Source of the DNA: a virus
DNA: 43,056 nucleotides
IMG/VR virus record: IMGVR_UViG_3300025112_000040
Location: 1 to 43,056 of that record
Strand: one strand, 5' to 3'
The position numbers and the translations under genes were made by a program. The notes beneath the pieces were generated by a model. That model saw nothing but the letters and a program-made list of their open reading frames with translations. It ran no database searches and had not been told where the DNA came from. How positions within the stretch are numbered: the first letter of the stretch is position 1; each line of letters starts with the position of its first letter. Positions 1 to 43,056 of the stretch are shown here, one piece after another.

Positions 1-62
1 CACCTGTAGGTAGAGCCTTGTCAGCAACTACAATATTAGTAAATGCACCAGTTAAACAATAG
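1..62 (+). CDS. 3' end of a small virion protein split by the window edge
   Basis: An open frame enters from the left edge and ends at TAG 60-62; the visible part reads PVGRALSATTILVNAPVKQ. Its phase is exactly what is needed to continue the gene that starts at 42747 and runs off the right edge: the last base G plus the first two bases CA make one Ala codon. Joined, the two parts give a protein of about 123 residues. I infer that this is one gene cut by linearising a circular or terminally redundant genome. The chance of a phase match alone is one in three, so the join is likely but not proven. The next gene starts 10 bases downstream with its own AGGAG. Confidence 0.6.
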   Translation, partial: PVGRALSATTILVNAPVKQ

Positions 63-71
63 GAGAGATAA

Positions 72-341
72 ATGAGTAAAATAATAATTTCATCAGGAAT
101 AACAGGCGAAACCAAAAGAGTAAAATACGTTTATGCAGACGATAAAACATTAACTGTTACATCTGAAGACATAACAGTAGGAGACCCACCAGAGTTAATA
201 ATTGGGGACTTACATAGTGGGAATTCTACTATAGTTGAAAGTGTTAGTAATGTTCCGGGAGATTACTATGGAGACAAGTATGACTATGATGGTGGTACTT
301 GGACTAAAAGAGATGATTGGGACGATGATTGGGAAGGATAA
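72..341 (+). CDS. small acidic hypothetical protein
   Basis: An 89-residue protein with AGGAG at 61-65 ahead of the ATG. The sequence is rich in beta-branched residues in the first two thirds and ends in an Asp/Trp/Gly-rich acidic tail (DDWDDDWEG). There is no signal peptide or membrane segment. It lies just after the split virion gene and before the head-tail adaptor, so a small virion or tail accessory role is possible from context only. I do not recognise the family. The reverse-strand frame over its end is a shadow. Confidence 0.6.
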   Translation: MSKIIISSGITGETKRVKYVYADDKTLTVTSEDITVGDPPELIIGDLHSGNSTIVESVSNVPGDYYGDKYDYDGGTWTKRDDWDDDWEG

Positions 342-347
342 AAAAAA

Positions 348-357
348 TAGTATAATA
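348..357 (+). promoter_or_regulatory. TAGTATAATA promoter-like element
   Basis: A perfect TATAAT at 351-356 is preceded by TAG and followed by A, in the 65-base gap before the gene at 407. A weak -35 candidate TTGGGA lies at 329-334 with a 16-base spacer. The same ten-base element recurs in other intergenic gaps (2285, 28744, 42694, and near matches at 6485, 37253 and 37300), which is the main support. A hairpin begins 9 bases after the hexamer, about where transcription would start. Confidence 0.65.
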
Positions 358-364
358 ATAAAGA

Positions 365-381
365 CCCTTTATTAAAAAGGG
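365..381 (+). other. 5'-leader hairpin
   Basis: CCCTTT (365-370) pairs perfectly with AAAGGG (376-381) across a 5-base loop. It starts 9 bases after the TATAAT at 351-356, so it would be the first structure on the transcript. No T-run follows, so it is not a convincing terminator. Comparable 5'-end hairpins follow the elements at 18828, 37300 and 42694. Confidence 0.5.
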
Positions 382-406
382 ATAAAGAATATAGGAGCAA
401 AGAAAA

Positions 407-709
407 ATGGCAGATATTAATGTAGAAAATGATTTACAAATGGTTGCAGATAAAATAAAAACATTATCTGAAGACTTAGTAAAAATTGAGAATGCTAGAA
501 ATAATTTAATTACAAACATACAGAATTTAAATGGTGTAGTTATGTATCTAAGAGGTAAACAAGAACCCTCTGAAGATGTAGCAGAAAACATTGTGGGTTC
601 AGAAAACACTGATATTGAAGTTGAGGGTGGGGAAAATATTCCACCAGAAGTTGTAGCACAAGCTAAAGAAGTAATCAAAAATAAACTAGGGGATGAAAAA
701 GACTCCTAG
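407..709 (+). CDS. small coiled-coil hypothetical protein
   Basis: A 100-residue protein; ATG at 407 is preceded by AGGAG around 392-396. The first 50 residues form a probable amphipathic helix or coiled coil (heptad-like I/L spacing through IKTLSEDLVKIENARNNLI), followed by an acidic, Pro/Glu-containing linker and a second short helix. No membrane segment. It sits directly upstream of the head-tail adaptor and under the promoter-like element at 348. The family is not recognised; a small virion or chaperone role is inference from position only. Confidence 0.65.
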   Translation: MADINVENDLQMVADKIKTLSEDLVKIENARNNLITNIQNLNGVVMYLRGKQEPSEDVAENIVGSENTDIEVEGGENIPPEVVAQAKEVIKNKLGDEKDS

Positions 710-719
710 GGGGTAATAA

Positions 720-1853
720 ATGGCAACAACTGCAGGAGCAGTATTTGATAAAGTGTTCAATTGGGATGGTGTAGGAACATCGAGTGGTGACTATACTGAC
801 GTAACTCTGGAAGCACAATCTCCAGCGGGAACTTCATTTACCCTTTTGAATAGTAGTGCTCACTATATATATTTAGGACACGCCTCCAAGTTTGATATGG
901 CTATTTTTGATGTAGATACTGCTGGAAGTTTGGGTGCCTTAACATGGGAATACCGCACTAGTTCTGATACTTGGGAGTCCTTTATTCCAGCTTCAGGTAG
1001 ATATGAGTTAGACCCAGATGATAACGAGGGGGTACAATATGATTTTTCTAAAGACGGGGCAGAAATATTTCCTCCGAATATATTAAGTGATTGGGCAACA
1101 TTAACAATAAATAGTGCTAATTTATATTGGGTTAGAGTTACTGCTGCTAGTGTTACTACGGCTCCCACAATAAAAAGAATACAAATGAGACCGTATTCAG
1201 CTTACTGTACGACTAAGGATGTTTATGAGATGATGCAACTTAAAAATGTTCTCAGTGGTACTGACTTTACTACTTCTACAGTTCCGAGTAAAGCAACTGT
1301 AGAACAATATATAATGGAAGCACAGTCTTATATAGATATGCAATCTAGAAAGTCTTGGAGACCCAACTATGTGTCTAATGAATACCAACAATTTAATTTA
1401 AATGGATTCCATTTGGATAAACCAGATGCCTATAAAATATTAGATTTACAAATATGGAATGGTGCTAACTGGGATTCAAAAAGACAAGGTAGAACAAAAG
1501 ATTACTTCTTAGTCCCCGATACAAATATGGTGCAATTTTCAAGATACTTTCTACTACCCGCAAGATTTACTTCTTATAATGCTCCAGTTTGGAGATGGGG
1601 TGGTGGAGAATTTACCATGCCTGTGAAGGTAACCTATTTACATGGTAGAGATATTCAAACTGACGTAAGACAGGGTGGTATAGTAACAGACATAACAAAA
1701 AAACTGGCTGCCATGGACATTGCTAGAAGTGCTGATTTTGGGGGGCTGGTGGTAAGTGGTATGGATAGATTTGATATTGGTAGTAGAATTCAATCATGGC
1801 AAAGTGAAATTGAAACCAATTTAGATAGTATGCGTGCTTTTGAGGTGTTTTAA
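720..1853 (+). CDS. head-tail adaptor with extra N-terminal beta domain
   Basis: A 377-residue protein that appears to have two parts. Residues 1 to about 155 are Ser/Thr/Gly-rich and beta-predicted, resembling the beta-sandwich decoration or binding domains common in virion proteins. From about residue 160 (YCTTKDVYEMMQL...) the sequence is helical and resembles head-tail connector proteins of the HK97 gp6 type, with helices containing VEQYIMEAQSYIDMQSRKSW and a C-terminal helix. It is followed without a gap by a neck/tail-terminator candidate (TAATG stop/start overlap), the usual neighbour of an adaptor. The adaptor call is moderately supported; the N-terminal fusion is seen directly but its function is unknown. 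Confidence 0.55.
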   Translation: MATTAGAVFDKVFNWDGVGTSSGDYTDVTLEAQSPAGTSFTLLNSSAHYIYLGHASKFDMAIFDVDTAGSLGALTWEYRTSSDTWESFIPASGRYELDPDDNEGVQYDFSKDGAEIFPPNILSDWATLTINSANLYWVRVTAASVTTAPTIKRIQMRPYSAYCTTKDVYEMMQLKNVLSGTDFTTSTVPSKATVEQYIMEAQSYIDMQSRKSWRPNYVSNEYQQFNLNGFHLDKPDAYKILDLQIWNGANWDSKRQGRTKDYFLVPDTNMVQFSRYFLLPARFTSYNAPVWRWGGGEFTMPVKVTYLHGRDIQTDVRQGGIVTDITKKLAAMDIARSADFGGLVVSGMDRFDIGSRIQSWQSEIETNLDSMRAFEVF

Positions 1854-2287
1854 TGCCTGAACCAATAGCAATAGATGACATAATGACTGACATAAATAGT
1901 CAGTGGAATGCAAGTAATGTAACCAAACCAACCCTAACTACAGTAAATGGTGCCAACCAACCCTTTAGATTTGATTTAAATGTTGGAGACCATTTGATAG
2001 GTAGAACAGGAAGTCCAGCTGTTCAAGAGATGCCTATAGGAAACAGAAAGTATGGGAACAGATTATATTCTATAGAAATAGAATTATATACATTGACCAG
2101 CAGGCAAAGATTATTTGATTTAATGAGGGAAGTTAGAAGAATTTCTCATGCTCGAATGCATTCTTTGACTAATTTTCAAAGGCAGCAATTTATGTCTTTC
2201 AATGAAGAAGTAGGTGAGCAAGCTAACATCTGGACGGGCACTTTAGAGATTCAATTAGAGAACAACGGAATTTTATTAGAAACTTAG
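1853..2287 (+). CDS. putative tail terminator / neck protein
   Basis: A 144-residue protein translationally coupled to the adaptor (its ATG overlaps the upstream TAA). It begins PEPIAIDDIMTDINSQWN, then has a beta-rich centre (YSIEIELYTLTSRQRLFDLMREVRRI) with alternating strand and helix typical of tail-completion proteins that close the tail tube at the neck. The position between adaptor and tail tube is the classical position of the tail terminator. No catalytic motif. The stop TAG at 2285-2287 is itself the first three bases of the next promoter-like element. Function is inferred mainly from gene order and size. Confidence 0.5.
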   Translation: MPEPIAIDDIMTDINSQWNASNVTKPTLTTVNGANQPFRFDLNVGDHLIGRTGSPAVQEMPIGNRKYGNRLYSIEIELYTLTSRQRLFDLMREVRRISHARMHSLTNFQRQQFMSFNEEVGEQANIWTGTLEIQLENNGILLET

Positions 2288-2304
2288 TATAATAAATTAT
2301 ACTA
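2285..2304 (+). promoter_or_regulatory. TAGTATAATA element inside a 9-bp inverted repeat
   Basis: TAGTATAAT (2285-2293) and ATTATACTA (2296-2304) are perfect reverse complements separated by AA. The left arm is the recurring promoter-like element and includes the stop codon of the upstream gene. The tail tube gene starts 36 bases after the TATAAT. The symmetry could mark an operator, or a promoter readable in both directions, rather than an RNA hairpin, because the 2-base loop is too tight. Confidence 0.6.
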
Positions 2305-2328
2305 CATAAATTATGGAGTAATTTTAAC

Positions 2329-4404
2329 ATGGCAATATATCGAAGCGACCAAGCACAACTTACATTTGCGGCAGAAACTGCACAAGGGGGAGACCCCGAG
2401 ATGATGGAGGGGACTTTAGCACGTACTCCTACAGCAACATTAGGAGCAGCCGCTGCAGCAGGTAGTAGAACTATAACCCTAAACGCAGAATTTAATGTTC
2501 TTAATACAGCAGCATCAGCAGCAGTGTTATGTTTCGGAGATACAACTGATGATGCTGCAGATACAGCTATCTCATTTGATAATGGTAGTACTGGTGACCC
2601 TGAATTATATATAGGGCAGGTTTTACAAGTAGGTAGTGAAAGCATGCAAGTTACTGCTATAGGTGGGACAAGTAACAGAGATGCAACTGTCGTTAGGGGA
2701 TTTGAAGGTAGTACTGCTGCTGCTGACCATGTTGATAATGCCGCAGTCAAATCAAGATTTACTCCCGGAGATATAATTAGGATAGGGACTATTGCTGGTA
2801 CAGCTGGAGATACAGTAGTACCTCATGAAGTACGTAGAGTTGAGAGTCAATCTGGGACAGCACTTGTTTTAGACAGGCCTCTAGCTTTTGCACATGCAAG
2901 TGGACAAACTGTACTATGTATTTCTGCTATTGGTGAAGTAGACTCTGCTCATGGTATTAGGAATGATAATGATAAATATATTACATTTATTCCGGGGGTT
3001 TACGAGACAGTAGATACACCGGACCCAGAGATGAGTATTGAAGGAAGAAGATTCCTTAGTACACAATCTAAAAGAAACTGGTCTGCAGCCTACCCCGGAC
3101 AACAGTCATTAACTGGTTCAGTTAGTGGGATTACTTTATTAAATGGGTGGCCACTAAGATTCCCAATTGGAACTGTAACAACTGTTCCATCAACTGTCGT
3201 TACTGATACTATACTTTTATCCGCAGCTGCGAGTAAGGGGGATGTTTATGTTGCTTGTGACAATGGTAGTGGTGGTGCTGCTTCTACCTTAGCAGCCGGA
3301 GATTATATTCAAATAGTTGAAGCTGATGGTACTAATTCAGAAGTTAGACGAATATTAAAAGATACTAGTGATACTTTTAAATTAAATTACCCATTACATT
3401 TTGACCATGCAAATAATGCTGTAGTAAATGAGGTTACTCATAGTGCTAGTATATATTATGAACACACAATAACTGAAGCAACTAGTCTTGATACTGTATC
3501 ATGGCATGTCCATATGAAAGATAGTTCTGAAACTACAACTAGGAACTTTGACAGAAGATATGTAGGAGGAATGATAGGTTCATCTACAATATCTGCTGAA
3601 GAAGGTGGAATGGTGGCTATGTCGTGGGATAGTGTAAATTTCCTTAACATGGTGCATAACCAACAAAACCAAAAAACTGTTGGTGGTACTGCTTTAGGAG
3701 ATGATTATGTAGGTGCTAGCGTTGCCGCTAACCTACCTAGATTTGGGCTAATGCACGCTATTGACCATGATGACATAGGTATGCCAAGTCACAATGGAGC
3801 AGCTCTTAATGATGGTACTGGATATCCAACTACTTCTCCATATTATTTCTCAGAGGGAACTATAAAATTCTTTGGACAAGAGTTTGCTAGAATTAGAAGT
3901 TTTTCAATATCTATTTCAAATGGTGAAGAGGCAAGATATTATATTGGTAAACAAGGACGAAGAGCAAGAGGTCCTTATGAAATAAGAGAAGGTGCTAGGG
4001 AATATGGTATGTCTGCAACAGTTGCATTACCAGATGCAGATGTTACAGCAGCAGCAACAGCTGCTAATGCAGACCAAGGTGGGGCCTTAGAACTATTTAG
4101 ACAATTACTATTAGAAGGTGATTATGGTGCCGGTGGTGGAAGTATATACAGAAGAGGTATGACAGCTACGCTGAAGTTTGAAAGAGGTACAAATGATTAT
4201 ATAATAATAGACATACCTACATCAACTACAGCTGGTTCCCCGACAGAGGGCACAGATAATACAAATCAATTAAATAAACAAGGTATTTTTATAAATAGTG
4301 CTGCACACGACATAACGGGTGACCAACAGCTAGAAGTAGATTTAGATATGTTGTTTAGGAGTTTAAAGATAACAATAAGAGACAATGTACCTGTATATCC
4401 ATAA
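2329..4404 (+). CDS. major tail (tube) protein with inserted beta modules
   Basis: A 691-residue protein in the position and style of a tail tube subunit. The C-terminal third contains a tube-like run (RIRSFSISISNGEEARYYI, then an EGAREYGMSATVALP segment) typical of long-tailed phage tube proteins. It is longer than ordinary tube proteins because of inserted beta-rich modules. One, at residues 46-140, reads LYIGQVLQVGSESMQVTAI ... VVRGFEGSTAAA and recurs four times in the fibre protein at 7057. It starts at ATG 2329 after GGAG. The next gene is the tail chaperone, the standard order (tube, chaperone, tape measure). A long non-contractile tail is inferred because no sheath gene is seen. Confidence 0.7.
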   Translation: MAIYRSDQAQLTFAAETAQGGDPEMMEGTLARTPTATLGAAAAAGSRTITLNAEFNVLNTAASAAVLCFGDTTDDAADTAISFDNGSTGDPELYIGQVLQVGSESMQVTAIGGTSNRDATVVRGFEGSTAAADHVDNAAVKSRFTPGDIIRIGTIAGTAGDTVVPHEVRRVESQSGTALVLDRPLAFAHASGQTVLCISAIGEVDSAHGIRNDNDKYITFIPGVYETVDTPDPEMSIEGRRFLSTQSKRNWSAAYPGQQSLTGSVSGITLLNGWPLRFPIGTVTTVPSTVVTDTILLSAAASKGDVYVACDNGSGGAASTLAAGDYIQIVEADGTNSEVRRILKDTSDTFKLNYPLHFDHANNAVVNEVTHSASIYYEHTITEATSLDTVSWHVHMKDSSETTTRNFDRRYVGGMIGSSTISAEEGGMVAMSWDSVNFLNMVHNQQNQKTVGGTALGDDYVGASVAANLPRFGLMHAIDHDDIGMPSHNGAALNDGTGYPTTSPYYFSEGTIKFFGQEFARIRSFSISISNGEEARYYIGKQGRRARGPYEIREGAREYGMSATVALPDADVTAAATAANADQGGALELFRQLLLEGDYGAGGGSIYRRGMTATLKFERGTNDYIIIDIPTSTTAGSPTEGTDNTNQLNKQGIFINSAAHDITGDQQLEVDLDMLFRSLKITIRDNVPVYP
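2464..2748 (+). repeat. copy 1 of a VGQ...TVTRG beta module (protein level)
   Basis: Encodes residues 46-140 of the tail tube protein, with core text YIGQVLQVGSESMQVTAI followed by TVVRGFEGSTAAA. The pattern [Y/F]xxGQ-hydrophobic-[E/D]xMxVxxI...T[L/V]xVxRGxxxSxAAxH is shared with four segments of the 7057 gene. Similarity is at protein level, not long DNA identity. Confidence 0.6.
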
Positions 4405-4429
4405 AAATAAATAAGTAAAGGAGATAAAT

Positions 4430-4804
4430 ATGGCACAGCAAAGCAAAGCGTTTGACCACACTAAGTATACGGTTGAACCAACAGTAGAAAGAAAGAAAGT
4501 GGTTATTGAACAGACTGGGGATGAATTTGAAGTTTCTGTAAAAACTCTATCATGGAGTCGCAGAAACCAACTTGTATCCCGATGTTTAACGGTAACTAAC
4601 GATGGAAAATCTTCTTTTGATGGGGATAAGTATATTAGGGAATGTTTAAAGGAAATCATTGTAGAAGCTCCATGGGGAGCGACTACAGAAGCCTTTTTAG
4701 TTTCTATCGACGACAGACTAGGTACAGCATTGGAAAAAATTGTACCAAATGCTTTCGGAGATAAAGGGGGGCAAACACCTGATGAAATAAAAAAAGAGTC
4801 TTAG
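4430..4804 (+). CDS. tail assembly chaperone, short (G-type) product
   Basis: A 124-residue cytoplasmic chaperone candidate for tail tube and tape measure assembly. It lies between the tail tube and tape measure genes, the invariant location of the lambda G / G-T pair. It has a beta-rich start (KKVVIEQTGDEFEVSVKTLS), then helices and an acidic Lys/Glu end. The stop TAG at 4802-4804 is just past an A-run, A AAA AAA at 4789-4795, where a -1 slip would enter the frame running to 5034. Long-tailed phages nearly always make both a short and a frameshifted long form. GGAG precedes ATG 4430. Confidence 0.75.
   Translation: MAQQSKAFDHTKYTVEPTVERKKVVIEQTGDEFEVSVKTLSWSRRNQLVSRCLTVTNDGKSSFDGDKYIRECLKEIIVEAPWGATTEAFLVSIDDRLGTALEKIVPNAFGDKGGQTPDEIKKES
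4789..4795 (+). promoter_or_regulatory. -1 ribosomal frameshift slippery site A AAA AAA (tail chaperone)
   Basis: In the zero frame the codons read ATA AAA AAA GAG TCT TAG. The heptamer A AAA AAA lets both tRNA-Lys re-pair after a -1 slip, entering a frame open from 4786 to 5034. A purine-rich AAAGGGGGG at about 4763-4771 upstream could act as a stimulatory Shine-Dalgarno-like element, although it is further away than in dnaX. A short TTAG/CTAA hairpin follows. Location and direction match the conserved -1 shift known for phage tail chaperones. Confidence 0.75.
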
Positions 4805-5034
4805 TTTTTCTAAAGGGGTTACCTGTTGATAAAAGTGAGCATATGGTTTTCAGTTATTGGCTTACTATTATGCAGTTATTAAAAACAGGTTTGTCTTGGG
4901 AAGCTATTACAAATTTCACAGATGAAGAACTTTATATGGTTATGGGAGTAGAAATGGCAATATCACAAAAACAAAATGAAGCTCAGGTACAAGCAAATGC
5001 TAGAAGCTTCAAAGGGCCCAAAGGAGGATTTTAA
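4795..5034 (+). CDS. tail assembly chaperone T-segment, read by -1 frameshift
   Basis: This frame is open from 4786. Joined to the upstream gene at 4795 it adds 79 residues starting RVLVFLKGLPVDKSEHMVFSYW, giving a long chaperone of about 201 residues. The segment GLPVDKSEH comes before the first ATG at 4843, and its coding quality there supports entry by frameshift rather than independent start. The body is helical (QLLKTGLSWEAITNFTDEEL), as in T-domains that recruit the tail tube protein. It ends FKGPKGGF, encoded by the DNA that also supplies the AAAGGAGG ribosome site of the tape measure gene at 5035. Confidence 0.7.
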   Translation, partial: RVLVFLKGLPVDKSEHMVFSYWLTIMQLLKTGLSWEAITNFTDEELYMVMGVEMAISQKQNEAQVQANARSFKGPKGGF

Positions 5035-6465
5035 ATGCTGAGTATTATAACTTTAGGTGGATTAGGTCTTACCACATCACTAATGGCGGGAGGTGCTTCA
5101 TTAGCAATGGGAGGTGCAAACCTTGCTATGGGTGCCGCCGGACTTGGACTGGGTGCCGCTAATCTTGCTGGGAAAGGTGTTCTAGGGACTGTGAAACTTG
5201 CTAAAGATTCTATACAATCAATAGGTCTTGGAAGTGGTGGTTCTCAGGCTCGAAAGAGAATGATGGAACGGGGACTTATTGAAAGTGGTGTAAAGAGAAC
5301 CAAACAACTTAAACAAATGGCAGGTAGGGCAGCAGGCATGCTTGGTGTTAACCTGAGTCTTGCATCTCTTTTAAAACAATCACAGATATTTACTGGTGTT
5401 TTTGGTACGGTATTCCAAATTTTAGGTGCTTTTATTGATGTTATGCTTATTCCACTTATGCCTACCATCAAATGGATGTTGAATGGACTGATAGATTTTC
5501 TTCCCCATATTCAAGCAAAAGCCGATTCATTTGACAAATATAATAAAATGATACAAAATTTTATTGTTACAACTTGGAATAATCTCAAAGCTTATTTTAG
5601 TGATATAATGGCGAAGTCAGACGGTTGGTGGGGAAGTGGTGGATTTTTCGCAACTTTAATTAAGGACATATTTTATGAACACATTAAGCCATGGTGGCAT
5701 GACCACGCTTGGCCTGCCATAGAAGGCTTCCTCAGAATGATAGCAGAGAAAGCAGGGTGGTTAACAGCGGCGGATAATGAACTCTCCAGAATGGCAGCCG
5801 CCTTTGGACGTAAACAAACGGGTGCATATTTTAAAAGAGAATCTCTCCCCCAATTTGAGCCGGGTTCGGGGCAAAGGGACGAATTTGATGAACATGGAAT
5901 CCCAGAAGGATATAAGGGTGGGCCGGGTGCAGCTGGACCCGGAATGTTCGACATTCCTACCCCACACGAATCATTTGAATCTATGGAAAGGAATATTGAA
6001 GCCGCCATGGGTAATATTTTAAAACAACCCGCCCAGTGGGCGAGCGAGATAAATCCCTTCAAATCGGACCTTCCAATAATACAGTCTGAAGCGGAAAAAA
6101 ATTTAGAAGCACTGGAAAATGCGGTACAACGAGAGATGATGCACACGGCTACAAATCAAGCACTCAAAGACTATCTAGGACTAATGGGAACCACAGGAAG
6201 TATCTGGGGCATTGGTCAAGTGGTGCAATCAGGGAACGGAGTCACACCCCTTCCCCCTAAGAATCCTCCAATTACTGACTTCTCAGAAATGATTACACTA
6301 GGGGCTGTTGCGGGGGCAAGAAATCGGGCAGCTGCTGAGGCCGTAGTCAAGACGGTAAATGAAGTCTACAAGGAAAATGTTCGTGCTGAATATGCAGATG
6401 AACGAGCTGCGTATGAGGATGAGATATACTTTCAAGAAATGATGATGGGATTTGGAAGAGGCTAA
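5035..6465 (+). CDS. putative tape measure protein (short)
   Basis: A 476-residue protein directly after the chaperone pair, where the tape measure gene belongs. It starts with a Gly/Ala/Leu-rich hydrophobic region (residues about 1-55), has a second hydrophobic stretch near residues 110-160 (IFTGVFGTVFQILGAFIDVM), a Trp-rich segment, then long helices with Ala/Glu. Hydrophobic patches and helices are typical of tape measures that are ejected with the DNA. At the usual 0.15 nm per residue it would specify a tail near 70 nm, short for a siphovirus. AAAGGAGG lies 9 bases before ATG. No muramidase or peptidase domain is visible. Confidence 0.65.
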   Translation: MLSIITLGGLGLTTSLMAGGASLAMGGANLAMGAAGLGLGAANLAGKGVLGTVKLAKDSIQSIGLGSGGSQARKRMMERGLIESGVKRTKQLKQMAGRAAGMLGVNLSLASLLKQSQIFTGVFGTVFQILGAFIDVMLIPLMPTIKWMLNGLIDFLPHIQAKADSFDKYNKMIQNFIVTTWNNLKAYFSDIMAKSDGWWGSGGFFATLIKDIFYEHIKPWWHDHAWPAIEGFLRMIAEKAGWLTAADNELSRMAAAFGRKQTGAYFKRESLPQFEPGSGQRDEFDEHGIPEGYKGGPGAAGPGMFDIPTPHESFESMERNIEAAMGNILKQPAQWASEINPFKSDLPIIQSEAEKNLEALENAVQREMMHTATNQALKDYLGLMGTTGSIWGIGQVVQSGNGVTPLPPKNPPITDFSEMITLGAVAGARNRAAAEAVVKTVNEVYKENVRAEYADERAAYEDEIYFQEMMMGFGRG

Positions 6466-6484
6466 TCGTAAATCTTTCTAGTCT

Positions 6485-6505
6485 GGGTATAATATAATAT
6501 ATACC
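6485..6505 (+). promoter_or_regulatory. GGGTATAATA promoter-like element with inverted repeat
   Basis: Two overlapping TATAAT hexamers (6488-6493 and 6493-6498) lie in the gap between the tape measure and the next tail gene. GGTATA (6486-6491) and TATACC (6500-6505) form a 6-bp inverted repeat enclosing them. The start codon at 6520 is close, leaving a leader of about 15-20 bases that contains TTGGAGGA. It resembles the other elements but lacks the TAG prefix. Confidence 0.5.
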
Positions 6506-6519
6506 TTGGAGGAATTTAA

Positions 6520-7056
6520 ATGGCAGATGAGCTATCAGTTTTATTAAGAGATAATACCCACGCTACCGCTACTGTTAGATTAGCATTAAAAGTTGACCAA
6601 TTAGCATTATCTTTTTCAAGAACCCCTATACATATAGCATTACCTAGAAGTAATCCAGAAATATTTGATTTAGGTACAACTAGACCATCTATTACAATTT
6701 CAGGACTTGTAGATAATATTGGGCAGGACACAACCAACACAGATTCGACTACATTTAAAGGTATGCAGAAAATTTCACACACTATTTCTGGTAGTACCCA
6801 AACTTATTATGTCCCATATAAAAACTATTTAGAAGAAAGACTTGTTACATGGGTTACAGATGATTCACTCGATGTACAAATTGAAATTGGGGATGCTACC
6901 ACACCTGAAAACACTGCTGGTGCCCTTTCCACGGGGGGTGGTATTTATAGGGTAGCTGTACAACAATTTCAATTTAACCAAACCCCCGGATTAGAAGATA
7001 GGTGGGCATTTAATATAGCCTTTGTTGCGAAATTTAGGGTGGGAGTAAGTTTCTAA
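6520..7056 (+). CDS. putative distal tail / baseplate protein
   Basis: A 178-residue, beta-rich protein beginning MADELSVLLRDNTHATATVRL. It lies between the tape measure and the 1657-residue hub/fibre protein, where distal tail proteins are encoded. It contains a central segment with a probable tube-like beta sandwich (RPSITISGLVDNIGQDTTN ... YRVAVQQFQFNQTPG). GGAGG precedes ATG. The stop TAA abuts the ATG of the next gene (7057), so the two are translationally coupled. No enzymatic motif. The distal-tail role is inferred from order and size. Confidence 0.5.
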   Translation: MADELSVLLRDNTHATATVRLALKVDQLALSFSRTPIHIALPRSNPEIFDLGTTRPSITISGLVDNIGQDTTNTDSTTFKGMQKISHTISGSTQTYYVPYKNYLEERLVTWVTDDSLDVQIEIGDATTPENTAGALSTGGGIYRVAVQQFQFNQTPGLEDRWAFNIAFVAKFRVGVSF

Positions 7057-10000
7057 ATGGCTATATCAGTTGCTAATCCAACCAGTGTCGTAAAACGACC
7101 AATTATATCTTATTGGAATGGAACTAAATGGAAAGATTTTGTTTCCTTTCGGGGTACAACAGAAACTAAACTAACCGCTACGTTAAATGAAGCTTTAGAT
7201 ACTAGTGAAACAGATATAACAGTTTCATCCAGTGCCGAATTTTATACTGGTCAACTAATTAAATTTGGTTCTACCTCGGACGATAGTGTGGCTAATACCG
7301 AAGAATTGGAAGTGGTTTCTATAACAGATACTACAACTATTGTGGTTGCTGGTAGAGGAGGTTCTGGTCAGGCAGCAAGTAGTGGGGCATCAATTTATGT
7401 TGCTGTCAGTGACGTTATCAAATGGGAATTGGTAGATATTTTACATAGCCCTATGAGGATGAAAGTAACTTTAAATAACTCTTCTAGGGACCCTTTTTCT
7501 AATAGTGGCAGTAGTGCTAAAGGACCTCATTCTGAAAAACTCGGGTCTTTCTCTCCTATAAAAGTTCGGGATGGGGATACCCACCACATATATTTTTATG
7601 GGATAGCTTATGACTCAAACGATACTTATAAGGTTGGCTGGGGTCAAATATTAGAAATAACAGCATATGATTTTGTTCAAGAACTAAAAGATAATACGGG
7701 TAATGGGAATAGTTATTTATTGGATAATGATGTGGACTTATTTGATGCTGTTGTACCTCATGGCACGGGAGCCGATAATTTAAATATCAAACAGAGGCTG
7801 TGGCAAACAGCAGCTGACCCTCCTCAAGGGTACATAAAAAGTAGAAGTGGACTAATCAAATCTTTGGTTGCTGAGTACAGTCAAAATCTAACTACTCCCG
7901 GCGACGCTAATTCGGGAGATACAATAAGATTTACTGAATCCGTGGCTGCTCTGCCGAATGCTAATGTAGAGAATTTCTCATATCCTATAGGTACCCTGAG
8001 TTCCATTTTGTCACATATACAAAATGCGGCTGTGGCGGAGCCACATACTGCTGGGGACAGTACCGAAATAACACATGGTTATGATTATTATGTAGATGCT
8101 AACTGGGGAGGAGCTACGGGGGTGGATACCTCAGCAAATGGAACAAATGCTTCTTTAGCAACTCATAAACCTACAGCATTTTTTAATTATTTTAAGCGAG
8201 GAAACCGACCTTCTTCAACAGGTTCACCAGCAACTTATGGGCTAAGTGTTCATTATCCGTCTCCAGATTCTACTGCAGATGGGGATTTCTCTAAAACTAC
8301 TATGAAAGTACCTATGACGTACTATGCTGTATCTAGACCCAAAAGTGAGGTTTTTACAGATGCTAATGTGACCTATGTAGAAAAAATGACCCACGAGTCT
8401 GAAATAGAAGGGGCGGCAATAAAAGAGACGATAACCTATCCAGATTCTGGTATCTTTGAACTTATTGCCATAAAATCTGCGGCAAATTTTGATGATTTTG
8501 TAGATTTATTAGAAGCCTCTAATAAAAATTTAGAAGCAGGTGTCCCCGGTATAGAAAGTGCAGAATACTTAAAAGTTAAAATAGGGTTATTAAATGATGG
8601 TGATGGTATAAATGCTTCAGACACAGCAGTTGTAGTGGATACCCCAGATGTTTCAGGTTTTTATGTGGGGCAATTTATTGAAATAGGGACCGAGGTAATG
8701 AAAGTGACTGCAATTAACACGGGTACTAATACCCTTACTGTTACTAGAGGTGAAACACACCCATCCTCTCAAACATTACATTCAAGTGGTGACTATTATG
8801 AAGCAGTAACACCCGATGCAGACTCACATTCTAACAATGCAGAAATTTACGCCTTAGATGTAGCGAGATTACAATGGACTTCACTCCAAGGAGGTACTGC
8901 TACAGTAGCTTCAGATGCAACAGCCTATATATTAATCTCCGATGCTGACGAAAGAATAAGTGAAAACTCAACTTACTGGTCGGATGGTACAACTTTTAAA
9001 GGTCAGACATCTTCTAGTGCGTCTTTTCAAATTAAGTCAAGACCAAGAAGTACTTATGCGGTAAGAAGAAGTTTATCTATGTCTCAAGGATATATAAAAG
9101 ACTCGAATGCTGTAAGAAAAATCGTTTTTAGTAAATTAGAAAGAAAAACCGAAGATATTGTAAGGGCAAGAATTCAAACCTATGAAAGACCCTTTTTTTA
9201 TTTTGATGATAGTCCAGCTAGTATAGATGCTACATCAGGGTCACAACAAACAATTAATTTATCTGCTAGTGTGAATCCACAAGCTTATGGTGTAACAGCG
9301 GGTATGTTAGTTGTGAAACTAGATGCAAATAATGCAGCTACAAACGTATATGGTTATGTAACCCAGACAACCGCTGCTACTGTTATAGTCACTTGGTCTT
9401 ATGGAACTGTTTCAGCGAGTGATACATTAAGATATTATGTTCCCGTTAGGGCAGGCGATTATATACATGTAAGAAATGATTTAGTTAATTTAGACCAAAC
9501 GATGTTAGTTACTAAACTTGACCATAAAGATGAGGGGGGCGTTTTAGTCACCCGATTGGATACTGTAGGCGTAGCAGCATCCCAAAAAGTGGGGGGTGGG
9601 GCTAAACGTCGGGCTCCTGTAGACATGGCGGACAGGATTCTTGAAGAAGAACAAGCAGCAGACCAGAGACAAAGAGATGCTATGGCCCTTAGCAAGCAGA
9701 CAATAACTATAGATAGCACCTTTTCAGCATCTAATGAATCTACAGTAGCTTGGACAGCTGGGACCATCTATATAGGTACTAAAAAATATTCTATTGCAGC
9801 CGGTAATACGGGTACAATGTCTACCCAAGTTAGCCCCTATATTCTATATTATGAAATAGGGAACTCGACTTTTCAAATAAAAACCCTTTCTGCTTATGAG
9901 ACGGTTTCAAAATATAGTCCTTTTCATGTAAGACTGGGGACAACTGAATATGATATTCCTTCTGCAAGTTGGAGATTGGCAAATAATGTACAAGGTGCTA

Positions 10001-12030
10001 ATGCAACAAAAATTAAAGCTGAATCTTTATTAAAAGGTCAATCTCTTCCTGCCTCATTATTACAAAAGGGAAACCAACAATCATCATCAAATTTAAGTTT
10101 TGAACCTACTGGCACTTCTGGTGAATATAATAAGATAAAATTTGGACAAAAGGGTTCTATAGGTAGTGATGCTACAATTTCATACGCAGATAATACAACT
10201 GAAACGGTTGTCCATAGTGCCACAGCTACAGCTAGTTTGGGGAATAGTTCTACGGTTTCTGGGGGTAAGGTTACTCTAGCTGCTGGAGTTAACTATATAT
10301 ATAAAGAGGTTGGAAAACCTGAACTTACTACAATGAGAGTAGCAAATGATTCTACTTCTGAACAAACTTTTGAAGTAACTTCTACTTCTAATATGTATGT
10401 TGGACAAATGTTACAAATTTCGGAAGAGAATTTAACTGTTGCTAGTATTACAGATGGGGACACTGTTGAATTAAATAGGGGACAAAATAGTACTTCAGCA
10501 CAAACGCAAGCTTTAAATAATGCTGCAGGTAACCCTGTAAAAATATATGCCGTAAATTCTGAAAACAAAACCCTAAAAATATCCTCAACTTATTCGGACG
10601 TATATCAAGATGACCGAATGTTGTTAGCTACAGTTATAGTTCCAAGTTCAGATGATGGTTCGGATTCCCCATCTATCTTTCCATTTACAGGTAATGAAGC
10701 AACCATCTCGTCGGAATCTATTGCGGGTGGAGGTGTTAAAGCAGGTAATATACAAGCTAATTCGGTTACAGCAGCTAAACTTGAAGCTAACTTAGTATTG
10801 GCTAGCAATATCAAAACTAGTGCTACAGTTAATGATGGTAGTGGCACAGACCAAGCAGGGTTGCTTATAAATAATTCAGGAATCTATGGTTATGATGCTG
10901 GAGGAACTGCACAAGTTAGTATATCAGCTACGACTGGAAGAGTTGTAGGGGGAGGCGGGTCGGTTGATATAAGTTCTGAGGGAGTTCGGATTATAGATGA
11001 TACTGACGATATAACAACAACTTCTTATCTAACCTTTGGGGGCTCAAATAAAAGTACTGCATCTGGAACAACACTTGCTGAAGCTTTAGATACAAGCGAA
11101 GATGAGATTGATGTGGCGGATGGTAGTGTATTTAGGGTGGGTCATATAATTCTGATTGATAGTGAACAAATGCTTATCTTATCTATTGCTTCCAACACCC
11201 TTACAGTTACTCGTGAATATGCCAGTACAAGTGCAGCTACTCACACCAGTTCTACAGCTATAAGTATTATGGGACAAGTTACATCATATATGACAGTTTG
11301 GGATGGGGGTTCAGGAGCCACTCCGAATATGTACTTCTTAACAACTACACAGGAAGCAGGTAGTGGTTCAGGCTATAACACAAGCTATGCCCACCAATTA
11401 GTTATAGGTCCGGGTGAGGCAAACAAAACCATGTTTGTGGTACCTTCGTATACTGTAGACCTTGGGAATGATGGTGTGGTTTTAGGTAGTTCAACGCACG
11501 AATTTTGGGCTGTTTATTCAGCCTTACTTTTGGGTCAAGCTGGTTCAGCGGCAAATCCTTCCTTCTCTTTTAATGGAGATTTAGATACTGGGATGTATCG
11601 GTCGGCTGCTAACTATTTAGCTTTTGCTACAGGAGGTGCTCTTAGAGGTAGATTTTATAGTGGTGGGCTTGTATTAGATACCATGGGGACTACTTCAGGC
11701 ACAGATGTGATTGTTGATGGTTCTAACGTAGTACAGAAGAAGTCATCATCTAAAAGATATAAAAGAAATATAGTTGATATAGCATTAGATTCAAACAAAG
11801 TATATGACTTAAGACCTGTAGACTTTGAGTGGAATGAAAAATCTGCTACAGATGGCAAAAAAGACATCGGATTGATAGCAGAAGAAGTAGCAGAAATCCT
11901 TCCTCAGATAGTAAATTATAATAACGACAAGACACCAGAAAGCGTTTCTTATGATAAACTATCAGTAATATTATTAATGGAAATTAAAAAACTAAAAGAA
12001 GAAATAGAAAAACTAAAGGAGAACAAATAA
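7057..12030 (+). CDS. tail hub / receptor-binding fibre with C-terminal S74 chaperone domain
   Basis: A 1657-residue multidomain tail-tip protein, the largest gene here. The N-terminal 250 or so residues look like a baseplate hub module (MRMKVTLNNSSRDPF, then IKVRDGDTHHIYFYGIAY and EITAYDFVQELKD). The long middle part is Ser/Thr/Gly-rich and beta-predicted, with four copies of a VGQ...TVTRG module. The last ~97 residues match a peptidase S74 intramolecular chaperone: SSKRYKRNI with the Ser/Lys pair, VYDLRPVDFEWNEK, DIGLIAEEVAEILP, and a terminal coiled coil (LMEIKKLKEEIEKLKE). This domain trimerises fibres and then cuts itself off. A single protein thus appears to combine hub and fibre. It likely sets host range. 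Confidence 0.75.
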   Translation: MAISVANPTSVVKRPIISYWNGTKWKDFVSFRGTTETKLTATLNEALDTSETDITVSSSAEFYTGQLIKFGSTSDDSVANTEELEVVSITDTTTIVVAGRGGSGQAASSGASIYVAVSDVIKWELVDILHSPMRMKVTLNNSSRDPFSNSGSSAKGPHSEKLGSFSPIKVRDGDTHHIYFYGIAYDSNDTYKVGWGQILEITAYDFVQELKDNTGNGNSYLLDNDVDLFDAVVPHGTGADNLNIKQRLWQTAADPPQGYIKSRSGLIKSLVAEYSQNLTTPGDANSGDTIRFTESVAALPNANVENFSYPIGTLSSILSHIQNAAVAEPHTAGDSTEITHGYDYYVDANWGGATGVDTSANGTNASLATHKPTAFFNYFKRGNRPSSTGSPATYGLSVHYPSPDSTADGDFSKTTMKVPMTYYAVSRPKSEVFTDANVTYVEKMTHESEIEGAAIKETITYPDSGIFELIAIKSAANFDDFVDLLEASNKNLEAGVPGIESAEYLKVKIGLLNDGDGINASDTAVVVDTPDVSGFYVGQFIEIGTEVMKVTAINTGTNTLTVTRGETHPSSQTLHSSGDYYEAVTPDADSHSNNAEIYALDVARLQWTSLQGGTATVASDATAYILISDADERISENSTYWSDGTTFKGQTSSSASFQIKSRPRSTYAVRRSLSMSQGYIKDSNAVRKIVFSKLERKTEDIVRARIQTYERPFFYFDDSPASIDATSGSQQTINLSASVNPQAYGVTAGMLVVKLDANNAATNVYGYVTQTTAATVIVTWSYGTVSASDTLRYYVPVRAGDYIHVRNDLVNLDQTMLVTKLDHKDEGGVLVTRLDTVGVAASQKVGGGAKRRAPVDMADRILEEEQAADQRQRDAMALSKQTITIDSTFSASNESTVAWTAGTIYIGTKKYSIAAGNTGTMSTQVSPYILYYEIGNSTFQIKTLSAYETVSKYSPFHVRLGTTEYDIPSASWRLANNVQGANATKIKAESLLKGQSLPASLLQKGNQQSSSNLSFEPTGTSGEYNKIKFGQKGSIGSDATISYADNTTETVVHSATATASLGNSSTVSGGKVTLAAGVNYIYKEVGKPELTTMRVANDSTSEQTFEVTSTSNMYVGQMLQISEENLTVASITDGDTVELNRGQNSTSAQTQALNNAAGNPVKIYAVNSENKTLKISSTYSDVYQDDRMLLATVIVPSSDDGSDSPSIFPFTGNEATISSESIAGGGVKAGNIQANSVTAAKLEANLVLASNIKTSATVNDGSGTDQAGLLINNSGIYGYDAGGTAQVSISATTGRVVGGGGSVDISSEGVRIIDDTDDITTTSYLTFGGSNKSTASGTTLAEALDTSEDEIDVADGSVFRVGHIILIDSEQMLILSIASNTLTVTREYASTSAATHTSSTAISIMGQVTSYMTVWDGGSGATPNMYFLTTTQEAGSGSGYNTSYAHQLVIGPGEANKTMFVVPSYTVDLGNDGVVLGSSTHEFWAVYSALLLGQAGSAANPSFSFNGDLDTGMYRSAANYLAFATGGALRGRFYSGGLVLDTMGTTSGTDVIVDGSNVVQKKSSSKRYKRNIVDIALDSNKVYDLRPVDFEWNEKSATDGKKDIGLIAEEVAEILPQIVNYNNDKTPESVSYDKLSVILLMEIKKLKEEIEKLKENK
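7180..7400 (+). repeat. copy 2 of the VGQ...TVTRG beta module
   Basis: Encodes LNEALDTSETDITVSSSAEF, then YTGQLIKFGS and a VVAGRGGSGQAASSG ending. It shares the exact 7-residue string EALDTSE, and the 14-base string GAAGCTTTAGATAC, with copy 5 near 11066. Confidence 0.55.
8611..8805 (+). repeat. copy 3 of the VGQ...TVTRG beta module
   Basis: Encodes FYVGQFIEIGTEVMKVTAI followed by TNTLTVTRGETHPSSQTLHS, the clearest match to the consensus module within the fibre protein. Confidence 0.6.
10366..10560 (+). repeat. copy 4 of the VGQ...TVTRG beta module
   Basis: Encodes MYVGQMLQISEENLTVASI followed by DTVELNRGQNSTSAQTQALN. The spacing of VGQ, the E/D-rich turn and the RG motif matches the other copies. 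Confidence 0.55.
11066..11271 (+). repeat. copy 5 of the VGQ...TVTRG beta module
   Basis: Encodes TTLAEALDTSEDEIDVADGS, then FRVGHIILIDSEQMLILSI and NTLTVTREYASTSAATH. VGQ is changed to VGH and RG to RE; the EALDTSE string is identical to copy 2. Confidence 0.55.
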
Positions 12031-12221
12031 TGCCAGATATAACAGTATCTTTTACAGATGCCCAATGGACCAGAATGCAGGCTGCTGTTGGAAACATTTT
12101 AGGTGTGGGGTCACAAGCAAGTGATTTAACTACAGATGTTTTAGAAACTCGATGGAAAAACGATATAATTTCCTCAGTAAAAAGCTATGAGCAAGAGCAC
12201 GCAAGTCTCTCAGACTTCTAA
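12030..12221 (+). CDS. small tail-associated hypothetical protein
   Basis: A 63-residue protein whose ATG overlaps the stop of the fibre gene (TAATG), so it is translationally coupled. It begins MPDITVSFTDAQWTRMQAAV, a pattern seen in small phage proteins placed after tail fibres. It consists of a short beta strand then helices, with no Cys and no membrane segment. The 3' end overlaps the next gene by 35 bases in another frame. Function unknown; a small tail or chaperone partner of the fibre is possible from context. Confidence 0.6.
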   Translation: MPDITVSFTDAQWTRMQAAVGNILGVGSQASDLTTDVLETRWKNDIISSVKSYEQEHASLSDF

Positions 12222-12582
12222 AATCATACAGCATAGATATAATAATCCACATGATACACTTCAGCAGATAGGTGATACCTTTGATGTGTCTCGGCAGTAT
12301 ATCCATAAAGTATTGAAACAAAATAACATTCCTACTATTCGAGCGAAGAAGATGAAGAATGTTAGGCACTGTAAAATATGTAGTGAAATTAGTACAAAAC
12401 TAGTACATGATGGTTCTTGTCATTTCCAATATTACAACATCAAAGTTAACTGTGTTTATTGTCGTATACCTTTTTATAGAAAACGAAGTCAGATAATACA
12501 AAAGTATAATAGGGGGTACAATAATATATATTGTTCTAATAGGTGTTATTACAGAGGCAAAAGGAATGCCCCAAACACATAA
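12187..12582 (+). CDS. HTH plus Cys-rich putative DNA-binding regulator
   Basis: A 131-residue basic protein. Residues about 20-55 form a helix-turn-helix (TLQQIGDTFDVSRQYIHKVL) of the resolvase/sigma-region-4 style. The C-terminal half carries a Cys cluster (CKIC, then CVYC, then CSNRCYYRGKR) that could bind one or two zinc ions and resembles zinc-finger or HNH-adjacent domains. It overlaps the upstream small gene by 35 bases and is followed by a promoter-like element and the sigma-like factor, so a role in switching transcription is plausible. No HNH catalytic triad is evident. A homing-type DNA-binding fragment is the main alternative. Confidence 0.6.
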   Translation: MSKSTQVSQTSKIIQHRYNNPHDTLQQIGDTFDVSRQYIHKVLKQNNIPTIRAKKMKNVRHCKICSEISTKLVHDGSCHFQYYNIKVNCVYCRIPFYRKRSQIIQKYNRGYNNIYCSNRCYYRGKRNAPNT

Positions 12583-12599
12583 AATGTGCTAGAATATAA
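12576..12599 (+). promoter_or_regulatory. TAGAATATAA promoter-like element with upstream inverted repeat
   Basis: CACAT (12576-12580) and ATGTG (12584-12588) form an inverted repeat with loop AAA, immediately followed by TAGAATATAA (12590-12599). The same TAGAATATA string occurs at 18828 ahead of the recombination operon; aligned to TAGTATAATA it gives TAGWATAWWA. The two copies head the sigma/replication and recombination gene blocks, while the TATAAT form heads virion blocks. No good -35 box is visible. Confidence 0.45.
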
Positions 12600-12613
12600 G
12601 TACTGTAATAATT

Positions 12614-12627
12614 AATCCTATCGGATT
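12614..12627 (+). other. small leader hairpin before the sigma-like gene
   Basis: AATCC (12614-12618) pairs with GGATT (12623-12627) around the tetraloop TATC. It lies about 15 bases downstream of the AATATA box and 22 bases ahead of the TTG start. It is only five base pairs, so modest support. Confidence 0.3.
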
Positions 12628-12648
12628 TATAAACTAATAGATAAGACT

Positions 12649-13179
12649 TTGGAAATTGACGATAATTTAATATTACAGTGGGAACCTAAAATACAGAAAA
12701 TGGTTTCAACTTCTTTTATTATAGGGCTTGATAAAGAAGATTTAGCCCAAGAATTAAGAATTGCCTTAGTAAAGGCAGCAAAATCTTATGATGAAAGTCG
12801 GGGAGTTGTGTTTCATACATATTTACATACATCTTTAGTAAATACTATTAGAACACTAATAAGTAAGGCTCAACGCATACCCCTACAACGAAGTATGGAT
12901 ATGAATTATGAATGGTCTCAAGACCATTTCTACATGATGCCCCATGCAATAGCTCGGGCTTTAATTTCCCCCGACACCTATGCAGAGGAGATGGAAGCTA
13001 ATCTCTGGGTGGAATCACAAGGATTAGACCATAAAGAGAAGTTATTTTTACAGCTTAAATTAGAAGGTCTAACGATGGAAGAGATTACTGAAGATTTAGG
13101 GGAATCTGCATACAAGGTTAGACAGTCTCTCCGTGAAAAGTTTAAAGTAGAATCAAATGAAATTGATAGTTCTGGATAA
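12649..13179 (+). CDS. phage-encoded RNA polymerase sigma-like factor
   Basis: A 176-residue protein with two sigma domains. Residues about 25-80 match region 2 (DLAQELRIALVKAAKSYDES, then FHTYLHTSLVNTIRTLI), the part that binds core polymerase and melts the -10 box. Residues about 128-165 match region 4 with an HTH (EGLTMEEITEDLGESAYKVR). Region 4 normally reads the -35. The start is TTG 12649; no ATG or GTG gives a full region 2, and no strong Shine-Dalgarno is seen, suggesting low expression. It overlaps the next gene by 23 bases. It probably directs host RNA polymerase to phage promoters, perhaps the recurring TAGTATAATA elements. An ECF-like origin is possible. Confidence 0.75.
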   Translation: MEIDDNLILQWEPKIQKMVSTSFIIGLDKEDLAQELRIALVKAAKSYDESRGVVFHTYLHTSLVNTIRTLISKAQRIPLQRSMDMNYEWSQDHFYMMPHAIARALISPDTYAEEMEANLWVESQGLDHKEKLFLQLKLEGLTMEEITEDLGESAYKVRQSLREKFKVESNEIDSSG

Positions 13180-13630
13180 ACTAAATTCTAAAGATTTATA
13201 TACTCTATTTGGGTCTTTGTATAAAGAAAGGCATTCGGTTGATTATAAGGGGGTAGGGTTTATTGGTAACGAGATGCACAAATTAAAAAACAGTATTGAA
13301 GAATTTGGGTCTGCACACGTAGCTTGTGCTATACTTAATTGTATAAACAGGAATGATAGAACAGTATCTGTGCCTTATTTTACAGCAGGAATTCGTTATT
13401 ATATGGTCCCAGATAATCCAGAAGTCTATTGGGCAATAAAACGATATGGTACATCTAAAATGAAAAAATTATGGCGTGAATATATGTTTTTAGACTCTGT
13501 ATGGTTACCAACATCAACAAAACGAAAACGACTTAGAGAAGTTATTAAAGAATTAAGGGAGTGGGCTTATGCCAAGACGGGTAAGACGACGAGGAAGACT
13601 AATACAAAAACCGAAAAACAACCTGAGTGA
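13157..13630 (+). CDS. hypothetical protein between sigma and helicase
   Basis: A 157-residue basic, mostly helical protein overlapping the sigma gene by 23 bases. A central segment reads NSIEEFGSAHVACAILNCIN, and the C-terminus is very Lys/Arg/Thr-rich (KTGKTTRKTNTKTEKQPE). Its 3' end overlaps the next small gene by 62 bases. Placement just before the replicative helicase makes a replication accessory role, such as helicase loading, possible, but no AAA+ or DnaD/DnaC motif is visible. Family not recognised. Confidence 0.6.
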   Translation: MKLIVLDKLNSKDLYTLFGSLYKERHSVDYKGVGFIGNEMHKLKNSIEEFGSAHVACAILNCINRNDRTVSVPYFTAGIRYYMVPDNPEVYWAIKRYGTSKMKKLWREYMFLDSVWLPTSTKRKRLREVIKELREWAYAKTGKTTRKTNTKTEKQPE

Positions 13631-13802
13631 AGCAACCTTTCGGGTTATCGCTTCTAGTACAAATGGAGACGTTTGGACAGAGGGCGAGTATATGAGTTTT
13701 GCTGCTGCTAAACAGGCAGTTGACAGCTATAATACCCCTACAGTAGACTATTTAGTATATTCGGATAAAAATAGAGTCTTATATACGAAAAAAGGAGCGT
13801 AA
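13569..13802 (+). CDS. small hypothetical protein, 62-base overlap with previous gene
   Basis: A 77-residue protein; ATG 13569 preceded by GGGAG. The first 20 residues are strongly basic (RRVRRRGRLIQKPK), then a compact alpha/beta region (FRVIASSTNGDVWTEGEYMS ... VDYLVYSDKNRVLYTKKGA). The in-phase distance to the next ATG is long, so I keep the overlapping start. The stop TAA directly abuts the helicase ATG at 13803, whose ribosome site AAAGGAG lies at the end of this gene. Function unknown. Confidence 0.55.
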   Translation: MPRRVRRRGRLIQKPKNNLSEATFRVIASSTNGDVWTEGEYMSFAAAKQAVDSYNTPTVDYLVYSDKNRVLYTKKGA

Positions 13803-15050
13803 ATGTCTAATTTTGAATACATCGAATCAGCACTAGTTTTCGGACTAGACAATAAAACTAACTTACGTTCCTTCAAATATGTCGAAAAAGATTTTGCTAG
13901 ACATGGGGATGCCTATAAATTTGTATTACATCATTTTGACAAATACGGAGAGTTTGCTTCTCCGGAAGTATTAGTAGAAAATTTTCCTACGTTGGATAAA
14001 ACAGCACAATCAGTTAATTTTGAATATGCTGTAGAAATTTTTAAGGACCAAGTGTTACAAAGAGCAGTTGTATCAACAGTTCAAAATCAACGAGAAATGG
14101 TCAAAGAAAATCCTAAAAAAGCTTTGGCTAATTTAATGGTTGGGCTTACAGATATAGAAATCGTGTATGATGAAGACGTTCAACCATATGATAGTGGTAA
14201 TTTAGTTCGACTAGAGGAGTGGAAACAAAGAACTAAGAAACGCCAAATGGGAGACGGACTAATGGGAGTACCTACTAGTTTCAAGTCAATTAATTCTAGT
14301 GGTGTTGGGTGGATGCCCGGTGAATTGATTGCTATGTTTGCTAGACCCACTATTGGTAAAACTTGGATGTGTGTACATGCGGCGGCTACAGCAGTAAATC
14401 ATGGTATTAGAACCTTGTTAGTCTCTACCGAGATGCCAAGCGTGGCTATTAATATGAGGCTGGATGTAGTTTTAGCTAAGATGAAAGGTTATAATCTATC
14501 ACATAGAGCTTTACGACACGGAGAATCTATGGACGAACAGGAATATAGTAAGTTTCTTGAAGAATCGAATGCACAATCACTGTTGATATGTGACCATATT
14601 TCTGGGCAGATGGGTATTTCAATTGAAGCTATAGCCGGATTGGTCAGGAAGCACAATCCTGAATTTGTAGTTATTGATGGGGTGTATCTTATTTCCACAG
14701 CGGATTCTAAAAAAGCAGCTTGGGAGCAATCCCACGCATTATTTTATGGATTCAAGAACTTGGCAACTTCAACAAATACTCCCATAATGGTGTCTACACA
14801 GGCAACACGGGATGCATCCAATATGTTCACCCCACCGAGGGCAGACCAAGTGGCTTTTGGAGATGCCTTAATAAGGGCTGCGGACGTAGCACTAGCTATG
14901 TGTGCTTTAGAAAACGAAGATGATAAGAGATTAGTACAGTTTCAAAAATATCGGGATGGTGAATTAGCCAAAGACCTAACGATAATGCAGTGGGCTGTAA
15001 ATAATGGAAATATAGAAGAGTTACCCGATTATGAATGGGAAGACTTTTAA
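13803..15050 (+). CDS. DnaB-type replicative DNA helicase
   Basis: A 415-residue RecA-fold ATPase expected to unwind DNA 5'-3' at the phage fork as a hexamer. Walker A is ARPTIGKT at residues 180-187; Walker B is EFVVIDGVYLI near residue 290, followed by a sensor-like IMVSTQATRD and a basic QFQKYRDGELAKD loop near the end, as in the DnaB/gp41 class. The N-terminal 120 residues are helical, corresponding to the primase-interacting domain. The length is close to phage DnaB proteins. The primase gene follows 216 bases later with one small gene between, so the two likely act as a helicase-primase pair. ATG follows AAAGGAG. Confidence 0.88.
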   Translation: MSNFEYIESALVFGLDNKTNLRSFKYVEKDFARHGDAYKFVLHHFDKYGEFASPEVLVENFPTLDKTAQSVNFEYAVEIFKDQVLQRAVVSTVQNQREMVKENPKKALANLMVGLTDIEIVYDEDVQPYDSGNLVRLEEWKQRTKKRQMGDGLMGVPTSFKSINSSGVGWMPGELIAMFARPTIGKTWMCVHAAATAVNHGIRTLLVSTEMPSVAINMRLDVVLAKMKGYNLSHRALRHGESMDEQEYSKFLEESNAQSLLICDHISGQMGISIEAIAGLVRKHNPEFVVIDGVYLISTADSKKAAWEQSHALFYGFKNLATSTNTPIMVSTQATRDASNMFTPPRADQVAFGDALIRAADVALAMCALENEDDKRLVQFQKYRDGELAKDLTIMQWAVNNGNIEELPDYEWEDF

Positions 15051-15066
15051 GTAACAGGAGGTTATT

Positions 15067-15267
15067 ATGGGAATATTAAATTGGTTCACAAGCAGTAATG
15101 GTGATGACGACAGTCATATTATTGTAAAATCTGCAAGAAGTAAGGGATATGGTAGACCAATTATTGATATCACAGTAGGCGATATAAGAAAAGGTATCGT
15201 GACAGATGAAAACGGATATCGTAATGAAGTAGTCTTATTCTTACGGAAAAATAAAAAGGACAGATAA
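15067..15267 (+). CDS. small hypothetical protein between helicase and primase
   Basis: A 66-residue protein with a strong AGGAGG site before ATG 15067. It has acidic residues near the start (SNGDDDSH), then a beta-rich region (IIVKSARSKGYGRPIIDITV), and ends in KKNKKDR. Its stop overlaps the primase ATG (TAATG), so translation is coupled. No known motif. Position between helicase and primase suggests a replisome accessory role, but this is inference only. Confidence 0.65.
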   Translation: MGILNWFTSSNGDDDSHIIVKSARSKGYGRPIIDITVGDIRKGIVTDENGYRNEVVLFLRKNKKDR

Positions 15268-16130
15268 TGATAGATTGGTACTCCGTACTCACTAAATATG
15301 GAATTACGGTACCAAATCAAGAACAATTTATAATTCATTGCCCCTTTCACGAGGATAGGAGAGAGTCCTGTTCAATAAATTTAGAGAAAGGGGTATGGAT
15401 TTGTTTTGCTGGGTGTGGACAAGGTAATTTAAAATACTTTATTTGGAAGCTATCAGGTAAATCTTGGGATGAAATAAACGCAGAATTTGAATCTACTACA
15501 TGGGAACTAGATTTTTCTCTATTTGATAGTATAGATTCTGAAAGTACCTCTACTGAACCTTATAAAGAACCTGAAATCCTTTTAGATATTCCCTCAAATC
15601 ATTGGATATACAGGAGAGGATTTACTAAAGAAACCACCATGAAGTGGGGGTGCAAGGTAAATGAGTTTTCCGACTTTATGATTCCTGTAGAAAACCAAAA
15701 ATTTGAAATGCTGGGGTGGGTTGCCCGTAGGAAACAAGCTATTCCAAAATATTTATTTTCAAAGGGTTTTGCTAAATCCCAAAGTTTATTTGGAATCAAC
15801 CAATTATTTGATACTAAAGTTTTATACGTTGTTGAAGGAGCTTTAGATTGTATGTGGCTAAATCAATTCGGTTATTCAAGCGTAGCAGTCTTAGGTGCTC
15901 GTGTATCAAAAATACAATTAGATTTAATAAGTTCTTTACATCCGCAAGAGGTAGTATTAGCTTTGGACAATGATGATGCAGGTAAGAAAGGTACACATAA
16001 AGCTACACTTGACATGGAGGGTAGATTCCTTATATCATATTTAGTATTACCCAAAAATTATAAAGACGTTCAAGAAATTAGTAATATTGATACTTTACAT
16101 AAGGTAATGAAAAATAAAACAATTTTTTAA
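15267..16130 (+). CDS. DnaG-type DNA primase
   Basis: A 287-residue primase that should synthesise RNA primers for lagging-strand replication. The N-terminal CHC2-type zinc-binding domain is visible at residues 20-60: HCPFHEDRRESCSINLEKG followed by CFAGCG. A TOPRIM domain follows with the Glu motif LYVVEGALDCMW near residue 190 and the metal-binding VVLALDNDDAG near residue 232. No helicase domain is present, consistent with the separate DnaB-type gene upstream. It is shorter than bacterial DnaG because the C-terminal helicase-binding domain is absent. ATG overlaps the upstream stop. Confidence 0.88.
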   Translation: MIDWYSVLTKYGITVPNQEQFIIHCPFHEDRRESCSINLEKGVWICFAGCGQGNLKYFIWKLSGKSWDEINAEFESTTWELDFSLFDSIDSESTSTEPYKEPEILLDIPSNHWIYRRGFTKETTMKWGCKVNEFSDFMIPVENQKFEMLGWVARRKQAIPKYLFSKGFAKSQSLFGINQLFDTKVLYVVEGALDCMWLNQFGYSSVAVLGARVSKIQLDLISSLHPQEVVLALDNDDAGKKGTHKATLDMEGRFLISYLVLPKNYKDVQEISNIDTLHKVMKNKTIF

Positions 16131-16142
16131 TAGGAGACGTAA

Positions 16143-16820
16143 ATGAGTGGAATAGCAAGAATTACCAAGGGGAGAGAAGAGGCTAGAAGACCTCTACCTG
16201 AGAGAGCCCCCGGCAGAGAGGTTTGGCTAAAAGATGGAGACCAACTCTTTCTAACCTCTGTTGCTACCGGAGCAGAAAACGATATATTTCTAGATGAAAT
16301 ATATTTATTTACTTTTCGAGTAGGTAATAGATGGACTAATCTAATAAAAGATGAGAAGGTAGATACAAGTGGTGTACCTGAAGATACAAGAGCCTCACAT
16401 AAATTTGCTTTTTGGGCATATATTCATGAGATTATACATACTGAAAAAAGAAATGATGAGTGGATTGAGATTGAAGGACCTGCAGGAAAAAAGGTTTATA
16501 AAGAAGAGGTTAATGATTTCAGGATTGTTTCACTAGGATTTGGTAGAAGTGATTATGTTTGGAATCAGTTAGTAGATGTTTATAGTGATTGGGGTGCTTT
16601 GAATAAAGGTGTTCTAAGAATAAAAAGAACAGGTCAGGGTGCTTATGATACCTCTTATTCTATTACTGCAACACCTAAGACAGATGAAATGCCTGCTGAC
16701 AAAGAGAAGGAAACATCAGAATTACCTCTAATTAAAGATTATTACCTCGAAAGATATGGTAATACAGACATCGTTGATATAGCTACCTCAACAGCTGATG
16801 ACGATGATGAATTATTTTAA
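16143..16820 (+). CDS. putative single-stranded DNA-binding protein
   Basis: A 225-residue protein between primase and DNA polymerase. The central part is beta-rich with aromatic residues (TFRVGNRWTNL, FAFWAYIHEIIH, SLGFGRSDYVWNQLVDVY), compatible with an OB-fold. The C-terminus is an acidic tail ending in a hydrophobic pair (STADDDDELF), the hallmark of bacterial and T7-type SSB proteins, which use this tail to recruit partners. Overall similarity to a known SSB family cannot be read by eye, so the call rests on tail, composition and location. GGAG precedes ATG. Confidence 0.6.
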   Translation: MSGIARITKGREEARRPLPERAPGREVWLKDGDQLFLTSVATGAENDIFLDEIYLFTFRVGNRWTNLIKDEKVDTSGVPEDTRASHKFAFWAYIHEIIHTEKRNDEWIEIEGPAGKKVYKEEVNDFRIVSLGFGRSDYVWNQLVDVYSDWGALNKGVLRIKRTGQGAYDTSYSITATPKTDEMPADKEKETSELPLIKDYYLERYGNTDIVDIATSTADDDDELF

Positions 16821-16828
16821 TTGAGGCT

Positions 16829-18808
16829 GTGTCGGTTGTAACAAATCGCACTTTTGAAGACAGTCTCAAGCAGCTACAGGCGGTGTTAGAGGTAGTGCCG
16901 ACTCTTGTAGTTGATGTCGAAACAAATGGGTTAGATGCCTACAGAGCCAACCAAATATGTGGCATTGGTGTTGGTGAACCTAATATCAATGGACTCACAC
17001 AGTACTACCCATTTAGACATCATCTTGGAGAGAATCTTTCAAATGAAGCACTTCCAAGGCTTGTAGAACTTTTAAACCAATCCGTTCAATCTTATATAGG
17101 ATATAACTTAAAGTTTGACCTACATTTTCTAGAAAAAGAAGGATTAGATATTCTTAACAAGGAACTTATAGATGTAATTGTCATGGTTCGTCTAATTGAA
17201 CACTCTGAAATAAAAGAATTAGGTTTAACACCAACAGGCAAACGAGCGTATGGTGAAGCTGCTGTTCAATACGATATAGATACAAAAAAATTTCTTAGGT
17301 CGAATAAATGGAATAAAGACTTTTCCATGGCCCCACCAGAATTTCTGGGTAAATATTGTATTCAAGATGTAATTCTAACGGCAAGAATTTATATTGATTA
17401 TTTAAAAAAAATCACTAAAACCAATCAAACTAAAGTTTTTGAATTAGAAAAGAAATTAACCAAGGTTTTATATAAAATGGAGGGGTTGGGGATACTGGTA
17501 GACAAAGCTTATGCTGTAGAAGCTAAACAGTCGTTAGAGAGAAGATTAGCTGAGGTTAAACAGGAAATTCTATCTTTATGTGGCAAACAGGAGGATGAAT
17601 TCAACATATCCAGTCCAAAGCAGATAGGCGAAGTCTTTAATGGGATGGGCGTTGTGTCTCCTGTTAAGACCGGGAAAGGTAATGAGTCATGGAATGAAGC
17701 AGCATTAATCAATATCAATCATAGAATGGCTGGATTGATTAGACAATATAGAACGCTAGGAAAATTAGTCTCAACTTATTTAGAGCCTTATTTAGAAATT
17801 GATATTATGCATACTTCGTTCTGTAACTGGGGAACCACCACAGGTAGACTATCAAGTAGAGACCCAAACCTACAAAATATTCCTAGAAACCATTTTAAAT
17901 TAGGGGAAAGAGATTTAACTGACCAAGATAAAATAAATATTCAGGATAGTGTTTCGGCTATGGTGGCACAAAAAGGGATTACTATGACTACTGAACTGTC
18001 TGATGATGTATTATCTACATGGTCTTTCATTGGGGACGAGTATTATGACAGTTCGGATAAAACCCAAGTGGCTATACGTCGATTGTTTATTCCAAGACCT
18101 AACCATACTTTGGTAGGGTTTGATTATCAGCAAATGGAAGTTAGGGTATTTATGTCCTACTTTAGAAATGAAACAATAGAGGCAATTTTAAACAAAGATG
18201 ATGTAGATTTTCATAGTGAAGCTGCAAAATTAGCCTTCAAAGTGGACGAAACCTCCCCAAGATTTAAAGAATTTAGACAGTATGCCAAAGCTATTACCTT
18301 TGGAACTATTTATGGGATTGGAAATAAAAAATTGGCTCAACAACTTGGAACAACTCCAAAAGAAGCAGGTAAGTTTAAGAAGCAATACTTTGAAGGTATG
18401 AAAGGCTCTAAGGATTTTTTTGATAAAGTTGTACAAAAAGTAGAATTACAAGGAATGGTTAAAAATAGGTATGGTAGACAGTATAAAATAAACCCTCAAT
18501 TTGCGTATAAGGGAGTAAATTATCTCGTACAAGGAACGAGTGCTGATATTTTGAGTGAGAGAATGTTAGTTATAGACGATTATTTGTCGGATAAGAAAAG
18601 CAAGCTGTTATTACAAGTGCATGATGAACTAATATGTGAAGTACATGACTCAGAGTTTAATACTATTCCATATAAAATACAAAGTTTATTAGAAGAAAAC
18701 AGTTTAAATGTGCCTTTAAAGGTAGATATGGAAGTGTGTTCTCCATCGTGGGCGACTAAAAAAGCTTTCAAACCTGTAACCTTTGAAGATTTAATAGACT
18801 GGGATTGA
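16829..18808 (+). CDS. polA: family-A DNA polymerase with 3'-5' exonuclease
   Basis: A 659-residue replicative polymerase. The DnaQ-like 3'-5' exonuclease is at residues 25-200, with the DxE pair D29/E31 in VVDVETNG and the NLKFD motif. The polymerase domain shows RDPNLQNIPR, motif A FDYQQMEVR, the O-helix RQYAKAITFGTIYGIG (motif B) and motif C LLQVHDELICEV. There is no 5'-3' exonuclease domain, as usual in phage enzymes. The position equivalent to E. coli Phe762 is Phe (in ITFGT); Phe or Tyr here has been associated with lytic phages and Leu with temperate ones. The start is GTG 16829 with GAGG upstream. Confidence 0.93.
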   Translation: MSVVTNRTFEDSLKQLQAVLEVVPTLVVDVETNGLDAYRANQICGIGVGEPNINGLTQYYPFRHHLGENLSNEALPRLVELLNQSVQSYIGYNLKFDLHFLEKEGLDILNKELIDVIVMVRLIEHSEIKELGLTPTGKRAYGEAAVQYDIDTKKFLRSNKWNKDFSMAPPEFLGKYCIQDVILTARIYIDYLKKITKTNQTKVFELEKKLTKVLYKMEGLGILVDKAYAVEAKQSLERRLAEVKQEILSLCGKQEDEFNISSPKQIGEVFNGMGVVSPVKTGKGNESWNEAALININHRMAGLIRQYRTLGKLVSTYLEPYLEIDIMHTSFCNWGTTTGRLSSRDPNLQNIPRNHFKLGERDLTDQDKINIQDSVSAMVAQKGITMTTELSDDVLSTWSFIGDEYYDSSDKTQVAIRRLFIPRPNHTLVGFDYQQMEVRVFMSYFRNETIEAILNKDDVDFHSEAAKLAFKVDETSPRFKEFRQYAKAITFGTIYGIGNKKLAQQLGTTPKEAGKFKKQYFEGMKGSKDFFDKVVQKVELQGMVKNRYGRQYKINPQFAYKGVNYLVQGTSADILSERMLVIDDYLSDKKSKLLLQVHDELICEVHDSEFNTIPYKIQSLLEENSLNVPLKVDMEVCSPSWATKKAFKPVTFEDLIDWD

Positions 18809-18827
18809 TAATGAGTGTGAAATAAGT

Positions 18828-18837
18828 TAGAATATAT
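18828..18837 (+). promoter_or_regulatory. TAGAATATAT promoter-like element
   Basis: It lies in the 100-base gap between polymerase and the recombination/nucleotide operon and shares TAGAATATA with the element at 12590. A long hairpin starts 7 bases after the AATATA hexamer. No convincing -35 box. This is the likely start point of the operon that begins at 18909. Confidence 0.5.
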
Positions 18838-18843
18838 ATATGT

Positions 18844-18888
18844 AGAGATGTCATAAAGGCTCTTATACATGGTTTTTATGACCTCTCT
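18844..18888 (+). ncRNA. 14-bp leader stem-loop
   Basis: The arms 18844-18857 and 18875-18888 pair over 14 positions with one mismatch (T18849/C18883) around a 17-base loop; the core is GTCATAAA / TTTATGAC. It starts where the transcript from the element at 18828 would begin. No T-run follows, so it is more likely a leader structure or small RNA than a terminator. It is the strongest non-GC-rich hairpin in the window and occupies most of this 100-base intergenic gap. Confidence 0.5.
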
Positions 18889-18908
18889 GCTCTTGATAAG
18901 GAAAACTA

Positions 18909-19175
18909 ATGGGAAACTACAACGAAGACAAAATAATAAAAGAAATCACTGAGTATGTGGAACACACATATGCTGAACATTATAGCGAGGGTGATAGACA
19001 AACATTAGACTTCATAGATGCCTGTGGTGACGCTACAGCATTCTGCAGGAGCAACATTCTCAAGTACGCTTCCCGATATGATAGAAAAGGAACACCACGA
19101 AAAGATATACTAAAAATAATACACTATGCAATGTTGTTATTGCATTTTAGTGATAAGGAGAATAAGAATGAGTAG
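18909..19175 (+). CDS. DUF3310-like small protein
   Basis: An 88-residue protein resembling the phage DUF3310 family. It begins with an EITEYVEHTYAEHY helix, then QTLDFIDACGDATAFCRSNI, a Lys/Tyr/Arg-rich KYASRYDRKGTPRKD segment and a final helix DILKIIHYAMLLL. The family is widespread in phages and often sits with nucleotide metabolism or recombination genes; its biochemical role is not established. It is the first gene after the promoter-like element and hairpin at 18828-18888. It overlaps the next gene by 8 bases. Confidence 0.65.
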   Translation: MGNYNEDKIIKEITEYVEHTYAEHYSEGDRQTLDFIDACGDATAFCRSNILKYASRYDRKGTPRKDILKIIHYAMLLLHFSDKENKNE

Positions 19176-19578
19176 CGTTGAAAGACCAAATGAATATCAG
19201 ATGACCTTTGGGGACCTTTATTACAATAGTGAACATGAGATGCTTTTAGGAGAAAAAGTAATTAAAGATTTTATACGAGGGTTTCAACATGCAATAGTAG
19301 TAAAAGAAAAACACTTAGATTCAAATGAATGGGACGACTTAAAGGACCCCCTTTCAATAGAATGGATGGAAATAGGGCAAAAGGAGCATGACAAAGGGAC
19401 TTTTAATTGTGGTCCGTATCTACAGGGTTATTCATTTGGAGAGGTTATACTAGATAACAAAATATCAAAAGCTGATTATGATGATTATATTGCCCAATAT
19501 GAAAGCTATAAAGAAGGTTTTTGGAATAATAGACCTGACATTGATAAATTATTAGGCGATAAGGAGAATAACCAATGA
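19168..19578 (+). CDS. hypothetical acidic protein
   Basis: A 136-residue protein. The frame is open further upstream, but ATG 19168 has AAGGAG at the right distance and begins MSSVERPNEYQMTFGDLYYN, so I take that start. It is acidic and rich in aromatic residues, with no Cys pair and no membrane segment. Its stop overlaps the start of the double-nuclease gene (19575). Family not recognised; co-expression with recombination genes is the only functional hint. Confidence 0.6.
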   Translation: MSSVERPNEYQMTFGDLYYNSEHEMLLGEKVIKDFIRGFQHAIVVKEKHLDSNEWDDLKDPLSIEWMEIGQKEHDKGTFNCGPYLQGYSFGEVILDNKISKADYDDYIAQYESYKEGFWNNRPDIDKLLGDKENNQ

Positions 19579-20783
19579 AAAGAATACCTTTTACAAAGGA
19601 AATGATAGCAAGGGCTAGGGCCAGAGCTAAAGAGATGGGCTCCATAAAAAACTCTATAACAAAAGGTGGAGGAAATGTTGCAGGCTTTTTAGGAGAAGAA
19701 GCTTTTTGTGCTTATACTGGAGCTTCTGCCATAGGAAGTAAAGACCATGATGTAGTCTTAAATAACGAAAGAATTGAAGTGAAAACTAAAAGAAGGACGG
19801 TGGCTCCCGAACCAAATTATGATGTTTCAGTAGCAACCACTAGTACCCACCAGAATCCCGACAAATATGCCTTTATAAGTTTAGAGTTTGGTGAGACTAT
19901 AACAAAACGAAATGGTCAGAAGGCTTATAAAGACCTAAAAAATGTATGGTATGTGGGAAGTAAAGACGCAGAAGAGTATTTTAAAGAGGCTGCTAAATGG
20001 GATAAAGGGGATGTAGATAAATCTAATGATTTTACTACATTACAAGATATGTATAATTTACCTATTTCAGAGTTAGAGGAGCTAGATACCCCTAAACCTG
20101 AAGTAGATGAGTCTAAAGTGTATAACTTTGAGGACTCAAATGTTATTGGGGCAAAAGGGGAGGAATTGATTATACCCCTCCTTCAAAATAAATATCCAGA
20201 TAAAGCTATAAAGGATGTTAGAGATATAGGCAAATATCGAAAGAAAGACATTGATTTTCTTCTTATGAACTCAGATAATACTGTGTACAAAAGCATCGAA
20301 TTGAAAACAGATACTTATTATGATGGTGAAAAAATAAGCTGGCTGGAAGCTAAGGAGAGAAAGATTCAAGCAAGCCAAAATCTGATGGTTGAAACTATTA
20401 GCCATGTTTTATATAGAACACCGGGATGTTTAGTAAAAACTGAGGCAGACCAAATTTATTACTATTATATCAACCAAGACAAAATTTACGTTTTAGACCG
20501 TGAACCTTTTCAAAAGTGGTTCAAACAAGAGCTTCCTAAACACAAAGCAAGAACTCCGGCAACCCTTAATAAGGACAAGTCACGATATACGTATCTAACA
20601 ACAGAAGGCGGTTCAAAGGTGAGAAGAAAACTTAAAAACAGTGATAACACTTGGTGGCGAAAACCGGTGTTAAACGAAAATAAATTAACAATAAATTATG
20701 CAGTTCCAAAAAAAGATATAGAAGGACAACCCTTTTTATTAGAAACAATTAAATTAGAGGAGAAAAAAGATGCCAAAAGTTAG
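19575..20783 (+). CDS. protein with two PD-(D/E)XK nuclease-like domains
   Basis: A 402-residue protein with two nuclease-fold signatures in series. Domain 1: GFLGEEAF (E41/E42), DHDV (D57/D59), RIEVKTKRR (E68, K70). Domain 2: AKGEELI (E196/E197), KKDIDFLL (D225/D227), SIELKTDTYY (E242, K244). Each has the E...D...ExK order of the PD-(D/E)XK superfamily. A Pro/Glu-rich linker (residues about 165-182) separates them. The C-terminal 100 residues are basic and may bind DNA. The role could be DNA degradation or recombination near RecA, or a restriction-like activity. Tandem active nuclease domains in one phage protein are unusual. It overlaps both neighbours. Confidence 0.65.
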   Translation: MKRIPFTKEMIARARARAKEMGSIKNSITKGGGNVAGFLGEEAFCAYTGASAIGSKDHDVVLNNERIEVKTKRRTVAPEPNYDVSVATTSTHQNPDKYAFISLEFGETITKRNGQKAYKDLKNVWYVGSKDAEEYFKEAAKWDKGDVDKSNDFTTLQDMYNLPISELEELDTPKPEVDESKVYNFEDSNVIGAKGEELIIPLLQNKYPDKAIKDVRDIGKYRKKDIDFLLMNSDNTVYKSIELKTDTYYDGEKISWLEAKERKIQASQNLMVETISHVLYRTPGCLVKTEADQIYYYYINQDKIYVLDREPFQKWFKQELPKHKARTPATLNKDKSRYTYLTTEGGSKVRRKLKNSDNTWWRKPVLNENKLTINYAVPKKDIEGQPFLLETIKLEEKKDAKS

Positions 20784-20988
20784 TGCACATTTAGGGTTTA
20801 CGTTTAGAGTAGGTCCATTAGAACAAAACCAATATGGTCGAGTAGACTTATCTGTAGACCAGATAGATACAGATTTACCTCTAGAACCACAGCTAGAAGA
20901 ATCAAAAAAAGTGGCTGATGTTATATGGGAATTTATCAAAGGAAAGGTAGACACTCAAATCGAGGATATGTTAGATGACTCTAAGTAA
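20770..20988 (+). CDS. small hypothetical protein
   Basis: A 72-residue acidic protein overlapping the double-nuclease gene by 14 bases; GAGGAG precedes ATG 20770. It begins MPKVSAHLGFTFRVGPLEQN with beta strands, then a Leu/Glu-rich helix and an acidic end (DTQIEDMLDDSK). It overlaps the next gene by 14 bases. No motif; function unknown. The tight double overlap with the nuclease and MazG-like genes suggests co-translation. Confidence 0.6.
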   Translation: MPKVSAHLGFTFRVGPLEQNQYGRVDLSVDQIDTDLPLEPQLEESKKVADVIWEFIKGKVDTQIEDMLDDSK

Positions 20989-21238
20989 TCCTTCTGAACC
21001 TGCCCGTGTATCTGTTTTAGAAGCTGTCTTAGCTGAAAGAGAGAGACAGGATAACATATGGGGAGCTCAGAACCACGATGATGCGTGGTGGAATATTATT
21101 ACTGTCGAAAGAAATGGTGATATTGCTAGAGAAATATATGGACAAAATGAGACCAAATTATTTATAGAAATAGTTCAGACTTGTGCTACTTACTTAGCGT
21201 GGGCTGAAGCAGTGCGTAGGAGGAATAAGAATGGATAA
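20975..21238 (+). CDS. MazG-like nucleotide pyrophosphohydrolase family protein
   Basis: An 87-residue all-alpha protein with the pattern common in phages: LAERERQDNIWGAQNHDDAWW, then a helix at the usual EExxE position and a second helix ETKLFIEIVQTCATYLAWAE. In active family members the first helix has EExxE; here it reads ITVERNGDIAREI, so one metal ligand may be missing or shifted. Enzymes of this group hydrolyse NTPs or dNTPs, or alarmones, during infection. The gene overlaps the RecA-like gene by 8 bases. Family assignment is fair; catalytic activity is uncertain. Confidence 0.6.
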   Translation: MTLSNPSEPARVSVLEAVLAERERQDNIWGAQNHDDAWWNIITVERNGDIAREIYGQNETKLFIEIVQTCATYLAWAEAVRRRNKNG

Positions 21239-22184
21239 AACAGCAGAAGATGCTATAGAAAAACTATTAAAAAATAAGACTTTGAGTTTTCAAAAGGGAG
21301 ATAGTGATACATTTGTCAATAATAGAATTCCTTTTAACATTCCTTCGTTAGATAAACTTACTGGTGGTGGAATACCTTTCAAGAAAATGACCCTTATATA
21401 TGGACCAACCAATGTGGGTAAATCTTATTTAGCTTCACAGATAGTGGTAAATGCTCAAAAGATGGGGGGTTCTGCCGTATGGGTAGATACAGAGCTATCT
21501 TATGATAAAGATTGGATGACTACTTGTGGGATAGATGACCAGAAGATATTGGTCTCTCAACCTACTACTGGAGAAGAAGCCATGGCCCACATACGAGAAG
21601 CAATGGCTACGGGTATAGAGGTCATAGTCTTAGACAGTATTGCAGGGTTAATTCCAGCTGCTATTTCAGATGAAGTTGCTAAGGGGGATTTTGCTTATAG
21701 TCCTATGGCATGGCAGGCTAGATTTGTAAATAGTTCTTTCCCCAAACTTTTCCCATACCTACAAAATGGTTCTGCTTTTGTTGCGATAAATCAAGTACGA
21801 GCTAGTATGGGGCCAGTAGCATTAGATAATATGCCCGCAGGTCAAGGGCAAGTTTTCTTCTCTCATTCTATTCTTCAAGTACAAAGAAAGGGCTGGATAA
21901 CTGAGGGAGATAAAAAGGTGGGGTTTGACATGAATGTTAGGTTACGTAAATCTAAGACCGGGGGAGAGAATTGGGATTCCGCCATCGTACCATTTAGAGT
22001 GGGGGGTGGTATTGATGTTCTTGAAAGTTATATACGTGATGCAATCAATCAGAAGATTATAACTCAAGCTGGACCTTGGTATACCTATGGGGATATTAAA
22101 GCCATGGGATTGGGTGGTATAAAGGCCAAGTTTATAGAAGACAAAAAATTGTTTGGTAAATTGAAAGATGAACTTACCCCCTAG
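21231..22184 (+). CDS. RecA-like recombinase
   Basis: A 317-residue strand-exchange ATPase. Walker A is GPTNVGKS at residues 58-65, preceded by the RecA-family GGGIPFKKMTLIYG. Walker B is VIVLDSIAGLIP near residue 130. The DNA-binding and sensor part includes FVAINQVRASMG near residue 187. The protein is shorter than bacterial RecA, similar to phage UvsX/RecA homologues. It probably catalyses strand invasion for repair and recombination-dependent replication. The neighbours are nucleases and a RuvC-like resolvase, forming a coherent recombination module. GAGGAATAAGA precedes ATG; it overlaps the next nuclease gene by 17 bases. Confidence 0.85.
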   Translation: MDKTAEDAIEKLLKNKTLSFQKGDSDTFVNNRIPFNIPSLDKLTGGGIPFKKMTLIYGPTNVGKSYLASQIVVNAQKMGGSAVWVDTELSYDKDWMTTCGIDDQKILVSQPTTGEEAMAHIREAMATGIEVIVLDSIAGLIPAAISDEVAKGDFAYSPMAWQARFVNSSFPKLFPYLQNGSAFVAINQVRASMGPVALDNMPAGQGQVFFSHSILQVQRKGWITEGDKKVGFDMNVRLRKSKTGGENWDSAIVPFRVGGGIDVLESYIRDAINQKIITQAGPWYTYGDIKAMGLGGIKAKFIEDKKLFGKLKDELTP

Positions 22185-22473
22185 AGATTATACTGACCAA
22201 GAAAATCTAATAGCTAAATGCTTAGATGAATTTGGTTTGAGGTATGAACAACAGGCGTACTATCACCCATATATATTAGATTTTTATATTCCAGAAATAA
22301 AGATGGTAGTTGAGGCTGATGGTGTTTACGGACATTTATCAAAAAGAGATAGGAAAAGAGATAAGGATTTATTATCAATTGATGAAATTGAGTATATTGT
22401 ACACATAAAAGAAAAAACATTAGGAAAAATAAAGGATACACTATGGCTGGAATTAACCAAATTAAACCCGTAA
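22168..22473 (+). CDS. DUF559/Vsr-like endonuclease
   Basis: A 101-residue protein with the compact nuclease pattern: DQENLIAKCLDEFGLRYEQQ, then YILDFYIPEIKMVVEADG and GHLSKRDRKRDKDLL. The Glu in the first helix, the Asp of LDF and the VEADG segment match DUF559 and very-short-patch repair-like members of the PD-(D/E)XK fold, in which the Lys is replaced by another residue. It likely nicks or cleaves DNA. It overlaps both the RecA gene and the Cas4-like gene, so it belongs to the same operon. The substrate cannot be told from sequence. Confidence 0.7.
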   Translation: MNLPPRDYTDQENLIAKCLDEFGLRYEQQAYYHPYILDFYIPEIKMVVEADGVYGHLSKRDRKRDKDLLSIDEIEYIVHIKEKTLGKIKDTLWLELTKLNP

Positions 22474-23135
22474 AGAGATATTCAAAGTCTCGTAAAGCAA
22501 CTAAAAAAAGCCCGGCAGACCTGTGGCTGGAAGATATGATTGATGGTTCCTTAGCAGGAACTATGGAAGCTCCGAAAGCAGGTGTGTTCTATCCATCCTC
22601 TTTAGGTAACCCCTGCGATAAATTTTTATGGTTATGTTATAACGGTTTAATGATAGACCAACCATTACCACCGAATCTCGAAAGAATTTTTCAAAATGGG
22701 AATTCTCTAGAAGATAGAGTAGAAAAATGGTTTAGTAATTTAAATATTTTACTTGACCGAGAAGTGTCGGTTAAACAAGAGACACCTCCTATATCAGGAA
22801 GGATTGACTTTCTAATAAAGCACGCTACTTATAATGAGATGCCAGTGGAACTCAAATCTATAAATACTAATGGGTTTGTTAAATTAAAAAATCCTAAACC
22901 GGAACATGCTATTCAAATACAGATTTATTTAAGCATGGGAAACTATGATATGGGTACTGTTTTATATGAAAACAAGAATGACCAGAAGATAAAATCTTTT
23001 CTGGTAAAAAGGGATGAAAAAATTTGGAATGATATATTAGATAGATGTTTTCGTATTCAAGAGATGTTGGGCAGACCTACAGTGTGTACTGGACCTACGT
23101 GGTGTAACTGTAGGAAAGTAGGAGATGAACTATAA
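22443..23135 (+). CDS. Cas4/RecB-like exonuclease with Fe-S cysteines
   Basis: A 230-residue PD-(D/E)XK nuclease. Motifs: YPSSLGNPCDKFLWL (C58), ISGRIDFLI (D122), MPVELKS (E136, K138) and HAIQIQIYL (QxxxY-like helix). The C-terminus has three cysteines, C215, C221 and C223, which with C58 could hold a 4Fe-4S cluster as in Cas4 and AddB. Cas4-like phage nucleases process DNA ends for recombination. There is no CRISPR array here. The preceding basic 25 residues (KRYSKSRKATKK) may bind DNA. It ends one base into the next ATG. Confidence 0.78.
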   Translation: MAGINQIKPVKRYSKSRKATKKSPADLWLEDMIDGSLAGTMEAPKAGVFYPSSLGNPCDKFLWLCYNGLMIDQPLPPNLERIFQNGNSLEDRVEKWFSNLNILLDREVSVKQETPPISGRIDFLIKHATYNEMPVELKSINTNGFVKLKNPKPEHAIQIQIYLSMGNYDMGTVLYENKNDQKIKSFLVKRDEKIWNDILDRCFRIQEMLGRPTVCTGPTWCNCRKVGDEL

Positions 23136-23638
23136 TGCAAGAACGAGAAACAAAATGGACTCCTATGAAGGCTTTAGGTAGAGCCAGAAAAAAAGTGGAC
23201 TCTCTGGGAATACCAATCTTTAGTCCTGATTTAGCCGAGAGGGAAAACCTAAACTTTTCAGAGTTAGATAAATATTCTGATAAAGAACTTGAAGGATTTT
23301 TAACTATGTATGGTGGCTATGAAGCCTTTTTAGAAACAAAGGTAGCGACAATTGAAGCTGCTTTAGGGGCTCTAGAAGCCTCATTTAATGAGGGTTACTC
23401 GGCTTCTTTATATAAACTGACTCAAAAATATGAAGCGGCACAAAAGAAAAAACCCACAAAAGATGAGATTAGGGGGGAAATTATGTTTGAAAACGAACAA
23501 CTAAAACAAGTGAAGAGAGATATTATCGAACAAGAGGCTGAATTACGTATTGTTAGAGGCCTTTTGGACACATACGACAAAGCTTATGGGACAGTAAGTA
23601 GAATTGTTACATTAAGAACCAAGGGGGCTCAAGATTAA
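23135..23638 (+). CDS. coiled-coil protein in the recombination operon
   Basis: A 167-residue helical protein with long coiled-coil stretches (EAFLETKVATIEAALGALEA, then ENEQLKQVKRDIIEQEAELR) and a C-terminal SRIVTLRTKGAQD. It lies between the Cas4-like and RuvC-like genes. A small helical protein next to a phage recombinase can be a mediator, analogous to UvsY, but I see no specific UvsY motif. Its last 5 bases overlap the proposed start of the RuvC-like gene. Function is inferred from context only. Confidence 0.6.
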   Translation: MQERETKWTPMKALGRARKKVDSLGIPIFSPDLAERENLNFSELDKYSDKELEGFLTMYGGYEAFLETKVATIEAALGALEASFNEGYSASLYKLTQKYEAAQKKKPTKDEIRGEIMFENEQLKQVKRDIIEQEAELRIVRGLLDTYDKAYGTVSRIVTLRTKGAQD

Positions 23639-24086
23639 CTTTTTAGGGTTAGATTGTTCTAGTTTAGCTATTCATGGAGCGTTAATAGATGACAAGGAGA
23701 GGCTGCTATCTTTAGATAAATGGGCTAGTAAGGAAAAAAGGTTTGACTTAAGATTTCCTATTATGACTAAAGAATTTTCAGAAGAATTAAGTACAATAGA
23801 TATAATAGATTCTGCAGCCATTGAAGCAGCTATTTTTATACAGAATCCTAAAACTACAATTGCAATAGCTAATGTGGTAGGAGCAGTGTGGGCTTTCTTA
23901 TTAAAAGAAGATATATCCACTATAATTATAGATAATAGACAATGGAAAAAAAATATTGTTGGAAAAGGCAACGCCAAAAAAACAGACATAAAAAGATTTG
24001 CTGAAGAAAAGTGGGGAGATAAATTCCCCGAACAAGATTACGCAGACGCTGCTTGCATTGCGTTATGGAACAAAAGGAGGTTCTAG
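23634..24086 (+). CDS. RuvC-like Holliday junction resolvase with non-AUG start
   Basis: A 150-residue RNase-H-fold resolvase: NFLGLDCSSLAIHGALID supplies the first Asp, DIIDSAAIEAAIF the Glu, and QDYADAACIAL the closing Asp pair, the usual RuvC order. The first in-frame ATG (23763) would delete the first catalytic Asp, so translation must start earlier. In this frame the nearest upstream stop is at 23613, and the only plausible initiator before LGLD is ATT at 23634, with AAGGGGG at 23621-23627 at good spacing. It should resolve recombination intermediates or trim branched DNA before packaging; the terminase genes follow. Confidence 0.72.
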   Translation: MNFLGLDCSSLAIHGALIDDKERLLSLDKWASKEKRFDLRFPIMTKEFSEELSTIDIIDSAAIEAAIFIQNPKTTIAIANVVGAVWAFLLKEDISTIIIDNRQWKKNIVGKGNAKKTDIKRFAEEKWGDKFPEQDYADAACIALWNKRRF

Positions 24087-24087
24087 T

Positions 24088-24591
24088 ATGGTAGGAGGCG
24101 GAGGATTACAAAAAGTAGAGAGAAATTTTCAAATGGCTTTTCCGGGAAAGAAGGAAAAGAAAAAGAAGGAATATAAAGATAAGTTACCAAAAGATACACC
24201 AACAATAGAAGATGTAAAAAAGAAATATGGTACTGTTGTGTGGTGTCAATATAAAGCTTGTGTAAGTAATAAAGAAGTCGAAGGTTTACAAAGAACTACG
24301 GGCACGATTCTAAAGAGATTAAACTACAAACCTATTGCAGAGCAAGAACATATTTGGGATGGGATTTGTACAAGAGGTGAGATAGCCGTACAATATAATG
24401 AACTAAAAATGCCCGGAGGGTCTAAAGTAAAAGTACCAACTTGTTTTAATGGAGCGTCAAATAAAACAGGATATTGGGATTTTTCCCAATTCCTAAATTC
24501 TGATGGTAGTCCATTAGGGGGTAATATAGATTCACAACACGTATCTGATGATGGATACGGAGGATTAGATAGCAACAGTATATACGAATAA
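24088..24591 (+). CDS. hypothetical Cys-containing protein upstream of terminase
   Basis: A 167-residue protein starting at ATG 24088 behind AAGGAGG (24074-24080); the frame extends upstream but this start is clearly best. It has a Lys-rich N-terminus (GKKEKKKKEYKDK) and a conserved-looking core with four Cys: WCQYKACVSN, GICTRGEIAVQYNE, VPTCF. The end is Asp/Ser/Gly-rich and includes LGGNIDSQHVSDDGYGG. Paired cysteines suggest zinc binding. It sits between the resolvase and small terminase. Family name not recognised; a packaging or DNA-processing role is possible. Confidence 0.6.
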   Translation: MVGGGGLQKVERNFQMAFPGKKEKKKKEYKDKLPKDTPTIEDVKKKYGTVVWCQYKACVSNKEVEGLQRTTGTILKRLNYKPIAEQEHIWDGICTRGEIAVQYNELKMPGGSKVKVPTCFNGASNKTGYWDFSQFLNSDGSPLGGNIDSQHVSDDGYGGLDSNSIYE

Positions 24592-24592
24592 G

Positions 24593-25093
24593 ATGCCAAA
24601 ACACATACCTGAGACAATTAAATTACAAGCGATGGAATTATTTCTAAAGGGAGATAAAACGGCTAAACAAATAGCTAAAGAAGTCTCTACTGATGAACAC
24701 GCTGTTGCTCCCCCAACTATTTATATGTGGGCTAAAAAGGAAGGATGGGGTGAACAAAAGGCGGTAGCTGTTGCTAATAGCCAAACTAAGCTCGCAGAGA
24801 GTGAAGGAGAAAGATTTGCCAAATTACAATCGGCTCAACTAGATGGATATACTGAAATAGCTAATAAGGCTACCAGAGAAATAACCGAACTTCATTTTGA
24901 TAGGGCTTTGGATGCTGCTAGAGCAGCAGACATAGGAATCAAAGGTCAACGAGAAGTCCTTCAAGGCATGATAAATCTAGAGTTTGTTCAGGATATAATG
25001 ACAGTTTTAATTGAAGAAATATCAGACCAAGAAACTTTACAAAGAATTGGTATAAAGCTAAAGACTATAGAACAAAAACATAGGGATATATAG
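24593..25093 (+). CDS. terS: terminase small subunit
   Basis: A 166-residue protein just before the large terminase. The N-terminal 60 residues form a helix-turn-helix (QAMELFLKGDKTAKQIAKEV, then TIYMWAKKEGW) like terminase small subunits that recognise packaging sites. The remainder is helical with long amphipathic stretches and a C-terminal KLKTIEQKHRDI segment, suited to oligomerisation. It is coupled to the upstream gene (1-base gap) and followed 2 bases later by TerL. TerS recruits viral DNA and stimulates the TerL ATPase. Confidence 0.75.
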   Translation: MPKHIPETIKLQAMELFLKGDKTAKQIAKEVSTDEHAVAPPTIYMWAKKEGWGEQKAVAVANSQTKLAESEGERFAKLQSAQLDGYTEIANKATREITELHFDRALDAARAADIGIKGQREVLQGMINLEFVQDIMTVLIEEISDQETLQRIGIKLKTIEQKHRDI

Positions 25094-25095
25094 TT

Positions 25096-26763
25096 ATGGC
25101 GAAGGATATCATTAGTGTAGAGGGAGCCTTCAACATGCTCTCTGATGGTCTAATTGACCAGAAGAAATATGAGGTAGGAACTTTTAGAGAATTTATTGAA
25201 AACATTTGGGCTCTAAGTTACGACAATCCAGAGTATTTTAAAGCTTGGCATGTAAGCCTTTTAGCTGAAGATATTGCAGAATGTTTGGAAGAAGGCCTAA
25301 ATTATGTGGCAGTATTACCTAGAGGACATTTCAAGTCCACAATATTAGGACATGCTTTTAGTGTTTGGAGATTATTAACGGCTCCTAGAGATATGGCTGT
25401 GTTATATCTATCCTATAGTGATGGTATGGCTAAATATCATATTTCAGAAATAAATAAAATAGTTGCTAGAAACCCAATCATTACTGAGATGTTGGTAAAC
25501 AGAAATCCAAAAGCAGATTATTCGGCGAGGTTCTATAAAAATAATCAACCTATGGAAATTATGCATGGTGGGTTGTTTTCTTTCAAAAGAGGAATGCATG
25601 TAAATGGTGCCTTGGTTGCTGATGACGTATTAAGAGACCCAGAAAATCCATTAAATATTGGGCAGATAACCAAGGTTGAAGACCATTTTATGACAGAAAG
25701 TTTATTCATACCTTTAAAGGAAGTTCCTGTTATTGTAGTAGGAACCCCCATGATGCCCGGAGATTTGTTAGCCAAACTACAGGACGATGAAAGGTTCAAA
25801 TCTAGAGTACTCCCAGCTTTAGACCCAGTTCCCGGACGACGAGTATTGGCTCCAGAGATAATGGATGAGAAGTATTTATTAGCCCAGCAAAAGGCAAGAC
25901 CAAAATCATTTGCATCAGAGTTTATGTTAGTGCCTCACTTTGCTACTGAGTCTTATTTCAATGAAGAAGATATTACAAAATGTGAAGATGAAAATTTAAG
26001 GTCTGCCCCGGCAACTAAGAAGTTTTCAGACTGGGAAAGTGGTGACCAAATGTTTGGGGGGTTTGATGTGGGCAAGAAAAGACACCCATCTCATTTAGTG
26101 ATTTTTAGAAAGAGGGGAGAGAGTTTAGAACAGGTTCATCAATCCTTTTTAGAGGGGTGGAGTTACTCTGACCAAATAGAATATTTGAATGAAACGGCTG
26201 ATAATTTTAATTTAACTTCAGGTTATGTGGACAACACTCGAGGGGAATTAGAAGACCGTGGATTAGACACCAGATGGAGGTCAATGAACTTCACAAGAAA
26301 AAGTAAAAATACTATGGCTCAAGTCTTTGAAAAGTTTGCCCATGAAGGTATATTAAAACTAATAAAAGATGAGAGACAGAAGCATCAAATCTTGTCTGTA
26401 AGTAATGAACTTAAAGCTCCGGATACACCAATGGGCCATGGGGATGCCTTTTTCTCGATTGCAATGGCATTACAAGCAGTACATGATACAGCTTATAAGT
26501 TTGTAGATTTAGGCAGTGCTGCCGATTGGTTCAATGCTGTTAGTCCGGGGGAAACCCCTGAGAGTAGGAGACAGGGATTAGACGAAAGGAAGGGGGCTAC
26601 TCCGAGTGATAAGCCCACCCCTAATCCATTACAAATGGAACCAGTTAATCCTAGTATACGAGCGGAAGCTGCCCCTAACCCGCAGTGTAAAGAGGCTGTC
26701 TGCAACCCTAATTTCTGGGTGCCCGAGCGAGGGCTTTGTATATATTGTGGTTATAGGAAATAA
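25096..26763 (+). CDS. terL: terminase large subunit with C-terminal Cys cluster
   Basis: A 555-residue packaging motor. ATPase: Walker A-like LPRGHFKST near residue 76, Walker B-like GALVADDVLRD near residue 175, coupling VVGTPMMPG. RNase-H-fold nuclease: FGGFDVGKKRHPSHLVIF supplies the first acidic residue, SGYVDNTRGELEDRG the second, and HGDAFFSIAMAL the last. Beyond the usual end there is a Pro-rich linker and a Cys cluster C-x4-C ... CIYCGYRK (residues about 535-555) that may bind zinc. This tail is not part of the core TerL fold. The enzyme fills the prohead with ATP and cuts concatemers. Confidence 0.88.
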   Translation: MAKDIISVEGAFNMLSDGLIDQKKYEVGTFREFIENIWALSYDNPEYFKAWHVSLLAEDIAECLEEGLNYVAVLPRGHFKSTILGHAFSVWRLLTAPRDMAVLYLSYSDGMAKYHISEINKIVARNPIITEMLVNRNPKADYSARFYKNNQPMEIMHGGLFSFKRGMHVNGALVADDVLRDPENPLNIGQITKVEDHFMTESLFIPLKEVPVIVVGTPMMPGDLLAKLQDDERFKSRVLPALDPVPGRRVLAPEIMDEKYLLAQQKARPKSFASEFMLVPHFATESYFNEEDITKCEDENLRSAPATKKFSDWESGDQMFGGFDVGKKRHPSHLVIFRKRGESLEQVHQSFLEGWSYSDQIEYLNETADNFNLTSGYVDNTRGELEDRGLDTRWRSMNFTRKSKNTMAQVFEKFAHEGILKLIKDERQKHQILSVSNELKAPDTPMGHGDAFFSIAMALQAVHDTAYKFVDLGSAADWFNAVSPGETPESRRQGLDERKGATPSDKPTPNPLQMEPVNPSIRAEAAPNPQCKEAVCNPNFWVPERGLCIYCGYRK

Positions 26764-26787
26764 AGAATTTAACAGGAGAATTAAAAA

Positions 26788-28728
26788 ATGATAATAAAAA
26801 ATAATATAACCACACGTACTAATAGCACTTCCAATATTACAGACCAAGCAAACATTATTTTAACTCATAGGTATCTTTTAAAAAATTCTGATGACAAGGT
26901 AATTGAAACTCCTGAAGAACTGTTTCATCGAGTCTCTAATGCTATAGCTAAAATTGATTCAGATTATATGAAACTAGACGTAGAGGTTGAGCTGACAGCA
27001 AAAGATTTTTATTCGGTTATGAGTCGTTTAGAATTTATACCAAATTCTCCAACATTAATGAATGCAGGAACAGAACAAGGGACTCTATCTGCTTGCTTTG
27101 TACTTCCATTAGAAGATAGTATGGAAGCTATTATGAAGGCAGCAACTGATACTGCTATGGTTCAAAAGTTTGGTGGAGGTACAGGATTTGCACTATCTCG
27201 TCTTAGACCTAGAGGGGATAAAATTCAATCAACCCATGGGGTAGCTTGTGGTCCTATTGAAGTCCTAAAGACGTTATCAAGAGTATCTTCTATGATAACA
27301 CAGGGTGGTAAAAGGGATGGAGCAAATATGGCGGTAATGTCAATATATCATCCAGACATTCTAGATTTTATTGAGTGTAAAACAACTGAAGGAGAGATAC
27401 ATAATTTCAATATTTCTGTTGGGGTAGATTCTAATTTTATGAAAGCTGTTGAACACAATATGAACTATAATTTAATTAATCCTAAAACTAATCAAGTAGT
27501 CAGACAGCTAAATGCCCGAGAGGTATTCAATAAAATAATTGATGGTGCGTGGCTAAATGGTGAACCCGGCATGATATTTCTAGACCAAGTGAATAAAGAC
27601 AATCATGTTATAGAACAATATGGTGAGATGATTGCCACTAATCCTTGTGGAGAGCAACCACTTCTTCCAAATGAATCTTGTAATCTAGGTTCTATTAATT
27701 TAGCTAAATTTTACCAACAGTCTGATTCTGACTGGGAAGAAAAAATTGATTGGGCTAGATTAGAATGGGTGACTAGAACGTCTGTACATTTTTTAGATAA
27801 TGTAATTGATGCAAATAAATATGCGACACCAGAGATTGAAAAAATGACGAAGGCAACTCGGAAAATTGGATTAGGCATAATGGGTTTTGCGGACTTGCTT
27901 ATACAAATGCAAATTCCATATGGTTCTGACCTTGCTAGAAAAGTAGGAAGTGACGTAATGAAATCTGTAAGAGAATGGGCAGATGATGAGTCAAAAGCTT
28001 TAGCTAAAACTAGAGGAGTTTTTCCAGCGTGGGAGGGAAGTGATTACGATAAACAAAGTGAAGTTTATAGAAATAATTGTAGATTAACAGTCGCCCCAAC
28101 AGGAACAATATCAATGATAGCTGACACATCTAGTGGTATTGAACCTACATTTGCGTTAGCTTGGAAAAAACAAAACATATTAGAAGGTAAAACTCTAAAT
28201 TATGTAAATAAATATTTTGAAGCTGATGCTAAAAAGTATGGATTTTACTCAGAGGATTTAATGGACTATCTAGCAGACGGAGGTTCTTTAGCTACTGTGC
28301 CGGAAGTTCCAGATTGGGCTAAGGAAGTTTATGCTACAGCACCAGAAATATCTTCGGATGACCATGTTTTAATGCAAGCATCCTTTCAAAAGTCTTGTGA
28401 TTCAGGAATTTCTAAAACTATAAATTTTGCTAATTCTGCTACTAAAGAGGATGTGGAAGCTGTTTATATGCTTGCTTGGAGTGAAGGATGTAAGGGAATA
28501 ACCGTTTATCGAGCAGGTAGTAGAGAAAAAGAAGTATTAGTCAAAGGAAATACAGAGAAATCCGAACAACCAAGATTAGATGGTTTTAAAATTGAGAAGA
28601 ATTTCTTAGAAGAAAAAGAAACTTTCACAGTTCCACAACACAATTGTTGTGATAACCCTAACATAATATTTGAGTCTGGCTGCCACATCTGTAAAGCTTG
28701 TGGATGGAGTGCCTGTCCCGTTTCGTAG
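26788..28728 (+). CDS. nrdJ: class II (B12-dependent) ribonucleotide reductase
   Basis: A 646-residue reductase making deoxyribonucleotides. Visible class I/II signatures are [28 protein letters not shown] with the first active-site Cys, [35 protein letters not shown] with the thiyl-radical Cys and catalytic Glu, and [19 protein letters not shown]. No NrdB-type small subunit gene is present and the length fits monomeric NrdJ, so coenzyme B12 dependence is inferred. The C-terminus has a Cys cluster ([15 protein letters not shown]) likely used for thiol exchange. It sits inside the packaging module between TerL and portal. AGGAG precedes ATG. Confidence 0.88.
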
Positions 28729-28743
28729 TAAATACAAAAATTA

Positions 28744-28753
28744 TAGTATAATA
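28744..28753 (+). promoter_or_regulatory. TAGTATAATA promoter-like element before the portal operon
   Basis: Perfect TATAAT at 28747-28752 with the TAG prefix, in the 53-base gap after the reductase. The transcript start would be near 28759 and the next ATG is 28782 with AGGAG, leaving a short leader without a clear hairpin. It probably drives the portal, capsid and polyprotein block. Confidence 0.6.
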
Positions 28754-28781
28754 TAAGAAGAAAAGATTTTAGGAGAGAAAT

Positions 28782-29228
28782 ATGGTAATAGGCAATATGC
28801 TTTCTGATTCAGGACAGCAATATGTAGCATTAAAAGATGAAGCAGGAACATGGAGGATATTGAACACTTGGCATGAAGATTTAAAAAATTTGAATGCAGA
28901 TGATGATATTCCTGACAATAGTGATGCAGTAGCAGTTTTATCAGAAGGACAATTTATATCCTTAATAAAAGAAGCTGCTAGTCAAGGAGTATTAGAGAAT
29001 GTAAATATTTCTTCAGATATAGATACTGCTGAATTAGAACATGAGATTGAGACCAAAAATATAGCAATAGACAAATTAAGAGATGAGCTCGATAAGATAA
29101 AGAATGAAAAACAAGAGGTTGAACGAGTTGCTTCTCATTCTGAAGAATTTGAACTAAAGGAAAAAGCTATGGATAATATATTAAAACTAGTATCCATGCA
29201 AGATATGACTAAACTAAGCAGGGATTAA
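28782..29228 (+). CDS. coiled-coil hypothetical protein upstream of portal
   Basis: A 148-residue acidic protein; AGGAG precedes ATG. The first 70 residues form a small alpha/beta region (YVALKDEAGTWRILNTWHED), and residues about 85-130 form a coiled coil (ELEHEIETKNIAIDKLRDEL, then KIKNEKQEVERVA). It is separated from the portal ATG by only 2 bases. Family not recognised; a head assembly or scaffold-like role is possible from position. Confidence 0.65.
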   Translation: MVIGNMLSDSGQQYVALKDEAGTWRILNTWHEDLKNLNADDDIPDNSDAVAVLSEGQFISLIKEAASQGVLENVNISSDIDTAELEHEIETKNIAIDKLRDELDKIKNEKQEVERVASHSEEFELKEKAMDNILKLVSMQDMTKLSRD

Positions 29229-29230
29229 GA

Positions 29231-31198
29231 ATGAAATTATCCGAATATCTACCACAAGTTCCCCAAATGCAACAGCAAATGGCGGATTTAAATAAACAAA
29301 TTAGTTTATTAGACGTTATGAAATCTTCTGGGGAGACTGGTGCAGCACCAACAATTGGGCTTGACCAAATTGTTAATACATGGGTCAGACATCAAATGGC
29401 ATATCGCCAACAATTGGTGCAAGACTTACAAACTGTGGCAATGTCTGTAGAAGAAATTAGAGGACCACTATCTCACATTACTGGGGAAGTTTTCCGAAGA
29501 GGGTTAGAAATTGTACCTAAAATTGAAAACCCAGATGTTGAACAAAAAGAAAGACTTCTTAAATGGTTAAAAGATTGTAATGTTTTTGACCAGAGTATGG
29601 AGGAGGTACTTAGACAATTTCACTTTGATGTAAATTCATTAGATGATGGATTTTTATATCTAGCCAAAGAATATAAGGATTCTGGGGATGGGAAAGTTAC
29701 TTCTAGACTTCAAGAAATTAGGAGACTAAACCCTGCCTTAGTAGAATTTGATTTAGACCAAGCAGGATTACCTAAGAACTCTCACTTTTTATGTCCTATA
29801 CATAGGGAAATTGTTCAAGAATCGGCTGGTACATGTATAAAGGACGACTGTGATGTGATTCTTCATCCTGCTATGTATAAGTATTATCATAGAAATCAAC
29901 ATATGTATTTCAGTGATTCTGAAATTATTCATTTATCTAAGTTTTCTCCATCAGAAACTTATGGGTGGTCACCTATACTTACCATTTTTGAAAAAGCTTT
30001 GACTTTGGTTGGTATGGATAAAAACCTATACAGATATTTCTTTGAAAGAAAAATGCCTGCAAGTATGTTGATGGTAACTACGGATGACCCAGAGAGTCTA
30101 CGTAGAGAAAGAGAGCATATAGCAGCCCAAACAAGGCTAGACCCTAACTATATACCTATGGTAGCTGTATCAGCACGAAACCAACGAGGAAGGGTAGATA
30201 TGGTAAGACTCTTCCATAATTTACAGGAGATGGATTACTTACCTGTCAGAGAAGAGGTTAGAGAAAGAGTCGCAGCTATGTGGGGGGTTACTCCAGCATG
30301 GCAAGGGGCACCAGAAGCTTTTGGAGGTTTGTCTACACAAACACAACAATTAGTTGTTATGAGTCGTGTGGTTGAAGGTGACCAAAGGTTATTTCAAGAG
30401 AAAGTAATTCCTCAATTATTAGAGGCTTTTGGTATAACAGATTATACTATTCAACTACCGCAACCAGAAGAAAAGGCTGAGAATACCCGATTAGCTTTTG
30501 CTCAACAAAAAATAGCTATTATAAATCAATTTGCGTCACTTGGATTTGATATAAAATTAAAAGAACAAGATGTCCCATTATGGGAAGCAGACTTTGTTAT
30601 TAGTGGAGACCCAATGCCAACTGCAAAGATGTCGGCTGAACAACAAGCATTAGGACTTGAACAACAGCGGCAACAGATGCAGATGGAACAAGAGCAGATG
30701 CAACAACAGCAAGAAGCTATGGAACAACAGGAAGCTATGATGGGTGGGGAAGAAATGCCACCGCCCGAAGAAGAAGGTGAAGATATACAAGCTATGGAGA
30801 AAGCTTATAAGCCTCCATCACAAAGAAAATTCAAGGGTAGAACTGGGGGAATAACACCAGACTGGCACGATAAAGGCGACCCGAGTGAGGAGAGAGATAT
30901 TGATGAGTATGCTGAGTCTCGGGCAAAGAAGAATGAAATAACTTTGTCTAAATCTTGGATTGAATCATTAGTTCAAAAAGGGTTTACAGCCCCTATTGTA
31001 AAAGAAGTTTCTCCAGATATGTCCCAGATGTGGTTTTCGGAAAATAGTGTAGACTATATAGCTCAATTATCGAATGATGGAATAACTACCGTAGAGAAGG
31101 CTATGTTTGGAGACCCCACAAGACTTAGTAGAAACAAACAAGAAAAACCTAAAGCTACTAAACCTACCGGGATAGAGATAGATGACAACGATTACTAG
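29231..31198 (+). CDS. portal protein
   Basis: A 655-residue portal, the dodecameric DNA channel of the head. It is recognised by the overall pattern: N-terminal VNTWVRHQMAYRQQLVQD, ITGEVFRRGLEIVPKI, a long stem region SKFSPSETYGWSPILTIFEK, and helices after MVRLFHNLQEMDYLPVREEV. Residues about 185-215 carry a Cys/His insertion (LCPIHREIV ... CIKDDCDV), possibly a zinc site. Residues about 475-515 are Gln/Met/Glu-rich, then an acidic and flexible tail of 140 residues, longer than typical. Its end overlaps the next gene by 17 bases, coupling it to the topoisomerase/CCA protein. Confidence 0.82.
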   Translation: MKLSEYLPQVPQMQQQMADLNKQISLLDVMKSSGETGAAPTIGLDQIVNTWVRHQMAYRQQLVQDLQTVAMSVEEIRGPLSHITGEVFRRGLEIVPKIENPDVEQKERLLKWLKDCNVFDQSMEEVLRQFHFDVNSLDDGFLYLAKEYKDSGDGKVTSRLQEIRRLNPALVEFDLDQAGLPKNSHFLCPIHREIVQESAGTCIKDDCDVILHPAMYKYYHRNQHMYFSDSEIIHLSKFSPSETYGWSPILTIFEKALTLVGMDKNLYRYFFERKMPASMLMVTTDDPESLRREREHIAAQTRLDPNYIPMVAVSARNQRGRVDMVRLFHNLQEMDYLPVREEVRERVAAMWGVTPAWQGAPEAFGGLSTQTQQLVVMSRVVEGDQRLFQEKVIPQLLEAFGITDYTIQLPQPEEKAENTRLAFAQQKIAIINQFASLGFDIKLKEQDVPLWEADFVISGDPMPTAKMSAEQQALGLEQQRQQMQMEQEQMQQQQEAMEQQEAMMGGEEMPPPEEEGEDIQAMEKAYKPPSQRKFKGRTGGITPDWHDKGDPSEERDIDEYAESRAKKNEITLSKSWIESLVQKGFTAPIVKEVSPDMSQMWFSENSVDYIAQLSNDGITTVEKAMFGDPTRLSRNKQEKPKATKPTGIEIDDNDY

Positions 31199-34100
31199 GA
31201 TTACTGAATTATATCAATTCATAAAAAAGGAACAAGAATCCCCGAAACAGTCTTTTAAATATTCTGACCAAGAATTAAAAGATGCCCATGCTTTCGCTGA
31301 CGCTATTATTCAAGATATGAATGATAGAGATATTGAGTATGATAAATCCTTGAATCCTATTGATATTGAAGATGCATATAGTCTTGAAGATTTCGGGTTA
31401 GATGAAAAAGAATTATCTAAAGCAGAAGATGAGCAACAAAATATTGCTACAAAGACACCAGTGTCTGGTGGTTTTATAAGCCCTCAAACCCCTATTCCAG
31501 AGAATGCTGTATATGTAAAAGACCAACCTGCTCCTAAAGGTACACCTACTTTTAAGGGACCAAAAGGTGGGGAGTATTGGATAGAGAGCGTAGAGGAAGG
31601 GGCTGCATTAGGAAGTCATGGTGACAAGGACGTTCAAGCCACTATCCAAAAATGGAGAAAGTTTATTACAAATGATGGGAAGAAAAGAGGAAAGCGAGTT
31701 AACTTTAAACCAAAACATGAACCAGTTGGGGGAGAATTAGACCTTACTAAGCATCTCGTATATAAAGTAGAGTTTACTAAAGATTTTAAATCCGAAGACA
31801 TTCCATGGGAAATTGTTCTAAACGCTTCAGCGGGAACTTCTCCTACAGGTAAATATAGGTCCATAATACCTAAAACTGCAACTCATGTATGGATTTCAAC
31901 TGATAGTCGAGCCCCAGTACAAGCTATGTATAAAACAAAAGGAAGTGACGTAACGAATAGAGTCTTTACTCCTGAATATGCACATCAAGCTGATGTCAAA
32001 AACTATGCTAATCATAAAAAAGATATTCCAAAAATTAGAGAGATAGCTTCAAATCTAGAGAAAAAACCCCTATCAGACTTAACTGAAGAAGAGAAAGTTA
32101 TATCATTAGCCTCGCACTTGCCTATTCGACATGGAGGTGAAAAGGATTCCGGAAAAAAAGGGGTAGGGCTTCTCTCATTACGGAAGAAACATATACAAAT
32201 AATAGGTGATACAGCCCGATTAGATTTTATGGGGAAAGGTAATATTCCTCAATCTTATAATACTTCTGACCCTAGAATGGTTGAACTTATAAAAAACAAT
32301 CTCGAAGGTAAGGGAGATGAGGATAGACTTTTTGAGGCAACCGTGGCTCGTGATAATTCTTATTTAAAGAACACTTCTGCTTCTGAAACTATACATCTTC
32401 ATAATTTTAGACATGGGGCTGCAACAAGAGCTGCTGAGAAGTCTGTAGAAGAATTTAATAAAGCTGGTGAATCTATGACTTTAGCTGAAGCACAAAAGAT
32501 TATTGGTAAATCTGCCGCTGAACTTTTGGGGCATAAGAAAAAAACAGGTAGTGGGGAATACGAGACTGATACATCTTCAACTTGGTCTAATTATATACAC
32601 CCCGAAGTTATTCATGGGGTAAACAGAAATTTGATTACAGATTGGGATGATTCTATAAATAAATCTTGGGTTACAAATCCTAGAGGTTCTCTAGATAGTA
32701 AACGCAAAGGAAAGATTTATAAGGAAGATGGTGGAGGTTTTGGTGATGGGGGAGGTACAGTATTTACTTCGACTAACTCGGGAATTTTTTCACCTACCTA
32801 TGGTAATACAGGGAAAAAGAATAAGAAAAAAAGAACTGGTATTGAGCGTCTTGGGTCTTTTGTGAGTAATAAATCCCCAGAGAAAAAGATGGTAAAAGAT
32901 TCACAGGTTCTCTCTAAAGCTCTTCCACCAAATGCGGTATATTCTTCAACTGAAGCTCCCCCTAAAGGAGCTATGACATTTGTAACAGAAAATAGAAAAG
33001 TGGAGTATTGGTTACAACCTACGAAAAACATTCCGGCAACTCCAAATGTGGGGGACATAATTAGTGATAATCCACAAGCCCAGCAAATTCTGCAGGACTT
33101 AGGGCAACAAGGAACCCCTTATGTAGTAGGGGGTGGTGTACGAGATATTTTAATGGGAAAACCTAATAAAGATATAGATATCGAAGTGCATGGAGTACCT
33201 ATGGATAAGTTACAGTCCATTATGGAAAAACATGGAGGGAAAGCAGACCAAGTGGGTAAACAGTTTGGAGTGTTTAAAGTAGGTAATGTAGATGTAGCAT
33301 TACCTAGAACAGAAACTAAAACAGGAACGAAACACACAGATTTTGATGTACAATCCCATACTTCATTACCATTAAAACAAGCAGCCCAAAGAAGAGATTT
33401 TACTATGAATGCTATGATGTATGATGTAAAAAACCATAAAATATTAGATTTTTTTGGTGGACATGATGATATTGTAGCCAAAAAGATTAAACATATTAAT
33501 GGTGAGACTTTTGTAGAAGACCCATTACGTGTCTATAGAGCCGCACAGTTCGCAGGAAGATTCGGATTTTCAATTGATGATTCTACTAAAAAGTTAGCTA
33601 GGTCGATGGATTTGTCTGATTTACCTAAAGAACGAGTTTTTGAGGAGATATCAAAACTTTTATTAAAATCACCGGAACCTTCCATAGGATTACAGGCTTT
33701 AGATGATATGGGTGTCTTAGAAAAGCAGATGCCTGAATTAAAGCAGCTACAAGACACGCATCAAAGAGGGGATTATCATGCGGAGGGGGATGTTTTTACA
33801 CATACTAAAATGGTTGTTGACGAAGCAGCACGAATCAGCCAACGATTTAAACGAGAAAAAGACCGTCAGATTATTATGCTTGCGGCTCTGTGCCACGATT
33901 TAGGTAAACCAGCTACAACTGATGAACAAGGCAGAGCCTTGGGTCATTCAAAAGCTGGACTAGAACCTACTAAGCGATTGTTAAATAGATTCACAACTGA
34001 TAAAGAAATCATAGATACGGTTTTACCTTTAGTAGAACATCATTTAGTTCCATTGAGTTATCATCGTACTCAAAGTAATGTGAAAGATTCTACGTTTAGG

Positions 34101-34934
34101 AAATTAATTAATACTCATGGAAATCATTTTTTGCATTTATTGTCAGCGGTTTCTGAAGCAGATAATGCTGGGAGGTTACACAAACAACCTGATGGTAAAA
34201 AAATAAAACCAACTAATGAAGCAAATGAATGGTTTAGAGATAATCTTAATAGAGTAAGGGCTGAAACAGGAACTACATCTGAAGGTAAACTCAAACCATT
34301 AGTTACTGGTAAAGACTTGCTTGATTTAGGTTTTGAACAGGGTACACGAATTGGTGAAGTATTACGAGATGTTCAACGACAGCAAGAAGAAGGTAAATTA
34401 ACAGATAAGCAAGAAGCAATTGATTATATCCAAAATATTCATAAGTCTTATGTTAGTGAGTTTGCCGATTTTGTTAGAGGCAATAGCCCTAGCAGAAAAA
34501 TGATTCAAAAGAGTTATAAATTTACTCCATTAACTTTAGAACTAGTAAGTTGGGTTAAAGATGCACTTCTGAAAGATGAAGCTAAGTTTAGACAACAAAC
34601 TAGTGGAGAAGATATAAACCCACAAACCAAAGAAATTGAGGGTAGGCGTAACCCAGTTGAGTTTGATGCTGAACCTGATAAAAACGCAGCAATTGAACAA
34701 AAAGATATGGAACGAAAGATTCGTAATCTAGATGATGACGAAGATATAAAAGGCAACAAACCTGATGAAAAAGGGGATGCTTCCCAAGTTGCTCCAGCGG
34801 GATTAGAAATCCAGTTGACTGATTGGGGTTCAGGTTCTGAAAAAGGACCACTGGTTACAGGTGGATATAAAGATAAAAAGAAAGGAAAAATAGCAGAACT
34901 AGAGGATGAGACTAAGGAAAGGTCTTTCAGATAG
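31182..34934 (+). CDS. type IB topoisomerase fused to CCA-adding tRNA nucleotidyltransferase
   Basis: A 1250-residue polyprotein coupled to the portal gene. Residues 140-480 read as a eukaryotic/bacterial-type topoisomerase IB: the cap motif KTATHVWISTDSRAPVQAMY, then the catalytic set R316 (LPIRHGG), K352 (DFMGKGN), R410 (LHNFRHGAAT), H451 (LLGHKKK) and Tyr471 (NYIHPEV). Residues 630-1090 read as a class II CCA-adding enzyme: GGGVRD (650-655), D664/D666, RRDFTMNAM (737-745), EDPLRVYRAAQFAGRFGF, then an HD phosphohydrolase domain with H874, H905/D906 and D994, as in E. coli Cca. The same tag, NAVY...KG..TF...EYW, precedes each enzyme (108-133 and 584-610). The N-terminal 100 and C-terminal 150 residues are acidic and unassigned. 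A virion-packaged or ejected role is inferred, not shown. Confidence 0.85.
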   Translation: MTTITRITELYQFIKKEQESPKQSFKYSDQELKDAHAFADAIIQDMNDRDIEYDKSLNPIDIEDAYSLEDFGLDEKELSKAEDEQQNIATKTPVSGGFISPQTPIPENAVYVKDQPAPKGTPTFKGPKGGEYWIESVEEGAALGSHGDKDVQATIQKWRKFITNDGKKRGKRVNFKPKHEPVGGELDLTKHLVYKVEFTKDFKSEDIPWEIVLNASAGTSPTGKYRSIIPKTATHVWISTDSRAPVQAMYKTKGSDVTNRVFTPEYAHQADVKNYANHKKDIPKIREIASNLEKKPLSDLTEEEKVISLASHLPIRHGGEKDSGKKGVGLLSLRKKHIQIIGDTARLDFMGKGNIPQSYNTSDPRMVELIKNNLEGKGDEDRLFEATVARDNSYLKNTSASETIHLHNFRHGAATRAAEKSVEEFNKAGESMTLAEAQKIIGKSAAELLGHKKKTGSGEYETDTSSTWSNYIHPEVIHGVNRNLITDWDDSINKSWVTNPRGSLDSKRKGKIYKEDGGGFGDGGGTVFTSTNSGIFSPTYGNTGKKNKKKRTGIERLGSFVSNKSPEKKMVKDSQVLSKALPPNAVYSSTEAPPKGAMTFVTENRKVEYWLQPTKNIPATPNVGDIISDNPQAQQILQDLGQQGTPYVVGGGVRDILMGKPNKDIDIEVHGVPMDKLQSIMEKHGGKADQVGKQFGVFKVGNVDVALPRTETKTGTKHTDFDVQSHTSLPLKQAAQRRDFTMNAMMYDVKNHKILDFFGGHDDIVAKKIKHINGETFVEDPLRVYRAAQFAGRFGFSIDDSTKKLARSMDLSDLPKERVFEEISKLLLKSPEPSIGLQALDDMGVLEKQMPELKQLQDTHQRGDYHAEGDVFTHTKMVVDEAARISQRFKREKDRQIIMLAALCHDLGKPATTDEQGRALGHSKAGLEPTKRLLNRFTTDKEIIDTVLPLVEHHLVPLSYHRTQSNVKDSTFRKLINTHGNHFLHLLSAVSEADNAGRLHKQPDGKKIKPTNEANEWFRDNLNRVRAETGTTSEGKLKPLVTGKDLLDLGFEQGTRIGEVLRDVQRQQEEGKLTDKQEAIDYIQNIHKSYVSEFADFVRGNSPSRKMIQKSYKFTPLTLELVSWVKDALLKDEAKFRQQTSGEDINPQTKEIEGRRNPVEFDAEPDKNAAIEQKDMERKIRNLDDDEDIKGNKPDEKGDASQVAPAGLEIQLTDWGSGSEKGPLVTGGYKDKKKGKIAELEDETKERSFR

Positions 34935-35250
34935 TAAATTGAAAAAAAAGTCATTATACAATAAACTATGCCCTAAGTGTACTGGGCCTATGTATAAAAA
35001 TGAAGATAGAGATTTGCAGTGTATTATGTGCGGTAAGGTACTAGTATTAAAGATAAGGAGGAGTTATGATTCCAGAGCAGGCAAAATTAGAGATAATAAG
35101 AAGAAGACAGATGGGGGCGACGTGGACTTCGATAGCGAAGTGGGTGAACCAAGAGTACGAAACTCCAGTTCATCGGACAACCATTCAACGCTGGTACGAC
35201 AGCGAGGTGTGGGAGTCTCAAGAAGAGCTGGGCTCACCACCAGAAGATAA
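34906..35250 (+). CDS. small zinc-ribbon protein overlapping two genes
   Basis: The frame codes CPKC ... CIMC with 15 residues between the pairs (from LCPKCTGPMYKNEDRDLQ), a typical zinc ribbon, followed by a basic segment. ATG 34906 overlaps the polyprotein end by 29 bases; TTG 34938 is another possible start. The frame runs to 35250 and so overlaps the HTH-phosphoesterase gene by 185 bases. The overlapped part (from about residue 54) is Ser/Arg/Gly-rich and looks like a shadow of that gene, so the functional part is probably the first ~50 residues. Likely nucleic-acid binding; real but short. Confidence 0.5.
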   Translation: MRLRKGLSDSKLKKKSLYNKLCPKCTGPMYKNEDRDLQCIMCGKVLVLKIRRSYDSRAGKIRDNKKKTDGGDVDFDSEVGEPRVRNSSSSDNHSTLVRQRGVGVSRRAGLTTRR

Positions 35251-36397
35251 ATTAGACGAAAGAATAAAACTTGATAAAAAAGTTGCTACTTATAAGAGTG
35301 AAGCTGATTTTTATAAAAAACTGTATAAACAGGCTTTGAAGGATAATACTAAGAAAGAAGTAATTATCCAAACTATTAGAGATTATACTAAGGCATTTTC
35401 TGCGGTCCCATTAAAACATATTGCAAAGACTGATAAAACTCCTTTTGGGCATCAAAAACAAATTATGGTAGCTCCCTTGTCTGATACTCATATAGGTGAG
35501 CAAGTTTATAAAGAGCAGATGAGAAATCTAAATGAGTACAACTTTGATATTTTTAATAAACGTATGTATGGTTGGGCTAATCAACTATTAAAACATGCTT
35601 CTTACCGAAGGCAAATTGCTCCTATAGACGAACTAATGATTCCTATGTTAGGTGATATGATTAGTGGAGACATACACGAGGAGTTAGCTAGGTCTAATCA
35701 TATGAATAATATGGAACAAATGGTTAGAGGAGCTAGTATTATTGCTCAAGCTCTTATGTATTTAGCTCCACATTTTACAAAAATTACTATACCTTGTGTT
35801 GTGGGTAATCATGGGAGAATGACTAGGAAGCCCCCAATGAAAGATAAGTATATGGATTGGGATTATATGCTTTATCAATGGATAGCAGCATTTTGTAATA
35901 ACCAAGATAACTTAAAATTTCATATTCCTAAAAGTTTCCTAACCACTTTTAAAGTACATGACAAGGTAGTATTGATTACTCATGGAGATTGTATATCAGG
36001 GGCAGGTAGCAGTGGAGCGATATTAAATTCAATTACCAAACTAAGAAGTGTGGTTCAATTTAGAAAATCTTTACAAAGAGAAATTGAGGATGCATTAGAT
36101 GGAGACTTAGAGCAAGAGTTTGATAGTGTCATGATAGGACACTTTCATCGGATAGACCAGCTTGATATTGGTACTGGTGAGCTTCATATATGTGGTACTA
36201 TGAAAGGACCTGATGAATTTGCTTTACAACGTCTTCAAGCAGCGACAAAACCTAAACAATTAGTTACTTATTGGCACCCACAATATGGGTATATTGGTAA
36301 AGATGTTATCTATTTAAATAGGTATGATACCAGTAAACGGAAATTTTTAGACAAAATTCCAGAAAAATGGATGGATTTATCTTCTTCATCAGTATAA
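35066..36397 (+). CDS. HTH-fused metallophosphoesterase
   Basis: A 443-residue protein with strong AAGGAGGAG before ATG 35066. Residues 1-50 form a helix-turn-helix (KLEIIRRRQMGATWTSIAKW, then VHRTTIQRWYDSEVW). Residues from about 130 form a calcineurin-like phosphoesterase: SDTHIGEQV, MLGDMISGDIHEE, VVGNHGRMTR, ITHGDCIS and IGHFHRID, giving the DxH...GD...GNH...H...GHxH metal sites. Such enzymes cut phosphodiesters in DNA or nucleotides. It could be a sequence-directed nuclease akin to SbcD/Mre11-like phage proteins, but no partner ATPase is present. The location between head genes is unusual. The HTH overlaps the zinc-ribbon frame. Confidence 0.72.
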   Translation: MIPEQAKLEIIRRRQMGATWTSIAKWVNQEYETPVHRTTIQRWYDSEVWESQEELGSPPEDKLDERIKLDKKVATYKSEADFYKKLYKQALKDNTKKEVIIQTIRDYTKAFSAVPLKHIAKTDKTPFGHQKQIMVAPLSDTHIGEQVYKEQMRNLNEYNFDIFNKRMYGWANQLLKHASYRRQIAPIDELMIPMLGDMISGDIHEELARSNHMNNMEQMVRGASIIAQALMYLAPHFTKITIPCVVGNHGRMTRKPPMKDKYMDWDYMLYQWIAAFCNNQDNLKFHIPKSFLTTFKVHDKVVLITHGDCISGAGSSGAILNSITKLRSVVQFRKSLQREIEDALDGDLEQEFDSVMIGHFHRIDQLDIGTGELHICGTMKGPDEFALQRLQAATKPKQLVTYWHPQYGYIGKDVIYLNRYDTSKRKFLDKIPEKWMDLSSSSV

Positions 36398-36403
36398 TTA
36401 TCT

Positions 36404-37024
36404 ATGAGGAAAAAACAAAGAAAAACCCCCAGAGGAGAGACTAAGCGAAAAGCTGAAAGAAAACTCCACCAATTAAGAAGACAAGCAGTTCAAGGGTTTG
36501 CTGACCGAGTTTTCGATGCTGCCCAAAAGAAAGTGCCTGTTGGGGATGGAGGACTACGAGATTCAGCAATCCGCCCTATATTAGAGTATGCCTTTAAACC
36601 TAGAGTTGGGAACTATGTCACAGGATTTAAGATAGAATATACCGCCCCACATGCTAAGAAAGTGCATGATAGACAGAGTGGTCTGCAAATACAAAGTGGT
36701 TCTTATATTCAAGATACTCCAGCCGTAAGACGACATGACCGTACCTATACTGGTAAGGGGGGCAGGAGAAGGCAAACAATTCAAGTAAATTATCCAGAGG
36801 GTAGGAATTTTGGGGCTGGAAGAGAAGTAGTTTATTGGAAAGGTAAACGAAACACCACAGACAGAACTGATGGTAGTAATCAATTTTATACCCGACCTAT
36901 CCAGCAAAGAGGTACAGCAACAGAAGGTTGGTTACAAGACGCTTATACAGAAGTATATAAGCAACTGAGCATGAAAACAAAAATGTTTTTAGGATTACCT
37001 AGAACACTTACAATAACAGATTAG
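36404..37024 (+). CDS. HK97 gp10-like neck / tail-completion protein
   Basis: A 206-residue basic protein. The N-terminal 30 residues are very Lys/Arg-rich. The core has the gp10-like pattern FDAAQKKVPVGDGGLRDSAI followed by a strand GFKIEYTAPHAKKVHD, as in head-tail joining proteins that read vPvdTGxLRxS...pYA..vE. The C-terminal part has EGWLQDAYTEVYKQL, a typical closing helix. It lies upstream of the capsid cluster rather than next to the adaptor, but would still be near the neck genes if the map is circular. Moderate confidence; no enzymatic motif. Confidence 0.5.
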   Translation: MRKKQRKTPRGETKRKAERKLHQLRRQAVQGFADRVFDAAQKKVPVGDGGLRDSAIRPILEYAFKPRVGNYVTGFKIEYTAPHAKKVHDRQSGLQIQSGSYIQDTPAVRRHDRTYTGKGGRRRQTIQVNYPEGRNFGAGREVVYWKGKRNTTDRTDGSNQFYTRPIQQRGTATEGWLQDAYTEVYKQLSMKTKMFLGLPRTLTITD

Positions 37025-37037
37025 GAGGAGAAAAGAA

Positions 37038-37244
37038 ATGGATGTTAGTAAAATCACACAAACACAAGAATATATTATAGCCCGGCATTCTAAAATGGTT
37101 GGGAAAATATTAGACCTAGTAGAGGCATCTCTACCAGAAGGTAACCAATGTGACAAACTCAAGAAACTTCTACAGATTCCACTGTATGATTTTCGTAATG
37201 AAATGATTCAATTAGACTCTCGTGGACTTCCCGACCCAGACTAA
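37038..37244 (+). CDS. small helical hypothetical protein
   Basis: A 68-residue protein; GGAGGAG precedes ATG 37038. It consists of helices (IIARHSKMVGKILDLVEASL, then CDKLKKLLQIPLYDFRNEM) and has one Cys. It is the last gene before the long 174-base leader of the capsid block, and its stop lies inside an 8-bp inverted repeat (CTAAATTA). No recognised family. Confidence 0.6.
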   Translation: MDVSKITQTQEYIIARHSKMVGKILDLVEASLPEGNQCDKLKKLLQIPLYDFRNEMIQLDSRGLPDPD

Positions 37245-37270
37245 ATTACATAAAGTATAATATAATTTAG
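37241..37270 (+). promoter_or_regulatory. AAGTATAATA element within an 8-bp inverted repeat
   Basis: CTAAATTA (37241-37248, including the stop codon TAA) and TAATTTAG (37263-37270) are perfect inverted repeats with a 14-base spacer that holds TATAAT 37256-37261; a second TATAAT overlaps at 37261-37266. It is followed within 40 bases by another promoter-like element (37300), so this is a tandem arrangement. Confidence 0.5.
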
Positions 37271-37299
37271 AACTCCCCAATAGAATTTTTCGCTTTTCG

Positions 37300-37309
37300 T
37301 AGTATAATG
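37300..37309 (+). promoter_or_regulatory. TAGTATAATG promoter-like element of the capsid block
   Basis: TATAAT at 37303-37308 with the TAG prefix. A 7-bp hairpin (37313-37333) begins 4 bases downstream. The scaffold-like gene starts at 37419, leaving a leader near 105 bases, the longest in the window. It is expected to be the main capsid promoter. Confidence 0.6.
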
Positions 37310-37312
37310 AAG

Positions 37313-37387
37313 TAGCGTTTAATTATAACGCTATATTTCATTCTAAATAGAGGTCGGCGGTGGCTTAGACCAACCTTTTGTAAAGGT
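37313..37387 (+). ncRNA. structured leader of the capsid operon
   Basis: TAGCGTT (37313-37319) pairs perfectly with AACGCTA (37327-37333) around a 7-base loop. Further on, two exclusive stems are possible: GGTGG (37359-37363) with CCAACC (37370-37375, one bulged A), or ACCTTT (37373-37378) with AAAGGT (37382-37387). A GGTC/GACC pair (37352-37355, 37368-37371) is a third option. Alternative pairing is what regulatory leaders show. No open frame occupies this gap; AGGAGG for the scaffold-like gene lies at 37404-37409. An anticodon-arm-like CCT TTTGTAA AGG string is present, but no full tRNA can be folded. Confidence 0.45.
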
Positions 37388-37418
37388 GAAAAAACAAGTT
37401 CATAGGAGGTAAATTACT

Positions 37419-38246
37419 ATGGCAGAAATCTCAGAGAGGATTGAGAAGCAAATGGAAGGTACTAACCTCGCCCTTGCTGCTGTAGCGGAAGTTCTACAAA
37501 AAATGGATGGACGTTTGGCAAAGGAAGAAGAAGAAGAAGCAGATGCAAAGAGAGAAGAGGAAGTGCAAAAAGCACAATCTAACCTCGTTAAATCTGTAGC
37601 TTCTGAAGTAGCAAAAATTCTAAAAGCTGATTCTGAAGGCGGCAGTTATGCTGGTGCTGATGTAAGCGGTGATGAAAGAAAGGCTAAAGCTACTGGTGGT
37701 ACACCTCAAAGTGCTGATGATTCTGAATCAGACGCTGGAACTAGTTCTAAAATAGAGGACCAGCAAAACACAATACAAGCCGCTGACATGGGTGACGATG
37801 ACGAAGAAGACATCGACAAAGACAATAATGGTAACGGTGATGAAGAAGAAGAGAAAGGTATGTATAAAGAAGGCGACGATGACGAGGCTGCAGACGAGCC
37901 TATAGAAGAGAAGGGAGAGGACGAGGATGATGATATGGAGAAAATGCAGAAGCAATTAGAATCTTTGAAGAAGCAACTTGCTGACACAGAGGCTAGTATG
38001 CAGAAAGCAGTTCAAGCAGAATCCGAAGACAGACTAAGAAAAATGGGCTTTAGAGAGGAAACTGGGTTACAAGCTCCAAGAGTAGTGAATGGATTAGGCG
38101 TAGATGGTTCTACACCAATTCAAAAATCATCTGCTGTGGATACACCAGACCAACTAGCTGAACTTTCTTATTCTGAATTACGAAGAATGCAACACCAAAT
38201 AGAATCTGGAAACACTGATGGTGTTCCTAGGGAACTATTAGGATAA
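37419..38246 (+). CDS. putative scaffold protein
   Basis: A 275-residue, very acidic protein immediately upstream of the major capsid protein. It has a coiled-coil start (ISERIEKQMEGTNLALAAVA), Glu/Lys repeats, a long Asp/Glu-rich middle (EEKGMYKEGDDDEAADEP) and a second coiled coil (MQKQLESLKKQLADTEASM). Acidic helical composition and position fit scaffolds that guide prohead assembly and are then removed by protease or exit. No signal peptide. The prohead protease at 40904 would be the expected partner. Note the strong AGGAGG and long structured leader, consistent with high expression. Confidence 0.62.
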   Translation: MAEISERIEKQMEGTNLALAAVAEVLQKMDGRLAKEEEEEADAKREEEVQKAQSNLVKSVASEVAKILKADSEGGSYAGADVSGDERKAKATGGTPQSADDSESDAGTSSKIEDQQNTIQAADMGDDDEEDIDKDNNGNGDEEEEKGMYKEGDDDEAADEPIEEKGEDEDDDMEKMQKQLESLKKQLADTEASMQKAVQAESEDRLRKMGFREETGLQAPRVVNGLGVDGSTPIQKSSAVDTPDQLAELSYSELRRMQHQIESGNTDGVPRELLG

Positions 38247-38273
38247 AAAAACAAACTATAGGAGATAAAAAAC

Positions 38274-39611
38274 ATGGCTAACCCAAGTTTATCGGAATAT
38301 CTGGCACAGTCTCAACGAGGTTTGTATCAGTCTGTATTCGGTCCTGAATACCTACAGAAACAAACATACTTTACAGTTGACACTGCTACAGGAATATTCA
38401 ACACAACATACGGTAGAAAAGTCTGGCAGGCTCTAAACAACCAAACCAGATTCTTCAACGCTATCCCAAGAGTGGTTTGGGGTAACACAGCTGGTTGGAG
38501 GGTAAGAACTGATAGAGGTTCTAGCCGTTCAAGACCAGTAACTGAAACTGGAAGTTTGCCAACAGTTGACGTTTCCAACATTGAAACAGTATCTAGTTTA
38601 CCTAGAATAGTTTCAACTACATTCGGTGCTTCAGTGAAGTCAGTCTTTACTGCACAACTCGAAGGTGGTGTTGGTGATGTTCTAGCTTTGGAAAACGAAA
38701 ATGCTCAGTTAGACCACATAAAAGAAATAAACGAAGAGCTTCTAGCTGGTTCAGGATACTTATGTTCAGCTGGTGCAACAACAACCTTTACAGTTCCGGC
38801 AGCTATTGCTAAACACTTTAAGATTGGTGATGCAGTATCACAACATGACAACTCAGCAGGTGGATTTGACAGAACCTCTGGTTCCGTTGTTTCTGCTGTA
38901 AACACCTCAACCGGTGTTGTTACAGTTGCTTCAGGTACTACATTTGCCAACTCAGACGTAGCATTCATCTATTCAAGAGCTGGTATGACATCAATTGATG
39001 ATGTTGTGGCAGAAGATGGTTCCGCTATCGGTGGTGGTACAAGCTCAAGAACTAGAGCATACGACCTAACATTAGGTGGTAGAACTGCTGGTGATTGGAA
39101 CGCAGCTGCTTCTGTTTCTTATAACTCAGGAACAGGACGAGCTCTAAGTCTAAACTTACTAGATACCGCAATCCAGAAAATTAGAACAAATGGTGGAGAA
39201 CCAAAACTAATACTTTTGGGTCACGACCAATACTTCAACTTAGAAAGATTGCTTAATAGTAACCAGAGATACTTAGGACAAGAAGAGTACCAAGTGGGTG
39301 TAGGTTCTGAAAGAACTTTCCCCGGTACAAGAACTGGACTAGTTCTAGCTACTTACCAAGGTATCCCAATCATCCCAGACGCTGACGTAGCTAAGTCTGT
39401 ATCAACAGCTGATGCAGTTCTTGGTTCAAATGTTTACGTTTTGGATACTGATTACATAGAAATCGCTGTTGCTCAACCTACGCAGTATGTAGAGAACAGA
39501 GATTACTTCGCAGCAAACGCACTAGTTGTTAGAGGATTACTCTACACTATGGCTGAAATGCGATGTAAGAACATTTTTGTACAAGCAAAAATAGCTGACC
39601 TAAACTCATAA
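38274..39611 (+). CDS. major capsid protein (HK97-like)
   Basis: A 445-residue protein of HK97-fold type, positioned after scaffold and before a strong terminator. It begins MANPSLSEYLAQSQRGLYQS. The segment VWQALNNQTRFFNAIPRVVW and then GWRVRTDRGSSRSRPVTETG resemble the N-arm and E-loop region; DHIKEINEELLAGSG marks the spine-helix/P-domain stretch; QYVENRDYFAANALVVRGLL near the end matches the closing A-domain strands. The codons are smooth and C-rich compared with neighbours (frequent AAC and TTC), as expected for the most abundant virion protein. GGAG precedes ATG. Confidence 0.8.
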   Translation: MANPSLSEYLAQSQRGLYQSVFGPEYLQKQTYFTVDTATGIFNTTYGRKVWQALNNQTRFFNAIPRVVWGNTAGWRVRTDRGSSRSRPVTETGSLPTVDVSNIETVSSLPRIVSTTFGASVKSVFTAQLEGGVGDVLALENENAQLDHIKEINEELLAGSGYLCSAGATTTFTVPAAIAKHFKIGDAVSQHDNSAGGFDRTSGSVVSAVNTSTGVVTVASGTTFANSDVAFIYSRAGMTSIDDVVAEDGSAIGGGTSSRTRAYDLTLGGRTAGDWNAAASVSYNSGTGRALSLNLLDTAIQKIRTNGGEPKLILLGHDQYFNLERLLNSNQRYLGQEEYQVGVGSERTFPGTRTGLVLATYQGIPIIPDADVAKSVSTADAVLGSNVYVLDTDYIEIAVAQPTQYVENRDYFAANALVVRGLLYTMAEMRCKNIFVQAKIADLNS

Positions 39612-39628
39612 AGTTTAGTGATGAACCT

Positions 39629-39658
39629 GCGGGGGTGCTACGGCACCCCTGCACTTTT
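39629..39658 (+). terminator. strong stem-loop terminator after the capsid gene
   Basis: GCGGGGGTGC (39629-39638) pairs with GCACCCCTGC (39643-39652), ten pairs with one G-U, around the tetraloop TACG; ACTTTT follows. It is by far the most GC-rich hairpin in this AT-rich genome. The T-run is only four bases, so termination is probably partial, allowing lower expression of the genes downstream. Confidence 0.8.
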
Positions 39659-39689
39659 GATAAATAGTATATTTTGTGAGGACTATCAA

Positions 39690-39941
39690 GTGGCCAATGA
39701 GGACACACAAGTGAATTTAGCAGTTTATATGGAACGATTAGATTCTTATATTTCAAGTCAGAACGCCCTTAACGAAAAACTTTCCCTAAACCTAGAGAAG
39801 GTTGAAACCCAAGTCGATAATATATCTGAATGGCGTAACAAAATGTATGGAATGAAAAGTATTCTTTTAGCAATAGGGATATTAGTTGTACATACCTCAG
39901 CTGTAATGGGTAGCTTTGTAGCTATCATAAATTTTAAATAA
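39690..39941 (+). CDS. holin-like small membrane protein
   Basis: An 83-residue protein starting at GTG 39690 with GAGGA at 39678-39682; the longer upstream frame would read through the terminator hairpin, so I prefer the GTG. A coiled coil (MERLDSYISSQNALNEKLSL, then EKVETQVDNI) is followed by a single membrane segment near the C-terminus (MKSILLAIGILVVHTSAVMG). This layout resembles XhlA-type phage holin-associated proteins. No endolysin is recognised nearby, so the lysis role is uncertain; a virion membrane-interacting protein is another option. Confidence 0.5.
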   Translation: MANEDTQVNLAVYMERLDSYISSQNALNEKLSLNLEKVETQVDNISEWRNKMYGMKSILLAIGILVVHTSAVMGSFVAIINFK

Positions 39942-39957
39942 ACAGGAGAATATATAA

Positions 39958-40899
39958 ATGGCTAACGAAAGACACACAGATTATAGAGAATGGGATATAG
40001 ATAATTCTACCAGAAGTTCAGTTCATACATATAATAGATATGTTGCAATCTCTAATGCTGCTAGTACAACTGCAGAAGATGTATATAGTATAGTAGCAAG
40101 TGGTGGTGAGAAAGCAACTAACTGGATTTTGAATCCGGGAATAGAGGGAACTAATGTTGATGAATTTGTAGTCACGGGTTCAGCCGCTGCTAGGGATACA
40201 GGACAACAGTCTGAAGGAGCTGCGTCACTACTAGTAAACCCAGATAACTCAGCAGTAGGAGAAGGATTTTATTGGGAATCTCCAAAAATAGCACGAAGTG
40301 TAAACCCACAACATATAACAGTTCAATGTGAACACAGAGGTGCTTCTGCTTCTGGAACAGTAGAAATCAATATTACAGATTCATCTGGTACCGAATTAGC
40401 TTCTTCAGGAAGTTCTAGCTTAGATACTAGTTGGGTAGCTATAAATACCCAATATACTATACCCGCAAATACAGATGCTGCAAGTTATAGACTATATGTG
40501 GTTACCCCAGCTCAACACAACATAAACTTTTATATAGATAAAATAATGTTTGAAGTTAGGGAAGATACCACAGCAGTTTCCACTTACCTAGATGGTAACC
40601 AAACCGGAGCTGAAGGTAGTCTTTATGAATGGACAGGTACTACAAATTTATCTACTTCAATTAAAAAGCCAGCTATGTCTGTTATTCGAGGATTCCAATT
40701 TAAGAATCAGTCTGGTACTGCTGCTGATATTATTTATATAGCATTTGATACGACTGCGACGGCATCGAATGGGATACCAATTTATGGTGGTCAAACGCTA
40801 GACACAAATTTTCCATTAGATTTCAGAGGTAAGATATCAATGATAGCGGCACAAGGAACCCCAACACTTACAGGTGTAATCTGGGGAATAGCGGATTAA
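39958..40899 (+). CDS. putative capsid decoration protein with jelly-roll binding domain
   Basis: A 313-residue beta-rich protein after the capsid gene. Residues about 105-245 resemble a carbohydrate-binding jelly roll: WILNPGIEGTNVDEFVVTGS, then AASYRLYVVTPAQHNINFYI and DKIMFEVRE. The first 45 and last 80 residues form a second beta module (RGFQFKNQSGTAADIIYIAF). Such proteins often coat heads or bind surface glycans. No enzyme motif, no signal peptide. AGGAG precedes ATG 39958; the next gene follows after 4 bases. Confidence is moderate for the fold and lower for the location on the head. Confidence 0.5.
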   Translation: MANERHTDYREWDIDNSTRSSVHTYNRYVAISNAASTTAEDVYSIVASGGEKATNWILNPGIEGTNVDEFVVTGSAAARDTGQQSEGAASLLVNPDNSAVGEGFYWESPKIARSVNPQHITVQCEHRGASASGTVEINITDSSGTELASSGSSSLDTSWVAINTQYTIPANTDAASYRLYVVTPAQHNINFYIDKIMFEVREDTTAVSTYLDGNQTGAEGSLYEWTGTTNLSTSIKKPAMSVIRGFQFKNQSGTAADIIYIAFDTTATASNGIPIYGGQTLDTNFPLDFRGKISMIAAQGTPTLTGVIWGIAD

Positions 40900-40903
40900 T
40901 AAT

Positions 40904-42556
40904 ATGACTACACAAGCTATTCAAACAGAGGTGGGGGAAATTCCTAATCCAGCAAACTGGTTAGATAACAGTGATGAACCTTCTGTTCTTGATTTAGGTG
41001 ACCCAAGTATATTATTCTTAGAAAAATCTCTAGATGGTAAGGTATCTCGAAAAGATATTTCACCAGCATTGGATGAGTACAAAAGATTACATAAGGCAGG
41101 AATTGCTTCCCCAGCCGAATTATTAACCTTATCTAGGGCTTATCCTGAAAATGGTATTTACACCAAGGCATTAGCTAAGATGGATATAGCTGATGATGAC
41201 AAACTTGTTATTGGGGGACCGGCTTCGATTGAATTAGTTGACAGAGAGGGTCACTTGATAACAACAAATGCCTTATCTAAAGCCTTTGATAAATATATGG
41301 ATAATTTTAGAACCAGAAATGCAATGGTTCTTCATTCTGATGTACAAGTAGGTTGGGCTCTACCTGCTTACATAAGTAAAAGTGGTCAGATATTTAAGTC
41401 AGGAGTGAATGGGAATGGGTTATTCTTTATAACCGAGCTTAGAAATGACACAAAAATCTCAAAAAAGGTAGCCGAACAAATACATAGTGGTAAATTAAAG
41501 AGCTATAGTATTGCTGGGAGTGCAATAAAGACTCAAAATATACAAAAAGGACTACAAGATGTTATGCAAGTAGATGAATTAGAGCTTGCAGAAGTAACAG
41601 TTTGTGAGAAAGGTGTTAATCAAGGAGCTTCTTTTGATATCATAAAGGCTGATAATGCTGCAACTTCAACCTGTATAGATGGAAGTTGTTTAGTAAAGGA
41701 TGAAGAAGATGAAGAAGAAAATAAAAAGTTTCAAAAATCTGAGGTCAGTTATCAGAAAGCTACTGAAGGACAATTAAAACATGGCTTTAGTTGTGGTACA
41801 TGCGATTTTTTCGTGAAAGAAGATGGGAGCTGTTCAATAGTAGAAGGCTCAATAGATGCTGATGATTGGTGTACAAGACACAGTGGAAACACACATGAAG
41901 GTCCATCGGATGATGAACCAGTTCAAAAACAGGAGGTGAACTTAATTATGACGAAAGATGGAGAGATTGATTTTACTAAATCATTTTTAGATTATGTAAA
42001 GAAAGAGATGCCCCAAGATGGAATTGAGGCGTTTCCTATTTTATATAACACTCAAGCAAGACAGGAAGAGCATCACAGGCTACTTGACAAGTATGGATTC
42101 CCTAGTGAGCTGGAACCTGAATATGCCAGAAACACCCCCGTGTCAGAGGAAGACCCTACAGGACATAGGTATGTTCCGTGGGCAGTGAATGCGGCTGGAG
42201 ACAGTATAGGTATGCGTCATTACGATGAAGCTTTGACTGTTCCTCAAGTTGGGAAGTACCAAAAAAGAGGTGTGGTTGAAGGAGGTAATTCAAATGAGAC
42301 TCCTGTATCTGAAATGAATACAACTGAGGGGTTTAATAATTTACTTTCTGCTATAACAGCTGAAAAAATAAAAGCCAGTGGAACCCAAGACTCAGGGGAA
42401 ATTGAAATAAAAATTTCAAAAGCTGATGATTTTTTCAACTGGATGGCACAAGACCAAAAACATTTATATAAAGAGTCTTGTCCTTGTGAGTTCTGTTTTC
42501 AGAAATCTTCTGATTATAAAGGAACGGTTGAGAAGCCTACAAATTTTTTAGATTAA
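40904..42556 (+). CDS. prohead maturation protease, zero-frame product
   Basis: A 550-residue protein with a phage prohead serine protease domain at residues about 105-250: GGPASIELVDREGHLI, VLHSDVQVGWALPAYI with the candidate catalytic His, NGLFFITELRNDT, then KLKSYSIAGSA with the candidate Ser and LELAEVTVCEKGVNQGASFD closing the fold. After an acidic linker, residues about 290-335 carry a four-Cys domain (CGTCDFFVKEDGSC ... DDWCTRH) like a small iron-sulfur module. It lies downstream of the capsid gene, not upstream as in HK97. The end carries a -1 frameshift signal, so a 594-residue form is also expected. The tail includes another Cys cluster (CPCEFC). Confidence 0.75.
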   Translation: MTTQAIQTEVGEIPNPANWLDNSDEPSVLDLGDPSILFLEKSLDGKVSRKDISPALDEYKRLHKAGIASPAELLTLSRAYPENGIYTKALAKMDIADDDKLVIGGPASIELVDREGHLITTNALSKAFDKYMDNFRTRNAMVLHSDVQVGWALPAYISKSGQIFKSGVNGNGLFFITELRNDTKISKKVAEQIHSGKLKSYSIAGSAIKTQNIQKGLQDVMQVDELELAEVTVCEKGVNQGASFDIIKADNAATSTCIDGSCLVKDEEDEEENKKFQKSEVSYQKATEGQLKHGFSCGTCDFFVKEDGSCSIVEGSIDADDWCTRHSGNTHEGPSDDEPVQKQEVNLIMTKDGEIDFTKSFLDYVKKEMPQDGIEAFPILYNTQARQEEHHRLLDKYGFPSELEPEYARNTPVSEEDPTGHRYVPWAVNAAGDSIGMRHYDEALTVPQVGKYQKRGVVEGGNSNETPVSEMNTTEGFNNLLSAITAEKIKASGTQDSGEIEIKISKADDFFNWMAQDQKHLYKESCPCEFCFQKSSDYKGTVEKPTNFLD

Positions 42557-42600
42557 AGGCTGTAGATAATCCTTTCGCAGTTGCTACAGCCCAAGCGAAA
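42544..42600 (+). promoter_or_regulatory. -1 programmed frameshift signal: T TTT TTA, spacer, stem-loop
   Basis: Zero-frame codons AAT TTT TTA place the heptamer T TTT TTA at 42544-42550, the same slippery string and phase as HIV-1 gag-pol. A 7-base spacer containing the zero-frame stop TAA (42554-42556) is followed by a perfect 8-bp stem GGCTGTAG (42558-42565) / CTACAGCC (42584-42591). The 18-base loop contains TTTCGC (42573-42578), complementary to GCGAAA at 42595-42600, so an H-type pseudoknot is possible, although the 3-base connector is short for an 8-bp stem. Confidence 0.8.
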
Positions 42601-42687
42601 AAGATGGGATATGAGACTTTTAAGGAAGGAAGTTTAGGCGAAAAGAAACGAGATGAAATAGCTGAAGCCCTAAAAAGGAAAAAATAA
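42550..42687 (+). CDS. C-terminal extension of the protease, read by -1 frameshift
   Basis: After a -1 slip at 42544-42550 the ribosome reads RLKAVDNPFAVATAQAKKMG and on to EIAEALKRKK, 45 added residues, ending at TAA 42685-42687. The frame has no ATG, GTG or TTG before NPFAVATAQ; the only ATG is inside the conserved-looking part. Independent start is therefore unlikely. The peptide is helical and basic, with the NPFA(V/I)AxAQxKK style of C-terminal motif seen in phage head proteins. The join is 40904..42550 plus 42550..42687. Confidence 0.75.
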   Translation, partial: RLKAVDNPFAVATAQAKKMGYETFKEGSLGEKKRDEIAEALKRKK

Positions 42688-42693
42688 AACGGC

Positions 42694-42703
42694 TAGTATA
42701 ATA
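42694..42703 (+). promoter_or_regulatory. TAGTATAATA promoter-like element before the split virion gene
   Basis: TATAAT 42697-42702 with the TAG prefix, 7 bases after the end of the frameshift frame. A 5-bp hairpin begins 6 bases downstream. ATG 42747 follows with TAGGAGGAAT. No -35 box is visible in the purine-rich upstream sequence. Confidence 0.6.
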
Positions 42704-42708
42704 ATATA

Positions 42709-42723
42709 GATAGAAAAACTATC
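42709..42723 (+). other. 5'-leader hairpin
   Basis: GATAG (42709-42713) pairs with CTATC (42719-42723) around loop AAAAA. It begins 6 bases after the TATAAT, at the expected transcript 5' end, as with the hairpins at 365 and 37313. Confidence 0.45.
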
Positions 42724-42746
42724 AATAAACTAGGAGGAATAAACAA

Positions 42747-43056
42747 ATGGCAATTTCTATAACAGATGCTACGGATTCAAATAGCAATGAATTAGCAGGG
42801 AAGTTTGGTTCTCACACTGGGGACTTGAAGTACAAGGCAATTGAAATTACCTTTGATTCTTCTTATCCGACTGGTGGAGAAAGCCTAACTCCCGGAATGG
42901 TTGGTGGGTTTGATGACATTATAAATATCATTATTGAACCTTCAGATGGTATATCATTTTCGTATGACTATACAAATGAGAAAATAAAGGCATATGGGGT
43001 AGCTCCAGTACCGATAACAATTACAGATGATGACTCTGCTGCTTCTAATGGAGTTG
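42747..43056 (+). CDS. 5' part of a small virion (decoration-type) protein
   Basis: Starts at ATG 42747 with TAGGAGGA and remains open to the right edge (103 codons). The sequence AIEITFDSSYPTGGESLTPG, then IIIEPSDGISFSYDYTNEKI and KAYGVAPV, is the pattern of a common small phage virion protein of unknown fold found near capsid genes. The frame continues in phase into bases 1-62 of the window, which would complete it at about 123 residues. It has its own promoter-like element and 5' hairpin, suggesting high expression as for an abundant virion protein. Confidence 0.7.
   Translation, partial: MAISITDATDSNSNELAGKFGSHTGDLKYKAIEITFDSSYPTGGESLTPGMVGGFDDIINIIIEPSDGISFSYDYTNEKIKAYGVAPVPITITDDDSAASNGV

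What the first reader, a model, noticed from the sequence alone, without database searches (positions are those of the whole stretch)
31182..34934. Topoisomerase IB and CCA-adding tRNA nucleotidyltransferase joined in one phage polyprotein behind the portal
Seen: the R-K-R-H-Y set of a type IB topoisomerase (R316, K352, R410, H451, Y471) and a complete class II CCA-adding enzyme with GGGVRD, DxD, RRDFTMNAM and an HD domain, in one uninterrupted 1250-residue frame overlapping the portal gene by 17 bases. Known: genes right after the portal often encode proteins packaged in the head and ejected with DNA. Inference: the phage may carry both enzymes into the cell, the topoisomerase to relax entering or packaged DNA and the CCA enzyme to rebuild tRNA 3' ends damaged by tRNA-cutting host defences. 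I know of no described phage system pairing these two activities.
Basis: partly seen in the sequence, partly recalled or inferred. Interest (0 to 1): 0.92.

Follow-up and report, generated by a model that had tools for sequence, protein, structure and literature searches.

The report
Topoisomerase-CCA-enzyme fusion in viral head genes
Directly behind its portal gene, a virus known only from sequence encodes one long protein that joins a DNA-untwisting enzyme to an enzyme that rebuilds tRNA ends; relatives carry other enzymes, or none, in the same place, so it looks like an exchangeable load carried in the virus head and released into the cell at infection.

Summary
ORF 31182-34934 (1250 aa) holds a type IB topoisomerase with its full R316-K352-R410-H451-Y471 pentad and a complete class II tRNA nucleotidyltransferase with an HD domain, in one frame overlapping the portal gene by 17 bases. 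The pairing is not a chance fusion: it recurs in two other viral lineages, once in reverse order, and every complete ORF found with the CCA enzyme also holds the topoisomerase.

The enzymes sit in or beside a Gly-rich carrier protein that most relatives make without any enzyme. Here the 1.57-kb CCA block was acquired horizontally. Other relatives hold HNH and PAP2 domains, and by eye ADP-ribosyltransferase-like and zincin-like domains, in the same slot. A ~30-aa leader precedes both window enzymes and many other cargos, and also occurs in head-gene zeta-toxin polyproteins of haloarchaeal tailed viruses, whose portal and capsid proteins are the nearest known relatives.

Best reading: a head-packaged, ejected 'polyvalent' effector protein with a new enzyme pair. 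Packaging and ejection are inferred. The host is unknown. No record tested carries tRNA genes, so host tRNA is the likely substrate. Overall: a new variant of a known kind.

The parts
31182..34934 (+). whole ORF, 1250 aa: N-part + leader 1 + TopoIB + Gly-rich carrier part + leader 2 + CCA enzyme + carrier C-part
31500..31592 (+). leader 1 (residues 107-137), before the topoisomerase
   Evidence: leader HMM
31857..32651 (+). type IB topoisomerase domain (residues 226-490); R316, K352, R410, H451, Y471
   Evidence: Pfam; invariant pentad; fold; PDB profile search
32667..32885 (+). first carrier part: WVTNPRGS, Gly-rich GGGTVFTSTNSGIFSPTYG, basic KKKRTGIERL, SPEKK
   Evidence: carrier HMM; motif
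32886..34459 (+). horizontally acquired CCA block (ORF nt 1705-3278): 79-82% DNA identity to L002/L003/L004; absent from L053/L054/L007
   Evidence: DNA mosaic; dS 0.71 against saturated neighbours
32928..33020 (+). leader 2 (residues 583-613), before the CCA enzyme
33120..34451 (+). class II tRNA nucleotidyltransferase (residues 647-1090): GGGVRD, DID, RRDFTMNA, EDPLR, LPKER
33792..34058 (+). HD domain (residues 871-959), CHDLGKP intact
34443..34928 (+). C-terminal carrier part (residues 1088-1249) with a second SPxRKM copy (34485-34502) flanking the CCA insert
29231..31198 (+). portal protein; C-tail domain about 30890-31102, preceded by MEKA (30794-30805) and followed by VEKA
40904..42556 (+). 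prohead protease, Peptidase_S78; candidate processing enzyme
38274..39611 (+). major capsid protein; nearest known relatives are haloarchaeal Druskaviridae

Best explanation
The ORF is a late, head-module effector polyprotein. A structural carrier (the Gly-rich/basic part and the C-part) brings a type IB topoisomerase and a CCA-adding enzyme into the procapsid next to the portal, and both are ejected with the DNA at infection. Shown by sequence: the enzyme identities and intact catalytic residues, purifying selection, the recurring pairing, exchange of modules at this slot, and the shared leader. Inferred: packaging, ejection, processing into separate enzymes (perhaps by the S78 prohead protease at Phi-x-K-[A/S] sites), and the roles. 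The topoisomerase would relax viral DNA for the first round of transcription and replication. The CCA enzyme would restore 3' ends of host tRNAs, possibly against defences or decay that remove CCA tails.
For: (1) Enzyme identity. (2) The position between portal and exonuclease/MCP/protease is conserved in nearly every relative whose contig covers it. (3) Most relatives have the carrier ORF alone. Distinct complete enzyme-bearing sequences: topo+CCA+portal C-tail 3, CCA+topo+portal C-tail 8, window architecture 1, topo+carrier 8, topo+portal C-tail 3; all 12 complete CCA-bearing ORFs also hold topo. (4) The CCA block moved in frame: DNA mosaic, dS 0.71 against 1.5 to saturated for terminase, RNR, portal, exo and MCP between the same two viruses. 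(5) Other cargo in the slot: HNH and PAP2 in L199. (6) The leader HMM finds 33 sites at E<=0.01, in topo/CCA, carrier or unannotated post-portal cargo ORFs, none in shuffled decoys; it also finds leaders in HCTV-5 gene 114 and HVTV-1 head polyproteins (E 4e-4 to 0.06 among 103 ORFs), which lie in the portal-capsid gene block. (7) No tRNA gene in 11 records including three of 81-82 kb. (8) dN/dS of 0.14-0.18 for CCA domains.
Against: No proteomics or biochemistry. The host is unknown (genome scans empty). The Phi-x-K-[A/S] site is enriched before WITNPRG, after SPxRKM and before the portal C-tail, but not before leaders (4/16 against 2.3 by chance), so processing is uncertain. The leader HMM was seeded from proteins it was then counted in, so its specificity is partly circular. 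The HD Asp is Asn in the reversed-order lineage, so HD activity is not conserved. Topo dN/dS is 0.56-0.66 in two pairs. The exact window architecture was seen in a single record.
Confidence: 0.62

Rival explanations
1. The enzymes work inside the producing cell late in infection and are not ejected: the topoisomerase removes supercoils ahead of the terminase while DNA is packaged, the CCA enzyme keeps tRNAs usable, and fusion to a head protein only places them at the portal.
For: Late-gene position beside the portal; no direct proof of packaging.
Against: It does not explain why the same slot holds HNH, PAP2 and other domains in relatives, nor the leader shared with haloarchaeal head polyproteins; most relatives manage without the enzymes.
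Confidence: 0.22
2. The window ORF is an assembly chimera of two co-occurring viruses, and this particular topo-plus-CCA fusion is an artefact.
For: This exact architecture is seen in one record; the CCA block resembles another lineage more than its flanks do.
Against: Both joins are in frame; the CCA block is about 80% identical to the known relatives, not identical; the pairing exists independently in many other contigs in two other arrangements.
Confidence: 0.07
3. The 'topoisomerase' is a tyrosine recombinase that integrates or resolves DNA.
For: Shared catalytic fold; HNFRH resembles recombinase box II; a reversed-order relative matches Phage_integrase rather than Topoisom_I (L085).
Against: The window matches Topoisom_I only; profile hits are five topoisomerases; fold hits are TopoIB at E about 1e-11 against recombinases at 9e-4; an upstream segment aligns with Deinococcus TopoIB.
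Confidence: 0.05
4. The second enzyme is a poly(A) or partial (C- or A-only) polymerase, or modifies another RNA, rather than a full CCA-adding tRNA enzyme.
For: Class II CCA enzymes and bacterial poly(A) polymerases are hard to separate by sequence; the best PDB hits are named poly(A) polymerase.
Against: The phage family hit is tRNA nucleotidyltransferase; the E. coli CCA enzyme also carries an HD domain (own knowledge); the templating motif is present.
Confidence: 0.2

Closest known systems
Polyvalent proteins of phages (Iyer et al. 2017, PMC5512222)
   Same: Large proteins joining unrelated enzyme domains, encoded among head genes of portal-terminase viruses, predicted to be packaged and injected; ARTs and zincin-like peptidases are typical domains.
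   Different: Topoisomerase appears in that paper only in a reference title and CCA not at all; Pol-beta nucleotidyltransferases are listed there only for conjugative elements; archaeal examples are described as scarce. Here modules share a leader and sit in or beside a conserved carrier.
Head-module zeta-toxin polyproteins of Druskaviridae (HCTV-1 gene 109, HCTV-5 gene 114, HVTV-1 gene 115)
   Same: Same gene neighbourhood (portal ... protease, MCP), related portal (27-28%) and MCP, related leader segments.
   Different: Different enzymes (zeta kinase, ParB nuclease; ART and sialidase as neighbouring genes); haloarchaeal hosts; the carrier was not looked for systematically there.
MuF polymorphic toxins of temperate phages (PMC5576092)
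   Same: Effector domains exchanged on a portal-adjacent head protein.
   Different: No MuF domain found at this locus; the cargo looks pro-infection rather than competitor-killing.
Free-standing phage TopoIB (Rhizobium phages, PaBG, Motura) and free-standing phage CCA enzymes
   Same: Same enzyme families (PMC7824862).
   Different: Separate genes; the one Rhizobium phage tested with TopoIB (RHph_I42) has no PolyA_pol match.
Poxvirus virion enzymes: TopoIB and poly(A) polymerase
   Same: A virion described as carrying a TopoIB and a template-independent RNA nucleotidyltransferase (PMC1540416 names both as virion enzymes; the topoisomerase was not detected in that study itself).
   Different: Separate proteins, unrelated virus, poly(A) rather than CCA.

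Membership tests
Type IB topoisomerase | Catalytic pentad R-K-R-H-Y | tested here: met
   R316, K352, R410, H451, Y471 invariant in 15 diverse homologues
Type IB topoisomerase | TopoIB fold rather than recombinase | tested here: met
   Fold search 1e-11 against 9e-4; profile 6z01 E=2e-23, 2f4q E=3.5e-18
Type IB topoisomerase | ATP-independent relaxation of both supercoil signs | not testable with these tools
   needs an assay
Class II CCA-adding enzyme | Motifs A-E (GGxVRD/DxD, RRDFT, EDxxR, ER) | tested here: met
   PHROG tRNA nucleotidyltransferase E=6e-79
Class II CCA-adding enzyme | Adds C, C, A to tRNA 3' ends | not testable with these tools
   A-adding or poly(A) activity not excluded
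E. coli-type CCA enzyme with HD repair domain | Intact HD metal site | tested here: met
   CHDLGKP in the window; HN in the reversed-order lineage
Phage polyvalent protein | Two or more disparate enzyme domains in one polypeptide | tested here: met
Phage polyvalent protein | Encoded among head/portal-terminase genes | tested here: met
Phage polyvalent protein | Packaged in the virion and injected | not testable with these tools
   no proteomics held
Phage polyvalent protein | Processing peptidase in the polypeptide (common theme, not required) | tested here: not met
   no peptidase domain found in the window ORF; zincin-like HExxH motifs by eye in some relatives
MuF polymorphic toxin | MuF domain | tested here: not met
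   no MuF hit in the ORF or the adjacent ORFs scanned

The most novel reading that the evidence does not exclude
A large group of viruses related in their heads to haloarchaeal tailed viruses uses one portal-linked carrier and a common leader tag as a general loading system for exchangeable ejected enzymes; a TopoIB plus CCA-adding pair is a recurring load, the CCA enzyme serving as a pre-made antidote to host removal of tRNA CCA tails.
Probability: 0.3. Interest if true: 0.87.

Novelty: new variant of a known kind. Interest (0 to 1): 0.72.

Why it matters
If the enzymes are virion cargo, a tailed virus would deliver a topoisomerase and a tRNA-end repair enzyme before any of its own genes are expressed, a pairing I found no report of. 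It would give a direct viral counter to defences that strip tRNA CCA tails, and the shared leader would be a testable packaging signal across haloarchaeal viruses and a much larger group known only from sequence. The exchangeable slot also offers a way to find new ejected effectors by position.

Tried and rejected
Host: MCP and terminase scans of genome contigs found no relative; PolA points to bacterial phages and portal/MCP to haloarchaeal viruses, so no host is claimed. A viral scan with the topo alignment failed for lack of a conserved stretch. ADP-ribosyltransferase cargo (L246, L281, L199, L282): no Pfam or PDB profile support and a poor model (pLDDT 48; best fold hit ParT at E=0.14), so it rests on a conserved YRG...ExE pattern and is called ART-like only. 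Zincin-like cargo: HExxH by eye, no profile support. Cleavage-site idea: mixed result, kept as a hypothesis; the HK97 K103/S104 precedent is from memory and no held paper confirmed it. Tyrosine-recombinase reading rejected. CCA enzyme for viral tRNAs rejected: none found. TopoIB-bearing Rhizobium phage RHph_I42 has no PolyA_pol match. HVTV-1 virion papers are not held.

Full report
Observation. The frame 31182-34934 is real, uninterrupted and overlaps the portal ORF by 17 bases. Pfam assigns Topoisom_I (E=1.5e-13), PolyA_pol (5.7e-23), PolyA_pol_RNAbd (1.1e-8) and HD (1.3e-10), all above curated cut-offs. PHROGs-1060 a tRNA nucleotidyltransferase (6e-79) and the upstream ORF a portal.

Topoisomerase half. 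In an alignment of 15 homologous domains, mostly 20-28% identical to the window, only 11 columns are invariant, and these include all five catalytic residues R316, K352, R410, H451 and Y471. A profile finds five topoisomerase sequences in the PDB, Caldiarchaeum TopoIB first (2e-23). An AlphaFold2 model (mean pLDDT 73) matches human, archaeal, variola and Deinococcus TopoIB at about 1e-10 to 1e-11 and the XerH recombinase only at 9e-4. In the viral library the hits include phage Motura and PaBG topoisomerases.

CCA half. The class II motifs GGGVRD, DID, RRDFTMNA, EDPLR and LPKER and the HD motif CHDLGKP are intact. PDB hits are CCA-adding enzymes and proteins named poly(A) polymerase, so full CCA specificity is likely but not proven. 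dN/dS is 0.14-0.18 for CCA domains and 0.15-0.17 for topo in the window-L053 and L008-L015 pairs, but 0.56-0.66 for two other topo pairs.

A carrier with and without cargo. The first relatives showed that the Gly-rich segment (GGGTVFTSTNSGIFSPTYG), the basic KKKRTGIERL..SPxRKM segment and the C-terminal 150 residues form a protein that most relatives make without any enzyme, behind the portal and before a small zinc-ribbon ORF and an exonuclease. At least 374 stretches in IMG/VR encode a related capsid protein.

A: window, topo + carrier + CCA + carrier (1). B: topo + CCA + portal C-tail in one ORF, with a shortened portal ORF and a separate carrier (3). C: CCA + topo + portal C-tail, enzymes in reverse order (8). 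D: topo + carrier (8), and topo + portal C-tail (3). All 12 complete CCA-bearing ORFs also contain topo; the ORFs with CCA alone are all cut by contig ends.

Module exchange. At DNA level the window ORF is a mosaic: nt 12-1717 about 71% identical to topo-only L053/L054, nt 1705-3278 79-82% identical to the CCA block of lineage B, nt 3349-3735 80-84% identical to L053/L054/L007. Between window and L002, dS is 0.71 for the CCA block but 1.5 to saturated for terminase, RNR, portal, exonuclease and MCP. The CCA block therefore most likely entered this gene after the lineages split, recreating the pair next to a topoisomerase only about 21-26% identical to that of lineage B. GC and GC3 are uniform across the ORF.

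Other cargos. HNH and PAP2 are supported in L199. ART-like and zincin-like domains are by-eye assignments without significant profile or fold support. L225 resembles the topoisomerase over part of its length.

Leader. A segment of about 30 residues (NAVYVKDQPAPKGTPTFKGPKGGEYW and variants) precedes both window enzymes and many other cargos. An HMM seeded with 15 copies finds 33 sites at E<=0.01, only in cargo ORFs, and none in shuffled decoys; this is partly circular because the seeds come from the same proteins. Used on four archaeal-virus loci it ranks leaders of HCTV-5 gene 114 and HVTV-1 115/116 first (4e-4 to 0.06 in 103 ORFs); in reverse, a druskavirus leader HMM ranks four cargo ORFs of the window's group first, at 0.015-0.37 against a best decoy of 8.5. 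The druskavirus head modules hold zeta-toxin polyproteins, and in HCTV-5 also ART and sialidase genes, between portal and capsid. The portal search of phage records hit only these viruses, the MCP search these plus one Methanofastidiosa virus.

Processing. An S78 protease is encoded at 40904-42556. Phi-x-K-[A/S] is enriched in it and in other head proteins. Most portals carry xKA/S after their variable linker; in lineages B and C the portal ORF ends shortly after it and the C-tail reappears at the end of the enzyme ORF. Against random positions the motif is enriched before WITNPRG (7/8 against 1.5, p=0.001), after SPxRKM (9/23 against 3.7, p=0.005) and before the C-tail (9/21 against 4.7, p=0.02), but not before leaders (4/16 against 2.3, p=0.2). 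I count it as suggestive.

Function. No tRNA gene occurs in 11 records, including three of 81-82 kb, so the substrate is likely host RNA. Cas12a3 immunity removes tRNA CCA tails (PMC12851939), and CCA-adding enzymes of jumbo phages have been read as tRNA repair (PMC7824862). The HD Asp is Asn in lineage C, so nucleotidyl transfer, not HD chemistry, is the conserved part.

Comparison. The closest described kind is the phage polyvalent protein (PMC5512222). TopoIB and CCA are not described there as domains in the main text, and a library search for topoisomerase IB, bacteriophage and tRNA nucleotidyltransferase together returned nothing. The library holds only open-licence papers, so absence is weak evidence. 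Verdict: a new variant of a known kind, with a possible shared loading tag as the most novel open reading.

Noticed in passing
window 26788-28728: A ribonucleotide reductase gene sits between the terminase and portal genes in this virus and its relatives.
   Followed up: no
L024:7965-9173 and 9305-10039: In a near relative of L015 the topo+carrier ORF is split into two frames (402 and 244 aa), so the enzyme may be lost or the contig has an error.
   Followed up: no
L134:644-1846: An acyl-CoA dehydrogenase-like gene lies between the carrier and the zinc-ribbon gene.
   Followed up: no
L076:6894-8042, L084:6154-7302, L085:12769-13914: A BMP/PnrA-like substrate-binding lipoprotein gene follows the carrier (Pfam hit for L076).
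   Followed up: no
L199 (763-aa ORF), L192, L242, L282: Carrier ORFs that also match part of the window's protease ORF and, in L199, carry HNH and PAP2 domains.
   Followed up: partly
L193, L188, L229, L254, L245: Carrier ORFs with long N-terminal regions, some with repeated IQKIGYPD..YPKGF units; no family matches for the two scanned (L193, L245).
   Followed up: no
L291:8812-12693 (HCTV-5 gene 114): Two further leader-like copies at the C-terminal end of the zeta-toxin polyprotein.
   Followed up: partly
C-lineage polyproteins (L075, L078, L084-L089): The HD motif reads YHN instead of HD in every copy examined.
   Followed up: yes
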